From Actinomycetes bacterium (GTDB lineage: Bacteria; Actinomycetota; Acidimicrobiia; Acidimicrobiales; RAAP-2): DNA of 49,437 bases. Where the stretch lies: positions 1 to 49,437 of the forward strand of contig JAJYNX010000037.1 in assembly GCA_021786095.1 (NCBI GenBank), read 5' to 3'. A model generated the notes under the pieces. The model worked only from the letters and a program-made list of their open reading frames with translations. It searched no databases and was not told where the DNA came from. The position numbers and the translations under genes were made by a program. Shown here piece by piece: positions 1 through 49,437 of this stretch (positions within the stretch are counted from its first letter, which is position 1; each line of letters opens with the position of its first letter).

Positions 1-196
1 CCACCGTCTCGGAGAGAAACCGGGCGGTGTGCTCAGTGGGCAGCCAGTCGTCGAGCGAGGGCGGCAAGAGGAAGTTCTGGTGTTGGTCGTAGGGGCGAAA
101 GGTCTTGTCGCGGCCGGCTGGTTGGGATACTTCGCGAGCCCGAGACTCGGAAGCCTCCACCTGGAACAGCCGATCGTCTTCGCACAGGAAGGTCAT
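1..196 (-). CDS. IS1182-family transposase, N-terminal fragment
   Basis: Reading leftwards from ATG at 196, about 65 residues are visible before the window edge. They contain the hallmark N-terminal block of IS1182/IS5-like transposases (DUF772 type): FRPYDQHQNFLLPPSLDDWL, followed by a P-x-E-H-x-A-R-F segment, at about residues 32-60. The family's DDE catalytic residues would lie further left, outside the window. It is not known whether the full gene is intact. The family call rests on this one strong motif. Confidence 0.72.
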   Translation of the reverse strand, partial: MTFLCEDDRLFQVEASESRAREVSQPAGRDKTFRPYDQHQNFLLPPSLDDWLPTEHTARFLSETV

Positions 197-219
197 GGAC
201 AATTCTCACAGCCGAGGTC

Positions 220-242
220 GGGTCAGTGGTGGATTCTGACCC
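220..242. repeat. Inverted repeat at the IS end
   Basis: GGGTCAG and CTGACCC form a perfect 7-bp inverted repeat separated by 9 bases, immediately outside the transposase start. It may be part of the terminal repeat of the element or a hairpin limiting read-through into the transposase. The neighbouring ATG at 243 begins directly after it. Confidence 0.5.
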
Positions 243-476
243 ATGCACCTAGAGGAGACCCCCAGCCGACACGACCTCCTCGGGCGTATCAACACCGCTC
301 TCGACATGCTCGAGGCCGATCCGCTGGATGCCCGATGCCGACGGCGGCGGTTTCAGAACATCGGCTTCTGGGGCATCATGGTCTTTCACCACGAGGGAGA
401 CTGGCTGATCCTGTGGGAAGAGAGAGATGAGGCGTGCGCGGAGGTTGATGTCCGTGCGATCACCCGTGACCCCTGA
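243..476 (+). pseudogene. RelE/ParE-like toxin, probably N-terminally truncated
   Basis: This is a 77-codon open frame. Its C-terminal half resembles RelE/ParE superfamily toxins: an Arg-rich stretch (RCRRRRF), then a W-G-I strand and a D-W-L-I-L-W-E strand. A full toxin of this type would usually be about 100-120 residues. The frame is closed just upstream by a TGA at 237-239 inside the IS end, so the N-terminus is missing or replaced, and no cognate antitoxin gene is visible. It is probably a remnant left by IS insertion. The family call is moderate; it could also be an orphan short protein. Confidence 0.45.
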
Positions 477-600
477 ACTGTTGCGGTTTTGCCGGTAGCT
501 GGCCACTGCGAAATCGTCCGGGCGGGTCCGCGCCCAACCGCGTGCGTCTTTGTCCAAACGTTTGTCCGAACCGTTGAGGGACCTTTATCCGAATCCCTCC

Positions 601-679
601 TGGTCGGGCTGGGGAGATTCGAACTCCCGATCTCTCGGCCCCCAGCCGAGCGCTCTAGACCAAACTAAGCCACAGCCCG
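601..679 (-). tRNA. tRNA-Pro (anticodon GGG), CCA encoded
   Basis: On the minus strand, CGGGCTG at 679-673 pairs with CAGCCCG to form the acceptor stem, followed by discriminator A (604) and an encoded CCA (603-601). The D-arm contains AGTTTGGTCTA. The anticodon stem CTCGG/CCGAG encloses the loop CTGGGGG, giving anticodon GGG (proline). The T-arm is GGGAG-TTCGAAT-CTCCC. The C1-G72 pair and A73 fit bacterial tRNA-Pro. The 477-600 stretch downstream holds nothing recognisable, and no clear U-tract terminator is seen. Confidence 0.93.
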
Positions 680-703
680 AGAGGCCAATGATAGCCGCCG
701 GCA

Positions 704-859
704 CTACGCGCTTTGGCGGTGGGCCCCGTGCGACTGATTGGGATGGGTGAGCCAGGCGCGTGCTTCGCAAAGGAAGGCGATCGACTCGCCGGTCGCCTTC
801 GCGTGCAGCGCCTCAAGGATTCGCTCGTCCAGCGCCTCAATCAACGCCTCTACTGCCAT
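704..859 (-). CDS. Conserved-looking small protein of unknown function (51 aa)
   Basis: ATG at 859 is preceded on the minus strand by a clear AGGAGA Shine-Dalgarno site six bases upstream, which is why this start is preferred over longer in-frame versions. The product has an acidic, helix-forming N-terminal half (MAVEALIEALDERILEAL) followed by an E-S-I-A-F-L-C-E-A-R-A-W motif and a polar tail. No signal peptide or membrane segment is visible. It lies between the tRNA-Pro gene and the divergent gltB. I do not recognise a family; the strong ribosome site and good codon use support a real gene. Confidence 0.6.
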   Translation of the reverse strand: MAVEALIEALDERILEALHAKATGESIAFLCEARAWLTHPNQSHGAHRQSA

Positions 860-967
860 GGTCTCTCCTCTGGTCCTCGGCCCCCGTCGCCGACAGCCCG
901 TCGGCGCAGCAACGACGAGGTGGTGGTCAACTCCAGCGTAGGGCGCGGCCACCGCCGCGCCATTCGT

Positions 968-973
968 TATAGT
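968..973 (+). promoter_or_regulatory. Putative -10 element of gltBD
   Basis: TATAGT matches an actinobacterial -10 hexamer. It would place the transcript start near 980, giving a leader of about 28 bases before the ATG at 1008. It also argues against the in-frame GTG at 972, which would lie upstream of that start. No good -35 box is visible. Confidence 0.45.
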
Positions 974-1007
974 GAGTGCGGGTCAGCGTTGCCCCAACGG
1001 TGAACCC

Positions 1008-5436
<4,429 letters not shown>

Positions 5437-5444
<8 letters not shown>

Positions 5445-6861
5445 GCCGACCGGATTCCTCGAGTTCCCGCGACGTGGCCCGACGCCGCGGCCGGTACCGG
5501 AGCGGCGCACTGACTGGCGCGAGGTGTACGCACCCCAGTCCGACGACGAGGTCCGCCTCCAGGCGGCGCGCTGCATGGACTGCGGCATCCCCTTCTGCAC
5601 GCAGGGCTGTCCGTTGGGCAACCCCATCCCCACCTTCAACGATCACGTCTACCGCGGCCGCTGGGACCGGGCGGCCGAGGCGCTCTTCACCACCAACAAC
5701 TTCCCGGAGTTCACGGGCCGGCTCTGTCCCGCCCCGTGCGAGTCGGCGTGCGTGCTGGGGATCGCCGACGACCCGGTCACGATCGAGCGCCTCGAGTACG
5801 AGATCGTCGAGCACGCTTTCGCCCGCGGCGTCGTGGAGCCCACCCCCGCGTCCTCCGACGGCCCGCGCGTCGCGGTCGTCGGCTCGGGGCCCGCCGGCCT
5901 GGCGAGTGCCGCCCAGTTGGCGTCCGCGGGGTACCGGGTCGAGGTCTTCGAGCGCAGCGACGCGATCGGGGGGCTGCTGCGCTACGGCATCCCCGCGTTC
6001 AAACTCGAGAAGTCGGTCCTGGACCGGCGTCTCGACGTGCTCGCCCGCTCGGGCGTGGTCTTTCATCCCTCGACGCCAGTCGGCGAGGACCTCTCGCTCG
6101 AGGACCTGCGCGCGCACTTCGACGCGGTCGTGCTCGCGGTGGGCGCGACACTGGCGCGCCGCCTCGACGTGACCGGCTCGGACCTGGCGGGGGTCTACCC
6201 GGCGATGACCTACCTCGAGGCCGCGAACCGCGCGGTGCGCGACGCCGCCGCGCCCTCGATCGACGCCGCCGGCCGCCACGTCGTGATCCTGGGCGGTGGT
6301 GACACCGGCGCCGACTGCCTGGGCACGGCGCACCGACAGGGAGCGTCGTCGGTGCACCAGATCGAGATCCTGGCGCGACCCCCCGACGAGCGGCCGGCGG
6401 ACGCGCCTTGGCCGACGATGGCGCGGCTGTTCAAGGTGACGACGGCGCACGAGGAGGGGGGTGAGCGGCTCTTCGACACCGAGACCCTCGCCTTCGAGGG
6501 GACCGACCGGGTCGAGCGCATCCGCCTGCGTGACCGCGCCACCGGCGAGGTTCACACCCAGCCGGCGGACCTCGTGCTCATCGCGGCGGGCTTCACGGGT
6601 CCCGACCTCGCACCCCTCGGACTCGAGGACCAGGTGTGGCGCACCGAGCGCGACACCCTACGGGTCGACGCGTCGTGGCGCCTCGACGTGAGTACGCCCG
6701 GTGCCCCGGTGTTCGCGTGCGGTGACGCCGTGCGCGGCCAGAGCCTGATCGTGTGGGCCATCGCCGAGGGGCGCAGTGCCGCCGCGGCCGTCGACCGTAC
6801 GCTGCGCGCGGCCCCGTCGGGGCTGCCCGCTCCCGTCACCCCCTACGCGTCGTCGTGGTAG
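5437..6861 (+). CDS. gltD: Glutamate synthase (NADPH), small subunit
   Basis: This is the electron-input subunit of glutamate synthase: FAD takes electrons from NADPH and passes them through Fe-S clusters to GltB. In the 474 residues, Cys46, 49, 54 and 58 and Cys97, 101 and 105 form the N-terminal cluster-binding motifs. VGSGPAGLASA near residue 150 is the FAD Rossmann motif, and LGGGDTGADC near residue 289 is the NADPH motif. The TTG start (TTGGCTAAG) overlaps the gltB stop by 8 bases, implying translational coupling. A TTG start is unusual here but gives the conserved N-terminus K-P-T-G-F. Confidence 0.95.
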
Positions 6862-6974
6862 CGCCGCGCGGATCGGCGCGGACGCCGGCGACGCACGGCG
6901 CGCGAGTACGGTGGATGAGACGGGTGAGCGATACCACTCAGTAACATCGACGCCAGGTACGAGGAGGAGAAGAC

Positions 6975-8591
6975 ATGCGCAGTACGATGCAGGACGCGCC
7001 GCTCTTGATCAATCGGATCTTGCGTCACGGCGAGTTCCTCTACGCTCACAAGAAAGTACTGACGGTCACGTCCGACGGCGTGCGCGAGGCGACCTTCGCC
7101 CAGGTCGCGCGGCGCAGCGAGCAGCTGGCCGCGGCGTTGGCCGACCTCGGTGTCGGCGACGGTGATCGCGTCGCCACCTTCATGTGGAACAACCAGGCGC
7201 ACCTCGAGGCGTACTTCGCCGTGCCCTGCATGGGGGCGGTCTTGCACACCCTCAACATCCGACTCTTCCCCGAGCAGTTGGCCTTCATCATCAACCACGC
7301 CGAGGACCAGGTGATCATCGTCGACGACACCCTGATCCCGCTGCTCGCGCGCGTGCGCGACCAGATCCCGACCGTTCGCCACATCATCGTCAACGGCACC
7401 GACGAGGGCGGCCTGCTCGGCGAGACGATCAACTACGAGGAGCTGATCAGTCGCTACCCGAGCGGGTACGACTGGCCCGAGATGGACGAGCGCAACGCCT
7501 CGGTGATGTGCTACACCTCGGGCACGACCGGTGATCCGAAGGGGGTGGTGTACTCGCACCGCTCGATCTGGCTTCACTCGCTGGCGTCCACGACGGCCAA
7601 CTCGATCGGCCTCAGCGAGAAGGACCGGTGCCTGCTCATCGTGCCGATGTTCCACGTCAACGCGTGGGGAGCGCCGTACTCGGCCTATCTGGCGGGAATG
7701 GACCTGGTGATGCCCCAGATGTTCCTGCAGGGCGATCCCATCGTGCGCATGATCCGCGAGCTGCGCCCCACGGTGTCGCTCGGCGTGCCCACCATCTGGA
7801 ACGAGGTCCTGCACGCGGCCGAGGCGTCCGGCGAGGCCGACTTCTCCAGCCTGCGCGGGCTCCTCGGGGGAGGCGCCGCGGTACCGCGCCACCTCATCGA
7901 GGCCTTCCGCGACGAGTACGGCGTCGACATCATCCAGGGATGGGGGATGACCGAGACCAGCCCGCTGGGCGCCGTCTCGATCCCGCCCGCGGGCACGCCG
8001 CGCGATCAGGAGATCGACTTTCGTGCCAAGGCCGGGCGCATCGTCGCGGGCGTGGAGGTGCGCGTCACCGCCGAGGACGGTACGGTGCTCGACCACGACG
8101 GCACCTCGGTCGGCGAGTTCGAGATCCGCGGACCGTGGATCACCGGCTCGTACTACGGGGTGGAGGCGCCCGAGCGGTTTCACGACGGCTGGCTGCGCAC
8201 GGGAGACGTGGGCACGCTCGACGAGCTGGGCTTCATGGTGATCAGCGATCGCACCAAGGACGTCATCAAGTCCGGTGGCGAGTGGATCAGCTCGGTGGAG
8301 CTGGAGAACGCCGTGATGAGCCACCCCGCCGTGTTCGAGGCGGCGGTGGTGGCGGTACCCGACGAGAAGTGGCAGGAACGCCCGCTGTGCTGCGTCGTCC
8401 TGCGACCCGGTCAGAGCGCGAGCGCCCAGGAGCTGCGCGACTACCTCGCGACGAGGGTCGTGAAGTGGTGGCTGCCCGAGCGATGGTGCTTCCTCGACTC
8501 CATCCCCAAGACGAGCGTCGGCAAGTTCGACAAGAAAGTGCTCCGGGCCCTCTACGCCGAGGGGACCCTCGACGTGGTGACCACGAACTAG
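6975..8591 (+). CDS. AMP-dependent acyl-CoA synthetase (fatty-acid CoA ligase)
   Basis: This member of the ANL adenylating family activates a carboxylic acid to an acyl-AMP and then an acyl-CoA. The 538 residues match the medium/long-chain ligase size. The phosphate-binding motif [11 protein letters not shown] is at 180-190, a GWGMTETSP motif lies in the middle, a GWLRTGD motif follows, and a C-terminal K-T-S-V-G-K-F-D-K segment carries the catalytic lysine. The start at 6975 follows GAGGAGGAGAAG, an obvious Shine-Dalgarno run. The 113-base gap before it has a possible -10 (TACGGT, 6907-6912). The chain-length preference cannot be read from sequence. Confidence 0.9.
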
Positions 8592-8800
8592 TGGAGGGCC
8601 CGCACGAGCTGCACGACTTGGCCGACCAGATCGCCGAGATCGAACGGCGCGTCGGCGAGGTGATCTTCACCGCCGTGCGCGATCAGTTGCGCGGCGACGA
8701 CGCCGGCGCGCGCGATCGCGAGCGCCAACTCAGTCGCGTGCGCCGCAGCCTGGTCAAAGCCGAGAGCGTGCTGCGCGCGATGGACCTCGACGAGGGCTAG
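8591..8800 (+). CDS. Small helical protein of unknown function (69 aa)
   Basis: The GTG start overlaps the ligase stop by one base (TAGTG), so it is probably translated by coupling with the acyl-CoA synthetase. The product is polar and almost certainly all-helical, with heptad-like hydrophobic spacing in two segments (DLADQIAEIERRVGEVI and RQLSRVRRSLVKAESVL), which suggests a coiled-coil hairpin. No family is recognised. Its stop codon shares the tetranucleotide CTAG with the stop of the convergent LOG-family gene. Confidence 0.6.
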   Translation: MEGPHELHDLADQIAEIERRVGEVIFTAVRDQLRGDDAGARDRERQLSRVRRSLVKAESVLRAMDLDEG

Positions 8801-9762
8801 TCGACCCAGCCGTTCAGCGCGTCGATCAGCCGGCGCAGGCTCACGTAGTCGCGCCCGTCGAAACTGATGCGCAGCGTGGTCGAGTCGCGAGCGCGCATCG
8901 CGCCGTCGCGATCGAACATCGGGAACTGCGCGGCCAGCGCGGGCACGCGTTCGCGATCGAGGAGCCGCAGCGTGATCTCGGCGTACGAGCCGTGAATGGT
9001 CACCGCGCGGAAGTTGGCGTAGAAGCGCTCGATGGCACGGATGGCGTCAGGAACCGAGCTGACCAGCTCGACCAACCCGGACGCCTCGGCCTCGACGTAC
9101 CCGCGCGCGACGACCGCGGACTCCAGGAAGGTGTACCAGCGACGCCAGTAGTCGCCCGCGGGGGTGTCGACCAGCACGACCGGAGCCGGGCGGCTCTTCC
9201 CCGTGTGCAGCAGAGTCAGGATCTCGAACGCCTCGTCCATCGTGCCCAGCCCGCCGGGAAAGAAGACGAAGGCCAGCGACTCCTTGGTCAGAGCCACCTT
9301 GCGGGTGAAGAAGTACTTCATCTCGACCAGACGAGACTCCGCATCGACGAAGGGGTTGGCGCTCTGCTCGAAGGGTAGGCGGATGTTCACGCCGAGCGTG
9401 TTCTGCGCCCCGGCTCCGCGCGCGGCAGCCTCCATGATTCCCGGCCCCGCCCCCGACACGATGATCCAGCCCCGCGTGGCCATGGCGCCAGCTAACTCTT
9501 GGGCCATGGCGTAGAGCGGGTCATCGGCGAGGACCCGGGCCGAGCCGAAGATGGTGACCTTGGCTCGATCACGCCACGGTGAGAAGACGTCGCCGGCGTC
9601 GAGGAGCTCGCGCAGCGTGGTGATCGTCAGGCCCAACTGCTCGGGATCCGTCGCCGACGCCACCACTCGATCCACGTAGGCGCGTAGTTGGGCGACCTGT
9701 TCGTCGTGCTCGCGCTCCGGCTCGTCCGGGGGCGACACACTGGCGTTGGCCGTGTCACTCAC
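8797..9762 (-). CDS. LOG-family protein (TIGR00730-like nucleoside/nucleotide hydrolase)
   Basis: LOG-family enzymes often act as cytokinin-riboside or nucleotide phosphoribohydrolases, and many were once labelled lysine decarboxylases. The 321-residue product has the Rossmann signatures GSAR (73-76), SGAGPGIMEAA (103-113) and the defining PGGLGTMDE (169-177). An extra N-terminal region of about 60 residues and a C-terminal tail of about 70 make it longer than minimal LOG enzymes. GTG 9762 overlaps the fbiC stop by 8 bases and gives a clean N-terminus; longer in-frame forms lie inside fbiC. The physiological substrate is unknown. Confidence 0.85.
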   Translation of the reverse strand: MSDTANASVSPPDEPEREHDEQVAQLRAYVDRVVASATDPEQLGLTITTLRELLDAGDVFSPWRDRAKVTIFGSARVLADDPLYAMAQELAGAMATRGWIIVSGAGPGIMEAAARGAGAQNTLGVNIRLPFEQSANPFVDAESRLVEMKYFFTRKVALTKESLAFVFFPGGLGTMDEAFEILTLLHTGKSRPAPVVLVDTPAGDYWRRWYTFLESAVVARGYVEAEASGLVELVSSVPDAIRAIERFYANFRAVTIHGSYAEITLRLLDRERVPALAAQFPMFDRDGAMRARDSTTLRISFDGRDYVSLRRLIDALNGWVD

Positions 9763-12022
9763 GGGCGAGCACGTCGTACAGAGTGGTGCGTTGTCGTAGC
9801 GGACGCCCGAGCGGAGCGACGAGCTCGCGCAGTGCCTCGACGTCCATTGCCTGGCCGTGGACGGCGCCGGCGGCCCGCGAGATGTTCTCGTCCATGAGCG
9901 TGCCGCCGAGGTCGTTCGCACCCGCGTGGAGCACGCGCCGGGCGCCGACGGGGCCCAACTTGACCCAGCTCACCTGCACGTTGTCGATCAGGGTGGCGTA
10001 GTGCAAACGCGCCACCGCGTGCATCAGCACCGTCTCGCGGAACGTCGGACCCCTGCGAGCCCGGCCGGTCAGATACAGCGGTGTGGCCATGTGCACGAAC
10101 GGCAGCGGCACGAACTCCGTGAAGCCACCCGTCTCGCCCTGCAGCGCCCGAGTGCGCAGAAGGTGGGTGATCCACTCCTGGGGGCTCTCGACCGCACCGA
10201 ACATGATCGTGATGTTCGAGCGCAGGCCGACCGAGTGCGCCGCTCGATGCACCTCCAGCCACTGATCCGAGGTGATCTTGTCCGGGCACAGGATTCGGCG
10301 GACGTCGTCGTCCAGGATCTCCGCGGCCGTGCCGGGCAGTGTTCGAAGGCCGGCCTCGCGCAGCCGTGTCAGATAGGTCGCGAGGTCTTGGCCGGAACGG
10401 CGGGCGCCCTCGAACACCTCCAGCGCGCTGAAGGCGTGCACGTGAATGGTGGGGGAGCCGGCACGCACGGCCGCCACGACGTCGATGTAGTAGTCGCCGT
10501 CGAAGTCGGGGTGTATGCCGCCCTGCAGACACACCTCGGTCGCCCCACGCTCCTCGGCCTCGACCACGCGCGCGCTGATCTCGTCGAGCGAAAGACGGTA
10601 GGGGTCACCACGAAGGTTGAGCGAGAGCGGCCCCTTGGAGAACGCGCAGAAGCGGCACTTGAAGGTGCACACGTTGGTGTAGTTGATGTTCCGGTTGACC
10701 ACGAACGTCACGTCGTCACCCACCCGAGCCCGTCGCACCTCGTCAGCCAGCTCAATCAGCGCCGCGAGGTCGCCGCCGCGCGCGTCGAACAGCCACGTCA
10801 GCTCGCGGCGCTCGAGGGGGTAGCCCGGCGTGTAGCGGGCGAGCAGGGCCTGTACCTCGCTCGTGCGCACGCGCGACGGCCTGGCGAGCGGGGGGTCCGC
10901 GTCGTTGCCGGGGCTCCAGCTGTCGCCGCGGCCCAGTCCGTGCGCGTCCGCCAGACGCAGCACGGCCGGCCGCACCCGGCCGTCCAGGAACGTCTCGGCC
11001 TGACGGATCCACGCGGGATGCACGGCCAGTCGCGCGACCAGGTGCAGGTCGCGCGACGCGCAGATCTCCTCCAGCGCGCTGACGGCGGGCCAGGGACGCT
11101 CGGGGTTCACGTGATCGATCGTGACCGGCGAGATCCCACCGAAGTCGTCGACGCCCGCGTCGAGCAGGCGAGTCGGGTCGTCGCTCAGGTTCGGCGGCGC
11201 CTGCACGTGAACGTCGTCGGCCAGGAGCAGGCGCGCGACGGCGAGTGTCCAACGGTACTCCTCGTCCGTCGGCGGCGCCACGCGGGCCATGGCGGTGCCG
11301 GGCTTGGGGAGGAAGTTCTGGATGATCACCTCGTGGACGTGGCCGAAGCGCGCGTGCGCCGCCGCGATGGCCCCGAGCGCGTCGAGGCGATCGCGGCGCG
11401 ACTCGCCGATCCCCACCAGTAGGCCCGTCGTGAAGGGGATCGCCAGTTCGCCCGCCGCGTGCAGCGTCGCGAGACGCCGCGACGCCAACTTGTCGGGGGC
11501 GAGACGATGCGCCTCGAGGTCTGCCAGCGACTCGAGCATCATGCCCTGGGAGGCGGTGCTGGCGCGGAGTTGGGCGAGCTCGTGCGGGTACAGCGCCCCG
11601 GCGTTGGCGTGGGGGAGGACGCTCGTCGACTCGAGCACCATCTGCGTCGCGCTGGCCAGATAGTCCACCGTCGATCGATAGCCACGAGCGGCGAGCCACC
11701 GGGCCGCGTCGTCGTAGCGCAACTCGGGTCGTTCGCCCAGGGTGAAGAGCGCCTCGGTGCACCCCACGGCCTCACCGGCGCGCACGATCGCCATCACCTC
11801 GTCCAGCGCGAGGTAGGGGTCACGCCGTCGAGCCGGTGGCTGAGCAAACGTGCAGTACCCGCAGCGGTCGCGACACAGCGTGGTGAGGGGGACGAAGACC
11901 TTGGGCGAGTAGGTGATGACCGACCCGAAGAGCGAGCGAGCCCGGGCCACGGCGGCCACGGCGACCTCGTCGGCCCGGGCGTGGCACAGGTCGTCGAACG
12001 CATCAGCTCCGAGCGTCGTCAT
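9755..12022 (-). CDS. fbiC: FbiC, 7,8-didemethyl-8-hydroxy-5-deazariboflavin (FO) synthase
   Basis: FbiC makes FO, the chromophore of coenzyme F420, from tyrosine and 5-amino-6-ribitylaminouracil. It is a fusion of two radical-SAM enzymes. The CofG half carries Cys50, Cys54 and Cys57 (CRDRCGYC), and the CofH half carries Cys452, Cys456 and Cys459 (CTFKCRFC). The 755 residues are slightly shorter than mycobacterial FbiC. It follows tal by 9 bases and overlaps the LOG-family gene, so it is likely co-transcribed with the pentose phosphate genes. A weak TAGAGG six bases before the ATG might add a local promoter. Confidence 0.95.
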   Translation of the reverse strand: MTTLGADAFDDLCHARADEVAVAAVARARSLFGSVITYSPKVFVPLTTLCRDRCGYCTFAQPPARRRDPYLALDEVMAIVRAGEAVGCTEALFTLGERPELRYDDAARWLAARGYRSTVDYLASATQMVLESTSVLPHANAGALYPHELAQLRASTASQGMMLESLADLEAHRLAPDKLASRRLATLHAAGELAIPFTTGLLVGIGESRRDRLDALGAIAAAHARFGHVHEVIIQNFLPKPGTAMARVAPPTDEEYRWTLAVARLLLADDVHVQAPPNLSDDPTRLLDAGVDDFGGISPVTIDHVNPERPWPAVSALEEICASRDLHLVARLAVHPAWIRQAETFLDGRVRPAVLRLADAHGLGRGDSWSPGNDADPPLARPSRVRTSEVQALLARYTPGYPLERRELTWLFDARGGDLAALIELADEVRRARVGDDVTFVVNRNINYTNVCTFKCRFCAFSKGPLSLNLRGDPYRLSLDEISARVVEAEERGATEVCLQGGIHPDFDGDYYIDVVAAVRAGSPTIHVHAFSALEVFEGARRSGQDLATYLTRLREAGLRTLPGTAAEILDDDVRRILCPDKITSDQWLEVHRAAHSVGLRSNITIMFGAVESPQEWITHLLRTRALQGETGGFTEFVPLPFVHMATPLYLTGRARRGPTFRETVLMHAVARLHYATLIDNVQVSWVKLGPVGARRVLHAGANDLGGTLMDENISRAAGAVHGQAMDVEALRELVAPLGRPLRQRTTLYDVLARE

Positions 12023-12031
12023 CGGCGCCCT

Positions 12032-13161
12032 CTAGGCCGGCGCGCCGTCACGCGACGGCGACGCGGGGATCTTCGTCGCGATGGTCGCGAGCAGGGCGTC
12101 GTAGGCGTCGGCGAAGGCGGTGACACCCTCGTCCTCGAGGCGTACGGTGACCTCCTCGAGGTCGACGTCCGTGCCCAGCGCGTTGAGCCGGTGCGCCGCC
12201 GCCGCCGCCGTCACGGGGTCCGCGAGCACCGATCGCGCGGGGTCGAGACGCTCGAGGGCCGCGCGCAACGTGGCGTCGGGCATGGTGTTCACCGTCTCGT
12301 CGGCCACGAGGTCGTCCACGTAGAGCAGGTCGTCGTAGCGGGGGTCCTTCGTCGACGTGGACGCCCACAACGGCCGCTGGATCTGCGCTCCGCGCGCCAG
12401 GAGGGCGGTGACGTCGGGCGCGACCCGACGCGAGCAAAAGATCTCGTAGGCGGCGGCGGCCTGGGCGACCGCGCTCGTCCCGCGTCGCGGGTCGCCCTCG
12501 GCCAGCTCGGCGTCGACGGCGACGTCCAGGCGTGAGACGAAGAACGACGCCACGCTGGCCAGGCCGACGAGGTCGTGACCACGGCTCGCGGCCAGCGACA
12601 GCCCGTCGCGCCACGCGTCGATCACCTCGCCGTAGCGCGTCGTGGAGAAGATCAGCGTCACGTTCACGTTGATGCCCTGGCCGAGCACCTCGGTGATCGC
12701 CGGGAGACCCTCGCGCGTGGCGGGGATCTTGATCATCACGTTGGGCCGATCAACCTCACTGGCGAGGCGTTGGGCCGCGGCGATGGTGGCGCCGGTGTCA
12801 CGGGCGAGGCGCGGCGAGACCTCGAGGGACACGAAGCCGTCGGCGTAGCGTCGCCGTCCGGCGGCGACGTCGTCGCGCGACGCGCGATGCACCGCGCCGA
12901 GAACGTCACAGGCGTCGCGCACGTCGGCCACGGCGAGGGACTCGAAGACGACCTCCGGGTCGCGAGTGTCGAGCGCCGCGATCGCCGCGTCGTAGGCCTG
13001 TGACGAGGCGAGGGACTTCGCGAAGATCGAGGGATTGGACGTGACGCCGCGCACCCCCTGCGTGACGAGATCCGCCAGCGTGCCGTCGTCGAGCCAGTCC
13101 CGGCGTATGTTGTCGATCCACGGGCTCTGGCCGTGCTGGTCGTACAGGTCGTGCAGGCGAG

Positions 13162-13165
<4 letters not shown>
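12032..13165 (-). CDS. tal: Transaldolase
   Basis: Transaldolase moves a dihydroxyacetone unit between sedoheptulose-7-phosphate and glyceraldehyde-3-phosphate in the non-oxidative pentose phosphate pathway. The 377-residue product is the long actinobacterial form. It has the VTSNPSIF motif (41-48) and the Schiff-base lysine Lys146 in VMIKIPATREG. Its ATG overlaps the transketolase stop (ATGA, 13162-13165), which implies translational coupling. Confidence 0.94.
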
Positions 13166-15153
<1,988 letters not shown>

Positions 15154-15160
15154 GCCTACG

Positions 15161-15166
15161 ACCCTA
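15161..15166 (-). promoter_or_regulatory. -10 element of tkt (near-leaderless)
   Basis: TAGGGT on the minus strand ends seven bases before the tkt ATG, which would start transcription at or next to the start codon. It is back to back with the -10 of the thioesterase gene at 15200. Confidence 0.5.
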
Positions 15167-15199
15167 ACGGACGCGTTCGCCGCACGCGGGGCGTCTGGG

Positions 15200-15205
15200 T
15201 AGTCT
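15200..15205 (+). promoter_or_regulatory. -10 element of the thioesterase gene (leaderless)
   Basis: TAGTCT ends six bases before GTG 15212, the spacing expected if transcription starts on the first base of the start codon. No Shine-Dalgarno site fits between them. Confidence 0.5.
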
Positions 15206-15211
15206 GGGCCC

Positions 15212-15610
15212 GTGACGCTGCAGATCCCGCCCAACTGCGATCTCACCCTGGGCCTGACCTGCGTCGACAAGACGACACCGGGTCGCAGCGTGTGGCGCGT
15301 GACCCTCGACGAGCGTTTCGTGAACCCGGTGGGCGTCGTGCAGGGGGGATTCCTGTCGGCGATCGCCGACTCGGCCATGGGAGCCAGCGCGGTCACCGCG
15401 GCCGGCGAGCGCAAGGTGCACGTCGCCAACACCTCGATGAAGATCTCCTTCATCCGCCCCGCCCGTCCCGGCATGACCCTCACCTGCACGGCGCGCGTCG
15501 TCAAGCCCGGGCGGGTGGTGAGTTTCGTGGACGCGCGCATCGAGGATGACGAGGGGCGGCTCATCGCCACCGCCAGCTCAAACTACGTGATCAGCGAGCG
15601 CACTGAGTAG
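15212..15610 (+). CDS. PaaI-like hotdog-fold acyl-CoA thioesterase
   Basis: This is a 132-residue single hotdog domain. The sequence N38-P-V-G-V-V-Q-G-G46 followed by Asp53 matches the PaaI/YbgC-type active site (commonly N-x-x-G-x-x-H-G-G), with Gln in place of the usual His. The C-terminus shows the usual beta-hairpins. Such enzymes hydrolyse acyl- or aryl-CoA thioesters, and the substrate cannot be told from sequence. It is divergent from tkt and precedes a run of membrane proteins; its stop codon is part of the next gene's probable promoter. Confidence 0.85.
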   Translation: MTLQIPPNCDLTLGLTCVDKTTPGRSVWRVTLDERFVNPVGVVQGGFLSAIADSAMGASAVTAAGERKVHVANTSMKISFIRPARPGMTLTCTARVVKPGRVVSFVDARIEDDEGRLIATASSNYVISERTE

Positions 15611-15613
15611 GCT
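15608..15613 (+). promoter_or_regulatory. -10 element of the holin-like gene, overlapping a stop codon
   Basis: TAGGCT ends six bases before GTG 15620. Its first three bases are the TAG stop of the preceding thioesterase gene, so promoter and stop codon share sequence. Confidence 0.45.
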
Positions 15614-15619
15614 GGCGAC

Positions 15620-15973
15620 GTGAGAGTACCGTCGTGGCGTTCACTGCTTCGAGGCGCGGGCGTTCGCCGGGACCTGAGCGAGTTGCGCGACCTCGCCGTG
15701 CGCTACATCAAGGAGGAGACGGTCCAGCCGCTCAAGGACATGGGGCGCTACGCGCTCTACGGAGCCCTCGGAAGCGTCTTCGTGGGCCTCGGCGTGCTGT
15801 TCATCTTCCTGGCCGTCCTGCGCTTCTTCCAGGAGCAGTTTCGCGTGTTCGACGGAACCCTCTCGTGGATCCCGTACCTGATCGTGGCGGCCCTGGCGCT
15901 GATCGTGGCGGGCCTGACGCTGTGGCGAATCGTGAGCGGGGCGGGTGAGCGGCGGGTGAAGACCACCAAATGA
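15620..15973 (+). CDS. Actinobacterial holin-X / phage-holin-like membrane protein
   Basis: This is a 117-residue membrane protein with an amphipathic basic N-terminus and two predicted transmembrane helices (about 44-70 and 85-104) separated by a short polar loop, ending in a Lys/Arg tail. The pattern matches the phage-holin-superfamily proteins widely encoded in actinobacterial chromosomes. Despite the name, a lytic role is not shown. The next gene starts in its stop codon (ATGA). A cell-envelope role is inference. Confidence 0.65.
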   Translation: MRVPSWRSLLRGAGVRRDLSELRDLAVRYIKEETVQPLKDMGRYALYGALGSVFVGLGVLFIFLAVLRFFQEQFRVFDGTLSWIPYLIVAALALIVAGLTLWRIVSGAGERRVKTTK

Positions 15974-16155
15974 GCGACTCCGCGACCCGACGTGAGTTGG
16001 AACGTTCGCTACGCGCGTTGCTGCCCGAAACGACGGCGGTAGACCTCCCCGAGCCGACGATCGCCACGGCGGGCGTGTCGGGCTTCGTCGTGGGCTACCT
16101 GTGGGGTTGGTGGCGGGGTCGCCGCACCCGACGCGCACGGCGCAGTCCACGATGA
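15970..16155 (+). CDS. Small single-span membrane protein (61 aa), unknown
   Basis: It starts at an ATGA overlap with the holin-like gene. The N-terminal half is polar (RRELERSLRALLP), then a glycine/tryptophan-rich hydrophobic stretch at about 33-50 (VSGFVVGYLWGWWRG) could be one membrane helix, and the end is strongly basic. No family is recognised. The overlaps on both sides support expression as part of the four-gene run ending in trmI. Confidence 0.55.
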   Translation: MSDSATRRELERSLRALLPETTAVDLPEPTIATAGVSGFVVGYLWGWWRGRRTRRARRSPR

Positions 16156-16316
16156 GTCGTTGGGCGTGGGGCTGGGTTCTGCGTCTCGTCCTCGGACGAG
16201 CGCTCGCCGAGCGCTCGCGCCGCTGGCTGGTGCTCGGAGCCGTCGTCGCGGTAATGGGCCTCGTCGACCGGATGGCCGCGCGGGCCGGGCGCGCGCCGCG
16301 CGCGCGCCGCGCGTGA
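16152..16316 (+). CDS. Small basic membrane-associated protein (54 aa), unknown
   Basis: It starts in the stop codon of the previous gene (ATGA, 16152-16155) and ends in the trmI start (GTGA, 16313-16316). It is Trp- and Arg-rich, with a hydrophobic segment WLVLGAVVAVMGLVDRM and a tail of alternating Arg, Ala and Gly encoded by an almost pure GC stretch (about 16280-16313). The overlaps suggest translational coupling. No function can be assigned. Confidence 0.5.
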   Translation: MSRWAWGWVLRLVLGRALAERSRRWLVLGAVVAVMGLVDRMAARAGRAPRARRA

Positions 16317-17098
16317 GCAGCGTCCTACGCGCCGGCGAGCGCGTCCTGCTCGTTGACGCCAAGGATCGGCGCTACCTGGTCACGCTCCGCGAGGGGTCCG
16401 CCTTCCACACCCACGCGGGGATCGTGGCCCACGACGACCTGATCGGAGCCGACGAGGGCTCACTGGTTCGCTCCACGACGGAGCGGTCATTCCTCGTGGT
16501 TCGCCCCACCCTGGCCGACGTGGTGCTGAAGATGCCCCGAGGCGCGCAGGTCATCTATCCCAAAGACCTTGGTGCCATCCTCTTGCAAGCCGACGTCGCT
16601 CCGGGAATGCGGGTGCTCGAGGCGGGAGTCGGATCGGGCGCGCTGTCGATGACCCTGCTGCGGGCCGGTGCCCTCATCACGGCCTACGAGATACGCGAGG
16701 ACTTCGCCCAGCACGCCATCCAGAACGTCCACGACATGCTGGGACCGGACGTCGCCTACGACGTGCGGATCCGCGACGTGACCGAAGGCATCGACGAGAC
16801 CGATTTGGACCGCGTGATCCTCGACATGCCCGAGCCGTGGGCCGTGGTGGCGCACGCCCAGACGGCGCTGCGCCCCGGAGGCATCCTCCTGGCGTACCTG
16901 CCGACGATCAACCAAACCCAACTACTCCGCGAGGCGCTGCACCAGCATCACTTCGCACTCGCCGAGACGGTCGAGATACTGCGTCGAACCTGGCACGTCG
17001 ATGGGCGATCGGTACGACCCGATCACCGCATGGTGGCCCACACGGGTTTTCTGACGTCGGCGCGGCGCACGGCCCAGCGCCTGGACGCCGTCGACTAG
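16313..17098 (+). CDS. trmI: tRNA (adenine-58-N1)-methyltransferase TrmI
   Basis: TrmI methylates A58 in the T-loop of tRNAs using S-adenosylmethionine. The 261-residue product has the N-terminal beta-barrel region, the linker MPRGAQVIYPKDLGAI that is diagnostic for TrmI, the SAM-binding motif VLEAGVGSGA (101-110), and the catalytic-site motif LDMPEPW. Its GTG start overlaps the upstream stop; a longer in-frame version would run through the small membrane gene. In many actinobacteria trmI sits next to the proteasomal ATPase gene, as here, with only a ferredoxin gene between. Confidence 0.92.
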   Translation: MSSVLRAGERVLLVDAKDRRYLVTLREGSAFHTHAGIVAHDDLIGADEGSLVRSTTERSFLVVRPTLADVVLKMPRGAQVIYPKDLGAILLQADVAPGMRVLEAGVGSGALSMTLLRAGALITAYEIREDFAQHAIQNVHDMLGPDVAYDVRIRDVTEGIDETDLDRVILDMPEPWAVVAHAQTALRPGGILLAYLPTINQTQLLREALHQHHFALAETVEILRRTWHVDGRSVRPDHRMVAHTGFLTSARRTAQRLDAVD

Positions 17099-17120
17099 GG
17101 CCATCCGCGTCGCGGCAAAC

Positions 17121-17357
17121 TCAGTCGCGCTCGATGAAGATACACTCGCCGGGGCACTCCTCGGAGGCCTCGACGACGGCGTCCTCGAGGCCGGCGGGAA
17201 CCACCGCGACGCCCTCGGAGCCGCCGGGGGAGTCCTTGACCGCGGACCCCTCCTTGACGTAGGCGAGGCCGTCGTCGAGCAGGGTGAACACGTCAGGACA
17301 GATCTCCTCGCAGAGTCCGTCGCCCGTGCACAGGTCCTGGTCGATCCATACCCTCAT
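17121..17357 (-). CDS. Small actinobacterial ferredoxin, probably [3Fe-4S]
   Basis: This 78-residue electron carrier has Cys10, Cys16, Cys20-Pro and Cys68-Pro as cluster ligands. The second position of the usual C-x-x-C-x-x-C motif is Asp13, which is typical for [3Fe-4S] ferredoxins or for [4Fe-4S] clusters with one labile iron. Cys72 is an extra cysteine. ATG 17357 follows a strong AGGGAGGA site; longer in-frame versions reach into the mpa promoter. It converges on trmI and diverges from mpa. Partners such as a P450 are not visible in the window. Confidence 0.85.
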   Translation of the reverse strand: MRVWIDQDLCTGDGLCEEICPDVFTLLDDGLAYVKEGSAVKDSPGGSEGVAVVPAGLEDAVVEASEECPGECIFIERD

Positions 17358-17389
17358 TCCCGCGTCCTCCCTGCTCCCCTGGTCTGGAC

Positions 17390-17395
17390 ACTCTA
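17390..17395 (-). promoter_or_regulatory. -10 element of the ferredoxin gene
   Basis: TAGAGT on the minus strand would give a leader of roughly 25-30 bases that contains the AGGGAGGA ribosome site. It lies back to back with the mpa promoter. Confidence 0.4.
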
Positions 17396-17423
17396 GCGCC
17401 GCCGCACCCTGACCACTCCGGCC

Positions 17424-17429
17424 TAGGGT
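17424..17429 (+). promoter_or_regulatory. -10 element of mpa (leaderless)
   Basis: TAGGGT ends six bases before the mpa ATG, and no Shine-Dalgarno site is present. This would drive the mpa-dop-pup-prcB-prcA-pafA genes. Confidence 0.5.
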
Positions 17430-17435
17430 GGCGTT

Positions 17436-19154
17436 ATGGAGCGTCCCGGACCCCTCAACCAACCCGCTCCCGACGACCCGCGTCGCCCGGAGCCACGCGA
17501 GCTCAACCTGGCTCGCCAACGAATCGAAATGCTCGAAGAGCAGCTGCTCGCCGCCCAGGGCCAACTCGCGCAGAGCCGATCGAACAACGAGAAGCTGACG
17601 ATCACGATCCAGCAGACACGTGACCAGATCGCGGCGCTGCGCGACGAGGTCGAAAAGTTGACTCAACCGCCCGCCGTCTACGGCACCTTCGTGGACCTGA
17701 ACGACGACGGCACGGTCGACGTCGTCGCGTCGGGCCGCAAGATGCGCGTGGCGCTGCACCCCGCGCTCGATCCCCACCAGGTGACCCGGGGCGACGAGGT
17801 CGTGCTGAATGAGTCGTTCACGGTGATCGCGGTGCGCGACGCCGATGGGCAGGGCGACGTGGTGACCGTGAAGGAGGTGCTGGACGATCGGCGCGTCCTC
17901 ATCTACGGACGCGCCGACGAGGAGCGCGTCGTCGAGATCGCGGCCTCACTGGTCGGCGTGCGCCTGCGCAGTGGGGATGCCGTGCTGCTCGACCACCGAT
18001 CGAACCTGCTCACCGAGCGGCTCGTGCGCCAAGAGGCCGAAGAGCTCGTCCTCGAGGAGGTGCCTGACGTGAGCTACGCGGACGTCGGTGGCCTCGACGA
18101 GCAGATCGAGTCGATCACCGACGCCGTCGAGCTGCCCTACCTTCATCGGGCGCTCTTCAAGGAGTACGACCTTCCCGCACCCAAGGGCATCCTCCTCTAC
18201 GGCCCCCCGGGCTGCGGCAAGACACTCATCGCCAAGGCCGTGGCCAACTCCCTGTCGACCAAGGTGGCCGAGCTGAGTGGCAACCGCAACGTGCGCTCGT
18301 ACTTCTTGAACATCAAGGGTCCCGAGCTACTCAACAAGTACGTTGGCGAGACCGAGCGCCAGATTCGCCTGGTCTTCCAGCGAGCGCGCGAGAAGGCGGA
18401 GGAGGGCGTGCCCGTCATCGTGTTCTTCGACGAGATGGACTCGCTCTTTCGCACCCGCGGCACCGGCATCAGTTCGGACATGGAGTCCACTATCGTGCCT
18501 CAGTTACTCGCCGAGATCGACGGCGTCGAGTCGCTGCGCGACGTCATCGTCATCGGGGCGACCAACCGCGAGGACCTCATCGATCCCGCCATCCTGCGCC
18601 CGGGACGCCTCGACGTCAAGATCAAGATCGAACGACCCGACGCTGACGCCGCCGTCCAGATCTTTCAGCGCTACCTCAACGGGGACCTGCCAATCGACCA
18701 GTCGGTCGTTCGCGAGCTCGGCGGCGGCGATCGGGACAAGGCGGTACGGGTCATGATCGAGGAGACCGTGAGCGCCATGTACCGCGTCGACGACGAGAAT
18801 CGCTTCCTCGAGGTGACCTACCAGGGCGGCGACAAGGAGATCCTGTACTTCAAGGACTTCGCGTCGGGCGCCATGGTCGAGAACATCGTGCGACGGGCCA
18901 AGAAGCTCGCGGTGAAGCGCGAGATCGCCGGGGCCGGGCGCGGCGTGCGCACGGCGGACCTGCTCGACTCGATCCGCCAGGAGTTCCGCGAGAACGAGGA
19001 CCTGCCCAACACGACCAACCCCGACGACTGGGCCCGGATCTCGGGCCAGAAGGGGGAGCGCATCGTGTTCATCCGCACGCTGATCAATCGCGAGGAGGCC
19101 AACGTGCGCGGGGGACGCTCTCTCCAGCACGTCAACACTGGTCAGTACCTCTAG
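17436..19154 (+). CDS. mpa: Proteasomal AAA+ ATPase (Mpa/ARC)
   Basis: Mpa forms the hexameric ring that recognises Pup-tagged proteins, unfolds them and feeds them to the 20S proteasome. In the 572 residues, a coiled coil at about 22-77 binds Pup, tandem OB-fold domains follow, then the AAA+ module with Walker A GPPGCGKT (256-263), Walker B ending Asp332-Glu333, and the sensor/arginine-finger region [11 protein letters not shown]. The C-terminus ends G-Q-Y-L, matching the HbYX-like motif that opens the proteasome gate. ATG 17436 follows a leaderless-type promoter. Confidence 0.97.
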
Positions 19155-19178
19155 CGTCGTGGGCTCCTAGCGTCGTGG
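19151..19178 (+). repeat. 12-base direct repeat at the mpa-dop junction
   Basis: CTAGCGTCGTGG occurs at 19151-19162 and again at 19167-19178, a 16-base period. The first copy carries the mpa stop codon and the second copy carries the dop GTG start, so the junction looks like a local tandem duplication. Confidence 0.6.
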
Positions 19179-20662
19179 CGGTCGAGAAGGTCCTCGGCAT
19201 CGAAACCGAGTACGGCGTGACTGGCGGTCCCGGGTCCGACCCGGTCGTGGCCTCGAGCATCATCGTCAACGCCTACGCTCAGGGCGCCCGCGCGCGCATC
19301 AGCTGGGACTTCGAGGGGGAGAACCCGGGCCTGGACGCGCGAGCCCAGGTGGGGCGCACCGCGTTCGCCCCCATCGTCGAGACGCACCTCGCCAACACCG
19401 TGCTCACCAACGGCGCGCGCCTCTACGTCGACCACGCCCATCCGGAGTACTCCTCGCCCGAGTGCCGCACGCCCCTCGAGGGCCTGCTCTACGACGTCGC
19501 GGGGGAGGAGGTGATGCGTCGGGCCCTGCGCGTCGCCAACGACTCACTACGCGACGTCGACGCCATCACGCTCTACAAGAACAACTCCGACGGCAAGGGG
19601 AACTCCTACGGCTGCCACGAGAACTACCTGGTACGTCGCGACGTCCCCTTCGACGACGTCGTGCGCGCGATGGTGGCCCACCTCGTCTCGCGTCAGGTCA
19701 TTCTGGGTGCGGGGAAGGTGGGCACCGAGACCGACGACGGTCTCGCCAGCGGCGCGACCTACCAGCTGAGCCAGCGTGCGGAGTTCTTCGAGGAGGTCGT
19801 GGGTCTGGAGACGACCATGAAGCGGCCCATCGTCAACACCCGCGACGAGCCCCACGCCGACGCCGAGCGCTTCCGCCGCCTCCACGTGATCATCGGCGAC
19901 GCGAACATGAGCCAGGTCGCCACGCTGGTCAAGCTGGGGTCGACGGCGCTGCTGCTCGCGCTGCTCGAGGACGAGGGGGTGGGTGCGTTCCCGCCCCTAC
20001 CCCACGACCCCGTACGGGCGCTACGCCACTACGCGCTGGATCCGGACCTGCGAGTCGTGGAGCCCGACGAGGACGGGCGCACACGCACCGCCTGGGACTA
20101 CCAGGACCTCCTGTGGACCCTCGCCGCGCGCTACGTCGCCCGCGGCGGGGGCGTCGCGTTGGGCGATGATGACGCGGTGGCGATGGTCCTCGACCAGTGG
20201 CGCGAGATGCTCGACGGCGTGCGTGACGACCCATCGCGCGTGGCCGACCGGGTCGACTGGGTCGCCAAGCGCCGCCTGGTCGAGGGGTACCGCGAGCGCT
20301 ACGCGCTGGCACCCACCCACGCGCGCCTGCGTGCCATCGACCTGCAGTACCACGACCTGCGCCCCGAGAAGTCCCTCGCCGCGAGAGTCGGGCTCCGCGA
20401 GATCGCTGATCGGGAGGGAATTCGTGAGGCTGTTCACAAGGCGCCGACGACGACCCGGGCGTACTTTCGCGGAGAGTGCGTCGCGCGCTACCCCGACGCC
20501 GTCACGGCGGCGAACTGGGACTCGCTGGTCTTCGACCTCGGCCACGGGCCGTTGCAGCGCGTGCCGATGATGGATCCACTGCGAGGTACCGCCGCACTGA
20601 CCCAAGACTTGCTAGACAAGTGTCAGACGGCCGACGCATTACTGGCGGCCCTCGACGGGTAG
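19175..20662 (+). CDS. dop: Dop, deamidase/depupylase of Pup
   Basis: Dop converts the C-terminal Gln of Pup to Glu and also removes Pup from targets. The product has 495 residues of glutamine-synthetase-like fold. Glu10 and Glu12 in GIETEYG bind metal and ATP, and Asp86 in RLYVDHAHPE corresponds to the catalytic aspartate. Compared with PafA in this window, there are about 28 extra residues between these motifs, matching the Dop-loop insertion that separates Dop from PafA. It is followed by pup after 10 bases, as in mycobacteria. Confidence 0.96.
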   Translation: MAVEKVLGIETEYGVTGGPGSDPVVASSIIVNAYAQGARARISWDFEGENPGLDARAQVGRTAFAPIVETHLANTVLTNGARLYVDHAHPEYSSPECRTPLEGLLYDVAGEEVMRRALRVANDSLRDVDAITLYKNNSDGKGNSYGCHENYLVRRDVPFDDVVRAMVAHLVSRQVILGAGKVGTETDDGLASGATYQLSQRAEFFEEVVGLETTMKRPIVNTRDEPHADAERFRRLHVIIGDANMSQVATLVKLGSTALLLALLEDEGVGAFPPLPHDPVRALRHYALDPDLRVVEPDEDGRTRTAWDYQDLLWTLAARYVARGGGVALGDDDAVAMVLDQWREMLDGVRDDPSRVADRVDWVAKRRLVEGYRERYALAPTHARLRAIDLQYHDLRPEKSLAARVGLREIADREGIREAVHKAPTTTRAYFRGECVARYPDAVTAANWDSLVFDLGHGPLQRVPMMDPLRGTAALTQDLLDKCQTADALLAALDG

Positions 20663-20672
20663 AACGGAAGTC

Positions 20673-20867
20673 ATGGCAGAACAAGAGCGAATCAAGCGAC
20701 AGCGCACCGAGCGCAGCACCCCCGCCACCGGCGAGGTCACGGTGGACTCCTCCAAGGGCGAGCAATTGAAAGCCGATCTGGACGAGCTGCTGGACGAGAT
20801 CGACGAGGTCCTCGAGGAGAACGCCGAGGAGTTCGTCCGCAACTTCGTCCAGAAGGGCGGCCAGTAG
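20673..20867 (+). CDS. pup: Prokaryotic ubiquitin-like protein Pup
   Basis: This 64-residue, intrinsically disordered tag is covalently attached to lysines of proteins bound for the proteasome. The C-terminal half is the acidic helix that docks on Mpa (LDELLDEIDEVLEENAEEFV), and the protein ends G-G-Q, so it must be deamidated by Dop before ligation. An ACGGAAG site precedes the ATG. Only two bases separate its stop from prcB. Confidence 0.98.
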   Translation: MAEQERIKRQRTERSTPATGEVTVDSSKGEQLKADLDELLDEIDEVLEENAEEFVRNFVQKGGQ

Positions 20868-20869
20868 AC

Positions 20870-21661
20870 GTGGGCCTGCCCCTCTTTCGGGCTCAGGACG
20901 ACCCCGGCCCCTCCTTCGTGCACTTCGCCGACGCCGCCGGTCTACGTGGACCCGCGGCCCTCGACGGCGGCGCGCCCCACGCCACCACCGTGGTGGCGGT
21001 GCGCTACGTGGGCGGCGTGGTCATGGTCGGCGACCGCCAGGCCACCGGCAACTACATCGCCAGCCGCGACGTACGCAAGATCGAGCCCGCGGACCGCTTC
21101 ACGGCGATCGCGATCTCGGGCTCGGCGGCTCGGGGAATCGAGTTCATCCGCATGGCGCAGCTGTCGTTCGAGCACTACGAGAAGATGACCGACGCGGCGC
21201 TGACCCTGGAGGGCAAGGCCAACTACCTCTCGCCGATCATCCAGCGCAACAACCTGTCCACACCGCTGGTCGTGCTGCCACTGCTGGCGGGTTGGGACCG
21301 GGGCCACGAGATGGGGCGGATCTTCGAGTACGACGGGGCGGGCGGGTGCTACGAGCGCCAGGACTTCGCGACGATCGGCTCGGGGTCACCGTTCGCCGAG
21401 AGCGCTCTTCGCCTGGGTTTTCGCGTCGACCTCGACCGGGCGGCGGCCCTCGAGCTCGGGGCACTGGCCCTCTACGAGGCGGGCGACAACGATCCCAGCA
21501 CCGGTGGCCCGGACTTCGTGCGCAACATCTTCCCGCTGATGGTCACGGTCGACCAGGACGGCTACTACGAGCTGTCCGACGACGAGACGGCCACGCACTT
21601 TCGTACCATCGCCGAGCGACGCACCGCCTCGGGCGGCGTGGCGGGGAGCACCCTACGATGA
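20870..21661 (+). CDS. prcB: 20S proteasome beta subunit
   Basis: PrcB is the proteolytic subunit of the 20S core. The 263-residue precursor has a propeptide of about 38 residues. Processing before Thr39 (…PHA|TTVVAVRY) would expose the N-terminal catalytic threonine, and the GDRQATGNYI strand and SGSAARG turn are typical. The GTG start lies 2 bases after pup. The 3' end overlaps prcA by 4 bases (ATGA). Confidence 0.96.
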   Translation: MGLPLFRAQDDPGPSFVHFADAAGLRGPAALDGGAPHATTVVAVRYVGGVVMVGDRQATGNYIASRDVRKIEPADRFTAIAISGSAARGIEFIRMAQLSFEHYEKMTDAALTLEGKANYLSPIIQRNNLSTPLVVLPLLAGWDRGHEMGRIFEYDGAGGCYERQDFATIGSGSPFAESALRLGFRVDLDRAAALELGALALYEAGDNDPSTGGPDFVRNIFPLMVTVDQDGYYELSDDETATHFRTIAERRTASGGVAGSTLR

Positions 21662-22338
21662 GCAACTTCTTCTACGTCGCGCCCGAGCAGATGATCAAGG
21701 ACCGGGCGGAGTTCGCTCAGAAGGGCATCGCGCGCGGGCGCTCCATCCTGGCCGCCATCTACGACCGGGGCGTGGTGATGGTGGCGGAGAACACGTCGGC
21801 GTCGCTCAACAAGATCTCCGAGATCTACGATCGCATCGCCTTCGCCGGCGTGGGGCGCTACAACGAGTTCGACCGGCTTCGTGAGGCGGGAATCCGCTGG
21901 GCGGACGGTACGGGCTACACGTACTCGCGCGAGGACGTCGACGCGCGGGCCCTGGCCAACTACTACGCCCAACACGTCGGCGACATGTTCAGCGAAGGAC
22001 CCAAGCCACTGGAAGTCGAGATCCTCGTCGCTCAGCTCGGCAACCAGTTCCGCGCGACCAAGCTCTACCGGGTCGCCTACGAGGGGACCATCTCCGACGA
22101 GCCCCATTTCGCCGTGCTCGGGGGCGACGCCGAGACCATCAAGGGGCGCTTCGCAGCCACCGAGACGTCACCAGCCAACCTCGCGGTGACCCTGCGCCAC
22201 GCCGTCGACGCCCTCGCCGGGGCCGACCGCACGATACCGGTGAGCGACCTCGAGGTCGCGATCCTCGAGGATCGCGGCAGCCGGCGAACCTTCTCGCGCC
22301 TGAGCGACGCCCAGGTGTCCGAACTGCTCAGCGGATAG
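21658..22338 (+). CDS. prcA: 20S proteasome alpha subunit
   Basis: PrcA forms the outer rings and the gate of the 20S proteasome, to which Mpa docks. The 226 residues begin FFYVAPEQMIKDRAEFAQKGI, the actinobacterial alpha N-terminus that forms the gate. There is no catalytic threonine, as expected. ATG 21658 is embedded in the prcB stop, giving coupled 1:1 synthesis; longer in-frame starts would lie inside prcB. Confidence 0.96.
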   Translation: MSNFFYVAPEQMIKDRAEFAQKGIARGRSILAAIYDRGVVMVAENTSASLNKISEIYDRIAFAGVGRYNEFDRLREAGIRWADGTGYTYSREDVDARALANYYAQHVGDMFSEGPKPLEVEILVAQLGNQFRATKLYRVAYEGTISDEPHFAVLGGDAETIKGRFAATETSPANLAVTLRHAVDALAGADRTIPVSDLEVAILEDRGSRRTFSRLSDAQVSELLSG

Positions 22339-22350
22339 ACAGGTCGAGTC

Positions 22351-23730
22351 GTGTTACGGCGAATCATCGGGATCGAGACGGAGTACGGCGTCACCTTCGC
22401 TCTGCGAGGTCAGCGTCGGCTCAGTCCCGACGAGGTCTCGCGCTTCCTCTTTCGCAAGGTGGTCGCCTGGGGCCGCTCGAGCAACGTCTTTCTGGAGAAC
22501 GGCAGCCGCCTCTACCTGGACGTGGGCAGCCACCCGGAGTACGCCACGGCGGAGTGTGACAGCCTCGACGATCTGGTCGCCCAGGACAAGGCCGGTGAGA
22601 CGATCCTGCGCGAGCTCGTCTCCTACGCCCAGGCCCAGCTCGACGAGGAGGGCGTGCGGGGCTCGATCTACCTGTTCAAGAACAACACCGACTCGGCGGG
22701 CAACTCCTACGGCTGCCACGAGAACTACTGCATCGAGCGCATCGACGACCTGAGCCGTCTCGAGCAGGTGTTCATCCCCTACCTGATCAGCCGCCAGATC
22801 TTTACGGGCGCGGGCAAGGTCGTGACCAACGCCAAGGGTACCGCGTTCTCCATGAGCCAGCGCGCGGAGCACATCTGGGAGTCGATCTCGTCGGCCACGA
22901 CGCGCAGTCGACCCATCATCAACACCCGCGACGAGCCCCACGCCGACCCCGAGCGCTTCCGACGCCTCCACGTGATCGTGGGCGACTCCAACATGAGCGA
23001 GTACGCGACCTTCCTCAAGGCCGGCACCGCCGCCGTGGTGCTGGCGATGATCGAGGATCGCGCGACGGTGCTGCGCGACTACAACCTGGCCGCGCCGATC
23101 AACGCGCTCCGCGACATCTCCTACGACCTGTGGAGCAAGGAGACCCTCCACCTGTCGAGCGGCCGGGACATGACCGCACTCGAGATCCAAGACGACCTGT
23201 GCGAGCGCGCCGAGTCGTTCGTGGCCACCCGTGACCTGCCCGCGGATCAGGTACGCGCGGTCGCGATGTGGCGCGAGGTCATCGAGCAGTATCGCAGCGA
23301 TCCGATGGGCCTCGCGGACCGGGTCGACTGGATCGCCAAGTGGCAGTTGATCGACCGAGAGCGCGAGCGCAGCGGGGTGCCCCTCAACGATCCCCGGATC
23401 GCGTTGATCGATCTCCTCTATCACGACACCGACCTCACGCGAGGCCTCTACTACCGTCGCCAGGCCAAGGGCTACTCACGGCGGATCGTGGACGACGCGG
23501 CCGTCGCCCACGCCGCCACCACGCCCCCCGCCACGACCCGCGCGCTGATGCGCGGCACGTTCATTCGCGCCGCCAAGGAGTGGCACCGCGACTACACCGT
23601 CGACTGGGTCCACCTCAAGCTGAACGACGACATGCAGCGAACGGTCTTGCTGAAGGATCCCTTCAAGAGTTCGGACGAGCGCTTCCAGAAGCTCCTGATC
23701 TCCCTGCAACGCCCGGAGCGGCGCGACTAG
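22351..23730 (+). CDS. pafA: PafA, Pup-protein ligase
   Basis: PafA joins deamidated Pup to substrate lysines through a glutamyl-phosphate intermediate. The product has 459 residues and is homologous to Dop. Glu9 and Glu11 in GIETEYG, the catalytic-type Asp57 in SRLYLDVGSHPE, and the NSYGCHENY and INTRDEPHAD motifs are all present. The Dop-loop insertion is absent, which distinguishes it from dop. GTG start 12 bases after prcA. Confidence 0.96.
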   Translation: MLRRIIGIETEYGVTFALRGQRRLSPDEVSRFLFRKVVAWGRSSNVFLENGSRLYLDVGSHPEYATAECDSLDDLVAQDKAGETILRELVSYAQAQLDEEGVRGSIYLFKNNTDSAGNSYGCHENYCIERIDDLSRLEQVFIPYLISRQIFTGAGKVVTNAKGTAFSMSQRAEHIWESISSATTRSRPIINTRDEPHADPERFRRLHVIVGDSNMSEYATFLKAGTAAVVLAMIEDRATVLRDYNLAAPINALRDISYDLWSKETLHLSSGRDMTALEIQDDLCERAESFVATRDLPADQVRAVAMWREVIEQYRSDPMGLADRVDWIAKWQLIDRERERSGVPLNDPRIALIDLLYHDTDLTRGLYYRRQAKGYSRRIVDDAAVAHAATTPPATTRALMRGTFIRAAKEWHRDYTVDWVHLKLNDDMQRTVLLKDPFKSSDERFQKLLISLQRPERRD

Positions 23731-23777
23731 CCACGACGCCGGCGGGGTCTGTCGAGTCCCGGACCAGTCGGCGCGAG

Positions 23778-23783
23778 TAGCCT
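23778..23783 (+). promoter_or_regulatory. -10 element of lepB (leaderless)
   Basis: TAGCCT ends six bases before GTG 23790, with no Shine-Dalgarno site, in the 59-base gap after pafA. Confidence 0.45.
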
Positions 23784-23789
23784 TGATGA

Positions 23790-24404
23790 GTGCCCGATGA
23801 GACATCCGCCGAGTCCGTGACCAGCCTGCACGACGAGGTGGCCGAGGGATCCGGGCCCGTCGGACGCCCGCCACGACGCTCGCGACGACGCGCGATGATC
23901 GAGTGGGGCAGCATCGTGGTCGTCGCGCTGCTCATCTCCTTCCTGCTGCGGACCTTCGTCATCCAGACCTTCTACATCCCCTCGGGCTCCATGGAGCCCA
24001 CCCTGATGATCGGCGACCGGATCATCGTGTCCAAGTTGAGCGTGACCTGGGGGACGATCCACCGCGGCGACATCATCGTCTTCAAGCATCCGCCGGCCGA
24101 GCACTGTGGCGAGCCCGTCACGGATCTGGTCAAGCGGGTGATCGGTCTACCGGGCAACCACCTGACCTCGCGCGGCAACACCATCTACGTGAACGGCAAG
24201 CCGCTGGACCAGACGTGGTCGCACGTCGAGCCGCTGGGCACCCCGATCGGGAACGTCACCGTACCGGCCAACTCCTACTTCGTCATGGGTGACAACCAGC
24301 CGGACTCCTGCGATAGCCGCTTCTGGGGGTTCGTGCCCCGCCACGACATCATCGGCAAGGCCTTTCTGCGGATCTGGCCGCTGTCGCGCTTCGGCTTCCT
24401 CTAG
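23790..24404 (+). CDS. lepB: Signal peptidase I
   Basis: This membrane-bound protease removes signal peptides from Sec and Tat substrates. In the 204 residues, a polar, Arg-rich N-terminal tail (to about 35) is followed by one membrane helix (38-60). The catalytic Ser67 sits in IPSGSMEPT, the catalytic Lys115 in DLVKRVIGLPG, and the box E motif is GDNQPDSCDSRFWG. It sits directly upstream of the Tat genes, which grouped in this way suggest an export cluster. Confidence 0.94.
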   Translation: MPDETSAESVTSLHDEVAEGSGPVGRPPRRSRRRAMIEWGSIVVVALLISFLLRTFVIQTFYIPSGSMEPTLMIGDRIIVSKLSVTWGTIHRGDIIVFKHPPAEHCGEPVTDLVKRVIGLPGNHLTSRGNTIYVNGKPLDQTWSHVEPLGTPIGNVTVPANSYFVMGDNQPDSCDSRFWGFVPRHDIIGKAFLRIWPLSRFGFL

Positions 24405-24425
24405 GAGATTTTCGACGTCGGCCCC

Positions 24426-24431
24426 TACAAT
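24426..24431 (+). promoter_or_regulatory. -10 element of the tatB-like gene (leaderless)
   Basis: TACAAT, the best -10 match in this region, ends six bases before GTG 24438. Transcription would begin on the start codon. Confidence 0.55.
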
Positions 24432-24437
24432 GGAGCC

Positions 24438-24878
24438 GTGCTCTCACTCAGCCCGATCAAGATCGTGGTGATCGTCGCCGTGGTCATGCTCCTGCTCGGT
24501 CCGGACAAGCTGCCCGAGGTCGCTCGCAAGCTGGGTTCGAGCTGGCGAGCGCTGCGTCAACTCCAGGAGCGCATCGAGGCTGAGGTCCGCGAGGCCGTCC
24601 CCGACCTACCCAGCGCGGCCGACCTCGCGCGCATCGCGCGTAGCCCGGTGAACCTGCTCAACGAGCTGGCCAACCGGGTCGAGGACCGCGAGGCGTCACC
24701 GGGAGCCGCCTCGGTGCAGGACATCACCGAGTCGCCGCCACCGCCACCGCCACCGCCGCCGTCACCGCCGCCACCCTCGCTCTCGCCTCGCGACCCGGCG
24801 GGACCCGGCATCCTCCCGCCCGCGGAGCGCTCGTGGTCGTCGAGCGACGCGCCCACCGTCGATCCCTCCCTCAACTAG
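24438..24878 (+). CDS. tatB: TatA/TatB-family twin-arginine translocase subunit
   Basis: The protein has a short N-terminal membrane helix (SPIKIVVIVAVVMLLLGPDKLP), the G-P-x-x-L-P hinge, and an amphipathic helix (RALRQLQERIEAEVREAV). This is the TatA/TatB layout, and the longer helix and 146-residue length favour TatB. The C-terminal third is disordered with a run of nine prolines. It lies 6 bases before tatC. A separate tatA is not in the window, so this protein may serve alone or with a distant TatA. Confidence 0.85.
   Translation: MLSLSPIKIVVIVAVVMLLLGPDKLPEVARKLGSSWRALRQLQERIEAEVREAVPDLPSAADLARIARSPVNLLNELANRVEDREASPGAASVQDITESPPPPPPPPPSPPPPSLSPRDPAGPGILPPAERSWSSSDAPTVDPSLN
24735..24776 (+). 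repeat. Proline-codon repeat within the tatB-like gene
   Basis: This is a simple repeat of CCG/CCA triplets encoding nine prolines, one serine and four prolines. Such runs stall ribosomes without EF-P and vary easily in length by slippage. Confidence 0.8.
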
Positions 24879-24884
24879 TCCGAC

Positions 24885-25613
24885 GTGTCGAACTTTCGCA
24901 AAGCCGCCAGCGGGATGACGCTGGCCGAACACCTCGCCGAGGCCCGTCGACGCTTTCTGCAGTCCGGCGCCGCGGTCATCGTGCTGGGCATCGTCGCGTT
25001 CATCGTGTATCCCGAGATACTGCGCTTCCTCCAGGGTCCCTACTGCCGCGCCACACCACGCCACTGCTCGTTCCTGGTCACCAATCCTCTCGACGGGCTC
25101 AACCTGCGCGTCCAGATCGCCCTCTTCGGAGGGGTCCTGTTCGCGTCGCCACTGATCCTGTGGCACGTCTGGCGCTTCATTACGCCCGGGCTGAAGGCGA
25201 AGGAGCGCCGCTACGCCATCCCCTTCGTCACCGCCACGGTGCTCTTCTTCGCGGGCGGCGTCATCGTGGCCTACTACAGCTTCGACAACGCCATCGCGTG
25301 GCTGCAGTCGATCGGCGGCCACTCGCTGGTGTCGTACTACAACCCGAACCAGTATCTGAGCCTGTTCCTACTGATGATGTTCATCTTCGGCGTGGCCTTC
25401 GAGTTCCCAGTGGTGCTCGTCGCGCTGGAGCTGGCCCGGCTGGTGACTCCCGCCCAGCTGCTGCGGACGTGGCGCTACGCCCTCATCGTGATCACGATCT
25501 TCGCGGCGATCTTCACGCCCAGCGGCGACCCGCTGTCCATGCTGGCCCTCGGCATCCCCCTCACCCTCTTCTACTTCCTCGCCATCGGGGTGGGCCGGTT
25601 GCTCCGCCGGTGA
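24885..25613 (+). CDS. tatC: TatC, twin-arginine translocase core
   Basis: TatC binds twin-arginine signal peptides of folded export substrates. The 242 residues show six hydrophobic segments, the conserved MTLAEHLAEARRRF N-terminus (TatC E-H-L-x-E-L-R-x-R box) and the F-x-x-G-x-x-F-E-F-P motif in the fourth helix. GTG start 6 bases after the TatB-like gene. The stop overlaps the helicase start (GTGA). Confidence 0.94.
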   Translation: MSNFRKAASGMTLAEHLAEARRRFLQSGAAVIVLGIVAFIVYPEILRFLQGPYCRATPRHCSFLVTNPLDGLNLRVQIALFGGVLFASPLILWHVWRFITPGLKAKERRYAIPFVTATVLFFAGGVIVAYYSFDNAIAWLQSIGGHSLVSYYNPNQYLSLFLLMMFIFGVAFEFPVVLVALELARLVTPAQLLRTWRYALIVITIFAAIFTPSGDPLSMLALGIPLTLFYFLAIGVGRLLRR

Positions 25614-27736
25614 GCGCCGCGTCACGACGCGAGCGCTTCCTCGCGGGACTGGGCTTCGGCCTCGACGACTTCCAAACCCGCGCGTTGGACGCCCTCGACG
25701 ACGACGTCAACGTCCTGGTCAGCGCCCCGACCGGCTCTGGCAAGACCCTGGTCGCCGACTACGCCATCGCCCGCGCCCTGGACGAGGGCCAGCGCGCCTT
25801 CTACACCACCCCGCTCAAGGCTCTCTCCAACCAGAAGTTCCACGAGCTCGGCCGCCTCTTCGGCGTCGAGCGCGTCGGCCTGCTGACGGGGGACACGTCC
25901 GTCCAGCGTGACGCGCCGATCGTCGTCATGACCACCGAGGTCCTGCGCAACATGCTGCTGACTCGTTCGGACCAGATCGCCCAGCTCGGCCTCGTCATCC
26001 TCGACGAGGTGCATTACCTGCAGGACCCCTTCCGTGGGGGGGTGTGGGAGGAGGTGCTCATCCTCTCGCCGGCGCACGTGCGCGTCGTGGCGCTCTCGGC
26101 GACCGTGGGCAACGCCGACTTCGTGGGGGAGTGGCTGAGCGCGGTGCGAGGGACGACGCGCGTGATCGTCGAGACGCAGCGCCCCATCACGCTGCACCAC
26201 CACGTCGCGGTGGTGCGGCGGGGCCAGAGCGACGCCGAGATCGTGGACCTTCTCGCGCACGACCGGCCATCGGACGAGGCGCGGCGCATCGACAACCTCG
26301 TGCGAGCCACCCGTCGGTTCCGGCCCGGACCCCGATGGCAGGGGAGGGCGTCGACGCCCCCGGCGGCTTTTCGCACGCCTCGACGCAGCGAGCTGCTCCT
26401 GGCGATGGATCAGCTCGACCTGCTGCCGGCGATCGTGTTCATCTTCTCGCGCGCGGCCTGTGACGACGCCGTGCGCCAGTGTCGCCGTGACGGGTTGGGC
26501 TTCACCGACGCCGAGCAACGCGCCGAGATCGAGCGCATCGCCGAGAGCCATCTAGACGCCTTCAGTGACGACGAGCTGGCGGCCCTCGAGTACGGCGACT
26601 TCCTCGACAGCCTGCGTCGGGGTCTGGCCGCGCACCACGCGGGCATGGTGCCCGCGTTTCGCGAGATCGTCGAGCACTGCTTCGAACGCAACCTGCTGTC
26701 GGTCGTGTTCGCCACCGAGACCCTCGCCCTGGGCGTGAACATGCCCGCCCGATCGGTCGCACTCGAGAAGTTCTCGAAGTTCTCCGACGCCGGTCGCCAG
26801 TTCCTGACGAGCGGCGAGTTCTCCCAGCTGAGTGGTCGCGCCGGGCGCCGCGGTCTGGACGACGAGGGGCACGCGGTGGTGTGCTTCGCCAACGAGGTCG
26901 CCCTGCGCGACGTCGCCCGGGTGGCTCTCTCGCCGCCGTCCGAGTTGCACTCCTCGTTCAAGCCGACCTACAACCTGACCGCGAATCTGATGGCCCACGT
27001 CACCCAGGAGACGGCCCTCGAGATCGTGCGCAGCTCCTACGCGCAGTTCGAGGCCGACCATCGACCGACCGCGAGCCGTCGCTCGCTCAGTGAACAGCTC
27101 GCGGCTCGCCACCGCGTCCTCGAGGAGATGGGTTACGCCGACGGCTGGCGGCTGCTCGCACCGGGACACCTCCTACGCTCCCTCTACCACGAGTCCGACC
27201 TCCTGATCGCCCACTCCCTGGCCGCCGGGATCTTCGACGACCTCGAGCCCGCGACCCTCGCGGGAGTCCTGTCCGGCTTCGTCTACGAGGGACGACGCTC
27301 CTCGCGGCGCGACCACGCCGGCGCTCGGGTGAGCGTGGCCCGGTCGCGGACGCTCCACGACCACCTCGGTCAAGAGCGTCGCGACACACTGGGCGAGCGC
27401 GTGAGCCAGGTCAAGGTCGCCGCCGCGACCATCGCGCAGATCGAGGGTCGCTACCAGGTGCCCCACGCGCGCGAGCCCGATGGCTCCTTCGCCCGCCCGG
27501 TGGCCGCTTGGGCCCGGGGCGCCACCCTGCGCACGGTCCTGGACCTCGCCGACCTCGAGGTGGGCCTGACCTCGCCGGGGGACTTCGTGCGCACCGTGAA
27601 GCAGGTGGCGGACCTGTGTGACCAGCTGGGACGCCTCGGGGAGCACCGCGACGTCGCTCGGGTGGCTCGACAGGCCCGCGACGCGCTGGTGCGCAGCGTC
27701 GTGGCCAGCGACCTCAGCGTCCACCCTCCGCGCTAG
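25610..27736 (+). CDS. Ski2-like DEAD/DEAH-box helicase (HelY type)
   Basis: This is an ATP-dependent RNA helicase of the Ski2/Mtr4 superfamily, as in mycobacterial HelY. Of 708 residues, Walker A APTGSGKT is at 39-46, DEVH at 132-135, SAT follows (VVALSATVGN), and motif VI is QLSGRAGRRG. The C-terminal helical domain is about 250 residues. It is shorter than HelY of mycobacteria (about 900). GTG 25610 overlaps the tatC stop; a much longer frame upstream runs antiphase through tatC and is rejected. The target RNA is unknown. Confidence 0.9.
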   Translation: MSAASRRERFLAGLGFGLDDFQTRALDALDDDVNVLVSAPTGSGKTLVADYAIARALDEGQRAFYTTPLKALSNQKFHELGRLFGVERVGLLTGDTSVQRDAPIVVMTTEVLRNMLLTRSDQIAQLGLVILDEVHYLQDPFRGGVWEEVLILSPAHVRVVALSATVGNADFVGEWLSAVRGTTRVIVETQRPITLHHHVAVVRRGQSDAEIVDLLAHDRPSDEARRIDNLVRATRRFRPGPRWQGRASTPPAAFRTPRRSELLLAMDQLDLLPAIVFIFSRAACDDAVRQCRRDGLGFTDAEQRAEIERIAESHLDAFSDDELAALEYGDFLDSLRRGLAAHHAGMVPAFREIVEHCFERNLLSVVFATETLALGVNMPARSVALEKFSKFSDAGRQFLTSGEFSQLSGRAGRRGLDDEGHAVVCFANEVALRDVARVALSPPSELHSSFKPTYNLTANLMAHVTQETALEIVRSSYAQFEADHRPTASRRSLSEQLAARHRVLEEMGYADGWRLLAPGHLLRSLYHESDLLIAHSLAAGIFDDLEPATLAGVLSGFVYEGRRSSRRDHAGARVSVARSRTLHDHLGQERRDTLGERVSQVKVAAATIAQIEGRYQVPHAREPDGSFARPVAAWARGATLRTVLDLADLEVGLTSPGDFVRTVKQVADLCDQLGRLGEHRDVARVARQARDALVRSVVASDLSVHPPR

Positions 27737-27761
27737 GTTCGGCCCTAGTCTCGTAGGGGCC

Positions 27762-29372
27762 ATGCACCCCTACGTCGCCGAAGAGTTCACCGACGCCGAG
27801 GCGGCGGTCCTGCGCCGGTACGTCACCAACCTCGACAGTCCGGTCTTCGCGCTGGTGAACCTGCCCGAGGTCGTCAAGGGGGCCCTGTTCGCGCGCTACT
27901 CGCGATCCTCGAAGAGCCTGCGCCGTCTGTTCCTCGACGAGTTCGCGGGCGACCTGGACCTCACCGGGGACGTCTCCTTCGACGCCACGGTGGGCTTCGC
28001 CCGCGCCGACGAGTTCTACCAGCGGATCTTCGTGGAGTACGGCGACGACTCGGTGGCCCAGCTGGGCGGCGTACACCTCGCGTGCGAGCAAGCGAGCAAC
28101 CTGCTCACCAAGGTGCTCGAGCGAGGCCGGCTGATGAGCTACCTCGAGCAGTCCACCCGCTACCTCGGCTACGACCGACGACTGGGCAACGGGCACTACC
28201 GGTTCTACCGGGACCACGACATCCTCGAGTCGCGATTCGGCGCCCGCTACGTGGGCGAGATGGACCGCGTCTTCGACACCTACGGCGCCCTGTTGGCACC
28301 GCTGACGGAGTGGCTGACGCGCCGCTACCCCAAGACCGCCGAGGACACCGACTTCGTCTACCGCCAGGCCATTCGCGCCAAGGCGCTCGACGCCGCCCGC
28401 GGGCTGCTCCCGGCCAGCGCCCTGTCGAACCTGGGCATCTACGGGACGGGGCAAGCCTACGAGGCCCTCCTGCTGCGCATGCGGGCCCACCCCCTGCCCG
28501 AGGTCCGCGAGTACGCCGAGCTGATGCGCCGCGAGTTGATGAAGGTCATCCCGTCATTCCTGCGCCGCCTCGACCTGCCCGAGCGCGGCGGTGCGTGGTC
28601 CGCGTACCTGCGCGAGACGAGTGACGCGACACGCGAGCTCGTGTCGTCACTAGCCGTCGACGTCAGCCCGGCCGGCTTCGACCAGCGGGTCCGCCTCGTC
28701 GGATTCGACCCGGCGGGCGAGACTCGAGTCCTCGAGGCGATCGTCCTCGAGGCGTCGGAACTCTCCGACGCCCAGGCTCGCGCCGTCGTGGCGCGCCTGG
28801 ACGCGGGGGAGCGGGCGAGTCTCTTCGCCCGCTACGTGGGCGAGCGGCACAATCGCCGTCACCGTCCTGGCCGCGCCTTCGAGCGAACCGACTACCGCTT
28901 CGAGATCGTGTCGGACTACGGCGCATTCCGCGACCTCCAGCGCCACCGGCTCCTGTCCATCGAGTGGCAGGCGTTGGGCGCCGATCTCGGCTACGAGGTG
29001 CCCGAGCTGATCGTGGACGCGGGGCTGGCCGAGCCCTACGAGGAGTCGCTGCACCGCTCGGCCGAGCTCTACCACGACCTCCACGACGAGTTTCCCCACC
29101 AGAGCCAGTACGCCGTGGCCCTGGCGCACCGGATCCGCTACGTGATCCAGATGAACGCCCGCGAGGCGATGCACCTGATCGAGTTGCGCTCCAGCCCCCA
29201 GGGCCACCCCCACTACCGGCACATCGCCCACGAGATGGCCCGGCTCATCCGCGAGGAGGCGGGTCACCACGCCATCGCCGACTCGCTGGCGTTCCTCGAT
29301 CGCACCGAGACCGACCTGGAGCGCCTGGCCGCCGAACGGCGGGCCGAGCGGCGCCGCCGCGGCGGGTCCTGA
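27762..29372 (+). CDS. Tandem ThyX-like protein (double FAD-dependent thymidylate synthase fold)
   Basis: Flavin-dependent thymidylate synthase ThyX makes dTMP from dUMP and carries the motif R-H-R-x5-8-S-x-R-Y. This 536-residue protein looks like two ThyX folds in tandem. In the first half, RGRLMSYLEQSTRY (121-134) aligns with the motif but has Gly for His and Leu for Asn. In the second half, RHRLLS (394-399) keeps the start of the motif but lacks the E-x-S-x-R-Y end. Both halves have ThyX-like C-terminal segments, such as NAREAMHLIELRS. ATG 27762 lies 25 bases after the helicase gene. Whether it makes dTMP is unclear. Confidence 0.8.
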   Translation: MHPYVAEEFTDAEAAVLRRYVTNLDSPVFALVNLPEVVKGALFARYSRSSKSLRRLFLDEFAGDLDLTGDVSFDATVGFARADEFYQRIFVEYGDDSVAQLGGVHLACEQASNLLTKVLERGRLMSYLEQSTRYLGYDRRLGNGHYRFYRDHDILESRFGARYVGEMDRVFDTYGALLAPLTEWLTRRYPKTAEDTDFVYRQAIRAKALDAARGLLPASALSNLGIYGTGQAYEALLLRMRAHPLPEVREYAELMRRELMKVIPSFLRRLDLPERGGAWSAYLRETSDATRELVSSLAVDVSPAGFDQRVRLVGFDPAGETRVLEAIVLEASELSDAQARAVVARLDAGERASLFARYVGERHNRRHRPGRAFERTDYRFEIVSDYGAFRDLQRHRLLSIEWQALGADLGYEVPELIVDAGLAEPYEESLHRSAELYHDLHDEFPHQSQYAVALAHRIRYVIQMNAREAMHLIELRSSPQGHPHYRHIAHEMARLIREEAGHHAIADSLAFLDRTETDLERLAAERRAERRRRGGS

Positions 29373-29430
29373 TCCGTGGGTTTATCGATTCTTTAACGCG
29401 ATTAAGGCGCACGCCCGGCCCAAAAGGCTC

Positions 29431-29436
29431 TACACT
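29431..29436 (+). promoter_or_regulatory. -10 element of the DUF4193 gene
   Basis: TACACT in an AT-richer intergenic stretch would give a leader of about 25 bases containing an AAGGGA ribosome site before GTG 29463. Confidence 0.45.
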
Positions 29437-29462
29437 GCCTGCGCCACAGAGAAGGGACGACC

Positions 29463-29918
29463 GTGAGCGACAACGAGACCGACGAGGTATTCGACGAGGA
29501 AGAACTGGCCGAAGGCTTCGACGAGGAGATCCTCGGCGCGGACGACGCCGATGAGGTGGACGTCGTCGCGATCGACGAGGACGACGACGATGACGTCATC
29601 GACGAGGTTCTCGACGACGTCGAGGACGAGGCCGACGAGGTGCTGGCGGAGATCGCGACCAGCGACGACGAGGACCTCGACGACGACGCCGACGTCGAGC
29701 TGGCACTCGACGAAGTGCTCGCCGAGACGATCCGTCGCGCCACCCTCCCCGAGGACGACGAGGACGAGGTGGTGAGCGACGTCGACGCCACCCTTGACGC
29801 CACCGAGGCGATCCTGCCCAAGCAGGATGACGAATTTCGCTGCTCGTCGTGCCGTCTGCTCAAGAAGATGAGCCAACTCGCCGACGAGACGCACATGCTC
29901 TGCCGCGACTGCGTGTGA
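29463..29918 (+). CDS. DUF4193 protein with acidic region and C-terminal zinc ribbon
   Basis: The N-terminal 115 residues are extremely acidic (long Asp/Glu runs) and low in complexity. The C-terminal 35 residues form a treble-clef/zinc-ribbon motif: FRCSSC, then SQLADE, then MLCRDC. This layout matches the actinobacterial DUF4193 family, although the acidic part is longer than usual. The function of the family is unknown; the zinc ribbon resembles domains that bind nucleic acid or transcription machinery. The next gene starts in its last codons (GTGTGA). Confidence 0.85.
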   Translation: MSDNETDEVFDEEELAEGFDEEILGADDADEVDVVAIDEDDDDDVIDEVLDDVEDEADEVLAEIATSDDEDLDDDADVELALDEVLAETIRRATLPEDDEDEVVSDVDATLDATEAILPKQDDEFRCSSCRLLKKMSQLADETHMLCRDCV

Positions 29919-30352
29919 GCGACGCGGGGAGCGGCTCCTCAGTGATCCGCGTGACGCGCTCGGCGACGGTCTCGGTCCCGCTGCGTCACGCCTTCGACGA
30001 GGCCTGGCGACACACGTCCGCACTGCGCGGCGGGACCGCTCTGCTCGCGACCATCGCCGGCGACGCCGACGGGGACGTGCTCAGCGACCTCGTGGCGCAC
30101 GACTGTCTGTGGGTCGCGCACCTCGGCGACACGGTGCGGGGATTCGCCGTCGTACGCCGACGCGTCATCGAGGGGCTGTGGGTGGACCCGAACGAGCGGC
30201 GCCACGGCACAGCCCGAACGATCCTCGCGGCCCTCGCGTCCCTGCCCGACGCGCCGCTGGACGCCTGGGCACTACCCGGTGATCGCGCCACGAAGTCCCT
30301 CTACGAGAACGTGGGCTGGCGCGCCCGCCTGCTTACGATGCGGGGCGCGTAG
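29915..30352 (+). CDS. GNAT-family N-acetyltransferase
   Basis: A 145-residue single GNAT domain. GLWVDPNERRHGTARTIL is the beta4-helix3 segment that binds acetyl-CoA pyrophosphate (R-x-x-G-x-A pattern, here R-R-H-G-T-A), and SLYENVGWRARLL is the typical C-terminal Y-x-x-x-G-F/W motif. GTG 29915 overlaps the DUF4193 stop by four bases. The substrate is unknown. The 3' end overlaps the convergent gene by 20 bases. Confidence 0.82.
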   Translation: MSDAGSGSSVIRVTRSATVSVPLRHAFDEAWRHTSALRGGTALLATIAGDADGDVLSDLVAHDCLWVAHLGDTVRGFAVVRRRVIEGLWVDPNERRHGTARTILAALASLPDAPLDAWALPGDRATKSLYENVGWRARLLTMRGA

Positions 30353-31673
30353 CGCGGCGCACGGGCCGCGTCGGCGGGGGAGGGGGTGGCACCCGCATCC
30401 CGAGAAGCTTGGCCAACTCGGGGATCGCCCCCGCGCTCTTCACCGCGAGGGCCCGGCACGCCGCGTCGTCGGGGATCCCCTGGGGCTTGATGGTTCGCCG
30501 GATCGAGGTGTCGACCGCCAGGGTGACGATCTCCTGCCACGCGGCCGGCTCGCTCGAGGCGCTCAACGCGTCGGACACCATGCTCGCCACGCGCGTCGCC
30601 ATCTCGCCGCTGACGCGTGTGGACATGTCCGGGGGCCGGGCCACGAGGCGCAACGCCTCGGCAGCGTGTCCGCTGGTGACCGCCGCCTCGAGGCGCTCGT
30701 TCCACTGGGTACGCAGGACCTCAAGACGCGCGTGCAGCGTGGCCTGCAACTCCTTCAACTGGGCGCGGGCCTCCTCGTCGAGAGTGACCACCTTCGCGGA
30801 CGTCACCACGGCGCGCAGGTCGCGAAGGTGCAGTCCCTTGCCCGCACCGATTGCCCCGGCGGCCCGGTCCTTCCACAGGGCCAGACTGCTACGGCCCAGG
30901 AGGTCCTCGGCGATCCGCTCAATGGTGACCGGGTCCACCGTCGGGCGCCCCTGGGCGCTCGCGTTCTTGTTCTGCTCGGCGACGGCGGTGCGCACGGCGG
31001 GGATCCCGCCGCGCAACAGCTGCTCGGCCACGGGCAGCTGCTCGGGCGACAGCGTCGCCAGGAACGCGTTGCGGTGCGTCGTCGTGACGGGGGGACCGCT
31101 CGGTCGCGCCGAACGATCCGATCCGGGTCGACCACCGCGCTCGCGCGTCGCACGCTCGGACGTCGGCCGCGACGGGCGCTCGGACCGTGCGGGACCCGCA
31201 CCGCGCGTCGCACGCGCCGCGCCCTCGTCACGAGCCGGACGTGACGGGCGCGCGTCGCCGTCGCCACGCGGGGCCCGCTCCGGACGCGGTGCGCCCTCAC
31301 CGCGCGCCGACCGGTCGCGCGACGGGGATCGCCCGGGGCGCGAGGGGCCGCGCCGGTCATCGTCACGCCGCGGACCGCGCCCCTTGGGGGCGTAGGTCAC
31401 CACGACGTCGGGTCCGGTGTGCACGCTCGGCAGCAGCTCCAGGCGCTCGTGACGCGGATCGAGCGGCGACGCCGTCTTGGGCGCGTAGACCGCCAGCACC
31501 TCCATCCCCTCCATGTACTGCTCGACCTCGGCGCGGTAGACCTGTCCGACCACGGGTGCGCCGGGCACCAGCGACGCGCTGAGGACGCCCTTGGGCAACT
31601 TCGCGCCGGCGGCGCGCCACGTGGCGACGTCGCCCTGCAGGCTGGTGATTTCGATCTCAATGCGACGAGACAT
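30333..31673 (-). CDS. Unrecognised 446-aa protein with Arg-rich disordered centre
   Basis: Three parts are visible. An N-terminal beta-rich domain of about 100 residues starts with SRRIEIEITSLQGDVATWRAAG and ends near TYAPKGRG. A disordered linker of about 95 residues follows, dominated by R-D, R-P, R-S and R-G pairs. The C-terminal half is helical and ends in six prolines and a basic tail. The Arg-rich linker suggests nucleic-acid or ribosome association, but this is inference. ATG 31673 follows a TAGATT hexamer by 8 bases. I do not recognise the family; it may be lineage-specific. Confidence 0.75.
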   Translation of the reverse strand: MSRRIEIEITSLQGDVATWRAAGAKLPKGVLSASLVPGAPVVGQVYRAEVEQYMEGMEVLAVYAPKTASPLDPRHERLELLPSVHTGPDVVVTYAPKGRGPRRDDDRRGPSRPGRSPSRDRSARGEGAPRPERAPRGDGDARPSRPARDEGAARATRGAGPARSERPSRPTSERATRERGGRPGSDRSARPSGPPVTTTHRNAFLATLSPEQLPVAEQLLRGGIPAVRTAVAEQNKNASAQGRPTVDPVTIERIAEDLLGRSSLALWKDRAAGAIGAGKGLHLRDLRAVVTSAKVVTLDEEARAQLKELQATLHARLEVLRTQWNERLEAAVTSGHAAEALRLVARPPDMSTRVSGEMATRVASMVSDALSASSEPAAWQEIVTLAVDTSIRRTIKPQGIPDDAACRALAVKSAGAIPELAKLLGMRVPPPPPPTRPVRRATRPAS

Positions 31674-31681
31674 AGGGTTCC

Positions 31682-31687
31682 AATCTA
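31682..31687 (-). promoter_or_regulatory. Possible -10 element of the Arg-rich protein gene
   Basis: TAGATT on the minus strand ends eight bases before ATG 31673, so the leader would be only one or two bases long. Confidence 0.35.
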
Positions 31688-31744
31688 CTCCGTTCGCCGC
31701 GTCCGCTCGCGCGGGCACGTGATCGCGGCTGAGAGCGCGGTGCG

Positions 31745-31750
31745 TACCAT
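31745..31750 (+). promoter_or_regulatory. -10 element of the HtrA protease gene (leaderless)
   Basis: TACCAT ends six bases before ATG 31757. The intervening GGAGAG could also act as a ribosome site, but the spacing fits a leaderless start. Confidence 0.4.
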
Positions 31751-31756
31751 GGAGAG

Positions 31757-33088
31757 ATGAGTGACGAATCCTCCGAGATGCCCGCCGCGCCGCCGCCGAC
31801 GGACGGGACCTCCGACACGCTGGATCCGCGCGACGCGTTGACGTTCGACCAGCGCGACTCGGCGCCGGTGGCGACGTCGCCCACCTTCGACACGCCGCCG
31901 TCGCCACCACCCACCCGTGATCCCTACGGGCCCTACGTGCCCGTGGGGGCCGCGCCCCGCGACGCCGCGCCCCGCGCCGGTCGCTCGCCGTGGTCCAACC
32001 GGCTCTCGCTGCTGCTGGTGGCGGCACTGGTCGGCGGGCTCGCGGGGCACTTCTCCGCCCCCAGCTCCACCGGCGGCGGGGTCACCATCAACGCCGTGTC
32101 GGCGACCTCGCCCGGCGCGGTACTGCCCTCGGGACTGACCATTCCGACGCTGGTGGAGAGGGTCCTGCCCTCGGTCGTCTCCATCGACGTCAGGGGCCAG
32201 GGGACCGAGGATCAGGGGACCGGCATGATCATCTCGCCCAACGGTCTCGTCGTGACGAACAACCACGTGATCGCCGCCTCGATCGGCGGGGGAACGATCA
32301 CCGTCACGCGCTCGGGATCCACCGCGAGCCTGCCCGCGACGCTGATCGGCACCAACCCGATCAACGACGTGGCCCTGATCCGCATCAACGGGGCGTCCGG
32401 CCTGCCGGCCGTGACCTTCGGCAACTCCAACAAGTTGGTCGTCGGCGACGCCGTGGTGGCGATCGGCAACGCGCTCGGGCTCGCGGCCGGCACCCCGACG
32501 GTCACCCAGGGCATCGTGTCCGCGCTCGGGCGGACCGTCACGGCCGGTTCGGGAACGTCCACCGAGACCCTCAGCAACATGATCCAGACCGACGCGGCGA
32601 TCAATCCCGGCAACTCCGGTGGACCCCTGTTGAACGCGCGAGGGGACGTGATCGGGATGAACACCGCCGTCGCGGGCACCCTGCCCGACGGCGAGAGCGC
32701 CCAGAACATCGGCTTCGCCATCCCCGTGGCCACGATCCAGTCGCTCCTGAAGTCTCTGCTGGCGGGGGAGAGCGTCGTCACCCACGGTGCGTTCATCGGC
32801 GTCGAGATCATGTCCAACAGCCCCACGATCCAACAGCAGTACGGCTTCACCACGGACGTGGGAGCCGTCGTGATCAGCGTGATCCCCCACACCGGCGCGG
32901 CGGCGGCGGGCGTGCGCCAGGGCGACATCATCGTGGGCCTCGACAACACCGCGATCAGCAACGCTCAGGACCTGTCCAGCGTCCTGTCGGGGCTGCGCCC
33001 GGGTGACCACGTCACGTTGCGCATCGTGCGCGGCACCCGGCACCTGACCCTGACCGTGACCCTGGGGACCGCCCCCCACGGGGGCTAG
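31757..33088 (+). CDS. HtrA/DegP-family serine protease with PDZ domain
   Basis: This is a membrane-anchored, trypsin-like protease for extracytoplasmic protein quality control. In the 443 residues, a proline-rich cytoplasmic tail (1-78) is followed by one membrane helix (about 82-100). The protease domain has the triad His170 (TNNHV), Asp204 (NDVALI) and Ser287 (GNSGGP), and a C-terminal PDZ domain carries VVISVIPHTGAAAAGVRQGD. The layout matches actinobacterial PepD/HtrA. It converges with an SDR gene 5 bases away. Confidence 0.94.
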   Translation: MSDESSEMPAAPPPTDGTSDTLDPRDALTFDQRDSAPVATSPTFDTPPSPPPTRDPYGPYVPVGAAPRDAAPRAGRSPWSNRLSLLLVAALVGGLAGHFSAPSSTGGGVTINAVSATSPGAVLPSGLTIPTLVERVLPSVVSIDVRGQGTEDQGTGMIISPNGLVVTNNHVIAASIGGGTITVTRSGSTASLPATLIGTNPINDVALIRINGASGLPAVTFGNSNKLVVGDAVVAIGNALGLAAGTPTVTQGIVSALGRTVTAGSGTSTETLSNMIQTDAAINPGNSGGPLLNARGDVIGMNTAVAGTLPDGESAQNIGFAIPVATIQSLLKSLLAGESVVTHGAFIGVEIMSNSPTIQQQYGFTTDVGAVVISVIPHTGAAAAGVRQGDIIVGLDNTAISNAQDLSSVLSGLRPGDHVTLRIVRGTRHLTLTVTLGTAPHGG

Positions 33089-33093
33089 ACCGG

Positions 33094-33861
33094 CTACGCC
33101 AGCGTCGCGATGCCGCCGTCGACCGGCAGGATCGCACCGGTGATGTAGCTGGCGGCGGGGGAGGCGAGGAAGATCGCCGCGCCGGCCATGTCCGACGGTC
33201 GCCCGATCCGCTTCAGGGGGGCGCCCTGGGCGATCTGCTCGCCGTAGGCGGCGAGGGTCGCGCGCATCATCTTGGACTCGAAGGGGCCCGGTGCGATCGC
33301 GTTGACCGTGACGCGCGGCGCCAGCGCCTTGGCCAGGTGCCGCGTCAGCTGGTGCACGGCCGCCTTGGACGCCGAGTAGGCGTACGTCTCCATGTCGGGC
33401 ACGTGCAGGCCGTCGATCGAGCCGATGTTGATCACGCGCGAGGGTGCCTCGGGGGTCCCCGCACTCTCCAGCCAGGGGCGGAAGAACTTCGTCAGGTGAA
33501 ACACCGCCTTCACGTTGAGCGCGAGCACGCGCTCGAACGCCGCGTCGTCGTACTCGGCCATGGGGGCGCCCCAGGTGGCCCCGGCGTTGTTCACCAGTAC
33601 GTCCACGTGGTCCTCGAAGCCGGCCACGGCGTCAGCCAGGCGTCGGCACTCCGACTCGCGCGACAGGTCAGCCGCCAGGGCCACGCACGAACCCGACCGC
33701 GACAGCTCCGCGGCCAGCTCGGCGCAGGCCTCGGCCTTGCGCGAGGAGATGTACACCCGCGCCCCGGCGTCGACGAAGCCGCGGGTGATCATCTCGCCGA
33801 TGCCCCGACTCCCGCCCGTGACCACGACAACCTTGCCCGCGACGTCAAAGAGAGAGCTCAC
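33094..33861 (-). CDS. SDR-family oxidoreductase
   Basis: A 255-residue classical short-chain dehydrogenase. TGGSRGIG (15-22) binds NAD(P), NNAG is at 91-94, the catalytic residues are Ser148, Tyr162 and Lys166 (YSASK), and the C-terminal G-x-x-x-P-V-D-G-G motif is present. Arg41 in SSRKAEA after the second strand hints at NADP preference. The fold is shared by 3-oxoacyl-ACP reductases and sugar or sterol dehydrogenases, so the substrate is open. GTG 33861 is preceded by TACACT at the leaderless spacing. Confidence 0.9.
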   Translation of the reverse strand: MSSLFDVAGKVVVVTGGSRGIGEMITRGFVDAGARVYISSRKAEACAELAAELSRSGSCVALAADLSRESECRRLADAVAGFEDHVDVLVNNAGATWGAPMAEYDDAAFERVLALNVKAVFHLTKFFRPWLESAGTPEAPSRVINIGSIDGLHVPDMETYAYSASKAAVHQLTRHLAKALAPRVTVNAIAPGPFESKMMRATLAAYGEQIAQGAPLKRIGRPSDMAGAAIFLASPAASYITGAILPVDGGIATLA

Positions 33862-33867
33862 GAGCGA

Positions 33868-33873
33868 AGTGTA
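33868..33873 (-). promoter_or_regulatory. -10 element of the SDR gene (leaderless)
   Basis: TACACT on the minus strand ends six bases before GTG 33861. Confidence 0.5.
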
Positions 33874-33906
33874 CGCGGCGGCGTACGTGACACGCGGCGC
33901 GGCGCG

Positions 33907-34305
33907 CTAGTTGCCGACGCGGATGTTGGTGGTCGCCGCAGCCGCCACCGGGGAGAAGCGGTCGGGCGCGTACTGCGCGTGCAGCGTCCACGTTCCCGAC
34001 ACCGTGAAGGTGAAGGCGCAGCGCACGCGGCTGTTCACGACGTCCTGGAACTTGCAGACCATCGTCGACGCGCCAGAGTCAGCGGGCGCCACGGCCACCA
34101 TGCGAACGACGCCCCGCGTCTGTTCGGGCAGCACGTCGACCGCCACGTTGAAGACGCCACCGCTCACCGACGGCGCGGCGCCGTTGTCGCTGAAGTCGTA
34201 GGACAGCGTGATCGGGTTGCTCGTCGAGGTGTCGGCCGCGGCGGCGCCCGCCGTGATCCCGAGACCCGAGATCACCACCAGCAGGGCAACCATCCACCGA
34301 CGCAC
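33907..34305 (-). CDS. Secreted small beta-sandwich protein, unknown
   Basis: GTG 34305 gives 132 residues: a basic start (VRRW), a hydrophobic signal-peptide core (MVALLVVISGLGITAG), an A-A-A-A-D cleavage region, then a single domain of about 100 residues. The domain has alternating hydrophobics, two cysteines (MVCKFQDV and RVRCAFTF) likely forming a disulphide, and W-T-L-H-A-Q-Y-A-P typical of Ig-like or BACON-like folds. Much longer in-frame versions upstream have poor codon use. The start is placed by the TATACT element six bases upstream. Function unknown. Confidence 0.65.
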   Translation of the reverse strand: MRRWMVALLVVISGLGITAGAAAADTSTSNPITLSYDFSDNGAAPSVSGGVFNVAVDVLPEQTRGVVRMVAVAPADSGASTMVCKFQDVVNSRVRCAFTFTVSGTWTLHAQYAPDRFSPVAAAATTNIRVGN

Positions 34306-34311
34306 GACGCC

Positions 34312-34317
34312 AGTATA
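34312..34317 (-). promoter_or_regulatory. -10 element of the secreted-protein gene (leaderless)
   Basis: TATACT, close to consensus, ends six bases before GTG 34305. It decides the start of that gene. Confidence 0.55.
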
Positions 34318-34793
34318 ACGCCGTTCAACCACCGGCGCGCCGATAAGGGTCGTTATGTAAAGTAAGGCCAATCGCAGAGGCGATCGGCGCCAACGGCTCG
34401 ATGTCTCGCAGGCGGGCGCGCCCGGTGTTCCTTTTGACATCACGTACCGTCCGTGACTGGTCTCGCGCGCGAAAACGCCACGGCGATGCCAACAAGTGCA
34501 CCGGACCGCTGACGCGGCGAGCGAAGAATTGGGCGTCATCGAGCGGACGCGGCCGTCGCGACACCGCACAGGCTGAGGTAGAGATCGTCGCGCCTCTGGG
34601 CGTCGTCCACGATACTAGAAGGCGACGCCGACCGTGCCACCGGCGAGACTGGTCGGCTTTCGTCATCGGCGTGTCGGCCAACTCGCTCTGGTACACTCGC
34701 TATACCGGATGATGCCCCGGCGGATCGAAAGATTCGAATGCTCGGCGGGCGAGCTGATGGCCTCTACGTGATGAGCAGACGTAGGAGGTCCGG
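34318..34793. other. 476-base intergenic region at a change of composition
   Basis: No convincing gene is seen on either strand; open frames here have poor codon use. A hairpin at 34367-34388 (GCCAATCGC and GCGATCGGC, one mismatch, loop AGAG) is present without a U-tract. TACACT (34691-34696) and TATACC (34702-34707) are possible -10 elements for the MutS-like pair. No tRNA, riboswitch or known small RNA is recognised. It marks the left boundary of the less GC-rich accessory segment. Confidence 0.5.
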
Positions 34794-36482
34794 GTGTACC
34801 AGGATGCCACTGGTTCGCAACCACGCAGCCCCGAGCGAGACGAGGTGGCTGATTCGAGGATCGTGCACGAATCCGTATCACCGCCGTCCTCCCAGTCCGA
34901 AGGGTCGCACTCAAGAACGAGTCCTGGGTCCCCCGCCGCTGCCGCTGAGTGGGTGAGCGTCCTCTTCGCCACTCCCTCTTCGGATGATCGCCCGACTCGT
35001 CTCACTGACGCGGCGGACATCACCGACCTCGCCCTCAACCAGGTGCTGGCCACGATCATCGACGACGCCGATCGTGACGAGCTGCTCCCCTACTTTCTCG
35101 CCGGCCTTCGTCAGCCCGACGACGTGCGCTTTCGCCACGAAGTGTGGCGAGACCTGGAGGACGCGAGCCTCGTGGAGTCACTCGCTCAGTTTGCGGCGGC
35201 ACTGCACCAGGTCGACCTTCGTCTGCAGTGGTCGCGCGACACGCGCTTCAACGAGGAACGGCTCAGCTGGTACCTTGACGCCGCACTGCGCTACTGCCAC
35301 GCCATCGCGGTCCTGTACGGGGTGCTCGAGGGTGCGTCGCCGCGCTCAAGGGGCCTCACCGCGGTTCGCGACTACCTGTCCCTCTACACTAACGACCCCG
35401 CGTTCGTCGCCCTGCGCGATGACGCGACCGCGGCTCGCCACGAGCTCGATCAGATTCGCTACTCGCTCACTATAAGGGGGGCCACGGTCCGCGTTGGCGT
35501 GTTCGGCGGCGACGACGAGTACGCCGCCGAAATACGAGCTCTCTTCGAACGATTCAATCAGGGCGGAGCCACGACGACCTACCGAGTCGCCTACCGCGAC
35601 AGCTACTCCATGAATCACGTCGAAGCAGCGATTGCCAACCGTGTGGCCAAACTCTTTCCCCACGCGTTCGCGACGCTGACCGCCTTCGAGAGCGCCCACG
35701 GGACGTTCGTCACATCCTCAATCCGTCGTCTCGCAAGCGAGTTCAAGGTCTACACCAGCTACCACCAGTTTATGAAGCGATTTCAACCTCTTGAACTCGA
35801 CTTCTCGCTTCCCGAGATCGTGTCATCTGGTGATGGTGTCGAGGTGCACGACGCCTTCGATGTTGCTCTGGCGAACAAGCTTGTCCGCCAGAGCGCGAAG
35901 GTGGTCACCAATTCGTTCCGTCTCGGACCGACAGAGCGCGTGATCGTCGTGTCGGGTCCCAATCAGGGAGGCAAAACGACCTTCGCACGAATGGTGGGCC
36001 AGGTGTACTACCTGGCGGCCCGAGGACTTCCGGTGCCCGGGAGCAGCGCTCGCCTCTCTCTCGTGGACGAGGTGTTCACCCACTTCTCTCGGGCGGAGAA
36101 CAACACCATGCAGGCGGGTAAACTGGAACAGGATCTTGTGCGGATGAAGGACATCCTTCGACGGGCCACTTCCAGCAGCGTCGTCATCGCCAATGAAGTC
36201 TTCTCCTCCACGACCGTCAGCGATGCCGTGACGTTGGGAACGCTGGCGCTCCAACGATTCGTGTCGCTCGGATGCCGATGCGTGTACGTTACGTTCGTCG
36301 ACGAACTCAGCCGTCTCGACCCCGCGATCATCAGCATGGTCAGCACCATCGACCCAGTCGACGCCACGATACGGACATTCAAGATCCTGCCCCGTCCGGC
36401 CGACGGACGCGCATATGCCCTGGTCATCGCAGAGAAGTACGACCTCACGTACGATCAGATACGAGCGCGGGTCGGCTCGTGA
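34794..36482 (+). CDS. MutS-like ATPase A (no mismatch-recognition domain)
   Basis: A 562-residue protein whose last 190 residues form a MutS-type ABC ATPase. Walker A is GPNQGGKTT (388-396), and the Walker B region is SVVIANEVF (462-470), with Asn where MutS has Asp. Residues 75-370 are helical, like the MutS core/lever domains; the first 60 are disordered. There is no N-terminal mismatch-binding domain with its F-x-E motif and no MutS2 Smr domain. GTG 34794 follows AGGAGG at good spacing. Its stop overlaps the next gene (GTGA). Role unknown. Confidence 0.85.
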   Translation: MYQDATGSQPRSPERDEVADSRIVHESVSPPSSQSEGSHSRTSPGSPAAAAEWVSVLFATPSSDDRPTRLTDAADITDLALNQVLATIIDDADRDELLPYFLAGLRQPDDVRFRHEVWRDLEDASLVESLAQFAAALHQVDLRLQWSRDTRFNEERLSWYLDAALRYCHAIAVLYGVLEGASPRSRGLTAVRDYLSLYTNDPAFVALRDDATAARHELDQIRYSLTIRGATVRVGVFGGDDEYAAEIRALFERFNQGGATTTYRVAYRDSYSMNHVEAAIANRVAKLFPHAFATLTAFESAHGTFVTSSIRRLASEFKVYTSYHQFMKRFQPLELDFSLPEIVSSGDGVEVHDAFDVALANKLVRQSAKVVTNSFRLGPTERVIVVSGPNQGGKTTFARMVGQVYYLAARGLPVPGSSARLSLVDEVFTHFSRAENNTMQAGKLEQDLVRMKDILRRATSSSVVIANEVFSSTTVSDAVTLGTLALQRFVSLGCRCVYVTFVDELSRLDPAIISMVSTIDPVDATIRTFKILPRPADGRAYALVIAEKYDLTYDQIRARVGS

Positions 36483-37972
36483 AGGTTCATTTGATGTACC
36501 CCGACCGCGACTTCAACATAGATGAGAACCCGCCCGCAAGCGCAAAGGACTTGGCCCAGGACCTCAATCTCGCCCCGTTAGTCGATGCCATGTCACGCGG
36601 CGACACGTTCATCCACCGTGTGGTCCTCACGGCGCTCCTGCACGCCAGCGGCGATCCGGCGGTAGTCCGGTTCCGCCAGGACAATCTCGACGATGCGCTC
36701 GCGAATGAGTCGGTCGTCCGGCGCCTTTACGAGTTGGCCATCAACGTGGCGGCCGAACAGCGACGCCACTTCTGGATGGGACAGCAAACACAACCGTCGA
36801 GGATTGTCTACCGGGCCGTCCAGGGAATCCAACTGTACCTGCCGCACCTGCGCGAACTGAAGGAGCTGGCGGACGAGGTCCAGGACCACTTCGTCTCCGA
36901 TGGGTTCCGCGCACTGTTCGCAACGCTGATTGCCGAGTTGAACGAGGACTATCTCGACGAGGTGGCACAGCACACCCGCGAGTTGGCCTTTCCCGAGGGC
37001 GCCTTCATGAGCGTCGAACTCGGACCCGGGGGCAACGGCCAAAACCATACGCTTCGCGATCCGAGACGGCGGCGTCGCGGGTGGCTCGGGAGGCTCACCG
37101 GGGGCGGCAAAGTGTACTCGTTCTCGGTGCCGTCACGCGACGAAGCGGGCTTCGAGGCCCTGACGGACCTGCTGAATCGTGGAACCAATTCCATTGCCAA
37201 CGAGGTTGGGCAGGCGGTGGACCATCTGTCGTCGTTCTTCGCGGCCTTGCGCACCGAGTTGGCGTTCTACGTGGGTTCCCTCAATCTCCGCGCGGCGCTG
37301 CACGCGAAAGATGAGCGCACGTGTCGCCCGAGCGTCCACCGGTGGGAGGAGGAAATTCTGGAGTTCACAGACCTCAAGGACGTCGCACTGACGCTCCAAG
37401 GTCCAGCGCGCGTCGTCGGGAACGACTCGCGAGCCACCGGTTGTGATCTCATCGTGGTGACCGGAGCCAACTCCGGTGGCAAGTCAACCTATCTCCGCAG
37501 CGTAGGCCTGGCGATGCTCATGGCCAACGCGGGTATGTTCGTGACAGCGTCGTCGCTGTCGATCAGTCTCCACTCAGGTCTCTGGACCCACTTCGCCCGC
37601 GAAGAGGACGAGACGCTGAGCAAGGGAAAGTTCGAAGAGGAGGTTGCTCGTATGAGCAGCATCGTGGACGGTGTGTGTCCCCGCCAGTGGGTTCTGCTCA
37701 ACGAATCGTTCTCCTCGACCAACGAGAGGGAGGGATCGAGCCTCGCCGAGCAAGTGATCAACGCGCTCGCCGACTCCGATGTGCGCGTACTGCTCGTGAC
37801 CCACATGTTCGATCTGGCCACCGCCCTACAGACCCGCCGAGGCGACTCGGCGCTCTTCCTGCAAGCCACCCGCGCCGTCGCGGGGAGCACATCGTACCGC
37901 CTGGTACCCGGCGAGCCCCTGCCCACGGGCTTCGCCAGCGACATTATGGCCCGCTTGGGGGGATTCGAGTAA
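36479..37972 (+). CDS. MutS-like ATPase B, paralogue of the upstream gene
   Basis: A 497-residue MutS-type ATPase with Walker A GANSGGKST (329-337) and Walker B-like WVLLNESFSST (404-414), again with Asn-Glu in place of Asp-Glu. It shares with its neighbour the block T-H-F-(S/A)-R-x-E followed by G-K-x-E-x-x-x-x-R-M. A basic loop (RDPRRRRRGWLGRL, 194-207) interrupts the core domain. The mismatch-recognition domain is absent. GTG 36479 overlaps the upstream stop, so the two are coupled and probably form a heteromer. An ATG at 36494 is an alternative start. Confidence 0.85.
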   Translation: MKVHLMYPDRDFNIDENPPASAKDLAQDLNLAPLVDAMSRGDTFIHRVVLTALLHASGDPAVVRFRQDNLDDALANESVVRRLYELAINVAAEQRRHFWMGQQTQPSRIVYRAVQGIQLYLPHLRELKELADEVQDHFVSDGFRALFATLIAELNEDYLDEVAQHTRELAFPEGAFMSVELGPGGNGQNHTLRDPRRRRRGWLGRLTGGGKVYSFSVPSRDEAGFEALTDLLNRGTNSIANEVGQAVDHLSSFFAALRTELAFYVGSLNLRAALHAKDERTCRPSVHRWEEEILEFTDLKDVALTLQGPARVVGNDSRATGCDLIVVTGANSGGKSTYLRSVGLAMLMANAGMFVTASSLSISLHSGLWTHFAREEDETLSKGKFEEEVARMSSIVDGVCPRQWVLLNESFSSTNEREGSSLAEQVINALADSDVRVLLVTHMFDLATALQTRRGDSALFLQATRAVAGSTSYRLVPGEPLPTGFASDIMARLGGFE

Positions 37973-37995
37973 CCGCCCCCCTTGGCCAGCCGACT

Positions 37996-38553
37996 TCACC
38001 CGACGTGATTATTCACACTGAGAACCCGCCAACCGTCAGCCGACCGCTCCACAACTGAATAGCTACCGGGATCCACGACACTGTCAGCGCCGCGCACGCG
38101 ACCCCAGGTCATAAGGAGCGCGCGGACGACCGCGTCGTGGGTGACGACGACCACCGGCCGGGGCGCGTTCTCGTCGTATAGGGCCTCCAGAGCCTGTAGT
38201 GCCCTCGCGGCCACCTCCGTCCACAGTTCCACCCCCGGGGCGTCATCGAGCGACCCCCACTGCTCCTGCACGGACCGTACACTCTTGCCGGTCCATTCGC
38301 CATAGTCGCGATCCTGAAGACGCCGGTCTACGCTCAGCGGCGCCTCCGAGCTCGACGCGATCGCGTGCGCGGTCTCCACTGTGCGACGCAATGGCCCCGA
38401 AACCACCGCGCGTGGTGCGAGTCGGGCGAGAGCCGCTCCCACCTCCTGCGCCTGCAGATGGCCAACCTTATCGAGCGGCGGATCTAGTAGGCCCCGGATC
38501 AGACCGGCCGCGTTCAACTCGGTTTGCCCGTGACGAACGAGATACACCCGCAT
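37996..38553 (-). CDS. Histidine phosphatase superfamily protein
   Basis: Phosphoglycerate-mutase-like phosphatase of 185 residues. The RHG box is at 7-9 (VYLVRHGQTELN), with the second Arg in SGPLRRTVETA, the acidic loop DRDYGEWTG, and the second catalytic His in VVVTHDAVVRALL. Substrates of this family range from sugar phosphates to cofactor intermediates such as alpha-ribazole phosphate. Start 38553 fits the domain; in-frame ATG 38607 after GGAG would add 18 residues. It converges with the MutS-like pair. Confidence 0.85.
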   Translation of the reverse strand: MRVYLVRHGQTELNAAGLIRGLLDPPLDKVGHLQAQEVGAALARLAPRAVVSGPLRRTVETAHAIASSSEAPLSVDRRLQDRDYGEWTGKSVRSVQEQWGSLDDAPGVELWTEVAARALQALEALYDENAPRPVVVVTHDAVVRALLMTWGRVRGADSVVDPGSYSVVERSADGWRVLSVNNHVG

Positions 38554-38742
38554 CGGCCAGACCGAGGCCGCACCAACCACGTTGTCCCCCCCTAACCGGT
38601 CATCCATCTCCGTCCCCCGTCCAGATCGATCTGCCTCGCACTGGGCGTGCTGCCAGAGGTGTCTCGCGACCACTCGGCCCACGTACGACGCGCGTTGCTG
38701 CGCCGATTCGCTCGACGTTGCCCGACCCACGTTGCGGTGCCA

Positions 38743-39123
38743 TCACGACACCGCCAGACCGAGCGCCAGGCCGGCCAACGCCGCGAGAAGTCCCACCACG
38801 AGACTCACCAACACGTAGGCCGTAGCGTCCCAGTACTGACCGGACTCCACTAGGCGCAGCGATTCCAGGGTGAACGTCGAGAATGTCGTCAGCGCCCCAC
38901 AGAAACCGGTGGACCACAACGCGGAGGTCAGCGCGCTGGCGTGATGATGGAGCGCCAATCCGGTCAGGGCGCCGAGGAGCAGGGATCCAAAAACATTCAC
39001 GAGCAGTGTCCCCCACGGCAGGTCGGATTCGACCCGGCGCGACACGGAACGGTCAATGAGATAGCGAAGTGGCGCTCCGACGAAACCTCCTAGGGCCACC
39101 GCGAGGTATAGCCACGGTGTCAC
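38743..39123 (-). CDS. crcB: Fluoride channel FluC/CrcB (copy 1)
   Basis: Small four-helix membrane protein that exports fluoride as a dimer. The 126 residues contain G-A-P-L-R-Y in helix 1, the pore Asn in LLVNVFGSLLLG, and the STFT motif with its preceding Gly/Ala break (GFCGALTTFSTFTLES) that binds the central sodium. The ATG overlaps the stop of the upstream DUF190 gene (ATGA), so the gene is probably translated with it. Confidence 0.92.
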   Translation of the reverse strand: MTPWLYLAVALGGFVGAPLRYLIDRSVSRRVESDLPWGTLLVNVFGSLLLGALTGLALHHHASALTSALWSTGFCGALTTFSTFTLESLRLVESGQYWDATAYVLVSLVVGLLAALAGLALGLAVS

Positions 39124-39497
39124 GACCGATCAACAGGCGACGTCCGCGAACCGCGAGCGACCACCTCGACGTCACATACCACCACGGTCATGCGGTCCAA
39201 CAAGTCCTCGATGCTCGAGAGGAAGGCCGTGATCCGCTCAGCCCGATCGACCACCACGACCATCACCGGCGCGTCGTCAACCACCGCGTGATGGCGGTGT
39301 AGCCCACCCGAGACCCCGTACCCACGATCCGCCTCGAAGGCCGTGGCTCCCGCGAGCCGCGCACGCCGTGCTCGTTGCAGGAGATGAACGAGAAGCGAGC
39401 CATGATGATCCGACGTTCGCGCGCTGAACATGAACGTGACGCGCCGGGCAGGAAAGGTCTCCAGCCCCGCTCCCTCGCCTCGACTCGCTTCGTTCAC
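39120..39497 (-). CDS. DUF190 (PII-like) protein, copy 1
   Basis: 125 residues. The motifs LVHLLQRARRARLAGATAF, the R-G-Y-G-V-S-G block and an R-I-x-A-F-L segment near the end match DUF190, a family with a PII/CutA1-like ferredoxin fold that often neighbours crcB. GTG 39497 overlaps the crcB copy 2 stop by three bases (part of GTGA) and its own stop overlaps crcB copy 1. The R-G-Y-G loop resembles the ligand-binding T-loop base of PII proteins, so nucleotide or ion sensing is plausible but unproven. Confidence 0.85.
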   Translation of the reverse strand: MNEASRGEGAGLETFPARRVTFMFSARTSDHHGSLLVHLLQRARRARLAGATAFEADRGYGVSGGLHRHHAVVDDAPVMVVVVDRAERITAFLSSIEDLLDRMTVVVCDVEVVARGSRTSPVDRS

Positions 39498-39976
39498 GAC
39501 AGTTCTCGGGCGAGATAGTGCTCGAGGCGCAGGAGCAACCGAGCGGTCACGACACCCACCCATGCGACAACGAGACCTCCCACGACACTCGTCCCCTCGT
39601 ACACGACCGCAGTAAGAATGTCGTGCTGCCGTAGGAGAAGCAGGCTCTCCACCTCCAGCGTAGAGAAGGTCGTGTAGGCGCCGATGACGCCTGTCCCCAG
39701 CACGGGACGGGCGAGGCGACCGCGGGGGAACTGCTCGGAGAGAATCACGAGAAGGAATCCGAGAACCGCGCTACCCGTGAGATTGATGAGAAGCGTGCTC
39801 CACGGGAACGAGCCTGACGACGTCGGCAGGGCTTCTGCAATAGCAAATCGTGCCACGGCGCCCACCGATCCGCCTATGCCAATCGCCACGACGATGATGA
39901 TCTGCGCACGCCGCAGGTAACCAGCCCGGCCCCGCCACCTCCATCCTTCGGCGACACGCGACGTCACGCCGGCCAT
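39494..39976 (-). CDS. crcB: Fluoride channel FluC/CrcB (copy 2)
   Basis: 160 residues with a longer basic N-terminus (about 30 residues) than copy 1. FluC features are GGSVGAVARF in helix 1, the pore Asn in LLINLTGSAVLGF, and GAYTTFSTLEVES in helix 3. With copy 1 and the intervening DUF190 gene it forms an overlapping three-gene unit. Two distinct FluC copies may make a heterodimer or two separate homodimers. Confidence 0.92.
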   Translation of the reverse strand: MAGVTSRVAEGWRWRGRAGYLRRAQIIIVVAIGIGGSVGAVARFAIAEALPTSSGSFPWSTLLINLTGSAVLGFLLVILSEQFPRGRLARPVLGTGVIGAYTTFSTLEVESLLLLRQHDILTAVVYEGTSVVGGLVVAWVGVVTARLLLRLEHYLARELS

Positions 39977-40134
39977 CGAGCCCCCCCAGACGTGACTCCT
40001 TGGCGGGCGGAGACTCCGACGTCGTGTCGGCAGTTCCGCTCTCCCACCTCTCGCCGACGGTTCACGAGTACAGTATCCTATCTCTCGGCGTCGTCATCAT
40101 CGCCGTTTCGTACGGCGATGCGGGAGGGAGTCCG
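39977..40134. promoter_or_regulatory. Divergent intergenic region between crcB copy 2 and DUF190 copy 2
   Basis: The region should hold promoters in both directions. GATACT on the minus strand (about 40074-40079) and TACAGT on the plus strand (about 40070-40075) are possible -10 elements. The GGGAGGGAG ribosome site for the plus-strand gene ends near 40130. No fluoride riboswitch (crcB motif) could be recognised on either strand. Confidence 0.35.
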
Positions 40135-40464
40135 ATGGGTGCGGCTACTCGTTTGATGATTTTCATGGCGGACGACGATCGAGTCAACGGTCAGCCTCTT
40201 CACGAGCACCTGCTGGCGCGAGCACGACAACTCCCGCTGGCGGGAGCGACCATGTGGCGCGGCATCGAGGGGTACGGGCGCTCGCGTCTCCTGCGAACCA
40301 ATCGACTATCCGATGCGAATACCGGGCTCCCGATGGTGATGGAGGCCATCGACGCACCCGATCGCATCACCGCGTTCCTGCGCGACGTCGACGGTATCGT
40401 GGGCGACGCACTGATCACCCTTGAGAGCGTCGTAATAGTCGACGCGACGCCGCCAGCACCGTGA
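40135..40464 (+). CDS. DUF190 (PII-like) protein, copy 2
   Basis: 109 residues with the DUF190 signature: LHEHLLARARQLPLAGATMW, the G-I-E-G-Y-G loop, PMVMEAIDAPDRITAFL. ATG 40135 follows GGGAGGGAG and matches the family N-terminus; a longer in-frame version adds an unrelated hydrophobic stretch. It is transcribed divergently from the crcB-DUF190-crcB unit and converges on the stress-protein gene, so it is separately controlled. Confidence 0.87.
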   Translation: MGAATRLMIFMADDDRVNGQPLHEHLLARARQLPLAGATMWRGIEGYGRSRLLRTNRLSDANTGLPMVMEAIDAPDRITAFLRDVDGIVGDALITLESVVIVDATPPAP

Positions 40465-40486
40465 TGATCCACGTGAAGCACGAGCC

Positions 40487-40957
40487 TCACACCACCAGAA
40501 CGGGGCACACGAGACGGCTCAACAAATTCTCGAGCGCACGGCCAATGCCGTGGTGCATCACGCGATCACGGCCGTGTGCTCCGACGACGATGAGATCGAA
40601 CGCGCGCTGCACGACGAGGTCGCCGATGGCCGCGGACGGGTCCTCGTCCACCAGAACGTGGACAGCGGCTGTGAGATCTTGATGCTGTTCTGCCCCGAGA
40701 CTGATCGCGTCGCTCACTAGCTGGTCGCTCTCACGAGCCAGTTCCTCCGCCTCTTCATCCGGTGTCTCGGCCCGGCTTCGTGGTACGACGACCACAACCA
40801 CGTGCGCCTCACCGCCCAGCTCTGAGGCGAGAGCACACGCCACGAGCACCGCCCGTCTCGAGGACGGCGAGCCGTCGAAGGCCGCCACGATCGAACGAAA
40901 GATACCCGCAGCCGGACGAATCTCACTACCGCTACCGCTACCGCGACCGCTCTCCAT
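40487..40957 (-). CDS. Universal stress protein (UspA family)
   Basis: A 156-residue single Usp domain. It has the N-terminal strand IVAAFDGSPSSRRAV, and the ATP-binding pattern G-x2-G-x9-G-(x) is visible in VVGAHGRDRVMHHGIGRALE. ATG 40957 follows GAGGGGGAGGG. It lies 18 bases downstream of the last hydrogenase-like membrane gene in the same direction and is probably the last gene of that operon, hinting at expression under energy stress. Confidence 0.9.
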   Translation of the reverse strand: MESGRGSGSGSEIRPAAGIFRSIVAAFDGSPSSRRAVLVACALASELGGEAHVVVVVVPRSRAETPDEEAEELARESDQLVSDAISLGAEQHQDLTAAVHVLVDEDPSAAIGDLVVQRAFDLIVVGAHGRDRVMHHGIGRALENLLSRLVCPVLVV

Positions 40958-40975
40958 GCCCTCCCCCTCGACTAA

Positions 40976-42985
40976 TCACCTAAGTGATCCAATGATGACG
41001 AACAACGCCAGAACCGCCACCAACATATAGGCCACGTAGGCGTTCAGGCGGCCCGACTGCAGCCGCCTGACCAGGTTCGCGACGCCCAGTGCGGCACGCG
41101 CCAGTGGCTGGTACAGATACGTCTCCACGGGCTCCGTCACCCCGGCACCACGGGGCCCGTCGAGCGTGGAGTCGGCCAAGGCCCGAGCGGCGTTCGCGCG
41201 CTTGGACCCGAGGACATTGCTCAATACGTGACGCAAGGGGTTGGCGAAACCGAACGCGGTGTAGCTCGTCGGACCGGTTCGTACCGACGCGCCCGAGTGC
41301 CACGATGGTGACCGGCGCAAGTGAAAGAGGCGCCCGCGCGAAAGTACCAGGGTCATCAGCGTGACCGCAAGGGCCGCTATCACGAGGACGACCCAGAGCC
41401 ACGATGGCGAAAGGATCGAAAAACCTCGAAAGACCGGCTGCAAGACCCACGGGGAGCGCAACCCCGACAGCGTCACGCTGGTCGGTATGAGCGGACTCAA
41501 ACCTCGAGCGAGCACGCGCAACTCCAAGGGGCTCAGCGCCGCGATCGCCAACATGGCCAACGCCAAGGACACCGACGCCACAGCGCCGAGGACCGATGGC
41601 TCCTGAGTGGTCCGCGGACCCGAGCGTGGGCCGAGGATCGTCAAGGCCAGCACTCGAAGGAAGACGAGCGCCGCGAGGCCCGTGGTGAGCGCCACCAAGG
41701 CCGCCGCGATCCCCAGGGAGAGCCGCAGCGTCAAACTCGCCACTCGAAACTGCTGCATGAGTGACTCGAGGATGAACCACTCCGATACGAAGCCGATGGT
41801 CGGCGGCAATCCCGCCAGCGAGAGCGCGCCAACGGCGAAGGCTCCCCCGCTCCAGGGCATTCGCCGTCCGACACCCCGCAAGTCGTCGAGGTCGTCGCCC
41901 ATCGCGTCGGACTCAAACGCGGAAGTTGCGATGAAGAGGGTGGACTTGGCCATCGCGTGCGTCACGACCTGCAGCGTGGCGGCCACGAGGCCGATCGCGG
42001 TGAGCGCGACCGAGTGAACGAGTCGGCCGGTGAGAGCGACGCCGTACGCGGTGATGATGAGCCCCGCGTTCTCAATACTCGAGTACGCGATCACCCGGTT
42101 CAGCCCAGATTGGACGCCAGCGAAGGCCACACCCAGGAGCGCGCTGACCCCACCGGCGACGAGCACGATCACGATGATCCACATCGCGGGCGGAGCAAGA
42201 ACCTCGAGGCAACGCCACAAGCCGTACACGGCCACATTGGCGGCCAGACCAGCCATCGCTGCACGAGCGGGCGACGGTGCCGCGGGGTAGCCAACTGGCA
42301 GCCAGATTTGAAGAGGCACGACGCCGAGCTTGGCGCTGAATCCCACGAGGAGGAGTATCCAGGCTGCATCCGTCACAGGTCCGGACGCGATCGTGGCCCA
42401 GCTCGACAGCATCAGACTTCCCGAATGGCTGGAAAGAAGCACGAAGCCGACGAGGAGCGCGGCGCCACCGAGCTTGCCCACTGCCGTCGTCAACCACGCA
42501 CTACGAGCCTGGTCGATGCGTCGACGAGTGACGGACGTCAGGATGAAGAATGACACGGTGAGTAGTTCCCAGGCGAACAGGAACGTGAACGCGTCCGCCG
42601 CAGCGACCACGACGCCCACCGAGAACAGCATGAGCAGATAACCCGAAGCGACACCGCGTCGCTGGTCGCGAGAGGTGCGCCGCGACCATCCGATGAAGTT
42701 GACCGAGATGACCATGCCGAGGACGAAGAGCAGTGTGAGGAACAGTCCCGATAGGTGGTCGAACAACAGTCCGCTCCGGCCGACGCCGACCACGGAGGAG
42801 AGGTCCACCGCGGCACGGCCCGGCCCCAGAGCGCGCACTCCAGCGACCGTCTCGCAGGCACTGCCCACTGCGGCCAGCAGGTAAGGGGCCATTCGCCTCC
42901 ACGGTCCGCCAACCCCGATCAGGAGGTCGACGGCCGCACCCAGTGCGAAGAGCGCCAAACCTAACGCGAACAGCCCGACAGTCAC
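40976..42985 (-). CDS. HyfB/NuoL-like proton-translocating subunit of a hydrogenase-related complex
   Basis: 669 residues with about 16 membrane helices, related to hydrogenase-4 subunit B and complex I antiporter-like subunits. The key charged residues are kept: Glu140 (FAWELLTVSFF), Lys219 (GFSAKLGVVPL), His343/Lys347 (THAMAKSTLF) and Glu402 (GFVSEWFIL). A C-terminal extension has a lateral amphipathic part and an extra helix. The GTG start overlaps the preceding stop (GTGA). It is the last membrane subunit of the six-gene complex; proton or sodium transport is inferred from these residues. Confidence 0.88.
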   Translation of the reverse strand: MTVGLFALGLALFALGAAVDLLIGVGGPWRRMAPYLLAAVGSACETVAGVRALGPGRAAVDLSSVVGVGRSGLLFDHLSGLFLTLLFVLGMVISVNFIGWSRRTSRDQRRGVASGYLLMLFSVGVVVAAADAFTFLFAWELLTVSFFILTSVTRRRIDQARSAWLTTAVGKLGGAALLVGFVLLSSHSGSLMLSSWATIASGPVTDAAWILLLVGFSAKLGVVPLQIWLPVGYPAAPSPARAAMAGLAANVAVYGLWRCLEVLAPPAMWIIVIVLVAGGVSALLGVAFAGVQSGLNRVIAYSSIENAGLIITAYGVALTGRLVHSVALTAIGLVAATLQVVTHAMAKSTLFIATSAFESDAMGDDLDDLRGVGRRMPWSGGAFAVGALSLAGLPPTIGFVSEWFILESLMQQFRVASLTLRLSLGIAAALVALTTGLAALVFLRVLALTILGPRSGPRTTQEPSVLGAVASVSLALAMLAIAALSPLELRVLARGLSPLIPTSVTLSGLRSPWVLQPVFRGFSILSPSWLWVVLVIAALAVTLMTLVLSRGRLFHLRRSPSWHSGASVRTGPTSYTAFGFANPLRHVLSNVLGSKRANAARALADSTLDGPRGAGVTEPVETYLYQPLARAALGVANLVRRLQSGRLNAYVAYMLVAVLALFVIIGSLR

Positions 42986-43773
42986 CGTGTCCCCCCCAGC
43001 GGCTCGGCCAGTATCGAGACCGCGATGAGAATCCCGTAGAGCAGACCGAACGGCGTCGGCGGAGCACCGGGCACGTACACGTCGACGGGCAGCACGTGAT
43101 CCACACCGCCGAGCGACGCGTAAGTGTGTCCGATCAGCCCGCCGCTTATGGCTTCGGCCCCCGCGGCGACGACGATTTTGGGGGCGGGCATCGCCTCATA
43201 GGTCGCGAGCAGCGCATCGCGCATGCCCACGGTGGCGACTCCGGTCACGAGGAGCAGGTCGGCGTGGCGCGGGCTCGCGGTGAAGAAGATGCCGAGTCGC
43301 TGCACGTCGTAGACGGGATTCGTCAGGGCTGCCACCTCCCACTCATCCGAGCCGTCGGATCCGGCGTCCACGTGGCGAATGTGAACCGAACGACGAAACA
43401 TCGCTGTCGTCTGGGCTACGCGCCGTCGCAGCACCGCCAGCGACGCGTCGTCTTCGCCCACCGTGGGCACGACCAACCCCTCACGACCCGATCGCGCTGT
43501 CTGGAAGTTCGGAGAGTACGAGAACGTCTCGGGTGCGTGGTCCACACAGCGACCACAATGGACACAGCGGCCACGATCCAGCAAAGGGCCGTCCGCCTCG
43601 ACGGTGATGGCACCCGTAGGACAATCCGCGATACAGAGGTCCAGCACCGCCGCGTCGGCTACGTCACCACGGACGGTCACACCACCAGCAAAGCCGTCAC
43701 CGTAGCCATCGCCCAGGCGGGGGTAGCGAGACGTGACTACGCCGTGGCGCAGTCCTCGCATGATCCAGGGCAT
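42982..43773 (-). CDS. Ferredoxin-NuoB/HyfI-like fusion subunit with proximal cluster ligands lost
   Basis: A 263-residue fusion. Residues 30-95 are a ferredoxin domain with Cys51-Pro plus Cys70, Cys73 and Cys76, enough for one [4Fe-4S] cluster; the first C-x-x-C-x-x-C motif and the final Cys-Pro are gone (Ala80-Pro). Cys47 is extra. Residues 128-263 match hydrogenase small subunits (RHVDAG, SPRHADLLLVTG, VDVYVPG), but the four cluster cysteines are replaced: Asp140, Asp143, Glu207 and Ala237. ATG overlaps the large-subunit stop (TGATG). The proximal cluster should be absent. Confidence 0.88.
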   Translation of the reverse strand: MPWIMRGLRHGVVTSRYPRLGDGYGDGFAGGVTVRGDVADAAVLDLCIADCPTGAITVEADGPLLDRGRCVHCGRCVDHAPETFSYSPNFQTARSGREGLVVPTVGEDDASLAVLRRRVAQTTAMFRRSVHIRHVDAGSDGSDEWEVAALTNPVYDVQRLGIFFTASPRHADLLLVTGVATVGMRDALLATYEAMPAPKIVVAAGAEAISGGLIGHTYASLGGVDHVLPVDVYVPGAPPTPFGLLYGILIAVSILAEPLGGTR

Positions 43774-45239
43774 CAGTTCGCTACCCCCGCGATCGATAGG
43801 CCGAAACTGGCCTCAATGAAGGCAAAGTCGGTGAAGACGTCTCGGGGAAACGCTGACGGGAACAGCGCCAGATTGTGAAACGACGCCGAACGCGACGCTA
43901 CCGTGCGAACCACACCGTTCTCCAACTCCACGACGTAGAGCAGCTCCCCCTGAGGCGCCTCGGCCCAACCGATCGCCTCGCCGTCCACGAGCGAGATCTC
44001 CCTACGCCAGGATCTCTCCTGGCCCGACGAGAAGCCCGCCAGTTGCTCGATCGCCTGGCGGATCGTGTGAAACGACGCGTCGATTTCGTGGACCCGAACG
44101 ATCTGACGAGCCAGGGCATCGCCCTCACTGGGGTACTCGACCACCACCTGACCAAGAGTCGGGTACGCGTCATAGGGCCGAAGCATCCGCACGTCGTCCG
44201 TGACGCCCGAGCCACGGGCCACGGGGCCCACGGCGGCGAACCGGCGAACGGTGTCCAACGACAGCGTGCCGGTCCCGCGCAAGCGGTCGACGAACGAGGG
44301 CGTCTCCAGCAGAGCTCGCAAGTCCTGGTCTAGGGCTCTGGCCAACGAGTCGACAGCTCGCCGAAGGTCGACCCAGTCGACTCGCGGTTCGCCGGTGACA
44401 CCACCCGGGATAACGACCGACCGTCCAAATCGGTTGCCGCACAGATCCGCGCGCAGGCGTTGCACGTGCTCCTTGCGCAGCGACAAGTTAGCGTACGCCA
44501 CTGCTTGACCGGCTGCCTCAGCGTGACGAACCACTGAGTCCACGTGGTTGGCCACACGCTCCAACTCTGCGTGAATGACCCGAACCAACCCGGCGGGAAC
44601 TGGTACGCCACCGTCCACCAGCCGCTCCACCGCGTGACTGAATGCCAGGGCGTGGGCGACCGATGCGACTCCCTCACTCCTCTCGGCGAGCAGTACGGCG
44701 TCAGCCACGCTCGCTCCCTCAAAGCGGGCGTGTACGCCACGATGCTTGAACCACACCGCCGGTCGAACCCTTTCGACGTTCTCGCCGCTCGTGGTCACCT
44801 CGTACTGGATCGACTCGAAGACTCCCGAGCGTACCGGTCCGTAGGGCACGACAAAGGAGCCATCGCGCAGCGTTTCCTCCGTCGCGCCCGAGACAAGAGC
44901 CTCCGAGAGCTCACCACCAGCACGGAACCGCAGCCGCGTCACCAGGGGTTCGCGATCCTCTTTGCCCGCAGCCACCAGACCGTACAGGTCCTCGACCTGG
45001 CGCTCGTACCAGGCGGCGGCGGGCGTGAGGGAGGTGAGTGACGGGTAGCGACCAACCTGGCGCTCCACCACCAGTTCCTCGGCCTCCAACACTCCGCGAC
45101 GATCGAAGAATGCCCGTAACGAGACGGCTTCCGATCCCTCACGAGCCAGCACACCGCAGAATCGCTCACCGCTCACGAGGCGCGTGCGCACGGCGTGCTC
45201 CCACGCGCCCGGCGTCTCGCTGCGAGTCACTTCGTGCAC
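43773..45239 (-). CDS. NuoC/NuoD (HyfG)-like large subunit without NiFe-site cysteines
   Basis: 488 residues. The N-terminal NuoC-like domain carries WYERQVEDLYGL (77-88), and a HyfG/NuoD-like domain starts at PYGPVRSGVFES. The hydrogenase L1 motif reads AERSEGVASVAH (185-196), with Glu189 and Ala192 where NiFe enzymes have Cys. The C-terminal L2 motif (D-P-C-x-x-C) reads G-L-S-I-A-G. The chain ends six residues or so later, with no maturation peptide. Hydrogenase activity is therefore not expected. GTG start 2 bases after the previous gene. Confidence 0.88.
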   Translation of the reverse strand: MHEVTRSETPGAWEHAVRTRLVSGERFCGVLAREGSEAVSLRAFFDRRGVLEAEELVVERQVGRYPSLTSLTPAAAWYERQVEDLYGLVAAGKEDREPLVTRLRFRAGGELSEALVSGATEETLRDGSFVVPYGPVRSGVFESIQYEVTTSGENVERVRPAVWFKHRGVHARFEGASVADAVLLAERSEGVASVAHALAFSHAVERLVDGGVPVPAGLVRVIHAELERVANHVDSVVRHAEAAGQAVAYANLSLRKEHVQRLRADLCGNRFGRSVVIPGGVTGEPRVDWVDLRRAVDSLARALDQDLRALLETPSFVDRLRGTGTLSLDTVRRFAAVGPVARGSGVTDDVRMLRPYDAYPTLGQVVVEYPSEGDALARQIVRVHEIDASFHTIRQAIEQLAGFSSGQERSWRREISLVDGEAIGWAEAPQGELLYVVELENGVVRTVASRSASFHNLALFPSAFPRDVFTDFAFIEASFGLSIAGVAN

Positions 45240-45241
45240 GA

Positions 45242-46717
45242 TCAGCCAACTCCCAACTCGCGCGCGGCCGAGCGAATCACGAGACTCAACTCAGACGGAA
45301 GGTGGATGCCGAGGAGTAGCAGGGCGGCGAGCCCAACAATCATCGACGCCACGATCCAGCCACTGATCTCACCGCTCCTCATTGTCGCGCTGACGTCCTC
45401 GCCGCTCACGGCGTTCGCACTCACCATGGTCTGAGTGGTGTACCACGACAGGCCGAAGAAGGCGACGGTAACCAGGACGACGAGCAACGATGCGGCCGTC
45501 GTACTCGCGTGCGCGAAGCCTCCGTACACGATCAAGAACTCACTGCGAAAGAGACCGAACGGTGGCATTGCGGACAGCGCCAGGACGGCTGCGACGAGCA
45601 TCCACCCCGACCAGGGCAAAAACCCGATGGCGCCCTTGACCTTGGTCATGTCCTTAGTGGCGAACTTGCGCACGACCGACCCGACGCCAAAGAATGCCGT
45701 TCCCTTCGCGGCGGCGTGTGCCAGCACGTGAAGTAGGACGCCGAAGATCGCGAGGGGCGCGGCGAAACTCATCCCGATGCTCAGGATGCCCATGTGTTCC
45801 ATGCTCGAGTACGCCAGGAGCCTCTTCAGGTCCCGTTGACGCAGGAGCGAGAGCGACGCCAGCAAGAGTGTCGCGACGCCGAACACGAGTAGGACCTCAC
45901 GGGGGAATGTGGGGCCGAGACGAGCAACCGCGATCTGAAAGAATCGCAGAATGGCGTAGAAGCTCACCGCTAGCAGAGCGCCGGAGAGCAGTGCCGAGAC
46001 CGGCGTGGGGGCCTCCGAGTGTGCGTCGGGGAGCCACGTGTGCACGGGGAACAGCCCCATCTTTGTGCCGTAGCCCAGTACCGCCAATCCGAACGAGAGG
46101 CGGACGACAGCGGCGGGAAACTCTGGCGCGCCGTGCAGCAGCGTCACGTACGAGAGGTCGTAGGCCGTTCCGAACACACTGGTGCCCGCGTAGTACATCA
46201 AGATCGTTGCCAGCAGGGCGATGCCCAGCCCGAGGGACGCCAGCAGCACGTACTTCCACGCGGCTTCCGACGAGCCATCGGTATCGTCGATGGCCACCAG
46301 AAGTGCCGAGACCACCGTCGTGATCTCGATTGCTACCCACAGTAACGCGAAGCCGTTGACGAGTGGCACGACGACCAGCGACCAGCAGAAGAGGTTCAAC
46401 CCGGCGTAGAACCTATGCCCGTAACGGGTGCCACTGGCAGTGCGCGCCACGTCGACATACCCCACGCTGAACATCGTCGTCGTGGCGTACAGAAACGACA
46501 CCGACAGAAGAAAGACGATAGAGAGCGGATCAGCACGTAGGACGCCTCCCGCGGTCACGTCAGCGTGAACGACGCGCGATGTCAGCACCACGCTCAGGAC
46601 GAACGCGCCGCATCCCGTCGCCATCGTGGCGTACCTCGCGAACATCACGGGTGTGAACCACGCCACTACCGACATCACGAACGGCAGCACAACTATGGCG
46701 AGAAGAACCTGCGGCAC
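45242..46717 (-). CDS. HyfF/NuoN-like proton-translocating subunit
   Basis: 491 residues, about 14 helices, closest to hydrogenase-4 subunit F. The channel residues are preserved: Glu131 (WVAIEITTVV), Lys219 (GYGTKMGLFPVHTWLPDAH), Lys338 (HAAAKGTAFF) and Glu393 (GLFRSEFLI). The motif LPDAHSEAPTPVSALLSG is intact. It is the second antiporter-like subunit of the complex, so two ion channels are likely. The GTG start is 2 bases after the HyfE-like stop. Confidence 0.9.
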   Translation of the reverse strand: MPQVLLAIVVLPFVMSVVAWFTPVMFARYATMATGCGAFVLSVVLTSRVVHADVTAGGVLRADPLSIVFLLSVSFLYATTTMFSVGYVDVARTASGTRYGHRFYAGLNLFCWSLVVVPLVNGFALLWVAIEITTVVSALLVAIDDTDGSSEAAWKYVLLASLGLGIALLATILMYYAGTSVFGTAYDLSYVTLLHGAPEFPAAVVRLSFGLAVLGYGTKMGLFPVHTWLPDAHSEAPTPVSALLSGALLAVSFYAILRFFQIAVARLGPTFPREVLLVFGVATLLLASLSLLRQRDLKRLLAYSSMEHMGILSIGMSFAAPLAIFGVLLHVLAHAAAKGTAFFGVGSVVRKFATKDMTKVKGAIGFLPWSGWMLVAAVLALSAMPPFGLFRSEFLIVYGGFAHASTTAASLLVVLVTVAFFGLSWYTTQTMVSANAVSGEDVSATMRSGEISGWIVASMIVGLAALLLLGIHLPSELSLVIRSAARELGVG

Positions 46718-46719
46718 CG

Positions 46720-47391
46720 TCAGCCCCGCAACCGATCGAGATCAGTGGTGGACAACGTGTCGTTGCGCAAGTGGTGAACACGCATGATCACCCCGAAGAC
46801 GACCACCGCGACGAGGAGATCGAAGAGGAACGCCACCTCGACCACCAGCGGCAACCCGAATGCCACGACGAGGCTGGCGATAGAGACCCCGTTCTCGAGA
46901 GAGAAGAAGCCAATCGCCTGGGACACCACGTCGGTGCGCAGAACGATCAGAACGAAGGCCACGAGAATCACGGCAACCGCAACGCCCAGCGCTGAGGTCG
47001 GAAGGGCTCGCGACGAGATCTTGAGTGATCCGACGACGAAGAAGCCAAACGCCGCGACGACGACGGCGATGAGTATCGAACTCGCCACCCCCACCACCGA
47101 GCTTCCAGCCAGATTGGCGTTCGCGTCGCGAAGCAGCCGGCTGATCAACCACGGCACCAAAATCACTTTGAGCAGCAACGACAGCAGGGCGAGAACGTAC
47201 AGCGCATCGATGTGCTTCACGGTGGCTACGTAGGCCGCCAGGACACTCACGAGCAACGATTCAAAGGCGTACAGTCGAACCTGCGATCGGAGTAACGGCG
47301 CTCGCAGCATCGCAAACTCGCAGAGCAACACGAGAACTACCAGCCCGTCGGTCACGTCCGCGTACGTCGAGAGAGCGGAGTAGGTCATCAT
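46720..47391 (-). CDS. HyfE-like membrane subunit (NuoK/MrpC-like)
   Basis: 223 residues with seven or so membrane helices. The C-terminal part carries FFSLENGVSIASLV and VVEVAFLFDLLVAVVVFG, matching HyfE and the NuoK-like Glu residues of antiporter modules. The ATG at 47391 overlaps the stop of the upstream gene; a second ATG at 47388 lies three bases further from the GGGGGAGG site and may be the real start. It links the pumping subunits to the NuoH-like subunit. Confidence 0.85.
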   Translation of the reverse strand: MMTYSALSTYADVTDGLVVLVLLCEFAMLRAPLLRSQVRLYAFESLLVSVLAAYVATVKHIDALYVLALLSLLLKVILVPWLISRLLRDANANLAGSSVVGVASSILIAVVVAAFGFFVVGSLKISSRALPTSALGVAVAVILVAFVLIVLRTDVVSQAIGFFSLENGVSIASLVVAFGLPLVVEVAFLFDLLVAVVVFGVIMRVHHLRNDTLSTTDLDRLRG

Positions 47392-48353
47392 CCTCCCCCG
47401 ATGAAGAAGACGAGAACACCGAGAACCGCGAAGAGGAAGGCACTCGCGACGAACTCCGTGATCTTGAAGAGCCGAAGCTTGGAGAAGGTGTTGTCGACGA
47501 TCGCGAAGACCAGACCGACCACCGTAGCCTTCAGGAGCAGCGCCGGAACGGCGAGTGCCACTGCAACTGCACTTCCGGTGGACGCCAGGCCCCAGGGTGC
47601 AACGAAGACATTGATCAAAATCGTGTACAGGATGAGCTGCTTCATCGTGGCTCCCCACGTCAGCAACGCCAGCAACGGACCGGAATGCTCTAGAGTCCGC
47701 GCCTCATCGATCATCCCAAACTCCAGTGTCCCCGAGTGGGTCTCTACTGGTATTCGACCCGTATCGACTAGCACGACCATGAAGAAGGCCACCGATGCGA
47801 GGAGGTGGCTAGGCCGTAAAAGCTGTGACGTCGATGAGCGAATCGTGGCCGAAAGGGCGTAGGGCAAGTCCGTGCGCGTGATGAGAGCCACCGCGAAAAT
47901 CACGAACAGAATGGTGGGCTCGACGAGCGCCCCGAAGGTCATCGCCCGACTCGACCCGAGCTGCGCGTAGGGTGCTCCCGACTCCGCCCCCGCAAGGGCG
48001 ATCGAAAATCCTGCCAGAGCGAGAATGAACCCGCCGCCCAGGATGTCGCCGCTGTAGCCAAGCGGCAGGGGGAAAGTGGTCAGGACCGGAATGAGCATCG
48101 GTACGACGAGATAGCACGCGAAGGCTACGATCGGTGCGGCCACAAAGACCCAACTCGACTCCTCCGTGACGACCGTCTCCTTGCGAAAGAACTTCGCAAT
48201 GTCGAAGTACGGCTGCAGCACTCGAGGTCCGCGCCGTCCCTGCAGACGAGCCTCGGCCTTGGCGATCACGCCACTCACTAGCGGACCGCCCAGCAGTATC
48301 GTGACAACCTGCAGCGCTTGGATACCCGCAACGGGCACCACCGACGATTCCAC
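47388..48353 (-). CDS. HyfC/NuoH-like membrane subunit
   Basis: About 321 residues and eight helices; this subunit joins the peripheral arm to the membrane arm. The motifs are ARLQGRRGPRVLQPYFDIAK, DTGRIPVETHSGTLEFGM and the acidic loop EARTLEHSG, all typical of HycD/HyfC. GTG 48353 is chosen because GGAGG at 48362-48366 lies eight bases upstream; GTG 48368 would add five residues but has no ribosome site. It is the first gene of the six-gene complex. Confidence 0.88.
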   Translation of the reverse strand: MESSVVPVAGIQALQVVTILLGGPLVSGVIAKAEARLQGRRGPRVLQPYFDIAKFFRKETVVTEESSWVFVAAPIVAFACYLVVPMLIPVLTTFPLPLGYSGDILGGGFILALAGFSIALAGAESGAPYAQLGSSRAMTFGALVEPTILFVIFAVALITRTDLPYALSATIRSSTSQLLRPSHLLASVAFFMVVLVDTGRIPVETHSGTLEFGMIDEARTLEHSGPLLALLTWGATMKQLILYTILINVFVAPWGLASTGSAVAVALAVPALLLKATVVGLVFAIVDNTFSKLRLFKITEFVASAFLFAVLGVLVFFIGGG

Positions 48354-48409
48354 GACTCGGTCCTCCACGTGATGCTGATCCCGTAGAAGCCATTAGCCGT
48401 GTGGCGATT

Positions 48410-48421
48410 CGGGAAATCCCG
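48410..48421. promoter_or_regulatory. Inverted repeat upstream of the hydrogenase-related operon
   Basis: CGGGAAATCCCG is a 5-bp inverted repeat with a 2-base centre, about 57 bases upstream of the operon's first start codon. It could be an operator, but no regulator gene is nearby. The rest of the 176-base gap to the permease gene shows nothing recognisable. Confidence 0.25.
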
Positions 48422-48529
48422 TCGGGGCCTCATCCGACCAACCCATGCTAGCCGACGTCGAGCTACTCGGCGAGGATGACGTGTCGATCACTCGTCACAG
48501 GGGTGTGGCCGACTATCCACGGTGACGGA

Positions 48530-49437
48530 TCAGACCTTGATCGGCCCCTGGTCGGGCGCCGCCAGTCCGGTGAAGTCCGCCACGCCGCTGGACGCCCGGG
48601 GAACTAGGGAGGACGCGACGAGGCCCATGACCAAGACGATCACGGCGGCGTAGGGGGCGTAGACGGTGGGGGCCGTCACCTTGTAGACCGCGCCGTAGAT
48701 GGCGGCCACGGTCACGGCGACGCCCACGGTAGCGGCCAGGTACAGCTGCCACGTCTTGCCCGCGCCACGCAGCCCGCGCAGCGCGCCCACCGAGATCAAC
48801 AGGTAGATCACCGCGATGGCGAAGCCACCGTAGGTCGACAGGAAGCTGAACATCGACACGTACTCGGGCAGTCCGGGTATCGCCAGCGATGTCGTCGCCA
48901 CCACCAGCACGATCACGACGGCGTAGACGCCCAGCACGAAGTTGCTCGCGCCCGTCGGCGTGCCGTGGCGCGAGATCCGAGTCATCACTGAGGGCATGCG
49001 CCGGTCGCGCGCCAGGGCGAACAAGCCCCGCGACGCCGACACCGCGCACCCCACCAGGACCGCGAGCATGTCGAAGACCACCACCAGCTCGACCAGGCGA
49101 CGAATCCACACCGTCGCGTAGCCGCCCGACGAGGCCGGTCCGGCCAGCGTGAACAGCGGCGCGCCAGCGTTGCGACCCAGGAGATGCAGGCTGAAGTGGT
49201 AACCGGCGACCTGGGCGAAGGCGCCGATGACGTAGAAGCCAGTGATCGCCAGGACCGAGATCAACACCGCGCGCGGGATGTTGCGTTGAGGATGCACGGC
49301 CTCCTCGCCGAGGTTCGCCGCCGTCTCGAAACCGGTGAACAGGAGCACCCCGTAGAGGACGCCGAAGAGGATCCCCTTCCAGTGGGTCGGCGAACTGGAG
49401 GGGGAGAAGCCGGTGGCGACGTGGTGCAGTCCCCCAC
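48530..49437 (-). CDS. APC-superfamily amino-acid permease, C-terminal part
   Basis: About 302 residues are visible; the gene continues past the right edge. FTGFETAANLGEEAVHPQRNIPRAV is the helix 6-7 segment characteristic of APC transporters (with the conserved G-F-E and the N-I-P-R-A loop), and FALARDRRMPSVMTRISRHGTP is the helix 8-9 loop. Six further helices follow. The substrate cannot be told; amino acids or polyamines are usual. Base composition returns to that of the left part of the window. Confidence 0.88.
   Translation of the reverse strand, partial: GGLHHVATGFSPSSSPTHWKGILFGVLYGVLLFTGFETAANLGEEAVHPQRNIPRAVLISVLAITGFYVIGAFAQVAGYHFSLHLLGRNAGAPLFTLAGPASSGGYATVWIRRLVELVVVFDMLAVLVGCAVSASRGLFALARDRRMPSVMTRISRHGTPTGASNFVLGVYAVVIVLVVATTSLAIPGLPEYVSMFSFLSTYGGFAIAVIYLLISVGALRGLRGAGKTWQLYLAATVGVAVTVAAIYGAVYKVTAPTVYAPYAAVIVLVMGLVASSLVPRASSGVADFTGLAAPDQGPIKV

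Follow-up and report, generated by a model that had tools for sequence, protein, structure and literature searches.

Mrp and NhaA are Na+/H+ antiporters that act in pH homeostasis. Energy-converting hydrogenase-related (Ehr) complexes are defined, in the portion of PMC6349859 available to us, by a group-4-like large subunit without the residues binding Ni and Fe, and their function is described as unknown in the accessible parts of PMC10284858 and PMC4378227. "Formate hydrogen lyase" genes are placed in the crcB riboswitch regulon in the excerpted texts of Weinberg 2010 (PMC2864571) and a 2024 review (PMC11139923), the latter reading them, beside fermentation, as a metabolic shift. The review also ranks Na+/H+ antiporters as the next-commonest fluoride-riboswitch class after the exporters and states that HF entry accompanies cytosolic acidification (PMC11139923). 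In the open-licence literature, we found no paper linking fluoride riboswitches to Ehr or to catalytically dead hydrogenase complexes. Here, we describe an Ehr-like operon behind a fluoride-riboswitch-type leader in a 49,437-nucleotide stretch of an Acidimicrobiia genome (contig JAJYNX010000037.1), the whole of which is hereinafter the window.

Operon organization and subunit identities

The operon runs from 48353 to 40976 on the minus strand in the order HyfC-HyfE-HyfF-HyfG-ferredoxin/HyfI-HyfB, with strand and coordinates confirmed. It opens with a HyfC/NuoH-like membrane subunit (47388..48353; Pfam NADHdh 2.6e-33), whose likely start is the GTG at 48353, preceded by a GGAGGA ribosome site. 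This is followed by a HyfE-like membrane subunit (46720..47388) without a match in the Pfam search, whose name rests on a sub-cut-off match to the NCBIfam hydrogenase 4 membrane subunit (82.8 bits; cut-off 136); a HyfF-like antiporter subunit (45242..46717; Proton_antipo_M 4.8e-48); a HyfG-like large subunit corresponding to NuoC+D (43773..45239; Complex1_49kDa 6.4e-33, also Complex1_30kDa); a ferredoxin-HyfI fusion (42982..43773; Oxidored_q6 2.8e-20, Fer4_13 (Fer4)); and a HyfB-like antiporter subunit (40976..42985; Proton_antipo_M 7.4e-41). The Pfam matches in the operon exceed the Pfam cut-offs, while the NCBIfam matches fall under the curated ones. On the same strand, a UspA universal stress protein (40487..40957; Usp 2.2e-20) starts at 40957, 18 nt beyond the end of HyfB at 40976. 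Thus, coordinates and gene calls agree with the gene order and UspA spacing given in a first-pass annotation of this DNA. In structure comparisons, the HyfG fold resembles E. coli HycE (7z0s_E, TMq 0.84), and that of HyfI resembles HycG (7z0s_G, E 1.4e-14) and MbhJ (6cfw_J, TMt 0.86). Neither a formate dehydrogenase or any other dehydrogenase nor a stand-alone HycB/HycF-type gene appears among the gene calls and Pfam matches of the operon.

Residues lost and residues kept

Alignment with E. coli HycE shows that the NiFe positions C241/C244/C531/C534 are E/A/S/G in the window HyfG, while HycG C48/C51/C115/C145, which we take to be the cluster ligands, are D/D/E/A in HyfI. The first-pass proposal that neither the NiFe site nor the proximal cluster can form is upheld by these replacements. 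All four NiFe cysteines are found in none of the HyfG proteins of 83 relatives, and the four proximal-cluster cysteines in just one of 81 HyfI proteins, that of the Burkholderia plasmid. As the cysteine loss is common to the whole family, sequencing or assembly error, which the annotation had named as its possible undoing, can be rejected as its cause. Across the 81 HyfI proteins, the former ligand positions are occupied by D (77), E/D (76), D (76) and S (68), with three of them carrying D or E in 74 proteins and the fourth mostly S. The cysteines of the complex I N2 cluster (NuoB) are likewise absent from the window HyfI, and a separate full-length 49-kDa subunit is encoded on another contig (C14) of the same genome.

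The proximal-cluster cysteines are retained in 9 of 13 fluoride-linked intermediate loci, as in Burkholderia, and in 19 of the 20 ordinary Ehr loci compared. The remaining ordinary locus, on an Allomeiothermus plasmid, is also without the proximal cluster; hence, this loss is not confined to the fluoride type.

The N-terminal ferredoxin domain of the window HyfI keeps C51, C70, C73 and C76, a [4Fe-4S] motif conserved in 80–81 of the 81 relatives. Judging by this motif, the domain can hold one [4Fe-4S] cluster; it may be a remnant of HycF/HyfH (22.5 and 20.8 bits, under the NCBIfam cut-offs). The earlier description of the redox core as dismantled thus stands for the NiFe and proximal cysteines but not for the ferredoxin motif, whose near-universal conservation speaks for a lasting redox or sensing role of some kind. 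The histidine of the HyfG HRG motif is also kept in 81 of 83 relatives.

In the antiporter subunits, HyfB E140, K219, H343/K347 and E402 and HyfF E131, K219, H334/K338 and E393 are kept in the window and, with few exceptions, throughout a comparison of 75 HyfB and 79 HyfF proteins, bearing out the claim that the ion-translocating residues of both are intact.

A search for HypD (PF01924) found no match in this 96% complete genome, the same search being positive in 4 of 14 control genomes, including E. coli, and the genome search yielded no NiFe large subunit above cut-off. Given the loss of the NiFe site and the proximal Fe-S cluster, the complex, as read from its residues, cannot be a formate hydrogenlyase or an H2 enzyme.

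Fluoride-riboswitch-type leaders

Directly 5′ of HyfC lies a leader (48375..48446, minus strand) with P1, an extra hairpin, P3 and a pseudoknot with 6/6 pairs, ending about 20 nt ahead of the start codon. At gathering score, the Rfam scan of the window returned only a tRNA; the fluoride match surfaced in a relaxed E-value Rfam search (RF01734, 22.8 bits, E 0.014, against a gathering score of 34). It is also the top RF01734 match listed for the genome, with 150 of 304 candidates scored. It was then checked with R1, a family-specific riboswitch model built from 28 relatives with the window excluded, and scored 60.9 bits (E 3.9e-16). With P1, P3, the pseudoknot and the conserved core present 5′ of the operon, this is by its sequence and covariation a leader of the fluoride-riboswitch type, and the operon is probably induced by fluoride. 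Scanning the leader for promoters and terminators gave no match, and our claim on the expression platform is limited to its nearness to the ribosome site. A second such leader (34697..34775, plus strand) scores 49.2 bits with R1 (E 1.8e-12), has 5/6 pseudoknot pairs and reaches only 11.8 bits with RF01734 (E 1.8 for the genome).

The second leader precedes a tandem pair of MutS_V-domain proteins on the plus strand (34794..36482, MutS_V 3.3e-17; 36272..37972, MutS_V 1.2e-21). Between the two leaders are also a histidine phosphatase family protein (37996..38730, minus; His_Phos_1 4.4e-42), two CrcB fluoride channels on the minus strand (38743..39123, CRCB 5.7e-31; 39494..39976, CRCB 1e-24) and two DUF190 proteins (39120..39563, minus, DUF190 6.5e-16; 40000..40464, plus, DUF190 2.9e-26). 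The relaxed RF01734 and R1 searches found no riboswitch 5′ of the window's CrcB and DUF190 genes. The first-pass annotation had mentioned neither a fluoride riboswitch nor the CrcB/DUF190/MutS/enolase neighborhood. NhaA is also encoded in this genome; on its contig there is no RF01734 among the matches listed (150 of 304 candidates scored).

Distribution of the riboswitch among related loci

A scan found 124 relatives, of which the best 80 were named; removing 10 without a HyfC match and one without a leader gave 69 HyfC-leader loci. The riboswitch is present in 66 of these 69 (from the best 80 of 124), and in 38 of the 41 outside R1 training; these are counts of sequences, not events, because some loci are near-copies (L110/L129, L152/L156, L089/L090). 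In each of the 13 fluoride-linked intermediate loci, a riboswitch-type match lies at most 127 nt from HyfC, and in six it exceeds the Rfam gathering score. RF01734 surpasses that score upstream of the complex genes in Amycolatopsis (47.4), Sciscionella (45.3), Mycobacterium sp. 141 (44.2), Streptantibioticus (43.3) and Microbacterium (34.8), and on plasmids of Burkholderia (54.9) and Caballeronia (50.7). On an M. branderi plasmid (40.9), a NUDIX gene sits between the switch and the complex, and in L109 the riboswitch stands before the preceding gene. The Acidimicrobiia leader scores under Rfam gathering, as do those of L099 and L101, which with R1 (21.6 and 20.6 bits) are above threshold; the weak leaders among the fluoride-linked tree rows are L165 (16.3 bits) and L097 (12.9 bits).

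In the leader alignment, 93.2% of cells are paired as against 76.2% in shuffles, and 17 of 19 pairs changed on both sides, these pair counts being from the model-fitted alignment A4, which is biased to nested stems by construction and leaves the pseudoknot outside the model; A4 was used because the MAFFT alignment A3 misplaces some stems. Among ordinary Ehr loci, R1 gives a match at E<0.01 in 0 of 22. Since R1 reads classical fluoride riboswitches poorly and alone is a weak negative control, Rfam scans were added, and at gathering these found no RF01734 in 24 ordinary loci.

In the neighborhoods of the 69 fluoride-type loci with at least 10 kb, we find Usp (30), MutS (28), DUF190 (22), dynamin (22), CrcB (14) and enolase (11), as compared to none of these in 21 ordinary loci; other island genes are nearby in only 3 of 12 intermediate loci.

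Phylogeny of HyfG

For the HyfG tree, the window and 24 of the 83 fluoride-type loci were used; its hydrogenase and complex I references were HycE, HyfG and NuoCD of E. coli and six NuoD sequences from actinobacteria. The fluoride-linked type forms one clade of 38 rows (support 100/99) with the gene order C-E-F-G-I-B, including members on Burkholderia, Caballeronia and Mycobacterium plasmids. One locus (L100), first classed as "intermediate" by its HyfG score, was moved to "other" before the final tree because it has no R1 match and groups with ordinary Ehr in a preliminary tree. Phylogeny had been suggested as a check in the first-pass annotation, with clustering among active [NiFe] hydrogenases as a ground for refutation: within this tree, which Ech, Mbh, Coo and Fpo lie outside, the window HyfG stands apart from both the E. 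coli hydrogenases HycE/HyfG and NuoD. That position, the large subunit without Ni/Fe-binding residues and the Mrp-like antiporter subunits HyfB and HyfF concur with the earlier likening of the complex to Ehr. What typifies group 4 [NiFe] hydrogenases is missing: the two NiFe CxxC motifs and the proximal [4Fe-4S] ligands from the proteins, and a HypD match from the genome.

Functional interpretation

The riboswitch and the fluoride-defence neighbors suggest that the complex probably moves ions for fluoride survival rather than making hydrogen. Accordingly, we lean towards a reading that we hold to be somewhat probable, namely that it is a fluoride-inducible island module, a redox-independent H+/cation transporter restoring pH and proton-motive force in HF stress. 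Entering fluoride would switch on HyfC-E-F-G-I-B, and probably Usp too, through the riboswitch leader. HyfG and HyfI might be left with a structural and coupling role, seated on HyfC, with HyfB and HyfF exchanging H+ for a cation, either Na+ or K+, as in Mrp or NhaA. Such exchange would bring cytosolic pH back up and restore the membrane potential following HF-borne proton entry, and this potential could then drive F- out via CrcB. The single ferredoxin cluster might be a structural element or a redox-sensing switch. One point to be set beside this is that the genome already has NhaA, so another antiporter may be redundant. Of the functions floated in the first-pass annotation, a redox-independent ion transporter tied to pH remains our favored guess, while the link to inorganic carbon found no pointer among data gathered for other questions. 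A further proposal, possible but rather doubtful, is that this is an electron-free relative of complex I in which the carboxylates at the former N2 site bind a cation, proton or metal-fluoride, coupled to the antiporter subunits, and which has spread between phyla on resistance islands as a fluoride-stress transporter.

The persistence of the ferredoxin motif and the HRG histidine, along with the proximal-cluster cysteines of Burkholderia and 9 of 13 intermediate loci, would suit a machine that is still redox-driven, its ferredoxin domain passing a partner's electrons to a HyfG-bound acceptor and pumping ions under fluoride stress. We regard this as unlikely: the NiFe ligands are gone, the operon has no dehydrogenase gene, and the replacement of the proximal-cluster ligands in that part of the clade which includes the window leaves no known relay from the ferredoxin cluster to HyfG. 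Less likely still is fluoride export (as F- or HF) by the complex itself, or its gating by fluoride, in place of a pH-correcting role. This might be read from the riboswitch control, the CrcB neighbors and the carboxylates conserved where the cluster used to be, to which a cation or metal fluoride might bind; however, the island already has CrcB, and Mrp/complex I-type subunits are known for handling H+ and cations and are not known to handle anions.

The idea of an ordinary Ehr complex that has nothing to do with fluoride (its role being, e.g., in inorganic carbon) and that stands beside its island neighbors by chance would accord with the shared subunit set and NiFe loss, but is rendered highly improbable by the riboswitch in 66 of 69 leaders (from the best 80 of 124) against 0 of 22 ordinary loci, and by the fluoride type being a single clade with its own gene order. 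Hardly credible is a formate hydrogenlyase that fluoride would induce so as to shift metabolism. That association is in print (PMC2864571, PMC11139923), yet it is countered by the absence of the four NiFe cysteines from all 83 HyfG proteins, the loss of the proximal cluster in 80 of 81, the genome's lack of a HypD match or an above-cut-off NiFe large subunit, and an operon with neither formate dehydrogenase nor a separate HycB/HycF-type gene. We reject it for the loci examined on the ligand loss and the missing maturation gene.

On the preferred reading of a pH-restoring transporter, one Ehr clade gains a sensor and a stress setting, fluoride, neither of which the ordinary Ehr loci examined have. 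The formate hydrogenlyase/fermentation reading in the fluoride field is thereby questioned, as the members examined are without the residues for that chemistry. If electron-free, the complex would offer a natural experiment on how ion movement is coupled to the peripheral arm of complex I, and would add a new means of tolerating fluoride.

Comparison with known systems

The "formate hydrogen lyase" genes of the crcB motif in Weinberg 2010 and the 2024 review are very probably of the same kind as the fluoride-type complex; the loci described here differ from that designation in having no formate hydrogenlyase active site and, mostly, no proximal cluster, and they form one clade with a conserved gene order. 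E. coli hydrogenases 3 and 4 (Hyc, Hyf) share fold and subunit homology with the window HyfG and HyfI, whereas the window has neither the catalytic cysteines nor HyfA/HyfH-type Fe-S proteins encoded by genes of their own, and its genome has no HypD match. Ordinary Ehr complexes, the nearest neighbors in the HyfG tree, share the subunit set, the antiporter subunits and the NiFe-cysteine loss. However, their genes run B-C-E-F-G-I or I-B-C-E-F-G in the loci inspected; those compared for the most part still have the proximal-cluster cysteines that the window's part of the fluoride clade has lost, mostly lack the ferredoxin part that this clade has (gaps in 18–19 of 20), and, unlike it, are accompanied by neither a fluoride riboswitch nor island genes. 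Unlike Mrp, the window complex has HyfC, HyfG and HyfI, and no Mrp-type small genes were seen in the operon. Nevertheless, the two Proton_antipo_M subunits of Mrp, MrpA and MrpD, parallel HyfB and HyfF; on the basis of residue conservation, the latter may exchange cations for H+ as in Mrp, with pH homeostasis as the proposed shared work.

Riboswitch-type leader of the operon

The minus strand from 48353 to 40976 carries six genes, in the order HyfC, HyfE, HyfF, HyfG, a ferredoxin–HyfI fusion and HyfB, with a universal stress protein gene beginning 18 nt past HyfB. Because neighbouring genes abut or overlap, this run looks like a single operon, with HyfC probably starting at the GTG at 48353, preceded by a GGAGGA site. 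In a relaxed search, the Rfam fluoride (crcB) riboswitch model RF01734 matches the HyfC leader with 22.8 bits (E 0.014). This falls short of the gathering score of 34; among the matches listed for the 2.1-Mb genome, where 150 of 304 candidates were scored, it ranks first. A further weak match (11.8 bits) precedes the MutS pair at 34794. A covariance model, R1, built from the HyfC leaders of 28 relatives with the window excluded, recovers the HyfC leader with 60.9 bits (E 3.9e-16) and the MutS-pair leader, as the window's second site, with 49.2 bits (E 1.8e-12).

HyfC and its leader are included in 69 of the best 80 of 124 relatives (those named), and in 66 of these 69 R1 finds an element (E<0.01) no more than 500 nt from HyfC (65 within 133 nt). 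As all 28 training loci fall among the 69, this amounts to 38 of 41 untrained loci. In loci L109 and L116 the element lies further upstream, by gene order before the phosphatase gene, and L165 has a weak leader element (16.3 bits). When 85 hits are aligned, 93.2% of the cells in P1, an extra hairpin, P3 and the pseudoknot are paired, compared with 76.2% after shuffling; of 19 pairs, 17 show changes on both sides. The alignment was fitted to the nested stems and not to the pseudoknot. The extra hairpin follows P1 in the Acidimicrobiia form of the leader, which Rfam misses at gathering (L103 and the window). With Rfam alone, an RF01734 match above gathering precedes the complex in five cultured actinobacteria, on a B. 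multivorans plasmid and on a Caballeronia plasmid; on the Mycobacterium branderi plasmid such an element precedes a NUDIX gene, which in turn precedes HyfC. Each of the 13 fluoride-linked intermediate loci has a riboswitch-type match within 127 nt of HyfC. Of the eight scanned with Rfam, six exceed gathering (L091, L093–L096, L098); in a scan of nine loci, L092, L099 and L101 do not. The L092 locus (G101:C35) has a tandem pair of C-E-F-G-I-B sets with a riboswitch-type leader on each; its first HyfG match falls in two pieces, so that gene may be frameshifted.

The controls were 8 Nuo loci and 22 ordinary Ehr loci, 20 of which include 300 nt or more 5′ of the first gene; none of the controls gave an R1 match at E<0.01. 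Weaker matches (E 0.047 to 0.59) occur in L197, L195 and L215 (14.3, 14.2 and 10.8 bits), by coordinates never within the operon leader. Since R1 reads classical riboswitches poorly (12.5 bits where Rfam gives 57.5), Rfam was run on ordinary loci as well: RF01734 at gathering was found in none of 24 (8 + 2 + 4 + 10), a set covering all of the first 22 except L215 and L216.

Genomic neighbourhood

In the window the operon neighbours two DUF190 genes, two CrcB fluoride channel genes, a tandem pair of MutS_V genes and a histidine phosphatase gene; the MutS_V pair, which with its own riboswitch-type leader spans 34697–37972, recurs in the islands of relatives. By tblastn, the 69 fluoride-type loci 10 kb or longer contain Usp (30), MutS (28), DUF190 (22), dynamin (22; dynamin-family GTPase genes recur in islands, L102–L181), CrcB (14), histidine phosphatase (14), DegV (12) and enolase (11), none of which were detected in 21 ordinary loci. 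At 14 kb or more, any of CrcB, DUF190, MutS or enolase is present in 33 of 57 fluoride-type versus 0 of 18 ordinary loci. These island genes are rarer near intermediate loci, occurring in 3 of the 12 that reach 10 kb. The B. multivorans plasmid, on which six RF01734 elements fall within 21 kb, also carries a pyrophosphatase. The M. branderi plasmid (L192) bears a 53.6-bit RF01734 element (8585–8645, minus strand) upstream of a series of genes (8278–4876) for the type VII secretion substrates PE, PPE and WXG100.

Redox core and antiporter subunits

In an alignment with E. coli HycE, HyfG and NuoCD, the window's HyfG reads E/A/S/G where the NiFe site has its four cysteines; its HyfI, aligned with HycG, HyfI and NuoB, reads D/D/E/A where HycG has C48/C51/C115/C145. 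Among 83 fluoride-type loci (the best 80 of 124 relatives, those named, and three plasmids) the NiFe positions hold E in 81, A in 72, S in 76 and G in 82, with no HyfG protein having all four cysteines together. In 81 HyfI proteins, the residues most often found at the four cluster positions are, in order, D (77), E (60, with D in another 16), D (76) and S (68). The first three positions are all D or E in 74 of the 81, and the former cluster sites look to have been refilled mainly by carboxylates. One member, on a Burkholderia plasmid, retains all four cluster cysteines. The single [4Fe-4S] motif of the ferredoxin part is retained in 80–81 of the 81.

NiFe cysteines are gone in 20 of 22 ordinary Ehr loci. 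The ordinary-type HyfG proteins of L205 (G056; motifs RACMAC and LCYACVDR) and L214 (G160) form a separate branch in the tree and have cysteines at all four positions, which could still allow a metal site to form. Because the cluster cysteines are retained in 19 of 20 ordinary and 9 of 13 intermediate loci (4 lack them), proximal-cluster loss looks like a later step within the fluoride-linked clade. The ordinary-type HyfI of L195 (Allomeiothermus silvanus plasmid, 10290–11162) has T/D/E/S, all four cluster cysteines being gone, apparently an independent loss and one in a locus without a fluoride riboswitch.

Searches of the window's genome gave neither a HypD match nor any NiFe large subunit exceeding the Pfam cut-off, and the redox core of the complex is predicted from its residues to be catalytically dead. 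The predicted folds of HyfI and HyfG have fair confidence (mean pLDDT 81 and 82), with E. coli FHL subunits as their best structure matches by E-value: HyfI matches 7z0s_G with E 1.4e-14, the TM-score being only 0.47–0.50 across the fused protein (TMt 0.86 against MbhJ, 6cfw_J), and HyfG matches 7z0s_E with TMq 0.84.

The antiporter Glu/Lys/His residues of HyfB and HyfF are kept in nearly all relatives compared, and the membrane part of the complex is, as far as sequence can tell, intact. Besides the operon's two, the genome has three Proton_antipo_M matches, presumably NuoL/M/N, on contig C14, which also carries a full-length 49-kDa subunit gene; NhaA is present as well.

A proposed role in fluoride defense

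The operon combines a fluoride-riboswitch-type leader and fluoride-defense neighbours with intact antiporter residues and a redox core that is dead by sequence, and we regard its control by fluoride as close to certain. We posit that fluoride would enter the cell as HF and the operon would then be switched on; the complex would swap H+ for a cation via HyfB/HyfF, without electron transfer, and this exchange would restore the pH and potential required by CrcB. The remaining cluster may have a structural or sensor role. We hold this antiporter mechanism to be about evenly balanced, leaning slightly toward being correct.

Excerpts of a 2024 review (PMC11139923) interpret the 'formate hydrogen lyase' genes linked to the riboswitch as a metabolic shift, give Na+/H+ antiporters as the next-commonest fluoride-riboswitch class after exporters and note that cytoplasmic acidification accompanies fluoride exposure.

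Relationship to known complexes

Among open-licence papers we found none linking fluoride riboswitches with Ehr complexes. Passages of Weinberg 2010 (PMC2864571) describe the crcB-motif RNA as preceding mutS, genes for ion transport and those for 'formate hydrogen lyase', and excerpts of the Ehr papers give the function as unknown (PMC10284858, PMC4378227) or propose redox coupling.

Of 397 genomes sampled from the order, 26, the window's own among them, have the window's type (score at least 370 bits), which also occurs on plasmids of Pseudomonadota and Actinomycetota. The Alicyclobacillus sp. ALC3 plasmid (L194, Bacillota; 8537–10239 and 11515–10531) has a HyfG-like gene only, behind a fluoride riboswitch, and a second riboswitch preceding a sigma-70 family gene; a HyfF search of this record, run without a positive control, was empty. 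A tree of 70 HyfG proteins groups all 38 fluoride-linked rows into a single clade (bootstrap 100, SH-aLRT 99), which adjoins ordinary Ehr and is separate from E. coli HycE/HyfG and NuoD. Gene order agrees with the tree: the fluoride-linked loci examined have C-E-F-G-I-B, whereas the ordinary Ehr loci inspected have B-C-E-F-G-I or I-B-C-E-F-G.
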